A stretch of DNA of 42,060 nt, taken from NCBI GenBank assembly GCA_028278265.1, contig JANQET010000347.1, forward strand, positions 1-42,060, given 5' to 3'. The DNA comes from Myxococcota bacterium. GTDB taxonomy: Bacteria; Myxococcota_A; Polyangia; JAAYKL01. Position 1 is the stretch's first letter, and every line of letters begins with the position of its first letter. Position numbers and translations under genes: made by a program. A model generated the notes under the pieces. The model had not been told where the DNA came from. It was given only the letters and a program-made list of their open reading frames with translations, and searched no databases. Positions 1-42,060 of the stretch are shown here, in pieces.

Positions 1-257
1 ACGGTGAAATAGGCCGAAGCGGGCAACAGGGATCCGGTCAGGGGACCGGTGCCGAAGACGAGCATGTTGTCAGGGCCCAGGGGATCGCAATTCACGTCGA
101 GCTCTTCATACAGACGTTTGCTGTTGGCCGCCCGCCCGCCGATCACGGATTTGCTCCAAGACCGCTTGAGCGGCTCGATCTCGAATCGTCGGTGGGTCAG
201 GTCGACGCGCAGAATCCGGCCGCCGTAACCGAAACATCTGGCATGAGCGTTAGTCAT
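1..257 (-). CDS. Aldehyde:ferredoxin oxidoreductase family protein, N-terminal fragment
   Basis: Only the first 85 or so codons lie in the window; the gene continues past position 1. Reading from the ATG at 257, the protein opens with GGRILRVDL, then an IGGRAANSKRLYEEL segment and LVFGTGPLTGSLLPAS. This is the signature N-terminal order of the tungstopterin AOR family (AOR, FOR, GOR and BamB-like proteins), whose members oxidise aldehydes or carry out related low-potential reactions with ferredoxin. The start codon sits inside the end of the upstream ferredoxin gene (ATGACTAA overlap, 8 bp), so the two are translationally coupled and the ferredoxin is the likely electron partner. Substrate cannot be told from this fragment; the neighbouring tautomerase hints at an aromatic or oxo-acid-derived aldehyde, which is inference. 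Confidence 0.88.
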   Translation of the reverse strand, partial: MTNAHARCFGYGGRILRVDLTHRRFEIEPLKRSWSKSVIGGRAANSKRLYEELDVNCDPLGPDNMLVFGTGPLTGSLLPASAYFT

Positions 258-768
258 CGTCACGCCCCCAGGACTTGCGCAACGGGGTGGCTTGTCGCGC
301 GATGTAAAATCGCCGTTTTTCACTGGGGGTCATCTTCGATGTCGACGACCGGATTTCGGCCAAGCTCACTGCCACGTTTTGTTGGGGCTGGTAAACGATC
401 GCCCCTTCGGTGCAAGCGGCCACGCACTTGGGTCGCCCACCGCATAGGTCACAGACATAGGTCAATTCGCCGAATGTCTCGATCGCCCCGATGGGACATT
501 TTCGCTCACATTTCCGACAGAGATTGCACAGGGAGGGGGAGACGCGCACTTCGCCGTGGGCCCCTGTCTTGATCGCCTGTTGAGGACAGTCCGAACAATA
601 GCGCTCCTCGCACTGGACGCAGACCACCGGACCGTCGATCCCTCGCTCGAACAGCTGGATCAGTTTGATGCGGGCGGCTCGGGAGTTAATTTTGCCTGAG
701 TGGTAAAACGCACAGGCGGTCTCACAGGAACGACATCCCGTGCACTTGTCCAGCTCAACGCGGATCAT
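250..768 (-). CDS. Four-cluster 4Fe-4S ferredoxin, partner of the AOR
   Basis: A 172-residue polyferredoxin of the HycB/DmsB/AOR-associated type. Sixteen cysteines fall in four groups: C9-C12-C15-C19, C50-C53-C58-C61, C81-C84-C87-C91 and C106-C109-C115-C119, enough for four [4Fe-4S] clusters. There is no signal peptide or membrane segment, so it should be cytoplasmic. It probably passes electrons between the AOR encoded immediately downstream and a soluble carrier or membrane complex. The ATG at 768 lies within the end of the TIGR04076 gene (14-bp overlap) with AAAGG just upstream as ribosome site. The C-terminal 40 residues are basic and lack cysteines. Family assignment is secure; the partner role follows from the gene overlap. 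Confidence 0.87.
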   Translation of the reverse strand: MIRVELDKCTGCRSCETACAFYHSGKINSRAARIKLIQLFERGIDGPVVCVQCEERYCSDCPQQAIKTGAHGEVRVSPSLCNLCRKCERKCPIGAIETFGELTYVCDLCGGRPKCVAACTEGAIVYQPQQNVAVSLAEIRSSTSKMTPSEKRRFYIARQATPLRKSWGRDDD

Positions 769-1039
769 CGTCTACCTTTTCCACGCGATAATGTACCCCC
801 CCTTTGGGGTCGGGACAGAGGATGTGCTGTACGTTCTGGATCCAGTGGTTTTGGGCCAGGTTGTCCCGTTCGGTGATCAGGGGAAGCAGGGGAATCAGGC
901 TCTGTAGGGCCCACATGCAGACAAATTTGCCGGTGGGAATCGACAGGCGATAGCCGTCCAGGTAGAAGGTGTCCCCCACGAGCATGGGCATGTTGCAATA
1001 CCCATCTATTCGCTCGACCGTGATCTTCAGCAGCGACAT
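755..1039 (-). CDS. TIGR04076 family protein
   Basis: A 94-residue protein from the ATG at 1039. It resembles the TIGR04076 family: an N-terminal KITVERIDGYCNM stretch, a hydrophobic central part containing FVCMWALQSLIPLLPLI, and a C-terminal ILCPDPKGGVHYRVE in which the CPDP motif is typical. No function is established for the family that I can name with confidence; members are small, soluble, and often found beside redox enzymes. An in-frame extension to 1153 is possible but would run into the tautomerase gene and lacks family resemblance. The gene overlaps the ferredoxin downstream by 14 bp, so it belongs to the AOR operon and may be an accessory or maturation factor (inference). Confidence 0.7.
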   Translation of the reverse strand: MSLLKITVERIDGYCNMPMLVGDTFYLDGYRLSIPTGKFVCMWALQSLIPLLPLITERDNLAQNHWIQNVQHILCPDPKGGVHYRVEKVDDDPR

Positions 1040-1106
1040 ATCCCGCCGACTATACCGCAGCTCGGTGCGCTGAACACCCCAAAAACGGAGGGTCTGATTT
1101 TGCGCG

Positions 1107-1454
1107 CTAGCCGAATGTTCCGCCGTTCCAGCCCCAATCCACGCCGGTGACATTGGTGAAGCTGAGGTAGATGCGATTGCCGGGAATTTCGAGCTCCCGG
1201 GTCAGCAGTTCGCACACCTGGCCGGAGATGGTTTTGTTCACTGCGGGCTCGAGACCGCCGATGGAGCGAATGTCGACAAATGCCCCCGGACCGACTTCTC
1301 CCCCCATGCAGATCGGTCCCTCGCTCAAGGCTACCATCATGTAGGATTCGGGTTTGCCAATCGCTGAGGCGGTGATCTGGGAGAGCGCCTTGGACAAGGT
1401 GTCCCGTTTTGCTTCGGCCACGGGCACGGATGTTTGCAGTTTCAATAGGGGCAT
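1107..1454 (-). CDS. MIF/phenylpyruvate tautomerase family protein
   Basis: A 115-residue protein with the tautomerase fold of macrophage migration inhibitory factor. It begins MPLLKLQTSV, so after methionine removal it exposes the catalytic N-terminal proline. The IGKPESYMMVAL segment contains the conserved lysine of the active site. The C-terminal region (NRIYLSFTNV, then WGWNGGTFG) is also MIF-like and the length is normal. Family members catalyse keto-enol tautomerisation of phenylpyruvate-type acids. The ATG at 1454 is preceded by a very strong GGAGGAGG site. It sits 45 bp after the kinase stop and about 67 bp before the TIGR04076 start, so it is likely the first metabolic gene of the AOR cluster. 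A role presenting an aromatic keto acid or aldehyde to the AOR is inference. Confidence 0.85.
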   Translation of the reverse strand: MPLLKLQTSVPVAEAKRDTLSKALSQITASAIGKPESYMMVALSEGPICMGGEVGPGAFVDIRSIGGLEPAVNKTISGQVCELLTRELEIPGNRIYLSFTNVTGVDWGWNGGTFG

Positions 1455-1499
1455 CGCAATCCTCCTCCACTGATTGAATGATTGATGAGGGATACGGTA

Positions 1500-4400
1500 C
1501 TAGATTATCCCCGGTAGGAACAATGCCAAAAACGCCTCTCCCTTCACCACCCCCTGTGCGTGAAGAAATGTCGATGCAGATTCGGTCAGTACGCGACCTT
1601 CGTCGCCGCCCAGCACCTGTCCTCGGCCGTACCGGGCAGCGGCCGCGTGCAGGGCCATGTGCCGCGATTCAAACGCTTCTCGGGCCGCCTCGTAGGCACG
1701 GGCCGCCCGCTCCTCGTGATGCTGCATCGCCAGTACTTGCGCCGAAATCAACCGGGACATCCCGACAGCCCACGGTCGTCTCTCAGCGGACAACTTTTTT
1801 GCCAGAGCTTCGGCCCGTTTCAACAGTCGCCGGTTCGGAGTGGCGCCATCCGCTGCGGAGAGGATGCAGCGGGCCTCCAGATCCCGCATCATGATCCGGC
1901 CGAACTGGGTGCGGTACAATCCCGAGGCCTTGATCTGTTTGTGTTTTGCGCTGAGCATTCCGCGAGCCTTTTCTCCTCTTTTCTCGTATAGCAGAATCTG
2001 CGCTTCGGCGATCACGGCGTAGAAGTGCTGCAAGTAAAAACTGGACGGGGACCAACGGGCCATCATCTCTTTCATCTTCTCCCGGGCGAACCCCACTTCG
2101 TCCCGGGCGAGCCAGACCGCGGCGGCAATCGAACAATAGGGCATGGTCATCGCGTACAGGTTACCCCGACGCTTTGCCTGCGCCGAACTCTGCACGAAAC
2201 GGCGGTGTATCTCCTTCAGCTCCCCCAGATAGAAGAGGTTGATATCGATGATAAATTCGGCCCCGGTCAGCTCCTGCTCCACACCTGTGCAATGAGCTCG
2301 GAACATCTTGTTCGATCGGTAAAAATGCTCTACAGCGTCTTTGGCGCGCCCCTGCAATGAGGCAATCTGACCAAGTACATGCACGTAAAATGCATGGGCA
2401 TAAGGGGCGGAGGTCTTGTCGAGGAGCTGCCGCACGAAGGCTAGTCCTCGCTCTATTTTTTTGTCTGAACGGCCAGCTACTGCTGCTGTCATCGTGTTCA
2501 GCAGGACAGCCAGGGCCAGCCGAGAGGGCTCGCGGGTTTTCCAGGCCAAGCGGGCGTGCTGGACAGCGCAGCAACCGGTGCGGACCGGGTCGACGCCGAC
2601 CATGCTCATCGCCGCGGTCCAGCAGGCGTCGGTTTGCTCCAACAGCTGGGGGGCGATCTCCCGTTCTTCGCGGGTGGTGACGCCTCGATTGGGCCAGCGC
2701 AACGCATGCAGTGCCTGCTGGACGATAATATATCGCATCATGCCCGCTCGGGTATCAGGGAAGGTCAGGCCTCGTGCTTTTAGCACTGGGGCTTGGACCG
2801 CGAACCCCTCATCGATATGACCACTCCTGAATAGACAGTGGGCCGCCTTCTGCCGGCAGCTGATCGCCAGATCCGGAGCGCCGTTGGCAGCAGCCTCCAG
2901 ATAGATTTGCGCCGCCTCCTTTCCCCGGCCGTCATTGGCCAGGGCATCGGCTTGTCGGGTCATCAGCCCTGCCGCCTCTTCTCGGGGATAATCTCTGAGG
3001 GTCAACGACAATCCGTAGAATTGGGCCGCCCGGCCGAAAGCGAGCTGGTGATCGGCGATCTCGGCGACCTTCAGCGCATAGCTCGCCGCCTTTTCGAGCT
3101 CTTCGCAGTGTTGCAGGTGCCACACACAGCCCGCGTACCACTCTTGTCCAGCTCCCTCCAAAGCGTCAGCCAGTGCCCGGTGGTTTTCGCGGCGTTGCTC
3201 GTCGGTCAGCGTATTGAGAACGCCCTGGCGGACGCGGTCGTGATAGACCTCGATACGCTCGCTCTCAAAGCCCACTGACTGACTGACGAAGCGACGGGTG
3301 AACAGCAGACGCAACATCCGCTCGGCAGTGCGTTGGTCCAACCGCGCTGCCCGGGCCGCGAGAACGGGGTCCATCGGCTCGGCGATCACGGCGAGGATTT
3401 CCAGTAGGATGCGCGCTTCTTCCGGCAGACGTTGTATTCGGCTCATCAGCAGTCCGTCGACCTCCGGGACATCGCTAGGGTCGTCCCGTTCGGCGAGAAT
3501 CCCGACCAACTGCTCGACAAAGAACGGATTGCCGCCGGACTCCCGGATTACCCGATCTACCAGCTGGCTCTGAAGCGAATCGGTCAATTCGTGCACCAGT
3601 GATGCGGTCTGTTCTGCACTCAGCGGGGAGAGCGCCAGCAACTCCGCTCTGTCTCCGTGGGCGCCCAGCAGCTCGTCCAACGGAGATTCCGCCTCCCCGG
3701 CGTGGCGACTGGCCAAGACCAGGTGTAACGACGGGGGGTCGGGATCCCGCAGCACTTCTGACAGCAGGTTCACGGTGTCCCGATCCACCCACTGCATGTC
3801 GTCGAGAAAGACGATCACTCGATGAATGGTGGAGAGCCGGTTGAGCAGCTCTCGCAAAGCGGCGATACCCCCGCTGCGCAAGTCGCGGGGATCTTCGATT
3901 TCCCGATTTTTGGTGGGCGCTTGGGCCACCTCGTTGACCCGTTGCAGCACGGGAAACAGGCGGGTCAGCAGGTCGACGCTGCGGGGGAGAATGTAGGTGG
4001 CCGCCTCCATATCGAAGCTGCGCCAATATCGGCTCAAGTTGTCGACCACCCCGTCGATCGCCTTGTAGGGCACGTTCTCCCGCTCATAGCATCGTCCTTT
4101 GAGAATCACGACGTTGGGATGTCGTGTTCGGATTCGATCCAAAAATGCGCGAACCAGTGCGCTCTTGCCGATGCCGGATTCGCCGCGAACCATCGATAAG
4201 GCGAGCTCCCCTTGGACGGTGCACTCGAACTGCCGCGCCAGCGCATCGAGCTCGGTCTCCCTCCCGATGAACCGGAAGCGCTCGGGCTCGTCCGGCGAAT
4301 CCCCGGTCGCGGTGTGCTGCACGGTCTCCCCGGACTGCGTCTCCCCGGACTGCTTCAAGCGCTGGATCACGTCGGTCACCGTGGCGCGCGAATAGGGATT

Positions 4401-5174
4401 GCGGCTCATCAGCTCGCCGCAGAGTTGATTCAAATCATCGGGCACCGCTGGGTTGATCGCCTGGGGCAACGGGGGGTCGAGATGTTGTTTCTTCTGCAGC
4501 ACCTCGATCGAGGTGCCCTCGAACGGCAGCTCGCCGGTGAGCGCCTGGTACAATACCACGCCCATGCTATACAGGTCCGCGGCCTGGGTCGTGTGGCTTT
4601 CGGAAAGGGCCTGCTCCGGGGCCATGTACACGGCGGTGCCCACTATTCCCATCGTCTCGGTCATGGTCAGCTCTGGGGAGGTCGCCGCGACCAAACCGAA
4701 GTCTAGCAGCACCACCTGTCCCCGCTCGTTCACCAATACGTTGGACGGCTTGATGTCCCGGTGGACCTTTCCGCCGTTGTGCAGTGCCTGGATGCCCTGG
4801 GCCAGTTGCGTCAACGTCTCCCGCAGGCGTTGCTCGTCGAACCGATGGCCCATCTCCCGATCCACGGAGGTGCAGTAGCGGACCAGATCCTCTCCTTCGA
4901 CCAGCTCCATCGTGTAGAAGCACACCCCGTCCTCGATGACCAAATCGTAGAGCGTCACCAAATTCGGATGGCTCAAGTCTGCCAATGAGCGAAACTCCAT
5001 CTTGAAGCGGTAGAGGCTGTGGGCATCCCGGTATTTGTAGGTCTTCAACGCGACGGGAATGCCCCGCTCCAGATCACGCGCCTCGTACACCACGCCCATC
5101 CCCCCTGATCCCAACGGCTTGACCACCTGGTAGCGATCGGTTGACGGAAACAGTGGGTAGTTCGGATCGTTCAT
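1500..5174 (-). CDS. Serine/threonine protein kinase with AAA ATPase and helical-repeat regions
   Basis: A 1224-residue cytosolic regulator. Residues 15-275 form a Hanks-type kinase: glycine loop GSGGMGVVY (22-30), ATP lysine K44, catalytic HRDIKPSN (138-145) and DFG (158-160), all intact, so it should be active. Residues about 301-570 are an AAA_16/STAND-like ATPase with Walker A GESGIGKS (331-338) and Walker B VIVFLDDMQWVD (453-464). The remaining 600 or so residues are alpha-helical and TPR-like, probably for ligand or protein sensing. No membrane segment is visible. This architecture is common in Myxococcota and in PknK-type kinases. The start ATG at 5174 has GGCGGAG upstream. It lies just upstream of the tautomerase/AOR cluster on the same strand and diverges from an AraC regulator. 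Its targets are unknown. Confidence 0.92.
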   Translation of the reverse strand: MNDPNYPLFPSTDRYQVVKPLGSGGMGVVYEARDLERGIPVALKTYKYRDAHSLYRFKMEFRSLADLSHPNLVTLYDLVIEDGVCFYTMELVEGEDLVRYCTSVDREMGHRFDEQRLRETLTQLAQGIQALHNGGKVHRDIKPSNVLVNERGQVVLLDFGLVAATSPELTMTETMGIVGTAVYMAPEQALSESHTTQAADLYSMGVVLYQALTGELPFEGTSIEVLQKKQHLDPPLPQAINPAVPDDLNQLCGELMSRNPYSRATVTDVIQRLKQSGETQSGETVQHTATGDSPDEPERFRFIGRETELDALARQFECTVQGELALSMVRGESGIGKSALVRAFLDRIRTRHPNVVILKGRCYERENVPYKAIDGVVDNLSRYWRSFDMEAATYILPRSVDLLTRLFPVLQRVNEVAQAPTKNREIEDPRDLRSGGIAALRELLNRLSTIHRVIVFLDDMQWVDRDTVNLLSEVLRDPDPPSLHLVLASRHAGEAESPLDELLGAHGDRAELLALSPLSAEQTASLVHELTDSLQSQLVDRVIRESGGNPFFVEQLVGILAERDDPSDVPEVDGLLMSRIQRLPEEARILLEILAVIAEPMDPVLAARAARLDQRTAERMLRLLFTRRFVSQSVGFESERIEVYHDRVRQGVLNTLTDEQRRENHRALADALEGAGQEWYAGCVWHLQHCEELEKAASYALKVAEIADHQLAFGRAAQFYGLSLTLRDYPREEAAGLMTRQADALANDGRGKEAAQIYLEAAANGAPDLAISCRQKAAHCLFRSGHIDEGFAVQAPVLKARGLTFPDTRAGMMRYIIVQQALHALRWPNRGVTTREEREIAPQLLEQTDACWTAAMSMVGVDPVRTGCCAVQHARLAWKTREPSRLALAVLLNTMTAAVAGRSDKKIERGLAFVRQLLDKTSAPYAHAFYVHVLGQIASLQGRAKDAVEHFYRSNKMFRAHCTGVEQELTGAEFIIDINLFYLGELKEIHRRFVQSSAQAKRRGNLYAMTMPYCSIAAAVWLARDEVGFAREKMKEMMARWSPSSFYLQHFYAVIAEAQILLYEKRGEKARGMLSAKHKQIKASGLYRTQFGRIMMRDLEARCILSAADGATPNRRLLKRAEALAKKLSAERRPWAVGMSRLISAQVLAMQHHEERAARAYEAAREAFESRHMALHAAAARYGRGQVLGGDEGRVLTESASTFLHAQGVVKGEAFLALFLPGII

Positions 5175-5493
5175 TGGCTCCGCCTAGATCGTTGTCGTAG
5201 ATTATTACATTATCACAGACAGCCGATTTCTCCACCAGCGGTGACACGAAGTGAACGGGGAGATGGTGCCCTATTTGGTCGGTGTTTTGCCTTAAAATGC
5301 CGCTTGGCACCGGGTGCGCAAAATAAAGGGCACCTCAATGGTTCTTTTTGTCGATGTTTTCCTTCGAATTCATTTCCAAAAGGGATAAACTGGGTGTCAT
5401 GGATTCGGCGACGAGGATGAAACAGGGGGGCACACTTGCATCGACCGGGAGCTGACCCGACGATGCGTTTCTCATGACCTTGTGGAGGGAGGT
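5175..5493. promoter_or_regulatory. Divergent control region between kinase and AraC regulator
   Basis: A 319-bp non-coding stretch between two divergently transcribed regulators. It holds a cluster of GGTGCC/GGCACC half-sites (described separately at 5265-5334). On the minus strand a GATAAT element near the kinase start could be a -10 box but lacks a good -35. The plus-strand end carries the GGAGGGAGGT ribosome site of the AraC gene. Open frames here show no protein-like composition. Confidence 0.45.
5265..5334. repeat. Nested inverted repeats with GGTGCC/GGCACC half-sites
   Basis: The outer arms are GGTGCCCTATTT (5265-5276) and AAATAAAGGGCACC (5321-5334), which are complementary apart from small bulges. 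Between them sits GCACC-G-GGTGC (5307-5317), a small perfect palindrome using the same half-site. Such clustered half-sites in a divergent regulatory gap could be an operator or an RNA hairpin. The pattern is seen directly; function is inferred. Confidence 0.4.
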
Positions 5494-6507
5494 ATGCTCC
5501 AAGGACCCAGTATTTCCATTCAGGCCATCCACCCCTTGCTCACCCGACTCGATTCTCTGGGGATCCGCCGGGATCGTCTATTCGAGGAGTGCGGTATCGA
5601 TCCGGCCAACGCCAAAGGAGCCGAAGCGAGGATCCCGTTGATCGCCCTCGACGCGATCTGGGAACACGCCGCAACCCTGACCGGAGATCACCACATCGGC
5701 CTACATTGTGCTGAAGGGGTTGAACCGGACAGCTTCGGCATTTTGAGTTATCTCGGCATCAACAGCGAGACCTGGGGCAAGGGACTGAAACGGGTTTGTG
5801 ACTATTTCAGGATCTTGAGTGAGGGCTCCTATTACGAGCGCTGCCAGCAGGACGGTCAGATGACGGTCTTTGCCCGACACCTGGTGCCCCACACCGGGCC
5901 GTATCGCCAACAGACCGATTTCACCGTTGCGGTGTTGCACTGTTACGGCAAGCGCTATGTGGGATCCTCCTGGGCACTGGCAGAGGTCTTCTTGGAGTAC
6001 CCCCGGCCGAATGATACGCGCGAGTATCAGCGGCTGTTCGCTTCCCCGGTACGCTTTGGTGCGGCTGAGAGCGGATTGTGTTTCGATGCCCGATTCCTCG
6101 ACAGTCCGCTCAATAGTAGGGATCCCTCCTTGGTCGTTCTGCTGGAGCGTTTTGCCGAGCAACTGATGGCCACCCTGCCCCGCATCCACGGCACCGCTCA
6201 GCAGGTACGTCAGCAGCTGCTCGCCTCTGACTTGAGTACGGACGTCTCGTTGAAGAGTATTTCCAAACGGGTCTCGATGAGCCCGCGGACGTTGCAGCGC
6301 CAACTCTCCAGTGAGGGCACCAGTCTGCAGAAACTGCTCGACGAGGTGCGCCAATCCCTGGCCCAGCAGTGGTTGTCCCACCAACGGGTCTCCATCGCCG
6401 AGGTCGCCTTTGCCTTGGGGTTTTCCGAACCGGCCGCCTTTCATCGGGCGTTTAAACGGTGGACCGGTAAAACCCCGACCGCGTATCGCGTCACGTCCGA
6501 ACTGTAG
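5494..6507 (+). CDS. AraC family transcriptional regulator with Arabinose_bd-type N-terminal domain
   Basis: A 337-residue regulator. The N-terminal 200 or so residues match the PF12625 (arabinose-binding-like, OruR/ArgR-type) domain with features such as LGIRRDRLFEECGID and a GLHCAEG segment. The C-terminal 90 residues are a double helix-turn-helix: SISKRVSMSPRTLQRQLSSEGTS, then VSIAEVAFALGFSEPAAFHRAFKRWTGKTP, the classical AraC signature. I take the ATG at 5494, which has GGAGGGAGGT directly upstream; an in-frame GTG at 5482 would bury that ribosome site. The gene ends 5 bp before the convergent outer-membrane protein gene. Relatives of this subgroup often control amino-acid or fatty-acid catabolism; the regulon here is unknown. 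Confidence 0.9.
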   Translation: MLQGPSISIQAIHPLLTRLDSLGIRRDRLFEECGIDPANAKGAEARIPLIALDAIWEHAATLTGDHHIGLHCAEGVEPDSFGILSYLGINSETWGKGLKRVCDYFRILSEGSYYERCQQDGQMTVFARHLVPHTGPYRQQTDFTVAVLHCYGKRYVGSSWALAEVFLEYPRPNDTREYQRLFASPVRFGAAESGLCFDARFLDSPLNSRDPSLVVLLERFAEQLMATLPRIHGTAQQVRQQLLASDLSTDVSLKSISKRVSMSPRTLQRQLSSEGTSLQKLLDEVRQSLAQQWLSHQRVSIAEVAFALGFSEPAAFHRAFKRWTGKTPTAYRVTSEL

Positions 6508-6512
6508 ATCGA

Positions 6513-8036
6513 CTATCTCTTCCGTTTGTAGAGATCCACGTTCAGGATACGCACACTGTTCTCTTCGATTTGGACCTTTTTGGTCTGGGTGCGGTAGCGC
6601 GGAGCCTTGATCTTCACGGTGTAGTTGCCCGGTTCAATATCGACTTGGAAGAACCCGGCGTCGTCGGTGTCGACGGTGATGTTCCCCGGCTCGATGGTGA
6701 TCTGGGCCTGCAGTCCCTTGCCGCCAAAGGATCGGATCAATCCGCGCAATTGGCTCCCGGTCACCACGGCGACCAGTGTCTGGGGTGCGGTCTCGGGCAT
6801 CTCTGGAGCGACCTCGACGGTCCATTCCATTTTCTCGAATGATTCTGAAATGGTTTCCAGTTTGGCGGTGCCCAACGGAACGTCGGCAAAACGGTATTGA
6901 CCCGTGGCGTCTGTTTGCACTTCCTGGGTCGTATCCTTTGCGGTGAGTCGTACGGTCACACCGATCGCCGGTTGGCCCTCTTGATCGAGAAGCTGCCCGC
7001 TGACCGGCATGGCGGTCACCACCGGCTTGGCCTCGACCGGCGGCGGCTTCGGTGCTTCGACCTCCTCTTCCACCACCGGCGGCGGCTCCGGCCCCAAATC
7101 CCAGGTGTAGCTCACCCCCAAATTGATCGAGAATCGGGGCTCGATCGGAATCAGGGGATCGGTCGGTTCGATGTTGGGTCGCTTGCTCAGACCGACCTCG
7201 GCCAGCAGATTGAAGTTCAGCCCATCAGTGGCGTGATAGGTCAAGCCCGCGTCGAACCGCATCGGGGACATGCTGATCGCCGGTACGCCGCCGACCAACA
7301 GATCCGCGGTGAACTCGCCGACCAGGGATACTGCCGACAGTCGATAGTACACGCCGAGTCCGGCCAGCACGGCGTGGAAATCGCTGAGTCCCAGTGAGAT
7401 GCGATCCCCGTAACGGGTCTCAGTCAGCTCCGGGGCCGCGTTGGCGCTGTTGTCCAACCTGAAACCGGCGAGCACGGCGACGATGAGGCTCGAGTCGGGC
7501 GGGGTGATCGCCCCCAGTACTTTGGCTTCTATACTGGTGGCGTTGAACGCCACGGAGGGGGCGTCCTTTCCCGGGACCCAGACGTCGATTTCGGCTCCCA
7601 GATCAAAACTCTCGTGGGCCTCGAACCCCCCTCGCAGTACCAGGTGGGGATTGCCGATCAGGCCGGAATTGGCCCCTTGGGGATCATCCGGATGTTTGTC
7701 GTACACTCCTGAAAAATACAGTGCCGCGCCGAATTGGGGTACGATCGCCGCGCCGAGGGCCAGATTGCCTTGCAGCCGGTGGTGTTTTCCTTTGACCGGA
7801 CCGAGGGAATCGATCATGCCGTATCCCGCCGATCCCATCAGGGAAACCCCCGGCGCCCGGAGCACCGGCACTCCGATGCGGTAAATCCCGTCCAATCCCG
7901 CTTTGGTGACAGTCGTTTTCTCAGGCTGGTCCTCCTGTGCTTCAGCCGGAGCCGTGTGCATTGTGAGCACGAGAACAGCGCAAAAACAGGTGAATTGAGC
8001 GAGCTGAGGTCTTGTCATGGTGTATCCGTTACCCAT
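6513..8036 (-). CDS. Outer-membrane beta-barrel protein with C-terminal carboxypeptidase-regulatory-like domains
   Basis: About 507 residues. A signal peptide is visible: a charged start, hydrophobic FTCFCAVLVLTM, and a cleavage region TAPAEAQ. Residues 50-325 or so have alternating, glycine-rich strands (for example GAAIVPQFGAALYFSGVY and LNFNLLAEVGLSKRP), ending in FSINLGVSYTWDLG, as expected of a porin-like barrel. A proline/glutamate linker (VVEEEVEAPKPPPVEAKP) leads to two beta-sandwich domains like CarboxypepD_reg: one with GQPAIGVTVRLTAKDTTQEVQTDATGQYRF, the second with TVDTDDAGFFQVDIEPGNYTVKI. I prefer the ATG at 8036, with TAGGAA upstream; the ATG at 8018 is an alternative with a weaker site. 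It is probably surface-linked or periplasm-facing through the C-terminal domains. Substrate or function unknown. Confidence 0.72.
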   Translation of the reverse strand: MGNGYTMTRPQLAQFTCFCAVLVLTMHTAPAEAQEDQPEKTTVTKAGLDGIYRIGVPVLRAPGVSLMGSAGYGMIDSLGPVKGKHHRLQGNLALGAAIVPQFGAALYFSGVYDKHPDDPQGANSGLIGNPHLVLRGGFEAHESFDLGAEIDVWVPGKDAPSVAFNATSIEAKVLGAITPPDSSLIVAVLAGFRLDNSANAAPELTETRYGDRISLGLSDFHAVLAGLGVYYRLSAVSLVGEFTADLLVGGVPAISMSPMRFDAGLTYHATDGLNFNLLAEVGLSKRPNIEPTDPLIPIEPRFSINLGVSYTWDLGPEPPPVVEEEVEAPKPPPVEAKPVVTAMPVSGQLLDQEGQPAIGVTVRLTAKDTTQEVQTDATGQYRFADVPLGTAKLETISESFEKMEWTVEVAPEMPETAPQTLVAVVTGSQLRGLIRSFGGKGLQAQITIEPGNITVDTDDAGFFQVDIEPGNYTVKIKAPRYRTQTKKVQIEENSVRILNVDLYKRKR

Positions 8037-8202
8037 CAATTTTTCCTACACATAATATGTAGCGGTCTATGAAACAAAATCTTAAGGGGGATGCTGTTAC
8101 CGGAATGGTTCAGAATTTGATAATCTAGGCCGGTGGTGGTTGTTCGGATCGCCGCAACGAGTTGGGTCATAGTGCTTTTTTTAGTGATTTCAAAGGATTA
8201 CC

Positions 8203-9300
8203 ATGTTGTACGATCGTCTCACCTGCTATTTCCTCTCGGGTACGGGCAACTCCTACCGCGCCGCTCGCTGGTTGACCGAAGCGGTCGCTGAAGAGGGAAC
8301 TAAGAGCGAAACCGTTCCGATTGCTGTGGCCCGGCCGGCAGTGGATCTCCAAAAAGGGGCCAGACAATTGGTGGGCCTCTACCATCCGGCCCACGGCCTG
8401 ATGCCCCCGTGGTCGATGATCAAGTTCATTCTGCGCCTGCCGCGGGGACGTGGGGCCCACGCGGTGGTGGTGTCCACCCGAGGGGCCATACCGCTCGGAC
8501 CAGTGATGATTCCCGGTGCCACCGGGTTGGCCCTGTTTTTTCCCGTCTTGGTGCTATTGCTCAAGGGGTATCGGGTGCGGGGGGCGCTTGGACTCGATAT
8601 GCCGGTCAACATGCTCAACCTCCATTGGGGCATGACCGAGCGGAACGCCGGGCGGGTCGTCGAACGCGCAAAGCGACGGCATCAACGGCTGGTCAGCGCA
8701 GTTTTGGCCAAAAAGCACTATTGGCATCCGCTCAATCTGATCTGGGAGCTGGCCTGGTGTATCCCGTTTGTTTTCTGGCCGTTTTTTCCCATCGCCTACC
8801 TACTCATCGGCCGCATCTTCATGGCCAAGTTGATGTTTGCCGATACCTCCTGCAAAGGGTGTGGCCGATGCGCCCGCAACTGCCCCTGCCAGGCGATCAA
8901 GATGGTCGGCGCCAAGCCCAAAACCCCGTTTTGGACCCATCGCTGCGAGGTGTGTATGCGCTGCATGGGCTATTGCAAATTCAAGTCGGTACAGGCGAGC
9001 CACCTCTGGCTCGTGCCGGTCCTCTACGGAACCTCCCTCCTCACCGCATCATCGCTTCAATGGGGATTGATGATCCTGTTGGATTGGCCTGTCCAGATTG
9101 TCGGACTGGCCAACCGGCCGATCCACTACGCCTTGACCGCGTTGGCCCTGCCCCTGTTCTACTATCTGTTTTTCGGACTGCAGCGCATCAAACCGCTGCG
9201 AACAATGTTCACCTACACCACCCTGACCAAGCTCTACCGGCGCCGCTATCACGAGCCCGATACCGAGGCGAGGGAGATGAACCGTCGCTCCGATTCTTGA
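8203..9300 (+). CDS. EFR1-type membrane flavodoxin/ferredoxin protein
   Basis: A 365-residue protein. The N-terminus has a flavodoxin-like FMN loop, FLSGTGNSYRAARWL, and the first 180 residues look like a flavodoxin domain. Two 4Fe-4S motifs follow: CKGCGRCARNCPCQAIKM and CEVCMRCMGYCKFKSV. These resemble the EFR1 family of flavodoxin-ferredoxin fusions. Unlike a soluble protein, it has hydrophobic segments before the clusters (WELAWCIPFVFWPFFPIAYL) and after them (from LWLVPVLYGTSLL and a stretch beginning IHYALTALALPLFYYLFF), so the Fe-S domain is probably anchored at the membrane. The ATG is preceded by AAAGGA. It likely moves low-potential electrons between a soluble donor and the membrane (inference). 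It converges with the SDR gene, 7 bp apart. Confidence 0.82.
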   Translation: MLYDRLTCYFLSGTGNSYRAARWLTEAVAEEGTKSETVPIAVARPAVDLQKGARQLVGLYHPAHGLMPPWSMIKFILRLPRGRGAHAVVVSTRGAIPLGPVMIPGATGLALFFPVLVLLLKGYRVRGALGLDMPVNMLNLHWGMTERNAGRVVERAKRRHQRLVSAVLAKKHYWHPLNLIWELAWCIPFVFWPFFPIAYLLIGRIFMAKLMFADTSCKGCGRCARNCPCQAIKMVGAKPKTPFWTHRCEVCMRCMGYCKFKSVQASHLWLVPVLYGTSLLTASSLQWGLMILLDWPVQIVGLANRPIHYALTALALPLFYYLFFGLQRIKPLRTMFTYTTLTKLYRRRYHEPDTEAREMNRRSDS

Positions 9301-9307
9301 CTTGCGC

Positions 9308-10177
9308 CTACTTCATGCCGGCGGCGGTCAACAGCTGGTCCTGGATGTGCTCACAGGTTTCGTTGATCGCCGAGACCGGGTCCAAGACGTCCCGACCCAC
9401 GGGGCGTCTGAGGGGGCGATCCCCTGTCTCCCGCTCCACCTCTTCGACCAACGTTTTGACCACCTCGGCGGGGTCGCCTATCTCGCCGGCTTGGAACCGC
9501 TCTTGGAAGGCATTGACAAACCCCTCGAACATTTTTGTAGTCTGGCCGTAATCGGCAGCCAACGAAGTGTTCTGGGGCTGGATCGAGTTCCCCCCGAACG
9601 AGGTGCTGAATGCCCCCGGTTGGACGATCACACTCTGGATACCGTGGGGGGCCAACTCGTAGCTGGTCCCCTCGGCATAGGCCTCGATGGCGAACTTGCT
9701 GGCCGTATAGATTGCCATGAAGGGCAAAATGATTCGACCCAAACCGGAGCTGAGATAGACGATCAGCCCCTGACCGGCTTGGCGGAGATGGGGCACCACA
9801 GCCCGATTGACCCGCATCACGCCGAACAGATTGACATTGAAAATTCGCTGTGCCTGTTCCACTGTGAAGGCCTCATCGATGCCCATGTTGCCGATGCCGG
9901 CGTTGTTGATCAGTACATCGATGGGACCTCTTTCCAGGGCGGCTGCGACCGCCCGATTGATGGATTGTTCGTCGGTGACATCTAGATCGAGAATGTGGAC
10001 GGTGTGCCCGCCCTCCTTGGCCCAGGTCTCCAGTGTCTTGGCTTTTTCTGCGTTCTTGCCCGCCACATCGCGCATGGTGGCGCAGACGCGGTGTCCCTTG
10101 AGGGCCAGTGCTTTGGTCGCGTCGTATCCAAAACCTGCGCTGGCCCCGGTGACGAAAATATTTTTCGATGGTGACAT
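9308..10177 (-). CDS. Short-chain dehydrogenase/reductase
   Basis: A 289-residue classical SDR starting at the ATG at 10177, chosen because AAGGAG lies just upstream and the preceding in-frame codons are not SDR-like. It has the nucleotide loop TGASAGFG, the NNAGIGNMG motif, the active-site serine in VYLSSGLGRI and the YTASK catalytic motif (Tyr-x-x-x-Lys). Asp residues after the second strand (DLDVTDE) fit usual cofactor positioning. It probably oxidises or reduces a small alcohol or carbonyl; the substrate is not readable. The region after the catalytic core, with GVMRVNRAVVPHLRQ and a long C-terminal helix, resembles SDRs acting on hydrophobic substrates. No clear operon partner: the neighbouring genes are convergent on one side and across a long gap on the other. 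Confidence 0.88.
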   Translation of the reverse strand: MSPSKNIFVTGASAGFGYDATKALALKGHRVCATMRDVAGKNAEKAKTLETWAKEGGHTVHILDLDVTDEQSINRAVAAALERGPIDVLINNAGIGNMGIDEAFTVEQAQRIFNVNLFGVMRVNRAVVPHLRQAGQGLIVYLSSGLGRIILPFMAIYTASKFAIEAYAEGTSYELAPHGIQSVIVQPGAFSTSFGGNSIQPQNTSLAADYGQTTKMFEGFVNAFQERFQAGEIGDPAEVVKTLVEEVERETGDRPLRRPVGRDVLDPVSAINETCEHIQDQLLTAAGMK

Positions 10178-10584
10178 TTGATTCTCCTTGTTTGTTGCAA
10201 TGATGCCCACCGATCCTGTTTTGGATGTAAGTACGCTCGTCCGTCGGCGCAAGGGGGACTGACCGCGGGTATGAGAAAAAATAGAACAAAACATCAAGTT
10301 AGCGCATTACACCTATGCCCCAACGCCACCTGGAGAGAATGTCGACGTTTTTTGCATCAAGCGTTAATTTTTGTTCCCCATTTTGGTGGCTGCTGCGTCT
10401 AGTTCTCTGTCACCGAATGTTTCTAAATCGGAGGGCAGAGCGTCTCTTGGAGAACGTTGGCGACGGGCGGGGCACAGACCGGAGGGAAATAAATGCAATG
10501 CTTGTCACAGTCGATCACAGAGGGGAAGCGCGGGTGATGAACATTCGCGTCACGTTGTGAAATTGCGTCTACTTTTCAGCACAG

Positions 10585-10615
10585 TTGGCACATTTTGTTC
10601 GGAATAAGATATATT
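10585..10615 (+). promoter_or_regulatory. Candidate sigma-70-like promoter
   Basis: TTGGCA (10585-10590) is followed 17 bp later by GATATA (10608-10613), or at 19 bp by TATATT (10610-10615). This is the best promoter-like match in the gap upstream of the M36-like lipoprotein gene, but neither -10 option is a good consensus fit. Confidence 0.3.
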
Positions 10616-10824
10616 GGATAACCCAAATTATGGAGGAAGGTTAGCGACGTTGAACCCCACTTGCTGAGACTGGTACGAATTGTGCTTGGTTTCAGCGGAA
10701 GTTTGAAACGGGACGTGAATCGGTCGGCGGTTGAGCTTTCGTTTCGAGCAGAACATTCTGTCGCTCGATACCAAAAACTGCCGGCAGCTAAAACGCGTTA
10801 GTCGCTGTTGGAGTTGCTTGTTTG

Positions 10825-10854
10825 AAAGGAGCCGGCATGGGGTCGGTCTCCTTT
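10825..10854 (+). promoter_or_regulatory. Hairpin in the 5' leader of the protease lipoprotein gene
   Basis: AAAGGAG-CCG (10825-10834) pairs with CGG-T-CTCCTTT (10844-10854), a 10-bp stem with one bulge and a 9-nt loop. It ends 64 bp before the ATG. The T-rich tract TATTTTTG follows after a 6-nt gap, so it is not a canonical terminator. The stem sequesters an AAAGGAG element like the real ribosome site downstream. A regulatory role is speculative. Confidence 0.35.
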
Positions 10855-10918
10855 GATGGATATTTTTGTCTAGATTTCGGAAGGTCGGTGCATGACGCTT
10901 CCTCGTAAAGGAGAGAAC

Positions 10919-13900
10919 ATGAATCGAAGGATGTTACTATTGTGGACCATTGTCACTGTGTTTGGCGCTGGTGCGATGGGTTGTGGCTCTGAGGATCGGG
11001 ATCAACTGGAGAAGTTGAAACAGGCCGCCCAGAAACCCCACGTCGTCAAGGCCAAGGACGGTACCGCTCGGATGTACGGGTACGAGATGTCCACCGGGTC
11101 GAGCCCGGAGGCCTCAGCTGCAGCGTTTGTGGCCAAACACGCCGCGACGTTGGGCGTCAAGCCGGCTGAGTTGAAACTGGTCAAGCGCTCCGGGAGCGCG
11201 TCCGCTCAATTGATGGGTTACGATCGCTCGACTGGCAAGTACAAATTCAGCATGGTCAAGTACGAGCAGCGAGTTGATGAGATTCCGGTGTTCGGCGCCG
11301 AGCTGAAGTTGTTGGTGCGCAATGTAGAACGATCACCGACGGTATTGGCCGCTTCGACCCTGCGGGACCTCAATGGCTTTCGCCCCGGCACGGGCAAGCT
11401 GTCAATGGCCCGCGCGCGAGCGGATGTGGTCAGAATGATCACCAGCAGCGGCACCGATTTCAAGGGAGCAGCGTTGGAGGAGCTCGACGTCGCACTGACC
11501 CGCTTCAGTCCGATTGAGCCCGTTATCTGGGCCGGCGTCGACGGTCGGGAGGTGACCCCCCGATTGGCCGTGACCTATATCGCTGACAACCTCAAGACTG
11601 GCGGTGCCAGGCCGGTCCGCTGGCGCTTTGTGGCCGATGCCCAGACCGGAGAGATCCTCCACAAAGTCAATCTGATTCACTTCACCGACATTCAAGGCAA
11701 TGTGAGCGGCATGGTGACCGAGACCAGCGCGGCGATGCACTGCGCGGACGAAGCGTTGTGGCCCTTTCCCTATGCCCGGGTGGGCGTAGTTGACGGCGAG
11801 GAGACCTCCACTGCAGTGAATGGCAACTACACGCTGCCCTTTGCCGGGACCGAGTTGGTGACCGTGGAGTCGCCGCTCAGGGGCGAGTTCTTCTACGTCA
11901 CCTCCGAGCTCAGCGATGTGGAACCGCTCTCGGCGGATGTCGTTCCTCCGGGACCGGCCGATTTCGTGCACAATGCGGCGAACGACGAGGAGTTTGTCAG
12001 CGCCCAGGCCAACGGTTACGCGATGGCCAACCAGGTGCGGGATTGGGTGCTCAGTTTTAATCCGAGCTATCCGGTGATTGCGGACGAGGTCAACTTTCCG
12101 GTCCACGTCAACCGCAACGATTACTACTGCCCGGGCAACGCCTGGTACGATTACGAGTCGATCAATTTCTGCATCTCATCAACGGAATACGGGAACACCG
12201 CCTCTGCCTCGGTGATCCACCACGAGTACGGCCATCACCTGGTCGCCGTGGCCGGCAGTGGACAAGGGGAGTACGGAGAGGGAATGTCCGATACGATCGG
12301 CATGCTGATCGCAGACGATCCCGGTTTGGGCTATGGATTTTATTATGACGGGTGTGACTCACCGCTCAGAAGCGCGGACAACGACTGCCAATACGATGAG
12401 TACGAATGCTCGACTTGCGGCAGTTGGTCCCACGCCTGCGGTCAGCTTCTCTCCGGCATTATCTGGGATATCCGCAACGAGCTGGCCGTGACCGAACCGG
12501 CGACCTATCTGGAAACGCTCTCCGGCTTGGTGATCGACTCGATCCCGCTGCACACCGGCACTGGCATCAACCAGCAGATAGCCCTCGACCTGCTAACCCT
12601 CGACGACGATGATGGCAATCTGGACAACGGCTCCCCCCATTGGGACGAGATTTGTGCGGGATTTAGTGCCCACGGGATCGAGTGCCCCGAGCTGCACAAC
12701 TTCCTCGACATAGATGTGCCCCAGAGCGCCACTGAGGGTGACGGGGTGCTGGCCGGACAGGGAACCGTCTCCCTGGCCTGGGTCGTGGAGCACGATGTGG
12801 TGGTGTATGTGTCCTCCGAAGCGATGGACGAGGTGGAAGTGATCGGCCCGACGATCATCCCCGCGGGGCAGCTGTCGGCGACGTTTGATGTGACCATCAA
12901 AGACGACGCGGTCCTGGACGGGAGTCAACGGGTCCGGCTGACCGGTCTGGCAGCGGATTTGGTGCAGGGCAACACCTATATCGAGATTCACGACAACGAG
13001 AGCGCAGTGCTGACCCTGAACCTTCCCGCGTCGATGACCGAGGGACAGGTCGAGCAGGGAGAGGTGACCGTCGACAACACCGTGGGCAAAGACGTGCGAG
13101 TATTTCTGACCTCCGGCAGCGCCGTCGATTTGGTTGTGCCCGAGATGGTGGTTATTCCCGCCGGCTCAGCCTCTCAAACCTTTGAGCTCGAGGCCCAGGC
13201 GGACAATGTGTTCGACGGCAACCAGACGGTGGATGTCACAGCCGAGGTGACCAACTGGGCCGGGGCCACCGGCACGATAGAGGTGATGGATGATCTGAAC
13301 CTTCACCTGAGTCTCCCCGGTAGTGCCCGAGAAGGGGACGGGGTGTTGACCGGCGCGGGGTATGTCTCCATCGCCGGTACGCTGGATACTGACCTCGAAG
13401 TCTCGCTCGTCTCCGATGATTTGGAGGAGCTGATGGTGAGCGGCACGGCGATTATCCCGGCCGGTCAGAGCGGGGTATCGTTTGATCTGGTGGTGCAGGA
13501 CGACGTGCTGATCGACGGCGACGATACGGTAACGCTCACCGCCGCGGCGACCGGCTTTATCACCGGCAGTGCGGAGATGGTAATCGAAGACAACGACCCG
13601 GGGACGATGCAGTTCGAGCTGAGCGGCTACTCCGCCGACGAAGAGGACGCGGTCGTCACGGTGGCGGTGGTTCGGGATCCCAGCAGTGTGGGGACAATAT
13701 CGGTTGACTACGCCACCGAGGATGAGCAGGCGTCCGCCGGAGACGACTACGTGGCCACGTCGGGCACGCTGACCTTTGCCGCCGGAGAGACGATGAAGAC
13801 ATTTGACATCGTTTTAGTCGAAGATGAGGAAACCGAGGGCCCCGAGAGCGTGCGGCTGGTGCTGAGCAATCCCACGGATGGCGGTGAGCTCGGGGAAAAT

Positions 13901-15451
13901 CAGGTGGTCTATCTGACCATCATCGACGACGACATAATCGACTACTTCACCCAACATTTCACCGAATACCCCGAAGGGGATGCGGACGCCGACATGGACG
14001 GCGACGCTGACAGCGACTCCGACGGTGACGCGGATACGGACGCGGACTCGGATGGGGACACCGATTGGGGAACCTATGTGGGCCATGACAAGCCGGAGCA
14101 AAAGGTGATCCTCCGGCTCGAATCGGCGATTGATCCCGTTTTCGATCTGCAGTTCAAATCGCTGACCCTGATCCCCGACAGTTCCGAAAACTATTACGAG
14201 GCCTGCCTGGAGGAGGCGGAGAACTATCCGGTGGATCCGGCGGGTGGTGAGCCACTACCCCTGTGGGATGACGACTACGCCGAGGTGGTTCTCGCCGACG
14301 GTCAGGAGGTCGCAATTTACGGATTCACCTACGGCACCTTCTACGTGGGCAGCAACGGTTATCTCACGTTTGATTTCGGCGATAACGACCTGTCCGAGGA
14401 TCTCTATCACCACTTTGATCAACCGCGGGTGTCCGGTCTGTTGACGGATCTTCTCCCCACTGGATCCCCTGATGGGGACTCCGACGCCGACATGGACGGG
14501 GATGCGGACGGGGATGCGGACGGAGATGCCGATACGGATGCGGACACGGACACGGACGCTGATTCGGATACTGACATGGGCGCCGATGGCGATGCGGACG
14601 CGGACGGAGATGCGGATGCGGATGGAGATGCGGATACCGATTCTGATACGGATTCGGACACCGATTGGGATACGGACTCGGATGGAGGACCGGCCGGCGA
14701 TTCAAACGTCTCCTGGAAACAGCTGCCCGACCGGGTTGCCGTGACGTTTGATCAGATTTCGGAATTCAGCTGGGACAACTCCAACAGCTTCCAGATAGAG
14801 CTGTTTTACAACGGTAAAATTCGCATCACCTGGCTGCGCGTCGATAGCACACACGGTATTGTCGGGGTATCCGGAGGCGGGGGGATGCCGGACTATTTCT
14901 TTGAGAGCAATGTGAGCGGCTACCAAACCTGCGAAGACGAATGCCAGACAGATGCGGATTGCAATGACGGGCTGTTCTGCAACGGCGAAGAACTGTGCGT
15001 CGACGGGGAGTGCCTCCCCGGCGCAGAGGTGAGCTGTGATGATGAGGTGAGCTGCACCTGGGATAGCTGCGATGAGGAGCTCGACCAGTGCGATCACGCG
15101 CCCGAGCACGATCTGTGTGACGACGGCAATCTATGCACGATCGATATCTGTGACGAACAGGAAGGGTGCTACAACGAGATCCTGCCGGAATGCTGTGGCA
15201 ACGACATCTGTGAAGAGAACGAGGACAGTTGCAACTGCGCTGCGGATTGCGGCGAGCCCCTCGAGACCGAGGAGGGCTACTGTACCGACGGCATCGACAA
15301 CGATTGCGATGGACTGGTCGATCGAGACGACGATGATTGTCCCTGTACCGCAAACTGGAAACGGTGCGAGGTAAATGAGGATTGCTGCTCGGACAAATGC
15401 CGCGGTTTTGGGTTCCTCAGAACCTGCCGTCCCGCTTGGTGGCCCTGGTAG
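10919..15451 (+). CDS. M36 (fungalysin)-like metalloprotease lipoprotein with Calx-beta and Asp-rich regions
   Basis: About 1510 residues. The ATG at 10919 has AAAGGAGAG upstream. A signal sequence ends in GAGAMGC, a probable lipid-attachment cysteine. Residues 30-130 resemble the FTP/PepSY propeptide. The catalytic region has HEYGH (435-439) and YGEGMSD (Glu454), the zinc ligands and glutamate pattern of peptidase family M36. Next come three degenerate 95-residue beta-sandwich repeats (about 595-885), each with an IIPAG or VIPAG motif, and a better Calx-beta domain (about 890-1006, [17 protein letters not shown]). Two Asp-x tracts (1021-1049 and 1185-1255) flank and interrupt a further domain that ends with [13 protein letters not shown]. 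The C-terminus is a Cys-rich module ([18 protein letters not shown]) and a MopE-like [18 protein letters not shown] metal-binding motif. Likely a surface or secreted protease that binds calcium; substrate unknown. Confidence 0.83.
13979..14065 (+). repeat. Asp-x coding repeat, first tract of the protease
   Basis: Twenty-nine codons in which nearly every second residue is Asp, alternating with Ala, Gly, Ser, Thr or Met. At DNA level it is a degenerate GAY-N-N-N hexamer array. It lies between the Calx-beta domain and the next domain. The codons vary, suggesting selection on the protein pattern rather than a fresh slipped repeat. Confidence 0.85.
14471..14683 (+). repeat. Asp-x coding repeat, second tract of the protease
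   Basis: Seventy-one codons of Asp alternating with Gly, Ala, Thr, Ser, Met or Trp. It falls between [11 protein letters not shown] and [14 protein letters not shown], i.e. within what otherwise reads as one continuous domain. Near-identical units such as GATGCGGACGGAGATGCGGA recur, consistent with repeat expansion. Acidic spacing of this kind could bind calcium. Confidence 0.85.
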
Positions 15452-15596
15452 GACAGACCCGTTTCCCCTGCGCTCGCTGACTGATTCCGGTCGGTAAAAC
15501 CACCCCGAACCCCCTATTCGTCGATTGCTCCATCCTTGGCTTTCCCCGAGCCGGCTGTCCGTGTATGATTGATTTTTTCTGATCTGGAGGTAAACG

Positions 15597-17258
15597 ATGA
15601 GAGCCTTGATAGTATGGTGTATTTTAATGATTTTCGGCGTGATTGCCGGGTGCGGCTCAGACGACGGCAAAGAGTGCACACCGGGCGAGTCCCGAGAGTG
15701 TTCCTGTTTTGGCGCCCCCGCCGGCACTCAGGTCTGTAACGGAGATGGCAGCGATTGGGGGGAGTGCAGCTGCGAAAGCGGTGGAGACACGGATACGGAC
15801 ACCGACACCGATACGGATAGCGATACGGATACCGATACCGATGCGGACACGGATACAGACACCGATACTGATGCGGACACGGACGCCGACACAGACGCGG
15901 ACACTGACACTGACACGGATACGGACACCGATACCGATGCGGACACGGATAGCGACACGGATACCGATACAGACGCAGACACCGATCCGATTGCGGCGAT
16001 CTACTATTGGGGGGATTTTGCGGTAAACAACTCCTACGACGTTGCACTGAACCACTTTCCACCGGGAACACCCGATGTGCTCCACCCCAGCAAGCTCGAG
16101 ATGGATCGGCCCAATCCCGTTACCCTCTCTCCGGATCGGTCGATGTTGGCTGTCCCCGGGCTATACGGGGGCGTTGACGTACTGAATATCTACCGACGCG
16201 ATGGGGGAGGGGCACCGGTCGCTATTTTGGACCCGGTGGGCTTTTCCGTTGATTTTCATGCGTTTCCGTTCATCGAGTTCTCTCCCGACAGCTCGAAGAT
16301 TGCCTTTCTCGCCGACCTGGAGTTTGATGGTTCGGTGCGGCCCTATGTGGCCGATGCCGATGGGCAGGGTGTGCCGAAATCCCTTTGGGATGATGCGGTC
16401 TGGACCGTGGATGACGGGTTGATCGATACCAAGATTTTCCGCTGGGCCAATGATACCCACATCGTCTTTGCCGGTAAGCGCGAGGCGGGCAGCAGCGATG
16501 GGATCTGGAGCGTGGATGTGACCGAGGACACGCCGGCCCCTGTTGAGCTCGTACCGTTCGGATCGATCACCGATACTCAGGGGGTGGATGTCGAATCGAT
16601 CCAATTCGACGACGGGGGACGCGTTTATTTCAAATCAGATCACGAGGAGGACGAGCTGTTTCGCCTCTACCGGGTCAATCTCGACGGCACCGGATTGGAA
16701 CAGGTGCCCGGTACGGCGTTGACCAATGGCAGTGGCGAATCGCCTGTCTTCAGCTGGGGTATTTCGCCGGACGGCCAAATCCTCGCGTTTGGTGCCGAAT
16801 CCCCGACCGCTGATCTCATTCAAGTCTACACGATGGATCTTTCAGGCACCGATTCGACCCTTGTCTCCGCTGTTCAGACAGACACCACCGGCGAGCGCCG
16901 TGGGCCCGACAAGGGCACCATCGCCTGGAACCCGGGTCAAACCACGCTGGCCCTGGCAGCGGACTGGGCGGTCGACCCCGCTGATCCGGATGATGAGCAC
17001 GGCGCGTTCATTGTTCCGGCGTACGGTATTGCCGGCGGCCTGCGCATCCTCCAAGCCGCGACCAACGGTGGCGTCGAAGCGATCGAGTTTGCCGGTGACG
17101 ATTCGAGGGTCTTCATTTTGGGAGAGATGGCATCCGGTGGCGACAACGAGTTGTTCGCGACCGAGGATTTGATCACCTCCGATCAGTCCCCGGAGGACAT
17201 CCGCATCGAAGACACCCCCTCGAGCGGGGATGTGTACGGCTTCTTCGTTGTGCCCTAA
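15597..17258 (+). CDS. Beta-propeller (TolB/PD40-like) lipoprotein with an Asp-Thr repeat spacer
   Basis: A 553-residue lipoprotein. The signal peptide MRALIVWCILMIFGVIAGC ends in a good lipobox (VIAGC). A short Cys-rich segment (residues 20-60, with CTPGESRECSCFG and WGECSC) resembles modules common in myxobacterial surface proteins. Residues 64-130 are 67 codons of strict Asp-x repeat, mostly Asp-Thr. The rest is a propeller of about 400 residues with PD40-type strands: LSPDRSMLAVPG, FSPDSSKIAFLAD, YRVNLDGTGLEQV and WGISPDGQILAFGAE. The ATG has GGAGG seven bases upstream. It follows the protease lipoprotein by 145 bp and may share its surface function. The repeat likely acts as a stalk holding the propeller away from the membrane (inference). 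Confidence 0.82.
   Translation: MRALIVWCILMIFGVIAGCGSDDGKECTPGESRECSCFGAPAGTQVCNGDGSDWGECSCESGGDTDTDTDTDTDSDTDTDTDADTDTDTDTDADTDADTDADTDTDTDTDTDTDADTDSDTDTDTDADTDPIAAIYYWGDFAVNNSYDVALNHFPPGTPDVLHPSKLEMDRPNPVTLSPDRSMLAVPGLYGGVDVLNIYRRDGGGAPVAILDPVGFSVDFHAFPFIEFSPDSSKIAFLADLEFDGSVRPYVADADGQGVPKSLWDDAVWTVDDGLIDTKIFRWANDTHIVFAGKREAGSSDGIWSVDVTEDTPAPVELVPFGSITDTQGVDVESIQFDDGGRVYFKSDHEEDELFRLYRVNLDGTGLEQVPGTALTNGSGESPVFSWGISPDGQILAFGAESPTADLIQVYTMDLSGTDSTLVSAVQTDTTGERRGPDKGTIAWNPGQTTLALAADWAVDPADPDDEHGAFIVPAYGIAGGLRILQAATNGGVEAIEFAGDDSRVFILGEMASGGDNELFATEDLITSDQSPEDIRIEDTPSSGDVYGFFVVP
15786..15986 (+). repeat. Asp-Thr/Ser/Ala hexanucleotide-type coding repeat
   Basis: A 201-bp tract coding 67 residues with Asp at every second position and mostly Thr between (also Ser, Ala). 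Units are GAY-ACN, with 12 to 18-bp blocks such as GACACGGATACGGACACC recurring. It is highly uniform and therefore likely to vary in copy number between strains. The opposite strand and the other frames are also open because of this periodicity; those frames are not genes. Confidence 0.9.
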
Positions 17259-17274
17259 TCACCCATTTCATTAT

Positions 17275-18543
17275 TCACTTTTGAGTTCTCAGCGCGGCGG
17301 AACGGGCGTGACCTGCCAGTCCCTCCAACTCGGCCAGCCGTTGGGCATCTCTGAACATCCCTTGAGCCTCGGCGGGATCTTCGATTTCGATCCACGTGCG
17401 CACCCGCAGGAAATCGAAGACGCACAACCCTCCGGTGTAGCGAGCGGTCCCTCCGGTGGGCAGGGTGTGGTTCGGTCCGGCGCCGTAGTCCCCGATCACC
17501 TCGGCGGCGCTGCTGCCGATGAACAGGGCCCCGTAGTGCTTCAGCCGTTGGGTCGCTTTGGCGGAGTCGCTCAGTTGGAGGGATAGGTGCTCCGGGGCCA
17601 GGCGATCGCAAATCGCCACCGCGCGATTGAGATCCGGCGCGATGACGGCGAAGCCGTTGCGCAGTGCCCGACGGGCAGTATCTGCGGTGGAAAGATCGCC
17701 GAGTTGACGTTCGAGCTCCCTGTTCACCGCATCGACGATCGATTGGTCCAGCGCGACCAGTATCGGAATGGCGTCGTCGTCGTGCTCGGCCTGGGCCAGC
17801 AGGTCCGCTGCGACCAGCTGTGGATCGGCAGCCCCATCCGCCAGGATCACGAGCTCTGACGGGCCGGCCAGCATGTCGATGCCCACTTGGCCGGTGACCA
17901 ACTGTTTGGCCGCGGTGACGAAGCGATTCCCTGGACCCACCACCACATCACAGGCCGGAATTGTTCCGGCCCCGTAGGCCAACGCCGCGATCCCCTGGGC
18001 ACCGCCGACGACCAGCAGGCCGTCGACCCGGGCGATCGCCGCGGCGGCCAAGGTGATCGGTGATGGGCGGGGGGAGGCGACCCAGACCTGCTCCACACCG
18101 GCGGCCCGGGCCGTGACCGCGGTCATCAGCACCGAGGAGGGCAGTGGGAAACGGCCCCCCGGTGCGTAGCAGCCAGCGCGCTCCACCGGCGCGATCTGGT
18201 GACCCGCCCGACCGCCGGGCACGGTCGTCACGGTAGCGTGAAGCGCCGCGGCTTGGGCGCGGGCAAAGCTGTCGATCCGTTTGGCAGTACGCGCCAGGAG
18301 GGTTCGATCCTCCGGCGGAACCTGGCTCAGCGCGTCGTTGAGTCCTTCGGCGTCGATGGTCAACGGTGCCCCGGGCTGCAAATCGCCGTACCGCTCCCCG
18401 TGTTCCCGCACCGCAGTCTCTCCCCGGCGCCGGACATCGTCGACGATCGCTTTCGCCGCGTCCAGGGTCTTGGGCTCGACCGGTGACCGTCGCATCGGGG
18501 CGATGTCATCGGGGGACACGATTTTCAATGATGCCTTGGACAT
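17275..18543 (-). CDS. hisD: Histidinol dehydrogenase
   Basis: Catalyses the last two steps of histidine synthesis, L-histidinol to L-histidine via the aldehyde, with two NAD. The 422-residue protein has the family's landmark motifs: ERAGCYAPGGRFPLPSSVLMTAV, the GPGNRFVTAAKQLV stretch, LLAQAEHDDDA (zinc-binding Gln and His) and LAPEHLSLQ (the catalytic Glu-His pair), and ends with the NHTLPTGGTARYTGGL and DFLRVRTW segments. I chose the ATG at 18543, which follows a GGAGA site and starts 4 bp after the stop of the HisA/I/E gene; an in-frame ATG at 18558 overlaps that gene and lacks a ribosome site. It is the last gene of the histidine operon and converges with the beta-propeller lipoprotein. 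Confidence 0.96.
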   Translation of the reverse strand: MSKASLKIVSPDDIAPMRRSPVEPKTLDAAKAIVDDVRRRGETAVREHGERYGDLQPGAPLTIDAEGLNDALSQVPPEDRTLLARTAKRIDSFARAQAAALHATVTTVPGGRAGHQIAPVERAGCYAPGGRFPLPSSVLMTAVTARAAGVEQVWVASPRPSPITLAAAAIARVDGLLVVGGAQGIAALAYGAGTIPACDVVVGPGNRFVTAAKQLVTGQVGIDMLAGPSELVILADGAADPQLVAADLLAQAEHDDDAIPILVALDQSIVDAVNRELERQLGDLSTADTARRALRNGFAVIAPDLNRAVAICDRLAPEHLSLQLSDSAKATQRLKHYGALFIGSSAAEVIGDYGAGPNHTLPTGGTARYTGGLCVFDFLRVRTWIEIEDPAEAQGMFRDAQRLAELEGLAGHARSAALRTQK

Positions 18544-18547
18544 CGGC

Positions 18548-19813
18548 TCATTCTCCATTGGCCGAACCCGTGTCTGATCGCCGGGTCAGCTGTCGTTCCC
18601 GCCAATCCAGTGTCTGTTCCACCGCGGCCAGTGACCGACCGTTGCGAACCAATGCGGTGAGCGCGAAGTAGAGCAGATCCGCGGCTTCGTGGGTGGCCTG
18701 TTCTCCGGTTTGGGCCTCGGCCAATTCGGTGGCCTCCTCGACCAGTTTGGCCGCGAGGAGCGATGGATCGTCCAATAGGCGTTTGGTGTAGGAGCCCGGA
18801 GGGGCCTCCATTACGCGCGCTTCGAGGCGACGGATCAACCGGGCCAATCCCCAATCCTCGCCCCAGCACGTCCAACACCCCTCATGACAAAAGCCGATGC
18901 CCTGTTGTTCGACGACAAAGCGCATGGCATCCCGGTCGCAATCCAGGTCGATGCGCTTGAGCAGCTGAACGTCCCCTGAGGTCTCCCCTTTGATCCACAG
19001 CCCCCGGGAGCGGGAGTGGTACACCCCCCGGCGTCGCTTGACCGCTTCGCGCACGCTCTCCAGATCCGAGTAGACCAGTCCCAGCGCCCGGCCCAGCTCA
19101 TCCACCACCACCGTGGCCCACAACCCGTCGGGCCGATCCGATTTGAGCGGCGCGGCGATGGCATCGGCCAAGTCGATTTTGCCCGAGTAGAGAGCCATGC
19201 CCACCTGGACATCTGCGCCGAGCCGATCGATTTCAGCGATCTCTTCGGTGGTCGCCACGCCTCCGGCCACGGTCACCTTGGTCTTTCCGGCCGCCTCGAT
19301 CACGGCCTTGACTTGGTCCATGTCGATCCCCTGCATGCGCCCTTCCCGTTCGACGAAGGTGACCAAAAAACCGCCGACCAAATCCTTGAGCTCGGCGATG
19401 CGGTCGAGCACAGCAGCCCCGGTGCCCTTGCGCCACCCCTCGACGACGACCTCGCCCCCTTTGGTGTCCAGGGCGGCGATCAGTCGTTTTTGGGGAAGCT
19501 CGCGGAGCAACTCGGGGGTGGCCGCGGTGCCGAGGATGATTTGGGTGGCGCCGGCATCGAGCCAGCGGACCGCAGCGCGCAGATCGCGAATGCCGCCCCC
19601 GACCCGGCAGGGATACCGGCCGACCAACTCGCGGATCAGCGCTTCGTTCTCTCCCTGGCCCAACGCCGCATCCAGATCGATCACCGCTATTTCCCCGGCT
19701 AGTGAAAAACGCTCGGCGATAGGAAGGGGATCCCCGGCGTCGATCGCCCGTTTCTCACCGCCGATCAACTGCACCGCCTGTCCGTCCATCAAATCGATTG
19801 AGGGAATAATCAT
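18548..19813 (-). CDS. Trifunctional HisA-HisI-HisE fusion
   Basis: A 421-residue fusion for three consecutive steps. Residues 1-225 are HisA (ProFAR isomerase): IPSIDLMDGQAVQL with the catalytic Asp, the CRVGGGIRD phosphate site, and GMALYSGKID. Residues about 228-325 are HisI (phosphoribosyl-AMP cyclohydrolase): YHSRSRGLWIKGETSGD and LDCDRDAMRF with C309 and C316 spaced like the canonical CHTGRRSC zinc site. Residues 340-410 are HisE (phosphoribosyl-ATP pyrophosphatase): SYTKRLL, KLVEEATELAEA and EAADLLYFAL. In HisA the usual second acid motif (T-D-I-x-R-D-G-T) reads TFVEREGR (152-159), so the acid is Glu157. The ATG at 19813 overlaps the hisF stop by 4 bp. HisI-HisE fusions are widespread; the HisA front is unusual to my knowledge. 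Confidence 0.93.
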   Translation of the reverse strand: MIIPSIDLMDGQAVQLIGGEKRAIDAGDPLPIAERFSLAGEIAVIDLDAALGQGENEALIRELVGRYPCRVGGGIRDLRAAVRWLDAGATQIILGTAATPELLRELPQKRLIAALDTKGGEVVVEGWRKGTGAAVLDRIAELKDLVGGFLVTFVEREGRMQGIDMDQVKAVIEAAGKTKVTVAGGVATTEEIAEIDRLGADVQVGMALYSGKIDLADAIAAPLKSDRPDGLWATVVVDELGRALGLVYSDLESVREAVKRRRGVYHSRSRGLWIKGETSGDVQLLKRIDLDCDRDAMRFVVEQQGIGFCHEGCWTCWGEDWGLARLIRRLEARVMEAPPGSYTKRLLDDPSLLAAKLVEEATELAEAQTGEQATHEAADLLYFALTALVRNGRSLAAVEQTLDWRERQLTRRSDTGSANGE

Positions 19814-20565
19814 CTGCGTACCTCCACGCCTTGTTCGGCCAATGCCCGTTTGAGTTGTTCCACGGTGTACTCGCCGTAGTGAAAAATCGATGCGGCCAGC
19901 ACCGCATCCGCGCCGACGCGCACCGCCTCGACCATGTGGTCGGGGGTGGCCGCCCCGCCCGAGGCGACGATCGGTACTTCGACCACCTCACTGATCGCAC
20001 GGATCAGCTCCAAGTCGTAGCCGGACTTGGTTCCGTCCCGATCCCACGAGGTCAGCAGGATTTCACCCGCGCCCCGGGAGACCGCTTCACGCGCCCATTC
20101 GACCGCGTCCTTGCCCGTGCGACGGCGACCGGAGAGCGTGACCACTTCGAATCCCCCCTCGGGCCGGCGCGCCGCATCGATCGCCAACACCGTGCACTGG
20201 CAGCCGAACCGCCCGGCCAGCTCGTCGAGCAGCTCTGGACGCTCCACCGCCGCGGTGTTCACCCCCACTTTGTCGGCCCCGGCCTCGAGCAGGGCCCGCG
20301 CGTTGTCGGCCACGCGGACCCCGCCTCCCACAGTGAGGGGAATGGAGAGCCGCTCGCGCACCTTTTGCACGGTTTCATAGGCCGTGGCCCGGCCTTCGGG
20401 GGTGGCCGATACATCGAGCAGGGTGAGCTCGTCGGCCCCCTGATCCTCGTACGCGCCGGCCAGCTCGGGCGGCGACCCGGCGTCCTTGAGCCCCTGAAAT
20501 CGAATGCCCTTGACCACCCGTCCGTCCCGCACGTCCAGACAGGGAATAATTCTCACGGTTAGCAT
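19810..20565 (-). CDS. hisF: Imidazole glycerol phosphate synthase, cyclase subunit
   Basis: A (beta-alpha)8-barrel protein of 251 residues that closes the imidazole ring using ammonia from HisH. Family motifs are all present: RIIPCLDVRDGRVVKG at the start (catalytic Asp11-equivalent), the VGGGVRVADNARALLEAGADKVGVNTAAV phosphate region, EILLTSWDRDGTKSGYDLELIRA (the second catalytic Asp) and SGGAATPDHMVEA near the end. Length is standard. The start ATG at 20565 lies 7 bp inside hisH with a perfect AAGGAGG ribosome site, so HisH and HisF are translationally coupled, matching their 1:1 complex. Confidence 0.97.
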   Translation of the reverse strand: MLTVRIIPCLDVRDGRVVKGIRFQGLKDAGSPPELAGAYEDQGADELTLLDVSATPEGRATAYETVQKVRERLSIPLTVGGGVRVADNARALLEAGADKVGVNTAAVERPELLDELAGRFGCQCTVLAIDAARRPEGGFEVVTLSGRRRTGKDAVEWAREAVSRGAGEILLTSWDRDGTKSGYDLELIRAISEVVEVPIVASGGAATPDHMVEAVRVGADAVLAASIFHYGEYTVEQLKRALAEQGVEVRR

Positions 20566-21185
20566 GGACTACCTCCTTGGGTCATCGCCCGATCGAGCCA
20601 ACGGCGAATGAGCGTCGAGCCGAACTGACTGGACAGCTCCGGGTGAAATTGACAGGCCAGCACGGCGCCCTTTTCCATCGCCGCGACAAACGGGCCGCCG
20701 TAGTCGGCCCAGGCCACGGACCAGCCGTCTGGGGCCTGGCGCAAACAGTAGGAGTTGGCAAAATAGGCATATCCCTCCTCGAGCAATCCGCACGCCTCGT
20801 CGGGCACGACCCGGTTCCAGCCCAGTTGGGGCACCCGCAGCCCTCCAGTGTACCGGGTCACCCGACCGTCAACCACCGCCAGACCGCTGAGCCCGGGACT
20901 CTCGTCGCTGCCGACGCAGAGCATCTGCAACCCCAAACAGACCGCCAGGGTCGGTCGGCCCGCCTGGATCCGTTTGCGCAAGGTCATGATCAATCGAGCG
21001 CTGTTCAACCGCTCCATCGCCGCGGCCAATGTCCCCACTCCCGGCAGGACGAGCAGGGGGGCCTCGGCGATCTGTTCCCGATCTTCGCTGACGACAGCGG
21101 TGGCACCGATGCGCTTCAACCCGGCGAGAATGGACGCTAGGTTCGCGGTGCCGGTGCGCACCACCACGACTTGGGTATCGGTCAT
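20559..21185 (-). CDS. hisH: Imidazole glycerol phosphate synthase, glutaminase subunit
   Basis: A class I glutamine amidotransferase of 208 residues that hydrolyses glutamine and channels ammonia to HisF. The catalytic cysteine is in TLAVCLGLQML, and the His-Glu pair in CQFHPELSSQFG. The N-terminal VVVVRTGTANLASILAGLKRIGA and LVLPGVGTLAAAMERL regions match the family. The ATG at 21185 overlaps the hisB stop by one base (TGATG), a coupling arrangement. The family usually has GVGxFxxAM in the oxyanion region; GVGTLAAAM here is a mild variant. Confidence 0.95.
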   Translation of the reverse strand: MTDTQVVVVRTGTANLASILAGLKRIGATAVVSEDREQIAEAPLLVLPGVGTLAAAMERLNSARLIMTLRKRIQAGRPTLAVCLGLQMLCVGSDESPGLSGLAVVDGRVTRYTGGLRVPQLGWNRVVPDEACGLLEEGYAYFANSYCLRQAPDGWSVAWADYGGPFVAAMEKGAVLACQFHPELSSQFGSTLIRRWLDRAMTQGGSPC

Positions 21186-21772
21186 CAGAGCACCCCCTTG
21201 GTGCTGGGGATGTCACTCGAGCCATCGGTGGCCGCGGCCTGGCGCAGGGCCAGGGCGAGCGCCTTGAAGGCCGCCTCGGCCCGATGGTGGTCGTTCTCCC
21301 CTTTGAGCACATCGACGTGAATCGCGGCACGACTGGTCATGGCCAGCGATTGGATCAGGTGAGTGACGTTCTCACAGGCCAGATCGCCGATGGTGTCCCG
21401 GACGAGGTCCAACTTCACCGCCGCACAGGGGCGGCCCGACAGGTCCACCACGGCCCGGGCCAGCGCTTCGTCGAGGGGGGCATAGGCCCAGCCGAAGCGG
21501 TTGATCCCCCGCCGATCGCCCAGGGCGGTGTCCAGCGCCGCGCCCAAGGCCAGAGCGCAATCCTCGGCACTGTGGTGATCGTCGACGTTCACATCCCCGC
21601 GACAGTCGAGCTGCAGATCGAAGCGACTGTGCCGGGCCAATGTGCCGAGCAGGTGGTTGAGAAATCCGATCCCGGTGTTGATCTTGGCCTCCCCAGTACC
21701 GTCAATGGTGAGGCTCAACTCGATTTGGGTTTCAGTGGTCAGCCGTTCTATGGTTGCGGTTCGTGCGGTCAT
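21185..21772 (-). CDS. hisB: Imidazoleglycerol-phosphate dehydratase
   Basis: A monofunctional IGP dehydratase of 195 residues, without the phosphatase domain seen in enterobacterial HisB. The two metal-binding motifs are present: DDHHSAEDCALALG and ENDHHRAEAAFKALALAL, plus GFLNHLLGTLARHSRFDL near the N-terminus, where the family normally has a FLDHM-type motif. It converts imidazole glycerol phosphate to imidazole acetol phosphate using manganese. The start overlaps the hisC/HAD stop by one base (TAATG). Because this HisB lacks a phosphatase domain, the operon needs a separate histidinol-phosphatase, and the upstream fused HAD domain is the obvious candidate. Confidence 0.96.
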   Translation of the reverse strand: MTARTATIERLTTETQIELSLTIDGTGEAKINTGIGFLNHLLGTLARHSRFDLQLDCRGDVNVDDHHSAEDCALALGAALDTALGDRRGINRFGWAYAPLDEALARAVVDLSGRPCAAVKLDLVRDTIGDLACENVTHLIQSLAMTSRAAIHVDVLKGENDHHRAEAAFKALALALRQAAATDGSSDIPSTKGVL

Positions 21773-23493
21773 TAAAGCACCTCCTCTAAATCGGTCAATC
21801 GATCCCAGACCCGTCCGGCACCGGCTTGAAGCAGCGCTTCGCGGGCGATGGTCTTGTCATCGGCCGGGGCAATTACCCCCAGGGGCAGGACACCGGCCGC
21901 CCTGGCCGAACGGATGTCGTCGGGGGTGTCCCCCACCATCCAGGCCCTGGACACCCGGAGTCGCTCGAGGGCCAACTTCATCGGTTCGGGGCTCGGCTTG
22001 AGGGGTCCGTCGTCCATGGTCACCACCACCGGAAAGAGGTCGCTCAAGCCGTGGCGGATGAGAAAATCATCGGCATCCCGTTTCGGCCGGCCGGTCACCA
22101 CCCCGAGCTTGAATCGGGTGGCCCAGCGGGTGAGGGTTTCGCGATCGATGAGCAATGTCTCGGTTTCTTTTAATCCCCTGCGGGTACCGCTGCCCTGGTA
22201 GAGGGCCTCGAACCGGTCGGTCACAGCCGCCAGGGTGACCTCTTGGCGCTGGTGGCAAATCAGCCGCCAGGTCAGTTCCCAGTCGTTGTTGGCATTGCCC
22301 GCCGCCTTGGCCGCAGTGATATCCTCGGGCCGCACCTCGACGCCGAACGATTCGGCCGTGGCAATCGTCGCCCCGCGGTAGGAGTGGCTCACATCGGCCA
22401 GGGTGTCGTCCATATCGAACAGCAGCGCTTCGGGGGCCAGCACGGTTTGTATCCCGTGGCAGAGCCGGTCGAACGATTCCGCGTCTCCGGGAAGAGTGAT
22501 GCGGGTGCAGTTCTTGAGCTGGGGATTGTCGGGAAAGATACGAATGCCGATACCCAGTCCGGCGAGCCCGTCCCGCAACCACAGGCTGTCGTCGACCCGT
22601 GCGAAGACAAAGTTTCCCTGGGAGGGGGTCGCTTGTGCGCCCAGCGATTGGAACAAATCGACCAGACGAACTCGTTCATCGCGGACGCGGGCGACGAATT
22701 GATCCAGCGCCGGCGCACCGGTTCGGAGGTGCGTGAGGGCGATGGCGATGGATGGCGCAGAGACCGCATAGGGATGACCGACCGCCCGCAGCCATTCGAT
22801 GATTTGCGGCGGGCCGGCGGCAAAACCGATGCGCAGGCCGGCCAGCCCCCACGCTTTGGACAGGGAGCGCACCACCACCGCGTTGGGTAGCTCGAGTGCG
22901 CGGGCAGTCAAATCATCGTCGGCAAATTCGGTGTAGGCCAAGTCGACGAGGAGCACTGCCTGAGGGGCGGCTGCTGAGAGGGCGGTCAAATCGTCGGCAG
23001 TGGCCACCAGCCCGGTGGGGCTGTTCGGCGTGACCACGGTGATCACCGCGGTGTTCGGTGTGACCGCATCGAGCACCGCAGAGGTGGGGTAGGCCCCGTC
23101 CAGCCAAGGCACCTCGACCACCTTGCCGCCGGTCAGCGCCGCATAACGGTCGAGCATTTCAAAGGTGGGCACGGGGAGGATCATCTCCCGGCCGGTACAG
23201 AGCAGCGCGCGCAGCACCCGTTCGAGGGCGTCGTCCCCACCGGCGGTGACCAGCAGGCGATCAGCGGTGACGCCGATGCGGTCGGCCAGTTCCCGCTCCA
23301 GGGGGTTCTGGCTGGGGTAGCGGCGGACGCTGTCGGGGCCGGCGCGCCGAACTGCGTCGAGCACCTCGATCGGTGGGGGCGGTCCCTCGTTGCCCTCCAG
23401 GTGAAGGTCGACCGGGGTGGACGGCCGGGGGGGCCGGTAGGCCGAGACCGCGCTCAACACGGGCGAAGGTTTAATCGGTATCCCATTGGTCAT
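21772..23493 (-). CDS. Histidinol-phosphate aminotransferase fused to a HAD phosphatase
   Basis: A 573-residue fusion, numbered from the ATG at 23493. Residues 1-350 are a fold-type I aminotransferase of the HisC type: HLEGNEGPPPP, RRYPSQNPLERELADRIG, NSPTG substrate loop, and SLSKAWGLAGLRIGFA with the PLP lysine (K213). Residues about 355-573 are a HAD subfamily IA domain: motif I DMDDTLADV (D360, D362), motif II VVTGRPKRDADDF, motif III LKPSPEPMKLAL, motif IV MVGDTPDDIRSARAAG; all catalytic positions are intact. This HAD type resembles TIGR01548. HisC makes histidinol phosphate and the HAD domain would remove its phosphate, the step with no other candidate here. I prefer the ATG at 23493 (AAAGG upstream) over the ATG at 23502. 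Confidence 0.9.
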   Translation of the reverse strand: MTNGIPIKPSPVLSAVSAYRPPRPSTPVDLHLEGNEGPPPPIEVLDAVRRAGPDSVRRYPSQNPLERELADRIGVTADRLLVTAGGDDALERVLRALLCTGREMILPVPTFEMLDRYAALTGGKVVEVPWLDGAYPTSAVLDAVTPNTAVITVVTPNSPTGLVATADDLTALSAAAPQAVLLVDLAYTEFADDDLTARALELPNAVVVRSLSKAWGLAGLRIGFAAGPPQIIEWLRAVGHPYAVSAPSIAIALTHLRTGAPALDQFVARVRDERVRLVDLFQSLGAQATPSQGNFVFARVDDSLWLRDGLAGLGIGIRIFPDNPQLKNCTRITLPGDAESFDRLCHGIQTVLAPEALLFDMDDTLADVSHSYRGATIATAESFGVEVRPEDITAAKAAGNANNDWELTWRLICHQRQEVTLAAVTDRFEALYQGSGTRRGLKETETLLIDRETLTRWATRFKLGVVTGRPKRDADDFLIRHGLSDLFPVVVTMDDGPLKPSPEPMKLALERLRVSRAWMVGDTPDDIRSARAAGVLPLGVIAPADDKTIAREALLQAGAGRVWDRLTDLEEVL

Positions 23494-23509
23494 CGTGGCC
23501 ATCCTTTGC

Positions 23510-24382
23510 TCAGGGAACAATCTGGGTCAGGGAGGTGACGATGATGTCGCTGCCCCCCCGTTTTTTGATTTCCGGAATGATCTCGGGCAGCTGTTTTCGC
23601 GGCACCGCCGCTTTGACCGCATAGCCCGCTCCCCTGTGCAACGGGGACATGGTCGGTTCGCGCATACAGGGCAGAATTTCTATTACCGATTCGAGGGAGG
23701 CCTGGGGCACGTTGACCTCGACCATCACCCGTTGGCGCGCGTCGAGCACCGAGCGCAGCAACAGGCACAGGCGATCCACGTGCTCTTTCTTGGCCGGATC
23801 CCCCAGCAGTTTTCGATTCGCATATAACCGGGTCGATGAGGTCATCAGCTCGTCGACGATGATCAGGTTGTTGGCCCGCAGGGTGCTGCCGGTGGCCGTG
23901 TTGTCCACGATGAGATCCGCGTCTTCCGGGGGAAACACCTCGGTCGCCCCGTAGGAGCGGAAAAACGTGGCGTCGATCCCCTGTCGCTCGATCCACTGGC
24001 GGGTCAGCGTCTCGTATTCCGAAGCGATCACCAGCCGCCGTTGGGGCAGTCGGCCGTTTTCGAGCAGCTCCGTGGGGGCGGCCGCGACGATGCGCACCGG
24101 ATCGAGCCCCGTATCGAGCAGTTCGACGAGATCGAGGTTGAGCTCGGCGACCCAATCGGCGCCGGCAAATCCCAGCTCCCGTGAGCCCAAGCCGAGCATC
24201 TCGAGCATGTTCTGCGGCCGCAGCACCTTGGTCTCGAAACCAGGGAGGGAAACGGACGGTCGATAGCCGCGGCTGGTGGCCCGAACGCGGATCCCGGCCT
24301 CGGCGAGCAGTTCGAATACACTTTTTTGCATGCTGCCCTTGGGCAGGGCGAGTCGTACGGTTGAATCTTGTTTGTTGGTCAT
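23510..24382 (-). CDS. hisG: ATP phosphoribosyltransferase, long form
   Basis: Catalyses the first, committed step: ATP plus PRPP to phosphoribosyl-ATP. The 290-residue length and C-terminal segment (about 215-290, with VMVEVNVPQASLESVIEILPCMREPTMSPL and AAVPRKQLPEIIPEIKKRGGSDIIV) mark the long, HisZ-independent form with a regulatory ACT-like domain that typically binds histidine. The PRPP loop VDNTATGSTLRANNL and LALPKGSMQKSVFELL N-terminus are clear. It is the first structural gene after the leader peptide and terminator; the ATG has AAAAGGAG upstream. Feedback inhibition by histidine plus attenuation would give two layers of control. Confidence 0.96.
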   Translation of the reverse strand: MTNKQDSTVRLALPKGSMQKSVFELLAEAGIRVRATSRGYRPSVSLPGFETKVLRPQNMLEMLGLGSRELGFAGADWVAELNLDLVELLDTGLDPVRIVAAAPTELLENGRLPQRRLVIASEYETLTRQWIERQGIDATFFRSYGATEVFPPEDADLIVDNTATGSTLRANNLIIVDELMTSSTRLYANRKLLGDPAKKEHVDRLCLLLRSVLDARQRVMVEVNVPQASLESVIEILPCMREPTMSPLHRGAGYAVKAAVPRKQLPEIIPEIKKRGGSDIIVTSLTQIVP

Positions 24383-24429
24383 CGCCTCTGAGCTCCTTTT
24401 GGGCTGTCTCAGCCGGCGATCGTTTGAAC

Positions 24430-24464
24430 AAAAAAAAACGACGCCAGCCAGAGCCAGCGTCGTT
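24430..24464 (-). terminator. Rho-independent terminator (attenuator) of the histidine operon
   Basis: On the minus strand a 12-bp stem (AACGACGCTGGC and its partner, two G-T wobbles) closes a 4-nt TCTG loop and runs straight into a row of nine T. It lies 30 bp after the leader-peptide stop and 48 bp before hisG. This is the position expected of a transcription attenuator. The stem and T-run are seen directly; attenuation is the classical mechanism for enterobacterial his operons. Confidence 0.88.
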
Positions 24465-24494
24465 GATGTTCCACTCGAAAAGCGGATTACCTCA

Positions 24495-24551
24495 TCAGCC
24501 AGCCCCGCGGGAATAGCAATGATGATGATGGTGGTGAATCCGCACGTTCAT
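24495..24551 (-). CDS. hisL: Histidine operon leader peptide
   Basis: An 18-codon frame reads MNVRIHHHHHHCYSRGAG then TGA. Six consecutive His codons (CAC CAC CAT CAT CAT CAT) lie in the middle, as in the enterobacterial his leader, which has seven. It sits 112 bp upstream of the hisG ATG with a terminator between them. Ribosome stalling at the His codons when charged His-tRNA is scarce should prevent the terminator from forming. The Shine-Dalgarno is poor (AGAG only). A perfect TTGACA lies 31 bp upstream of the ATG, but no good -10 box is at normal spacing, so the promoter is not identified. Confidence 0.85.
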   Translation of the reverse strand: MNVRIHHHHHHCYSRGAG

Positions 24552-24655
24552 GTGAGGAACTCTGCCATACCCGATCCTGTCATGTCAAGCGTGATTTTTC
24601 AGCGGCTGAGATGACTGGCAGCGCTCTTGGAAACGGGGCATGGCCCCCTCAAACG

Positions 24656-24674
24656 CGGTCAACAATTTTGACCG
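24656..24674. repeat. Perfect palindrome in the histidine/lipoprotein divergent gap
   Basis: CGGTCAA (24656-24662) and TTGACCG (24668-24674) are perfect inverted repeats separated by CAATT. No T-run follows, so it is unlikely to be a terminator. It lies between the hisL start (about 105 bp) and the promoter of the plus-strand lipoprotein (about 43 bp), an operator-like position. Confidence 0.4.
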
Positions 24675-24716
24675 AATTGGGTGAATAAGGCTTTCAATTT
24701 TTTTACGAATGCATTA

Positions 24717-24745
24717 TTGACGGTAACACGAAAAGGAGCTTTTAT
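24717..24745 (+). promoter_or_regulatory. Sigma-70-like promoter for the small lipoprotein gene
   Basis: TTGACG (24717-24722), a 17-bp spacer, and TTTTAT (24740-24745) form a good -35/-10 pair on the plus strand, about 50 bp upstream of the start codon at 24798. It may also drive the phosphatase/kinase pair downstream. Confidence 0.5.
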
Positions 24746-24797
24746 ATCTCCGCTGTAATCGTCTGAGTCCCTTGCGCAGGGGAGAAAGGGAGTGGAA

Positions 24798-25157
24798 ATG
24801 AACAAAACATCAATGAGAATCATCTGGGCGGCGTTACTCGGTCTGGCCATCGGTGTGTGCTGGATAACCGTATCGTGTGACTCCAGCAAACCCGAAACAG
24901 AGGATCCCGAGGATCCCAAGTGCAACGACAACGAGGAGCGTTGCGACGACGACATGATTCAGCGTTGTGCAGAAGGGCAATGGATCGATTGGAAAGACTG
25001 CACGCGTATCGATCAGGACTGTGTCGAGGTCATCATTACCGACACTGATACAGCCACTGAAGATATTTTTGCCGGTATCGAATGCCAAGTAGGCTCAGGC
25101 GGCGATGCTGACGGAGATGCTGACGGAGATTCCGACTCGGACGCCGACACGGACTAG
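24798..25157 (+). CDS. Small Asp-rich lipoprotein-like protein
   Basis: A 119-residue protein from the ATG at 24798 (AAAGGGAG upstream; an in-frame GTG at 24792 would place that site too close). The N-terminus is a signal sequence, MRIIWAALLGLAIGVCWITVSC, with Cys near the expected lipidation site, though the lipobox (TVSC) is weak. The middle has six or more cysteines (CNDNEERCDDD, IQRCAEGQWIDWKDC) like short surface modules in myxobacterial proteins. The last 17 residues (25104-25154) are Asp-x repeat running to the stop, so the tract ends the protein rather than linking two domains; it may be a truncated relative of the long repeat lipoproteins. Function unknown. Confidence 0.7.
   Translation: MNKTSMRIIWAALLGLAIGVCWITVSCDSSKPETEDPEDPKCNDNEERCDDDMIQRCAEGQWIDWKDCTRIDQDCVEVIITDTDTATEDIFAGIECQVGSGGDADGDADGDSDSDADTD
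25104..25154 (+). repeat. C-terminal Asp-x repeat
   Basis: Seventeen codons, Asp at almost every second position with Ala, Gly, Ser or Thr between, ending at the TAG stop. Two perfect copies of GATGCTGACGGA start the tract. Same repeat class as in the two larger lipoproteins. Confidence 0.8.
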
Positions 25158-25257
25158 TCGAACAGACTCACTTCCTTTCTCGCGGGGCCGACTTCTCAGG
25201 GGGGATGGACGCTCGGTCCGGTAATTGTTTCTTTGAATCCAACCAATTGGAATTACA

Positions 25258-25722
25258 ATGAAAAAGATCATGTTTGTCTGTTTGGGAAACATCTGCCGAT
25301 CACCGTTGGCGCACGCGGTGTTCGAGCACATCATCACTGAGCAGGGGACCGAAGATCGCTACTTGGTCGATTCGTCGGGGACGATCGGCTACCACCGCGG
25401 GGAACCGGCGGACGGCCGCATGCGCGAAACTGCCCTGGCTCGCGGCGTCCGGATCGATCATCGCTCCCAGCAGCTCAACGCCAGGCATTTGCGGGAGTTC
25501 GACCTCATCATCTGCATGGACGCACAGAACAAGAGCGATGTCCTTCAGCTGGCCGAAGATGATCACCAGCTGGAAAAGATTCAGATGTTGAGGGATTACG
25601 ATCCGCAGGGACCTGGGGATGTTCCGGATCCGTACTATGGTGGCAAGAAAGGGTTCGAAACGGTGTTCGATATTGTGATGCGCAGCTGCCAGGCGCTCTA
25701 TCGAGATCTGCAGGGGGAGTGA
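25258..25722 (+). CDS. Low-molecular-weight protein tyrosine phosphatase family protein
   Basis: A 154-residue phosphatase. The P-loop FVCLGNICRSPLAHAVF at the N-terminus contains the C-x5-R-S signature, and the acid loop VPDPYYGG near the C-terminus supplies the general-acid Asp. The core DSSGTIGYHRGEPADGRM matches LMW-PTP structure. It removes phosphate from phosphotyrosine or from ribulosamine-5-phosphates. The stop is only 3 bp before a fructosamine-kinase-like gene, and LMW-PTP next to such kinases is a known bacterial pairing linked to protein deglycation. I therefore prefer sugar-adduct phosphatase to signalling as its role, as an inference. The ribosome site is weak (TTGGAA). Confidence 0.9.
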   Translation: MKKIMFVCLGNICRSPLAHAVFEHIITEQGTEDRYLVDSSGTIGYHRGEPADGRMRETALARGVRIDHRSQQLNARHLREFDLIICMDAQNKSDVLQLAEDDHQLEKIQMLRDYDPQGPGDVPDPYYGGKKGFETVFDIVMRSCQALYRDLQGE

Positions 25723-25725
25723 AGG

Positions 25726-26607
25726 ATGATCACCGATTGCCCGACCGTGGAGCAGGCACTGAGCCGGCACTACGGCGCGACAGTGGCGGTCCGTAACAAG
25801 ACTTCGGTCTCCGGCGGCTGCATCAATCAGGCGTGGAAACTGGTGCTGTCCAATGGGGAGCGGATTTTTCTAAAAGAGAACAGCGCCAGGTATCACAACA
25901 TGTTCCTGGCAGAGGCGCTGGGTCTCCAGGCGCTCGACGTGCCCGGCGGTCCTGCTGTTCCCCAGCCGATCGCCGTGTACCAAGGGGATTCGACCCAGTT
26001 CATCGCCATGACTTTCATCGATCAGGGTCAGCGAAGGGCAGATTTCTGGGAGGCCTTTGGCCGAACCTTTGCCGCGCTTCACCTGGATCACCGTCAACAG
26101 ATGTTCGGTTTCGAAAGCGATAATTACATCGGTTCCACTGAGCAGTCCAACAGACAGACCACCGATTGGATTTCGTTTTTCGGTGATCGGCGACTCGGGT
26201 TCCAATTGCAGCTGGCCCAGGAGCGGCGGCTGGCCAGTCCGGCCCTGGTGCGCAAGACTGAAGCGTTGATCGCGCGGTTGGCGGATTTTCTGCCCAGCGG
26301 GGCGCGTCCCAGTGTCTTGCACGGAGACCTGTGGAGCGGCAACCTGATCGCCGGCGCTGACGGCCGAGCGGTGATGATCGATCCGGCGGTCTACTACGGG
26401 CACAACGAAGCAGATCTGGCGATGACCGAGCTGTTCGGTCGCTTTGACTCCCGGTTCTACGCCGCGTATAGCGAACTCATACCCCTCGGGCCGGAATACG
26501 AAATACGCAAGGAGATCTACGGTCTCTACCACATCCTCAACCATCTCAATCTGTTTGGCCCATCGTACGAATCACAGGCCCTATCGATGCTCAATCGGTT
26601 GGTTTAG
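25726..26607 (+). CDS. Fructosamine/ketosamine-3-kinase family protein
   Basis: A 293-residue kinase of the fructosamine-3-kinase/aminoglycoside-kinase-like family. Family hallmarks: GGCINQAWKLVLSNGERIFLKEN (nucleotide loop and lysine), FAALHLDH, GFESDNYIGSTEQSN, a DWISFFGDRRLGFQLQLA stretch, and the catalytic VLHGDLWSGNLIA and MIDPAVYYGHNEADLAMTELFG. Bacterial members mostly act on ribulosamines and erythrulosamines, phosphorylating sugar adducts on lysines so that they fall off. With the upstream phosphatase it forms a probable protein-repair operon. The ATG has GGAGTGAAGG upstream. It converges with the ArsA-like gene, 7 bp apart. Confidence 0.92.
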   Translation: MITDCPTVEQALSRHYGATVAVRNKTSVSGGCINQAWKLVLSNGERIFLKENSARYHNMFLAEALGLQALDVPGGPAVPQPIAVYQGDSTQFIAMTFIDQGQRRADFWEAFGRTFAALHLDHRQQMFGFESDNYIGSTEQSNRQTTDWISFFGDRRLGFQLQLAQERRLASPALVRKTEALIARLADFLPSGARPSVLHGDLWSGNLIAGADGRAVMIDPAVYYGHNEADLAMTELFGRFDSRFYAAYSELIPLGPEYEIRKEIYGLYHILNHLNLFGPSYESQALSMLNRLV

Positions 26608-26614
26608 CGAACGG

Positions 26615-27721
26615 TTACAGGTAGTTTCCGATTTGATCGAGGGAATCGACGCGGGTCGCGCCTTCGGCGAGGAGGGGGACGATCGTGACGGCCTCCAATC
26701 CGTCCCAGGCATCGCGCACTCGGTCGATCATAACGCGCTCCTGATTAAACGCGCTGTTCCACTCCCGGTTGATGCGCTCCATCTCGCCGGCGATGTCCGA
26801 ATCGACAATGTCCGGTGGTGGCGGCGCTTGGGGATGGTGGGCCCGGTTGAAGATCACCCCATCCACCATCAATCCCAGCTGATGTAAGCGGTGTCGAAAT
26901 TCACGGGTTTCGCGCAGGGTGGCCCGGTCCGGTGTCGTGACGAGGAAGAACGCGACCTCTTCGCTGGTCAGCACCTGTTCCACTTGGCGAGCCCGGATAC
27001 CGAAACCGCCGAACAGATCGGACAACGCATCGACAAAATCGACCATTTCACCCACCAGCTCCACACCGGCAATGCGGCCAATCGTGCGAAAGATCACCTG
27101 GGCCCAACGCCCCACCAGGTCGATACCGAACCGACCGGCATGGCCGTAAGCCCGGCGCATCAGCCGGACCAGTTTGCCGTCCAGGGCTTCGACCATGCGC
27201 TGTGGGGCGGTAAAAAAATCGATCGCGTTGGCTGTCGGCGGCGTGTCGAGCACGATCAGCTCCACGTTCGGATCATCGGCAATGGCGCATAGTTTTTCCA
27301 GGGCCATGTACTCCTGCAACCCGCTGAGCGAGCCGGAGACGTAGCGGTAGAGCCGGTTGTGAAAAATGCGCTCCATCACCGCCTGCGAGGAAGCCCGCTG
27401 GCGAATCACCTCGGCGAACGCCTGCTTGGTGTCCAGCATGCCGAAGGAGAGGCGGCCTTGGGGATGGGCAGCAGGACCCAGAATCGATGTGACATCGGCG
27501 ATCCCGTCGGTTCCCCGCTCGTTGCCGACCCCCAGGCTATCGGCCAACCGCCGTGCCGGATCGATCGTCAGGCAGACCACCCGGCGACCCTCCCGCGCGG
27601 CCTTGACCGCCATCGATGCCGCCAAGGTGGTCTTGCCCACGCCGCCGGCCCCGACACAGACGATGATACGACGCCGGTGCAAAAAGGGATCGACTGCGCC
27701 GTGATCCGTACCGCCGATCAT
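26615..27721 (-). CDS. ArsA/Get3-family ATPase
   Basis: A 368-residue single-domain ATPase. The start at 27721 overlaps the lipoprotein stop in an ATGA; longer frames run into that gene. Walker A is GAGGVGKTTLAAS (24-32 and on), then LTIDPARRLADSLG, typical of switch I of ArsA/Get3, and LIVLDTPPTANAIDFF as Walker B/switch II. The deviant Walker A lysine (GKGGVGKT) is Ala here, as in a known subclass of bacterial ArsA-like proteins with GSGGVGKT or GAGGVGKT. No arsenite-ligand cysteines are evident, so an arsenic function is unlikely. It is the last gene of the ACP/radical SAM operon. It could power insertion or release of a membrane-bound substrate (inference). Confidence 0.85.
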   Translation of the reverse strand: MIGGTDHGAVDPFLHRRRIIVCVGAGGVGKTTLAASMAVKAAREGRRVVCLTIDPARRLADSLGVGNERGTDGIADVTSILGPAAHPQGRLSFGMLDTKQAFAEVIRQRASSQAVMERIFHNRLYRYVSGSLSGLQEYMALEKLCAIADDPNVELIVLDTPPTANAIDFFTAPQRMVEALDGKLVRLMRRAYGHAGRFGIDLVGRWAQVIFRTIGRIAGVELVGEMVDFVDALSDLFGGFGIRARQVEQVLTSEEVAFFLVTTPDRATLRETREFRHRLHQLGLMVDGVIFNRAHHPQAPPPPDIVDSDIAGEMERINREWNSAFNQERVMIDRVRDAWDGLEAVTIVPLLAEGATRVDSLDQIGNYL

Positions 27722-29607
27722 CGCAACACTTCGAACCGATTTTGGATCAGCTGCAGCACATGGGGCAGGGCCCGGGGTTCTCCTTCCGGGGTGAATCCAT
27801 CGAACGGGGTCACCAGGGAGAGCGTCGGGGATTGCGGTTCCGCGGTGGCACTGAGCCATCGCCGGATGCCGTCACGGGTGGTGGTACCGGAGCGAATCGC
27901 GGTGCCGATCAGCGCGGCAGCGTCGTGACCGAATGCGGCCAGATAGCTCGGTGGTCTGTTGTATTCAATGTGAAACCGTTTGGCAAAGTCGGCCATCTGC
28001 CCCATGTCGTCCGGATAGAAGAAGGTTGAGAACATCGCCCCTTGCAGGTAGCGGCCCCCCCGTCGAATGAGATCCGGAGCGATGCCGATCGACGGTATCA
28101 AGAGGCGCACGTTGCGACCCGGTCCCGGTGGCTCATCCCCTTCGAAACCGGACCAGACGCCCACCGCGGCGAGTGCCGGAGCGATCAGCACCAGGCGGGA
28201 GGCTTGATCGGGGATGAACAGGGTGTCGAACTCGGCCTCGGCCAATTGGGTCGCTTCCGCGGTGAACGAGCGACTCGACGCGTCATAGGGGATGGCGATC
28301 TCGAGGGGAAGCTCACGTTGTGCCAACACCTCGGAGAACAAGCGGTGCATTGTCTGACCGTACCCGTTTTGTGGGTAGAGCATGGCAAAACGCTGCGCCC
28401 CGTTGGCCAGGGCCGACTCGACCAGGGAGCGAACCTCGGCATTACTCGTCGAGAATTGGCGGAAGATGAAGCGGCCGGTTTGGGGAACCCCGTCCTTGAC
28501 GGTCAGCGACAGCATCGGCACACCGAGCTCATTGGCCCGCTCAGCCGCCGGGATGGCCGTGGACACATCCACCGGCCCGATAATCGCGATCACCTGCTCT
28601 TCGAGCACCAGCTCCTCCACTGCGGCCACGGCTCGATCGGGATCTCCGCCTGAATCGCGAATCGTTACGTTCAACCGGTTCCGACCTCCCGATCGCGGAT
28701 CGCCCTGGCTGCCCAACATCACCCCTTTGAGCACTGCTTCACCGATCAGGCGGGTCCGACCGGAGAGGGGAACGATACAGCCAATCGTCGTTGCGTCGAC
28801 CGCCGAACGGCGCTCGATCAGCGAAGCGATATCGGTGATTGAAGGGTGATCGGACAATCCCTCTTCTTTGACTTCGGCGACGATACGGCCGGCCAGCTCG
28901 AGCTGGCCCGCCTCGAAATAGAGGGCCATCAGGCGGGCCATTACCACCGGCCAGGCGGATTGTTGCGGATCGAGCAACGGCTTGATCGCCAGCAGATCTG
29001 CAGGGGCGTCGATTGTGGCGCAGGCGTCGGCCAGGGCGTTGTGAATGGCCTCCCGGCGGGTCGCTGTCAGCGGTTGAGTGAGTAGCCGATCGAGCCAGGT
29101 GATCGTTTGAGTTGTATCACCGACAGCGCTGGACGCTTGCCACAGGGTTTCGAACAACAAGATGTTTTCGGTCGGATCGGTCAAGCGATCGACGAACCGT
29201 TTCAGTGTTTCAATCGCCTCGGCGTGCCGTCCCATCGCCTGAGCGGCGACGCCGTTGTAGAAGGCCGCCCGTTCGGCCAGGGGACTGGTGCTGCCGGCGA
29301 GTGGTGCGAGCAGCTCCCGTGCTCGTCCGGGATTGTCCTGCAGTAGGGCGATGCGGGCGCGATAGATCGTCGCCGGCTCGGCCAGGGGATCGCTGGGGTG
29401 TTCGCCGATGAGCTGGGCAAAGGAGGCGTCCGCTGCCGTCAGGTCCCCCTGGTCGAACCGATCGCGGGCCTGCCGAAAAAGCGCTTCGACCTCTGGATCA
29501 TCGCTGGCCACCGCCATCGGCGCCAACGGCGTGGGCGCGGTTTTACATCCCGTGGCACACGCAGCGAAGACGATTGGCAACCACCACTTCAGCCGCTGCT
29601 TCCCCAT
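27718..29607 (-). CDS. LpoA-like lipoprotein with TPR-type N-terminus and periplasmic-binding-protein C-terminus
   Basis: A 629-residue lipoprotein. The ATG at 29607 (TGATG overlap with the ketoacyl synthase stop) begins a signal peptide MGKQRLKWWLPIVFAACATGC, with a lipidated Cys likely. Residues 35-270 are helical and TPR-like (EALFRQARDRFDQGDLTAADASF, LIGEHPSDPLAEPA). From about 285, TIGCIVPLSGRTRLIGEAVLKGVMLG opens a type I periplasmic binding fold, with VIAIIGPVDVSTAIPAAERANELGVPMLSLT and FAMLYPQNGYGQTMHRLFSEVL. This order matches PBP activators (LpoA, outer-membrane regulators of peptidoglycan synthesis). Its place in the ACP/radical SAM operon is odd for a cell-wall activator, so it may sense the operon's product (inference). 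Confidence 0.82.
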   Translation of the reverse strand: MGKQRLKWWLPIVFAACATGCKTAPTPLAPMAVASDDPEVEALFRQARDRFDQGDLTAADASFAQLIGEHPSDPLAEPATIYRARIALLQDNPGRARELLAPLAGSTSPLAERAAFYNGVAAQAMGRHAEAIETLKRFVDRLTDPTENILLFETLWQASSAVGDTTQTITWLDRLLTQPLTATRREAIHNALADACATIDAPADLLAIKPLLDPQQSAWPVVMARLMALYFEAGQLELAGRIVAEVKEEGLSDHPSITDIASLIERRSAVDATTIGCIVPLSGRTRLIGEAVLKGVMLGSQGDPRSGGRNRLNVTIRDSGGDPDRAVAAVEELVLEEQVIAIIGPVDVSTAIPAAERANELGVPMLSLTVKDGVPQTGRFIFRQFSTSNAEVRSLVESALANGAQRFAMLYPQNGYGQTMHRLFSEVLAQRELPLEIAIPYDASSRSFTAEATQLAEAEFDTLFIPDQASRLVLIAPALAAVGVWSGFEGDEPPGPGRNVRLLIPSIGIAPDLIRRGGRYLQGAMFSTFFYPDDMGQMADFAKRFHIEYNRPPSYLAAFGHDAAALIGTAIRSGTTTRDGIRRWLSATAEPQSPTLSLVTPFDGFTPEGEPRALPHVLQLIQNRFEVLR

Positions 29608-30866
29608 CAGCTCACCACGAGGCAGACATTGCACCCGCCAAAGCCGAAAGAGTTTTTGAGCACGGCTCGCTGGGGCAACTCCCGCGCCTTAGCGGCCAAT
29701 CCGTCAAGGGGCAGCTTGGGGTCGGCATTGTAATTGATCGTCGGCAGGAGTATTCCGCGACGGAGACCTTCGATGGCGCAGATCAACTCGACGGCGCTGG
29801 AGGCCCCCATCGAGTGACCGATTTGTGCTTTGTTGGCGGTGATCGGCATGTTCCGGTCGGCGCCGAATACTTCGGCGATGGCGTTGACCTCAATCCGGTC
29901 GCCCACCGCCGTGGAAGCGGCGTGCGCATTGACGGCATCGATGTCACCGGGGTCGAGCTCGGCCTCGGCCAGTGCCTGACGAATGCAGGTGACGATGGTC
30001 GGCAGATTCGGGGCCACGTAGTGCTTGGCGTCCGAGGTCATGCCGATGCCGCGAATGACTCCCCGCACCGGCAACTGGTGTTGCTCGGCGTAGCTCGACG
30101 TGGTGACGATCAACGCCGCCGCTGCCTCAGAGACGACAAATCCCTTGCGGTCCAACGAAAAGGGCCGGGAGACCTTGGTCGGATCCCGGTGGGCGCGATC
30201 GGTCTCTTTGTCGCTCTTGAAGGCGCCGTTCATCGACGCAAATGATGCGAGCAGCGACGGGATCACCGGAAAATCGCAGGCACCGGCGATGACCACGTCG
30301 GCGCGGCCGCTCTGCAGCAACAGGGCGGCGTTGGCCACCGAGGCAGCGCCGGTGGCGCAGGCGGCGACCGGACTGAAGATCGGTCCCTGGGCGCCGGTGA
30401 GGATCGACACTTTGCCCGCGACCAGGTTGAGGCAGCCGTTGGGCCCGGTAAAGGGGTGCGGGGTGCGGCCGGCCCGAAGCTTGGCTTCGGCCCCGATCAT
30501 CGCATCGAGCCCACCGATGGCCGAGGAAAAGGTGATGCCCACCCGGCCGGCGTTGGACTCGTCGATGGTCAGTCCCGCGTGACGACAGGCCCGCTGGGCG
30601 ACCAACATCGAATGAAAAATCACCGGCGAGAACCAATTGGCTTCGTCACGCTCGGACCAGAAGTCGTATTTGGAGAAATCGATCCGGGGAACTTCGCCGG
30701 AGACCCGCACCGGAAACTCCTCGGTCACGGTGAACCGGCTCACCCAATCCACGCCCGAGCGGCCGGCGGCAAAGGCCTCCCACTGGGCCTCGGGTTCACT
30801 GCCCAACGGTGTGACCATGTCGTATCCGACGATGACAATATCGTCTTTTTGAGTGGCGCGACCCAT
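29607..30866 (-). CDS. Beta-ketoacyl-ACP synthase (FabF-like)
   Basis: A 419-residue thiolase-fold condensing enzyme. The Cys-His-His triad is complete: C170 in SPVAACATGAAS, H315 in NAHAASTAVGD and H351 in KAQIGHSMGASSAVE. The usual EAHGT reads NAHAA, and KSxxGH reads KAQIGH. The end NSFGFGGCNVCLVV is normal. It joins an acyl chain to malonyl-ACP or decarboxylates malonate on a carrier. I chose the ATG at 30866: the further upstream frame starts with TTG and overlaps the radical SAM gene. The gene begins 4 bp after the radical SAM stop and its own stop overlaps the lipoprotein start. A dedicated ACP is two genes upstream, so it probably serves a specialised acyl pathway, not bulk fatty-acid synthesis. 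Confidence 0.92.
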   Translation of the reverse strand: MGRATQKDDIVIVGYDMVTPLGSEPEAQWEAFAAGRSGVDWVSRFTVTEEFPVRVSGEVPRIDFSKYDFWSERDEANWFSPVIFHSMLVAQRACRHAGLTIDESNAGRVGITFSSAIGGLDAMIGAEAKLRAGRTPHPFTGPNGCLNLVAGKVSILTGAQGPIFSPVAACATGAASVANAALLLQSGRADVVIAGACDFPVIPSLLASFASMNGAFKSDKETDRAHRDPTKVSRPFSLDRKGFVVSEAAAALIVTTSSYAEQHQLPVRGVIRGIGMTSDAKHYVAPNLPTIVTCIRQALAEAELDPGDIDAVNAHAASTAVGDRIEVNAIAEVFGADRNMPITANKAQIGHSMGASSAVELICAIEGLRRGILLPTINYNADPKLPLDGLAAKARELPQRAVLKNSFGFGGCNVCLVVS

Positions 30867-30870
30867 CGTG

Positions 30871-31881
30871 CTACCAGGGTACGTATTCGTACAGTTTGGC
30901 AAACATATGGGTCACGTCGACCCAGTTGGCAAAATCGGTTGGTGATTGCATGTGGTCCCGTTTGTTGACCATGATCCAGGACATCGTCGCAGCCCCGTCG
31001 TGGCAGGTGGCGCAGTCGCGGGTTACCGAGGTGCAGCACCGATGAATGGTCGCCAGATCCGAGGCAAAGGAGTTGAAGCCGGCCAACCGCTTGGGCTGGG
31101 GTTGCCGATCGTCGACCGCTTGAGAGACCGACGGGCATTCCATCCAGCCGAACGGGCGGCCGAGCAGGGTTTGGGTCGTCAGCACTTGGTGGTAGTATTT
31201 CGAGGAGACCACCACCTGGGGGCGCAGCTCGAGTTGCTCATCCATCACATCGCGGACCCGTTGATAGTCGGCGTCACTCCAGTCGAAGCCCGACACGTGT
31301 TGGTCGTTGGAGAACAGCTGGTAGTGCACCCGCAGGCCGGCGTCTTCGATCTTCTGGGTCACCGTGGGAATCTGATCGATGCTCCGCGGTGTGATGGTGT
31401 AGAGGTAGTACACGTTGGGATCATCGCGGTAGTTGTCCCGGGAGATCTTGAACGTGTTGATCCCCCTCAGCTCCTTTTCGTACTCTTCGTCCCCCCACAG
31501 GGAGATGCCCACCCGCATCGAGGGGAAGCGTTCGCGGGAGATCTTCTTCACCCCGTTGGTCGCCGAAGAACACTTGATGTTGGCGTACCAGACGTCGAGC
31601 CGGTCTAATGAGAGAGAGGGCTCCCCGCCGATCAGGATGGCATAGTTGACCCCCCGTTCTTTCTCTTTTTCGATGAACGCTTTGAGCTTGCCCAGATCTT
31701 TTTCGTCGTCGACCTTGTGCTGATCGCTCGAAAAGTAGAAGCACCCCTTGCACCGCAGGTTGCAGGAGTTGTTGACATCGTAAATAGAGCTGCGCATGCC
31801 CTTGAGCCCGGCCATGTTCTTGATGTCGTCGTATTTCTTCTGCGTGTCGGGATCCTGAATCAGGTCTTTTATCGTCAGCAC
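30871..31881 (-). CDS. Radical SAM protein 1 of the ACP/KS operon
   Basis: A 336-residue radical SAM enzyme, start GTG at 31881 with a GGCGGAG ribosome site 8 bp upstream. The cluster motif is C40-x3-C44-x2-C47 (SCNLRCKGCFYF), and AILIGGEPSL (85-90) is the standard SAM-binding GGEP. The C-terminal third carries CPSVSQ and then RCCTSVTRDCATCHDGA, a possible auxiliary Fe-S site. It shares N-terminal and C-terminal patterns with the gene just upstream, so they are paralogs. It does not match a function I recognise. Radical SAM enzymes of this size can mutate, couple or cross-link unactivated carbons; a carrier-bound acyl chain is a plausible substrate given the ACP and ketoacyl synthase beside it. 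Confidence 0.88.
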   Translation of the reverse strand: MLTIKDLIQDPDTQKKYDDIKNMAGLKGMRSSIYDVNNSCNLRCKGCFYFSSDQHKVDDEKDLGKLKAFIEKEKERGVNYAILIGGEPSLSLDRLDVWYANIKCSSATNGVKKISRERFPSMRVGISLWGDEEYEKELRGINTFKISRDNYRDDPNVYYLYTITPRSIDQIPTVTQKIEDAGLRVHYQLFSNDQHVSGFDWSDADYQRVRDVMDEQLELRPQVVVSSKYYHQVLTTQTLLGRPFGWMECPSVSQAVDDRQPQPKRLAGFNSFASDLATIHRCCTSVTRDCATCHDGAATMSWIMVNKRDHMQSPTDFANWVDVTHMFAKLYEYVPW

Positions 31882-31917
31882 CGTTCTACTCCGCCACAGC
31901 GCTTGTTGCGCGGGTTT

Positions 31918-32931
31918 TCAAGTATATAGATTCTCGTCTTTCGCATACCCCATCACCCAGACCGCCAGGTAGGTGTCCACGTAGTCGAGCCATTTGCTGA
32001 AGGCTTGGACCGAGTCCGTGTGTCGGGCCATGCGGGCGGTGACAATGGCCGAGCCGGCCGCGTAGTGGCGACAGTCGACGCAATCGGTGTCCGGCACACA
32101 GCACGATGCCGCCCGATCCCAGGTCAGGTCCGAGCGGTACTGGCGGAAGCTGCGACCCAAGCCGAGACCGGTGTTCGGATTTTGCCGGGGATAGGGGCAT
32201 TTGAACCGTTGGTGCAGCGACTGCTCCGGGTCGGTGTGCACCTCTGCGTTGTACCGGGAAAACAGCACCGCCCGGGGATAGCGGTCGAGCAGCTCGAGCA
32301 TCTTGTCGTGGGTTTTGTGAAAGCTCGCCGCGTCCATCGACAACGGGCCGCTGTAGTTGACCGGCGGGGAGAACACATTGAAGGTCACCTGTCCGCCCCG
32401 GTCGGCGATCCGCTGCACTTGGCTGTCCGCCTGATCGATATTGTGGCTGGTGAAGGTGTAGACAAACACCGCCCGATCATCCCCCGCAAAACTCTGCAGT
32501 TGTTGGTCGAGACAGGGACGCCCGCGGTAGGTCTTGGATTCGTCGTCATCCCCCCAAACAGAAATGTGAACCCGGTAGCGGATGTCCGCCGGAAACGGCT
32601 TGAGCCCATTGGAGGCGATGCAGCCGTGGGGAATGACCTCATAGCAGGCCCGACAGAGCTCAGGGACCAGTCCCGGTTCGGCACCGGCGAGCACGACAAA
32701 GGTGATGCCCCGTTCCTTTTCGGCGGTCATCAGTTGACGCCAGCGGGCCGGATCCCGCTCGTCGACGGTGTGTTGCTTGTCCCCCTCGTAGTAGTAACAC
32801 CCCTCGCATCGCAGATTGCAGCGGTTGGTCATATCGTAGGTGGACTCCCGCAAAAAGAAATACTGTTTGATCTTTTGCCACCGCTCGTTGATTTGGGGAG
32901 TTGCCAGGATTTGCTTGAACGTGGTGCTCAC
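31918..32931 (-). CDS. Radical SAM protein 2 of the ACP/KS operon
   Basis: A 337-residue radical SAM enzyme, start GTG at 32931, 6 bp after the ACP stop. The cluster motif is C38-x3-C42-x2-C45 (RCNLRCEGCYYY). The GGEP box reads LAGAEPGL (82-88), so one glycine is replaced by Ala. Sequence conserved with the paralog: (Q/D)xIK near residue 20, YD(V/M)xNxCNLRC, and MTAEKERGITFVVLAGAEPGL against EKEKERGVNYAILIGGEPSL. The C-terminus has KCPYP and SCCVPDTDCVDCRHY, the same candidate auxiliary cysteines. Function unknown; the pairing suggests sequential reactions or a heterodimer. Confidence 0.88.
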   Translation of the reverse strand: MSTTFKQILATPQINERWQKIKQYFFLRESTYDMTNRCNLRCEGCYYYEGDKQHTVDERDPARWRQLMTAEKERGITFVVLAGAEPGLVPELCRACYEVIPHGCIASNGLKPFPADIRYRVHISVWGDDDESKTYRGRPCLDQQLQSFAGDDRAVFVYTFTSHNIDQADSQVQRIADRGGQVTFNVFSPPVNYSGPLSMDAASFHKTHDKMLELLDRYPRAVLFSRYNAEVHTDPEQSLHQRFKCPYPRQNPNTGLGLGRSFRQYRSDLTWDRAASCCVPDTDCVDCRHYAAGSAIVTARMARHTDSVQAFSKWLDYVDTYLAVWVMGYAKDENLYT

Positions 32932-32937
32932 CGCCGA

Positions 32938-33174
32938 TTATGCCTTCTTGTTTTGAACATATGCTGTGATTTTTGCCAGCGTGGTCAGTTGAGCAAAATC
33001 ATCCTCGTCGATTTTGATTTTGAACTCATCTTGGAGAATGACGACGATGGTCGTCAGCTCCATGCTGTCGATACCGAGATCCTCGATTAGATTGAGTTGG
33101 GGATCAAATGTAGCGGGGGTAACATCTTTTAGTTTGAGTTCATCAATTATGATCTTGGCGATCTTCTCTTGCAT
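32938..33174 (-). CDS. Acyl carrier protein
   Basis: A 78-residue acyl carrier protein. The phosphopantetheine site is Ser37 in EDLGIDSMELTTIV, a normal DSM/DSL motif, with helices flanking as in FAS ACPs. Length and acidity are typical. The ATG at 33174 is preceded by GAGG; an in-frame start further out at 33231 would add 19 residues without family resemblance. It is the first gene of the minus-strand operon, 6 bp before the GTG of radical SAM 2. It is a specialised carrier rather than the housekeeping AcpP, which usually lies beside fabF, fabD and fabG; here only a ketoacyl synthase accompanies it. Confidence 0.9.
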   Translation of the reverse strand: MQEKIAKIIIDELKLKDVTPATFDPQLNLIEDLGIDSMELTTIVVILQDEFKIKIDEDDFAQLTTLAKITAYVQNKKA

Positions 33175-33347
33175 TTTGCTTGTACCTCGAATCTCGATTG
33201 TTCTTATAGCGCTGACCCCCCTAGGGAGCAACAGTTGCCGATTTTTTTGCGGGGCACCGTATCACAACCCCTGGTTTCGCGCCAACCTTATCACCAACGT
33301 CTGTTAACACAATAGACTTCCTGACGAGCATATTATTCTCTTATAGC

Positions 33348-33376
33348 TTGAATGTCGACACTGACGAGGGTAGTAT
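33348..33376 (+). promoter_or_regulatory. tkt: Sigma-70-like promoter for transketolase
   Basis: TTGAAT (33348-33353), 17-bp spacer, TAGTAT (33371-33376), about 79 bp before the transketolase ATG. This 280-bp gap is divergent: the minus-strand acyl-carrier operon presumably starts in it as well, but I see no clear consensus for that side. Confidence 0.5.
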
Positions 33377-33454
33377 CCTCCGGCCTTTGCTCCAGCATGG
33401 CAAACAGGCTCGGTTACACGCCGAATTAACCACTAACGCAATAGAGTGAACAAC

Positions 33455-35461
33455 ATGACAACAAATCACACCTCAATAGACCAACGATGCATCAATGCCC
33501 TTCGCTTCTTGTCAATCGACGCCGTCCAACAGGCGCGCTCCGGTCACCCCGGGCTGCCGATGGGCGCCGCGCCGATGGCGTATGTGCTGTGGAAGCGGTT
33601 TTTGAACGTCAATCCCCAAGATACCAACTGGCTCAATCGGGATCGGTTTATTCTCTCGGCCGGGCACGGCAGCATGCTGCTCTATGCGCTGCAGTACCTC
33701 GCCGGATTCGAGGGCATGCCCCTCGACGCGATCAAGAACTTTCGCCAGTATCAGTCCGTTGCCACCGGACACCCGGAGAACACGCTCGTCCCGGGCATCG
33801 AGGTAACCACCGGTCCGCTGGGCCAGGGTATCTCCAACGCGGTGGGCATGGCGATTGCCGAAGCACACCTGGCCGCCCGGTTCAACAAGCCCGAGTTTAA
33901 GGTGGTTGATCATCATATATATACGATCGCGGGCGACGGTTGCATGATGGAAGGGGTCTCCAGTGAGGCCTGCTCCTTGGCCGGCCACCTCGGACTGGGC
34001 AAGTTGATCACCCTCTATGACGAAAATCGGATTACGATTGATGGGGCAACCGATCTCACGTTTACCGAAGATATTGGCAAGCGATTCGATGCCTACGGCT
34101 GGCACGTGCAGATCGTCGAAGACGGCAACCACGATTTGGAGGGCATCGCCGCGGCGATTGAGCAGGCCAAGTCGGTGACCGACAAACCGTCCCTAATCCG
34201 CATCCGCACCACTATCGCCTACGGATCGCCGAACAAGGCGGGGTCTTCGGGCTCCCACGGTGCTCCCCTGGGGGACGAGGAGATTCAAAAGACCCGGGAG
34301 AACCTGGATTGGCCCTACGCCCCGTTCGAGATTCCCGACGATGTGTTGGCCCAGATGCGGGAAATCGGCGCGGACGGTGCCCGGGCGCAGCAGAAATGGA
34401 GCGAGCTCTTTACCGGCTATCAAGAGCACTACCCCGCTGAGGCCAAGGAGTTGGAGCGGTTAGTTCGCGGCGAGCTGCCCCAGGGATGGACCGCCGGACT
34501 GCCCACCTATACCCCGGCAGACAAGGGGGATGCGACCCGCAACCTGTCCGGTCAGTGCCTCAACGGCGCTGCCGCCACCGTACCGGAGCTGATCGGCGGA
34601 TCCGCGGATCTGGCCGGTTCCAATAAAACCCACCTCAAGGAATCCAGCTATCTCCAGCGGGGAGAGATGGGCGGCAGAATCGTACCGTTCGGTGTTCGGG
34701 AACACGGGATGGGGGCGATCTGCAACGGTATTGCGCTCTACGGTGCCGGGTTGATTCCCTATTGCGCGACCTTCCTCGTTTTCACCGATTACATGCGCGG
34801 CGCCATTCGCAACGCGGCGTTGAGTGATGCCGGGGTGATTTACGTGATGACCCACGATTCCATTGCCGTGGGAGAGGACGGACCAACCCATCAACCCGTG
34901 GAACACCTGGCTGCCCTGCGGGCGATTCCCAATCTCAACGTGATCCGGCCGGCTGACGGCAAGGAGACCGCGGGCGCCTACCAGGTGGCGATCGAGAGCC
35001 GAAACCGTCCGACCCTGATCGCCCTCTCCCGGCAAAGTGTACCCCATCTCGAGCACACCGGCGCGGACCAGGTCGGTCGGGGGGCGTATGTCTACTCGGA
35101 CAGCGACGGGCCGGCAGCGCTGATTCTGATCGGCACGGGCACCGAGCTCAGCCTGTGCGTGGAAGCCGCAGCCGTGCTCGAGAAGAAGGGGTTGGCCGTG
35201 CGGGTGGTCTCCATGCCCAGTTGCTCCCTGTTCGAGCGGCAGGACGAGGCGTACCGGGAGTCGGTCCTACCCCGCGGAGTGACCAAGCGCTTGGCCGTCG
35301 AGGCGGGGTGCGACATGGGGTGGCACCGCTATGTGGGATCCGAAGGGGCGACGGTTACGATCAACCGCTTCGGCACCTCTGCCCCCGGGGCCCAGTGTCT
35401 GGAGTTGTTCGGATTTAGCGTAGAGAATGTCGTTTTACAGGCGACAAAACTGCTGGGATAG
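33455..35461 (+). CDS. tkt: Transketolase
   Basis: A 668-residue thiamine-diphosphate transketolase for the non-oxidative pentose phosphate pathway, moving two-carbon units between sugar phosphates. Signature parts are intact: SGHPGLPMGAAPMAYVLW at the N-terminus, GDGCMMEGVSSEA for the diphosphate loop, the GPLGQGISNAVGMAIAE segment, and VMTHDSIAVGEDGPTHQPVEHL in the pyrimidine-binding domain. I start at the ATG at 33455; a GTG at 33446 is an alternative with no better ribosome site. The downstream Fe-S protein gene begins 14 bp after the stop, so they may be co-transcribed although their functions differ. Confidence 0.96.
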   Translation: MTTNHTSIDQRCINALRFLSIDAVQQARSGHPGLPMGAAPMAYVLWKRFLNVNPQDTNWLNRDRFILSAGHGSMLLYALQYLAGFEGMPLDAIKNFRQYQSVATGHPENTLVPGIEVTTGPLGQGISNAVGMAIAEAHLAARFNKPEFKVVDHHIYTIAGDGCMMEGVSSEACSLAGHLGLGKLITLYDENRITIDGATDLTFTEDIGKRFDAYGWHVQIVEDGNHDLEGIAAAIEQAKSVTDKPSLIRIRTTIAYGSPNKAGSSGSHGAPLGDEEIQKTRENLDWPYAPFEIPDDVLAQMREIGADGARAQQKWSELFTGYQEHYPAEAKELERLVRGELPQGWTAGLPTYTPADKGDATRNLSGQCLNGAAATVPELIGGSADLAGSNKTHLKESSYLQRGEMGGRIVPFGVREHGMGAICNGIALYGAGLIPYCATFLVFTDYMRGAIRNAALSDAGVIYVMTHDSIAVGEDGPTHQPVEHLAALRAIPNLNVIRPADGKETAGAYQVAIESRNRPTLIALSRQSVPHLEHTGADQVGRGAYVYSDSDGPAALILIGTGTELSLCVEAAAVLEKKGLAVRVVSMPSCSLFERQDEAYRESVLPRGVTKRLAVEAGCDMGWHRYVGSEGATVTINRFGTSAPGAQCLELFGFSVENVVLQATKLLG

Positions 35462-35475
35462 ACAATAACGCAACC

Positions 35476-37407
35476 ATGGCGACGACAATGACAAAGCGCG
35501 TCTTGATCGAGTTGGACGGCCGACCGGTCGAGGCGGCCCATCACGAATCCATCTTGGCGGTGGCCCAGCGGCACGGGATCGAGATTCCGACCTTGTGTCA
35601 CCACGAAGCGCTCGAACCGGGAGATGCCTGCCGGCTGTGTCTGGTCGAGGTGATGCGCGGAGAGCGGCGCAAGTTGGTCACCGCGTGCAACTATCCCGTC
35701 GAAGAGGGCGTTGCGGTGAACACCACTACCCCGGCGATCGAATCCCATCGCCGGATGGTGGTCGAGCTGCTCTGGGCCCGCTGTCCTGAAGCGCCGGCGC
35801 TCAAGGTGCTCGCCCAACGCTATGGTCTGACCGCACCGCGATTCAACGTGGATGCGGAGACCTGTATCCTCTGCGGGTTGTGTACGCGGGTGTGCGAGTC
35901 GTATGCCACAACGGCGATCGCCGTGTTGAACCGCGGTGAAAAACGGTCGATCGGCACGGTGGGCGATGCACCGCCGGACGATTGCATCGGCTGCGGCGGC
36001 TGCGCTCAGATCTGCCCCACCGGGCATATCACCGACCAGCGTCGGGTGGGTTCGTACGAGATTTGGAATACCCGTTTCCCCCTGGCCACCTGTGCCGTGG
36101 ATGCGTCAAAATGCCGGGGTTGCGGCGCCTGTGCCGAGGCCTGCCCCTTTGCCGTTCCCCGGGTGCGGTTGCAGCGGGCTGGTTCTGCATTGGCCGAGAT
36201 TTCGATCGAGGCCTGTCGGGGATGTGGTGTGTGCTTCGGGGTCTGCCCTGCCGGCGCGATCGACCAACCCAGGGCGAAGCGCCGACTACCGGCCGTGCCG
36301 TCGAAAAGCGACGGGGGGAGCCTGCTCGTGCTCGCCTGTGCGCGGGCCAATTTAACGGGCTCGATACCGCGGCAACTTCCCCCGGGAGTTCTGGTTCACG
36401 AGCTGCCCTGTACCGGTGCGGCGGATCCGGCACTGTTGCTGGGCGCTCTGGCCCAGGGGTTCGACGGGGTGCTCGTGCTGGGCCGCCACCAGGAGACCTG
36501 TCGGCTCAACGGCGGCGAAACCGCGGCCCGGGAGGTGGTGGATCGGGTGAATCGTTTGGCCCGACTGGTCGGCCTGGGTGAGAACCGGGTGGTGTTCCAC
36601 GAGCCGGCACCGGGGTTTGACGGAGCGGCCAACGCCATTACCGATCACGCGAAAACGCTCAATCGCTCCCCCTTGCCCGCCCCGGCGCCGGCTGACCTCA
36701 AGACAGGGACACTTGACGACGCCCTGGGGGTTGTGGAGTGGTTCGGTCGGCAAAAGGGGCTCGTTCCGGCGGAGCACATCTGGATTGCCGACCAACAGTT
36801 GCCGCTGGCTCGGCCCGGACAATCCGCACTGGCCCTGGATCGACTACCTCAATTGGATCTGTTGCTGGGGCCCCTGCTCAAGCCGGCTGAGCTGGCCCAA
36901 GTGGCCGCCGATGGGCTGTATCTGCTGGGTGAGCTGGGCATCGATGCGGGGCTGGCCGTCAGCGCACCGTCCGATCAAGGGAGGGAAACCGGGGATCGGT
37001 TTACGCTTGATGGGATCGATCCTCTTGTCGTCGAACGGGGACTCCCGTTGAAACCGGCAGACGCCGATCTGCCGACAGTTGCCGTGGGAGAGGGAGACGA
37101 GCTCCTTCATCGGGCGGTGTCCACCTGGGGCTGTCCGATAGTCGAGCTGGCCCCTGCACCTCTTCTGGAGCTGACCCTGGCGCTCGGACGAGACGATCTC
37201 CAACGCATCGAAGAGCGGCTGGTTCAGGCCGGACAGCAGGGCGCGCAGTTCCTGCTGTTGCCGAATCTGAGCCAGCTCGTGCAGCACCTACTGGTTCAAC
37301 GGCACGGCGGATGGCGCCGCTCCCACGTCAAACCCCTGCTGCTCCCGAGCCTATCGGCCCACCTGCTCCGAAACGCTCGCAAGAGCGGGGTGGGGCGTTG
37401 CGCCTAA
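35476..37407 (+). CDS. Multi-cluster Fe-S protein: 2Fe-2S, four 4Fe-4S and MvhD-like domain
   Basis: A 643-residue protein. Residues 8-80 are a NuoG/HoxU-type 2Fe-2S ferredoxin with C41, C52, C55 and C71. Four 4Fe-4S motifs follow: CILCGLCTRVC, CIGCGGCAQIC, CRGCGACAEAC and CRGCGVCFGVC (about 130-265). Residues 285-385 match the MvhD/FlpD domain that links Hdr-type complexes to hydrogenase or formate dehydrogenase: LLVLACARAN, LPCTGAADPALLLGAL, GVLVLGRHQETCRLNGG. Two of its normal cysteines are lost (the second Cys of the N-terminal motif and the GCH that reads GRH). The last 240 residues are unfamiliar and leucine-rich. It may distribute electrons in a flavin-bifurcating or quinone-linked complex, but no partner enzyme is in the window. 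Confidence 0.8.
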   Translation: MATTMTKRVLIELDGRPVEAAHHESILAVAQRHGIEIPTLCHHEALEPGDACRLCLVEVMRGERRKLVTACNYPVEEGVAVNTTTPAIESHRRMVVELLWARCPEAPALKVLAQRYGLTAPRFNVDAETCILCGLCTRVCESYATTAIAVLNRGEKRSIGTVGDAPPDDCIGCGGCAQICPTGHITDQRRVGSYEIWNTRFPLATCAVDASKCRGCGACAEACPFAVPRVRLQRAGSALAEISIEACRGCGVCFGVCPAGAIDQPRAKRRLPAVPSKSDGGSLLVLACARANLTGSIPRQLPPGVLVHELPCTGAADPALLLGALAQGFDGVLVLGRHQETCRLNGGETAAREVVDRVNRLARLVGLGENRVVFHEPAPGFDGAANAITDHAKTLNRSPLPAPAPADLKTGTLDDALGVVEWFGRQKGLVPAEHIWIADQQLPLARPGQSALALDRLPQLDLLLGPLLKPAELAQVAADGLYLLGELGIDAGLAVSAPSDQGRETGDRFTLDGIDPLVVERGLPLKPADADLPTVAVGEGDELLHRAVSTWGCPIVELAPAPLLELTLALGRDDLQRIEERLVQAGQQGAQFLLLPNLSQLVQHLLVQRHGGWRRSHVKPLLLPSLSAHLLRNARKSGVGRCA

Positions 37408-37512
37408 GCAAATTTTAAAACCTTTGCTTGCCGAAATGTCCTCGGATGGGCAAAATAAGCCCTGTGGGCCGATCCGTCTCGGTCGGTTCGACGTTGCGAG
37501 AATTTCGAAACG

Positions 37513-38544
37513 ATGCAGATCAAATGCCCCAAATGCTCAGTTGCGTATGATCTCCCCAAACAGGCCCTGGAAAAACAGCAAGTCGGAGGAAAACCGCAAA
37601 AAGTTCGCTGTTTTAAGTGCAAGACAGTCTTCAAGGTCGCCTTGCGGGAGAAGAAGAAGCCGGACAGTGGATACGAGGAGTTTTCCAATGCCCGGCCGCT
37701 GCCGGAACTGGACAAAGAGGACACCCAGGACAATCTGGTGCTCGACGGGGTGTCTCAACAACCGGTGCGCGAGCCCTCCCAGGCGGAAAAAGAGCTCATG
37801 TTGGCGGTGTTCGACTATCAGGAGCAGCCGCCCGAGACCGGACCGGAAAAGGATGGTCCCCAGCCCTCACCGGCAGCAGTGACAGGGCCAGCCGTGAACA
37901 TGGTGACCAGTGCCTCCCTCTGGACCGATGACAACGCCCTCGACCTGACCGGCTATGCTGTGGGACGCCACATGATCACCATGCGCCGGTATTTTGCGAT
38001 TTGCGGGATCGTCGCCGCCAGCGTGCTGCTGCTGGGGACGTTGTTTGTCGCCGCCCGCAACGATTGGTCGTTGTCATCGGAACACCTCGGCGGTCAGATC
38101 AGCTATGCATTCTTCGGGTCTTCCGGGGATGCGTATTCGGACGGACGGGCCGGGTTGAGCGCCACGGTGCACAAGCAGTTCGTCATTGTCGCGGCTGACG
38201 GTCGGCGGTTGTTGGTGGTCAACGGCAAAGTGGAGAATTACACGCCGATTCCCCGCAATCGGGTGATGCTCGACGCACGACTGATCGATGACAAAGGCAG
38301 CACGGTTCTCGAGACCACGGTGCCCTGCGGCCGGGTGCGCCACCGCGCCAAGTTGAGACGCGTGAAGCACGGGAAGTTCGATCAGCACTATCGGGATGGC
38401 AAAGAGTACTACAACTGTGTGGTGCGCAAGAACACCAACCGCAACTTTCAGGTGGTGTTCGACGACCTGCCCAAGAGCTACGACAACACCCACACCATCG
38501 ACGTCAAGATCAATTCGGCCAAGGCAAAACTGGCCAAGCGGTAG
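37513..38544 (+). CDS. Zinc-ribbon (MJ0042-type) single-pass membrane protein
   Basis: A 343-residue protein. The N-terminus is a zinc ribbon of the MJ0042/zinc_ribbon_5 type: C5-x2-C8 and C33-x2-C36 with KCPKCSVAYDLP and VRCFKCKTVFKV. A long acidic linker follows, then one transmembrane helix at about 163-183 (YFAICGIVAASVLLLGTLFVAA). The C-terminal domain (FVIVAADGRRLLVVNGKVENYTPIPRNRVMLDARLID and after) resembles the DUF3426 fold of secreted-side domains. This layout is widespread in Myxococcota and related groups, where the domain is thought to act in envelope signalling or assembly. The ribosome site is weak. Likely monocistronic. Confidence 0.82.
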   Translation: MQIKCPKCSVAYDLPKQALEKQQVGGKPQKVRCFKCKTVFKVALREKKKPDSGYEEFSNARPLPELDKEDTQDNLVLDGVSQQPVREPSQAEKELMLAVFDYQEQPPETGPEKDGPQPSPAAVTGPAVNMVTSASLWTDDNALDLTGYAVGRHMITMRRYFAICGIVAASVLLLGTLFVAARNDWSLSSEHLGGQISYAFFGSSGDAYSDGRAGLSATVHKQFVIVAADGRRLLVVNGKVENYTPIPRNRVMLDARLIDDKGSTVLETTVPCGRVRHRAKLRRVKHGKFDQHYRDGKEYYNCVVRKNTNRNFQVVFDDLPKSYDNTHTIDVKINSAKAKLAKR

Positions 38545-38621
38545 CCCCGCCCCATCCTATCCGGGCCCACATTAAACGCCCCGTTTCACTCGAGGATTGG
38601 ACAGGCGGCAAGCGTCCACGG

Positions 38622-38648
38622 TTGACCCGTTGAAGCCCCTCTTATATG
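38622..38648 (+). promoter_or_regulatory. Possible promoter before the acyl-CoA fusion gene
   Basis: TTGACC (38622-38627) and TATATG (38643-38648) with a short 15-bp spacer. Both boxes are reasonable but the spacing is suboptimal, so confidence is low. The gene itself has a strong AGGAGG site. Confidence 0.3.
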
Positions 38649-38711
38649 CTCGGGCCGGTTTTTGATGAGACTGTAAACAGGACGGATTTGTCGATGAAAT
38701 AGGAGGATCAG

Positions 38712-40754
38712 ATGGCCGCACCGAAAAAAATAGGAGTGATCGGAGCAGGAACGATGGGCAGTGGTATTGCCCAAAAAGTGGCTCAATCCGGCTTACCGGT
38801 GGTGCTGATGGACATCGGCGAAGCTCAGGTGGCTGCCGGCATCGAGCGCATTCGCGCGATGTTGGAGGAGGGTGTCAAGCGACGGATCTTCAGGGAGGGA
38901 GAGCCCCAGCGCGTTCTCGACCTGATCACCCCGACAACCCAGGTGGCTGAGCTCAAAGAATGCGAACTGGTCGTCGAAGCGGTATTCGAGGATCTGCAGG
39001 TCAAACAATCCCTGTTTGCCGACGTGGAACAGCACGTATCCGCTGATACTGTATTGGCAACCAACACTTCATCGTTCACCATCGAGGACGTGGCCTCAAA
39101 GAGCAACTCTCCGGAACGCTACGTGGGGCTCCACTACTTCTTTCATCCGGCGAAAAACCGTCTGCTCGAAGTGATTCCCGGGGCTCAAACCGCTCCCTGG
39201 GCCCACTCCGCCGCCTGGTCGTTTGCCGAGGCAACGGGCAAAACCCCCATTTATTCTGCAGATGCGCCCGGATTTGTTGTCAATCGCTTCTTTGTGCCCT
39301 GGCTCAACGAGTCGGTCCGGCTGCTCGAAGAGGGGGTCGCCGATTTGCTGACCATCGAAGAGACCGCCAAAACCCTGTTCGGCATCGGCATGGGACCGTT
39401 CGAGCTGATGAACGTCACCGGGGTGCCGATTGCTCAGCACGCCTGCGAGGGATTGGCCCAGAAACTGGGATCGTTCTACTCCCCCTGTGACTGCTTGAAG
39501 AAACAGGTGGCGAGCAAGGAGAACTGGGATCTATCCGGCGAGGCCTCGGGCAAGGGCGCGGCAGAGGTGGAGAAGCGGTTGCTCGGGGTGGTCATTACCG
39601 TCGCCGCCAGCCTGGTCGACGAGGGGGTCTCCTCACTCGAAGACACGGACTTGGGCGCAAAAATCGGTCTGCGCTGGCCGATCGGTCCCTTTGGGTTGGC
39701 CAACAAAAAGGGTATCGCCCAAGCGATCGATGCAGCGGTCGAGGTGGCCCAAAAATATAGTCTCACCCTGCCCGAGTTGCTGGCCAGCCGGCGGAAGACC
39801 GCTGAACCGTTTGCTCTAAAAGCGGTCCATCTGGAAGTGAAGGAGGGGATTGGTTGGATAACGATGAACAGGCCGGATGCGCTCAACGCGCTCGATCCGG
39901 ACACGGTCGATTCCCTGGCCGTTGCGTTCGACCAAGCCGCCGGCGATGCTCAGGTCAAGGGGATTGTGCTCCAAGGGCGGGGCAAGGCCTTTGTCGCCGG
40001 TGCGGATATCAAGTTTTTCGTCAAGGCGATTAAAGAGCAGGATATCGATCGGATCGTTTCGTTCACCCGCACGGGGCAAGAGTTGTTGCTGCGCATCGAT
40101 CAGTGTGCCAAACCGGTCGTCGCCCGGCTCAATGGGATGGCTCTGGGAGGTGGCGCCGAGCTCGCCTTGGCCTGTGATGCGATCGTGGCGGACGAGTCCG
40201 CGGTGCTCGGTTTTCCCGAAACCGGCATCGGCATCTACCCCGGTTTGGGGGGGACCCAGCGATTGGCCAAGCGCTGCGGAGTGGCGGTGGCCCGTTACTT
40301 GGTGCTGACCGGCGATATCGTCCCGGCGGGCAAGGCGGCGGCCCTGGGGCTGGTCGACCGGGTGGTCAAGACCGGAACGTCGGCAGAGGCGATCGAGCAG
40401 CTGCTGGCCGAGGGCCAGGTCGAATCAGGTCTGGGTGCCGGAGCGCTGGCCCAGCCGACAGCGAAAAAACAACAGCTCGAATCCCTGTTTACCGATGAAA
40501 ACACCGCGGCGATAATCGACGGGAGCTTCAAATCAGCGGACGAAGGGGAACAGAAGACCGCCAAAAAGGTCTCGTACAAGGCCCCCATCGCGGTGCAACT
40601 GGCCCACGAGTTGATCAACCAGTCCGTCGATACACCGATAGAACGAGGCATCGAGCTCGAGCTCGGCTCCCTGCCCAAGATTTTTTCCACTGAAGACGCG
40701 CTGGCCGGGCTCAGCTCGGTGGGCAAGGGAAGACCCCAATTCAAAGGTCGCTAG
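38712..40754 (+). CDS. 3-hydroxyacyl-CoA dehydrogenase/enoyl-CoA hydratase fusion
   Basis: A 680-residue fusion in the order dehydrogenase-hydratase, opposite to the enterobacterial FadB. Residues 1-370 are 3-hydroxyacyl-CoA dehydrogenase: GVIGAGTMGSGIAQKVAQ for NAD, and GLHYFFHPAKNRLLEVIPG with the catalytic His. Residues about 375-560 are a crotonase: NALDPDTVDSLAVAF, GKAFVAGADIKFF and GGGAELALACDA, then GFPETGIGIYPGLGGTQRL, which provides the second catalytic Glu. The last 120 residues are less clear. It handles hydration and oxidation in beta-oxidation of short acyl-CoAs. The order dehydrogenase first, hydratase second, is found in archaeal and some deltaproteobacterial fusions. The start ATG has AGGAGG directly upstream. 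Confidence 0.92.
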   Translation: MAAPKKIGVIGAGTMGSGIAQKVAQSGLPVVLMDIGEAQVAAGIERIRAMLEEGVKRRIFREGEPQRVLDLITPTTQVAELKECELVVEAVFEDLQVKQSLFADVEQHVSADTVLATNTSSFTIEDVASKSNSPERYVGLHYFFHPAKNRLLEVIPGAQTAPWAHSAAWSFAEATGKTPIYSADAPGFVVNRFFVPWLNESVRLLEEGVADLLTIEETAKTLFGIGMGPFELMNVTGVPIAQHACEGLAQKLGSFYSPCDCLKKQVASKENWDLSGEASGKGAAEVEKRLLGVVITVAASLVDEGVSSLEDTDLGAKIGLRWPIGPFGLANKKGIAQAIDAAVEVAQKYSLTLPELLASRRKTAEPFALKAVHLEVKEGIGWITMNRPDALNALDPDTVDSLAVAFDQAAGDAQVKGIVLQGRGKAFVAGADIKFFVKAIKEQDIDRIVSFTRTGQELLLRIDQCAKPVVARLNGMALGGGAELALACDAIVADESAVLGFPETGIGIYPGLGGTQRLAKRCGVAVARYLVLTGDIVPAGKAAALGLVDRVVKTGTSAEAIEQLLAEGQVESGLGAGALAQPTAKKQQLESLFTDENTAAIIDGSFKSADEGEQKTAKKVSYKAPIAVQLAHELINQSVDTPIERGIELELGSLPKIFSTEDALAGLSSVGKGRPQFKGR

Positions 40755-40817
40755 ACCGCGGTGACACCGAGCCGGTCCAGCCGGTCCTCCGGGGGAGCAA
40801 CCAAAGCGAGTTGAACC

Positions 40818-42060
40818 ATGACAGATAATCAGCGAGAAACCAATTTGTTCAACGCGGCGGACTACTTTGTCGACCGCAACATCCGTCAAGGCCGGGGCCA
40901 CAAGACGGCTCTTTATTTCAGAGATCAGAAATACACCTACAACGATCTTCAAAAAATGATCAACAAGACGGCCAACGCGCTGATCGATTTAGGGGTGCGC
41001 ATCGAGGATCGGGTGCTGCTGCTGTTGTTGGACACGCCGGAGTTCTACGCCTGTTTCTGGGGCGCCCTGCGCATCGGCGCCGTACCGGTGCCCTGCAACA
41101 CCATGATGACGCCGGATGACTACGAGTATTTTCTCAACGACAGCCGGGCCAAGGTGTTGATTTGCAGTGAGGCGTTGGTGCCTCAGGTGTACGAGATATC
41201 GGGAGATTTACCATACCTTCGCGATCTCATCGTGGTCGAAGAGGGCCGGACTGCGAGGATCCCGTTCCGACAAAAGTACCGCCGCGCGACGAGCACCTGC
41301 AAGTCCGCCCCGACCACCCGCGACGACGTGGGCTTTTGGCTCTACTCGTCGGGGAGCACCGGTTTTCCCAAGGGCACGATTCACTCCCAATACGACGGGG
41401 TGGTCTGTGCGGAGAATTTCGGGCGCGGGGTGCTGCGGCTGACCGAGGCGGACACCACCCTCTCGGCGGCCCGTCTCTTTTTCGCCTATGGCTTGGGCAA
41501 CTCCAACTTCTTTCCCCTCTCGGTCGGTGCCTCGGCGGTGATCTTTCCCGACCGGCCCACCCCCCAGCTGATCTTCGATCTGCTGACCAAACATCGGCCG
41601 ACCGTGTTTTTCGGGGTCCCCACCCTCTACGCTTCGATGCTCGATCTCGCCGCCAAGTCGGATCAAGAAAACGGCACCACACCCGATCCGAACGGAAACC
41701 ACGCCCTGTCGTCGGTCCGGTTGTGTGTCTCGGCCGGCGAGGCGCTGCCCACGGACATCTACTATCGCTGGAAGGAGCGCTACGGCGTGGAGATCGTCGA
41801 TGGCATCGGGTCGACCGAGATGGCCCATATCTTTTTGTGCAACTATCCGGGGGACATCAAACCGGGCAGCACGGGCAAACCGGTGCCCGGATACGAGGTC
41901 AAGCTGGTCGACGATGGGGGGGTCGAGGTGCCCCCCGGGGAGATCGGCACCCTACACGTCAAAGGGGACAGCGCGGCCCAGCTATACTGGCGCAAGCGGG
42001 ACAAGACGCGCAAGACAATGGTCGGCGAGTGGATCAACACGGGCGACAAATTTCACCAGG
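40818..42060 (+). CDS. Benzoate-CoA ligase family protein, partial (runs off the window)
   Basis: Frame open from the ATG at 40818 to the window edge, 414 codons, so the gene continues beyond 42060. ANL-superfamily features: FWLYSSGSTGFPKGTIHSQYD (AMP-binding P-loop), GVPTLYASML, CVSAGEALPTDIYYRWKERYGVEIVDGIGSTEMAHIF and the PGYEVKLVDDGG-VPPGEIGTLHVKG turn into the linker. These match benzoate-CoA ligase-type enzymes, which make aryl-CoA from the acid, ATP and CoA. It starts 63 bp after the dehydrogenase/hydratase fusion on the same strand, so an aromatic or short-acid degradation operon is likely. The substrate pocket cannot be read reliably, so acetate- or other aryl-acid-CoA ligases remain possible. 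Confidence 0.87.
   Translation, partial: MTDNQRETNLFNAADYFVDRNIRQGRGHKTALYFRDQKYTYNDLQKMINKTANALIDLGVRIEDRVLLLLLDTPEFYACFWGALRIGAVPVPCNTMMTPDDYEYFLNDSRAKVLICSEALVPQVYEISGDLPYLRDLIVVEEGRTARIPFRQKYRRATSTCKSAPTTRDDVGFWLYSSGSTGFPKGTIHSQYDGVVCAENFGRGVLRLTEADTTLSAARLFFAYGLGNSNFFPLSVGASAVIFPDRPTPQLIFDLLTKHRPTVFFGVPTLYASMLDLAAKSDQENGTTPDPNGNHALSSVRLCVSAGEALPTDIYYRWKERYGVEIVDGIGSTEMAHIFLCNYPGDIKPGSTGKPVPGYEVKLVDDGGVEVPPGEIGTLHVKGDSAAQLYWRKRDKTRKTMVGEWINTGDKFHQ

Follow-up and report, generated by a model that had tools for sequence, protein, structure and literature searches.

Radical SAM genes lie within the FASII clusters that Rattray et al. (2009) described in Kuenenia stuttgartiensis, clusters that are syntenic with Desulfotalea psychrophila (PMC2649909). 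Since 2009, radical SAM genes in such unusual type II FAS clusters have been regarded as candidates for making anaerobic polyunsaturated lipids and ladderanes; the literature that we searched reports no activity. D. psychrophila contains C31:8 and C31:9 hydrocarbons and no ladderanes (Rattray et al., PMC2649909), and anammox genes expressed in E. coli by Javidpour et al. yielded no new fatty acids (PMC4790861). A HemN-like radical SAM cyclopropanase of the Jaw5 type acts on an iterative PKS, where it competes with the KS for the ACP-bound polyketide chain (PMC13389473). When we searched the literature for a described module combining twin radical SAM proteins, an ACP and a KS, only ladderane papers were found.

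We analyzed a window of 42,060 nucleotides from a Myxococcota bacterium (contig JANQET010000347.1 of assembly GCA_028278265.1). As the initial annotation had described, six minus-strand genes are tightly packed at 26615–33174 (Table 1). The ACP gene is separated from rSAM_A by 6 bp, rSAM_A from rSAM_B by 36 bp, and rSAM_B from the KS gene by 4 bp; the KS and lipoprotein genes overlap by one base (KS stop/ATG), and the lipoprotein and ATPase genes by 4 bp (ATGA). Its further description, a dedicated ACP and KS flanking two related radical SAM proteins with no ketoreductase, dehydratase or acyltransferase between the six genes, also agreed with our data: the twins are 30% identical over 340 columns, Pfam recognized the domains, and the arrangement is conserved across phyla. 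None of the six proteins reached an NCBIfam cut-off. An Rfam scan of the window detected no RNA family, and scans for promoters and terminators gave no more hits than shuffles did. From the comparisons below, we conclude that the six genes are two units, ACP–rSAM_A–rSAM_B–KS (29607–33174) and lipoprotein–ATPase (26615–29607).

Table 1. Genes of the six-gene stretch, with window coordinates, strand and diagnostic features
Gene product	Coordinates	Strand	Features
ACP	32938..33174	-	78 aa; GIDSM phosphopantetheine site, Ser37; PP-binding E 9e-13 (Pfam)
rSAM_A	31918..32931	-	C38xxxC42xxC45 + Cys 245, 277, 278, 284, 287; Radical_SAM E 8e-7 (Pfam)
rSAM_B	30871..31881	-	Paralogue of rSAM_A; C40xxxC44xxC47 + Cys 249, 282, 283, 290, 293; Radical_SAM (Pfam)
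KS, FabF-like ketoacyl synthase	29607..30866	-	Cys170, His315, Lys346, His351 intact; ketoacyl-synt E 1e-33 (Pfam, N + C domains)
Lipoprotein, TPR / periplasmic-binding-protein-like (LpoA-like)	27718..29607	-	Peripla_BP_6 E 1e-35 + TPR (Pfam); judged outside module
ArsA/Get3-type ATPase	26615..27721	-	ArsA_ATPase E 3e-26 (Pfam); judged outside module

A profile of rSAM_B retrieved 307 relatives in named genomes. Loci were taken from the best 80 of these matches, so the co-occurrence counts apply to the clade about 55% identical and above. Desulfobacterota, Myxococcota, Spirochaetes and a single Planctomycetota MAG contributed the best 80, among them the complete genome of Desulfosarcina widdelii (Desulfobacterota), and the closest module-bearing relatives of the window were assigned to Myxococcota or Deltaproteobacteria. 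The initial annotation had proposed co-occurrence of the radical SAM pair with the ACP and KS as a check, and its expectation was borne out: in the 58 loci with enough flank among these best 80 of 307 (Myxococcota, Desulfobacterota and Spirochaetes), rSAM_A and rSAM_B were in tandem in all 58, the ACP gene lay just upstream of rSAM_A in 55, and the KS gene just downstream of rSAM_B in 55. About one-third of 146 Desulfobulbales genomes carried the pair, nearly always in tandem. Cultured sulfate reducers with the module include Desulfosarcina widdelii, Desulfobulbus rhabdoformis and Desulfogranum japonicum. Relatives of the module were not found on viral contigs.

The order ACP, rSAM_A, rSAM_B, KS was kept in seven other pair-bearing genomes of the window's family, with exceptions: KS was displaced in one genome, and contig ends cut two. 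In L026, a segment lies between rSAM_B and KS, with an 18-residue repeat of the end of rSAM_B further on; we considered and rejected an insertion sequence here, as Pfam identified the segment as an ABC transporter. The distance matrices of the four module proteins correlate with one another (Mantel r 0.64–0.80, 0/300 permutations). In a tree, rSAM_A and rSAM_B were each monophyletic (support 0.95 and 0.996, respectively), indicating an old duplication whose products have been kept together and which is older than the spread of the module. Thus, ACP–rSAM_A–rSAM_B–KS is a real, conserved and uncharacterised module, present in hundreds of mostly anaerobic bacteria.

Solo relatives of the radical SAM proteins occur in other settings. 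Four Planctomycetota genomes have one, in one case with lipoate-ligase neighbours, and the contexts that we read contained neither the KS nor the ACP of the module; the wider superfamily therefore has no fixed link to acyl-ACP, which counts against an acyl-ACP substrate. Elsewhere, in two further genomes of Myxococcota, a solo relative (33–35% identity) adjoins a polyketide synthase with the domains AMP-binding–KS–AT–DH–KR–ACP–TE (2,759 aa, and its like), which is a second carrier-protein context.

The catalytic motifs of the module are intact. The GIDSM motif of the ACP, with its serine, is invariant in 15 orthologues. The CxxxCxxC cysteines of both radical SAM proteins are invariant in 70 sequences, as are five C-terminal cysteines in each, arranged as C-x(31-32)-CC-x(5-6)-C-x2-C. 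The four KS residues listed in Table 1 are likewise invariant in 70 sequences, except in one gapped row. Five cysteines in this arrangement would suffice for a putative auxiliary cluster.

The pair falls into no curated family: Pfam gives only Radical_SAM, and NCBIfam has no model above its cut-off. A match to a characterised family, which the initial annotation had named as evidence against its reading, was thus found in neither database. AlphaFold models of rSAM_A and rSAM_B had pLDDT values of 88 and 92, respectively, and a Foldseek search placed SkfB, SuiB, anSME, BlsE and DesII as the PDB neighbours of both. Like these SPASM/twitch enzymes, rSAM_A and rSAM_B combine the radical SAM core with an extra Cys-rich C-terminal part. 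Unlike them, they have no Pfam SPASM match and a cysteine spacing of their own; it is mainly the core that aligns (TM ~0.5), the C-terminal part being poorly covered in Foldseek. The closest of these neighbours (SkfB, SuiB and anSME) are mostly peptide modifiers, an observation to be set against an acyl-ACP substrate.

Outside the window's family, the module lies among genes of a lipid or polyene-type pathway resembling type II FAS/PKS. Of 41 long loci from other groups, 39 had a second KS, 38 a 4HBT hotdog thioesterase, 38 a PS-DH dehydratase, 28 a B12-binding radical SAM, 23 KS-CLF, 22 SDR, 22 LolA, 16 PlsY and 13 MMPL. In other Myxococcota families a CrtI-like oxidoreductase is also present, in some cases together with an ammonia lyase. 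In many hosts these surroundings resemble aryl-polyene type II PKS clusters, with KS and KS-CLF, ACPs, hotdog thioesterase, dehydratase, LolA, MMPL exporter, acyltransferase and glycosyltransferase near the module. We know of no radical SAM pair in aryl-polyene clusters.

The dedicated ACP and FabF-type KS that serve as a criterion for ladderane- and aryl-polyene-like type II clusters are both present in the window. Unlike in aryl-polyene clusters, none of the other cluster genes accompanies them: neither the window nor five loci of its family had KS-CLF, dehydratase, thioesterase or exporter genes next to the module. That the module stands alone in this family, without other lipid-cluster genes, is a counterweight to the acyl-ACP reading. 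We found no partner cluster elsewhere in the genome (7.67 Mb in 516 contigs, 90.65% complete), because the KS-CLF-like genes on contig C188, which we considered as a split partner cluster and rejected, lie amid unrelated genes.

Taken together, these data suggest that the module is probably the radical-tailoring part of an unusual type II fatty-acid/polyketide-like lipid pathway, acting on an ACP-bound acyl chain. In the mechanism that we propose, the dedicated ACP would be charged and carry the growing acyl chain, which the FabF-like KS would elongate before or after the radical SAM proteins act. Cluster enzymes would carry out reduction and dehydration in most hosts; in the window's family, these steps would fall to housekeeping FAS enzymes. 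rSAM_A and rSAM_B may act on the ACP-bound chain in succession, or at two positions: a 5'-deoxyadenosyl radical would abstract hydrogen from the chain, and a putative C-terminal auxiliary Fe-S cluster would accept an electron. The outcome could be an oxygen-independent double bond, a ring closure or a C-C bond, and the finished chain would enter a membrane or envelope lipid. An oxidative outcome would agree with the polyene-type neighbours and with a putative auxiliary cluster that accepts electrons; desaturation as the reaction is a guess. Jaw5 provides a precedent for the proposed ACP-bound substrate, although it has a Cx7CxxC motif and acts singly, whereas rSAM_A and rSAM_B have CxxxCxxC and extra cysteines and are paired (PMC13389473).

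Alternatively, the pair might furnish the ACP with an unusual starter or extender unit, derived for instance from an amino acid or a small acid, which the KS would condense into an ordinary fatty-acid chain, the twins leaving the long acyl chain untouched. The HAL-type ammonia lyase of some Myxococcota module clusters could supply an aryl starter, and the polyketide synthase next to the solo relative begins with an AMP-binding loading domain. However, the module has neither an adenylation enzyme nor a loading ligase, and the ammonia lyase occurs in only three of nine other Myxococcota loci and one of the 41 others, making this explanation unlikely. It is quite improbable that the twins act on a peptide or protein substrate, perhaps the ACP itself, as SPASM RiPP maturases do. 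Although peptide maturases predominate among the nearest solved structures, no precursor peptide was recognised, the small protein matches the ACP family and retains an invariant phosphopantetheine serine, and the partner KS has intact catalytic residues.

We then compared the module with ladderane clusters. The FASII/ladderane-like clusters of Rattray et al. (PMC2649909) carry additional genes for KS and ACP besides genes for radical SAM proteins, oxidoreductases and an MMPL-like membrane protein, many of which are co-located with the module in Desulfobacterota; in the window's family, by contrast, the remaining cluster genes are missing. Relatives of B12-rSAM, KS-CLF, polysaccharide deacetylase, SDR and MMPL are shared between the Desulfobacterota module clusters and the Kuenenia-like ladderane cluster, and antiSMASH 'ladderane' clusters have been reported in Desulfobacterota and Myxococcota (PMC9902471). 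These similarities speak for a ladderane-like ring-forming pathway, homologous to the anammox one, that includes the rSAM pair; we nevertheless regard this reading as very improbable.

Anammox genomes were recognised by hydrazine synthase alpha, and the ladderane-type cluster was examined in one such genome. That cluster has no rSAM_A/B orthologue: its two radical SAM proteins scored 14–25 bits at best against the rSAM_A and rSAM_B profiles, and we rejected orthology of our pair with the anammox ladderane radical SAMs (kuste3342/3343 type). Whole anammox genomes gave at most 67 bits, in partial matches. The two anammox proteins instead match a SPASM-rSAM (44%) and a B12-rSAM (34%) of the Desulfobacterota clusters, indicating that rSAM_A and rSAM_B are an additional component, which our search of anammox genomes did not find. 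The pair in the Kuenenia cluster (kuste3342/3343 by content) is thus a different one; moreover, rSAM_A and rSAM_B occur with or without ladderane-like genes, and Rattray et al. found no ladderanes in D. psychrophila (PMC2649909). The initial annotation had recognised no known pathway with this gene set; that view stands in so far as the pair has no curated family, and has to be qualified, since anammox bacteria and some deltaproteobacteria have related type II FAS clusters that include radical SAM genes (Rattray et al. 2009, PMC2649909), though the anammox pair is a different one.

The lipoprotein and ATPase were dropped from the system because they are conserved separately from the radical SAM module. 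Relatives of neither protein adjoined the module in any of 99 fetched loci, and the genes 3' of KS differ in each genome of the window's family. A lipoprotein orthologue was present in 10 of 10 tested genomes of that family, four of them without the rSAM pair, and lay in relatives on contigs other than that of the module. The ATPase gene directly followed the lipoprotein gene in five of five relatives' loci checked (45–61% identity), and the two genes also occur together in a genome without radical SAM genes. Among the genomes examined, only that of the window has the module and the lipoprotein–ATPase pair adjacent. The lipoprotein scored 26.6 bits against LppC, below the gathering cut-off of 28.8, and Peripla_BP_6 fits better (Pfam). 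The ATPase belongs to the ArsA_ATPase superfamily by Pfam; its closest NCBIfam model, BagB (E 4e-74), gave 249.8 bits, below the equivalog cut-off of 521.

That all six genes form a single system in which the lipoprotein and the ArsA-like ATPase deliver or sense the modified lipid is therefore extremely improbable, even though the tight spacing and overlapping start and stop codons make joint transcription likely in the window's genome. We rejected a conserved six-gene arrangement; the lipoprotein–ATPase pair is conserved as its own unit. Of what the initial annotation had proposed, radical modification of a carrier-bound acyl chain gains support from the conserved ACP/KS module and the lipid clusters around it, whereas its proposal that the lipoprotein and ATPase deliver or sense the product is not supported.

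Our preferred reading, radical tailoring of an ACP-bound acyl chain, has a wider implication that we advance only tentatively: the unnamed rSAM pair may catalyse a new reaction, independent of oxygen, on ACP-bound acyl chains (desaturation, cyclisation or C-C coupling), leading to an undescribed lipid class in hundreds of mostly anaerobic species of at least three phyla. One compact, portable subset (an ACP, two radical SAM proteins and a KS) is now separated from the rest of the unusual type II FAS clusters, and its rSAM pair differs from the anammox ladderane pair, with which clusters of this kind get lumped. The module is present in cultured sulfate reducers, and in the window's family only its four genes are left; this provides a small system for testing whether, in these pathways, radical SAM enzymes act on ACP-bound acyl chains.

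Single genes related to the tandem radical SAM pair (rSAM_A and rSAM_B) were observed without a tandem partner in genomes of Planctomycetota and Myxococcota. Four Planctomycetota genomes (L149, L150, L151 and L152) carry such a solo relative, scoring 372-383 bits; in L151, its neighbours are a further radical SAM gene and genes for lipoate ligase, and both the KS and the ACP of the module are absent from this neighbourhood. In two Myxococcota genomes (L039:474-9965 and L040:9186-18512), an rSAM_B-like solo gene with 33-35% identity adjoins a polyketide synthase of about 2,700 aa, organized as AMP-binding-KS-AT-DH-KR-ACP-TE.

At one module locus (L026:11983-17075), rSAM_B and KS are split apart by an ABC transporter pair, and the final 18 residues of rSAM_B occur again ahead of KS. 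The same transporter is located after rSAM_B in L038. Upstream of ACP, relatives of the window's divergent genes were found in two other genomes: transketolase in L036 and the iron-sulfur protein in L025.

Other features of the window
Feature	Position	Remark
Transketolase and Fer2/Fer4/FlpD iron-sulfur protein	33446-37407	divergent from ACP
Histidine operon containing fused genes	17275-24382	
Fused His_biosynth domain, PRA-CH and PRA-PH	18548-19813	in histidine operon
Fused aminotransferase and HAD domain	21772-23520	in histidine operon
Short lipoprotein-like protein	24792-25157	Asp/Gly-rich repeat at end (DADGDSDSDADTD); no match in Pfam search
Lipoprotein and ATPase	26615-29607	two-gene unit

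The lipoprotein (TPR and periplasmic-binding-protein fold) and the BagB-like ArsA/Get3 ATPase are conserved as a unit within the window's own family, and the pair is a candidate for a separate envelope system.
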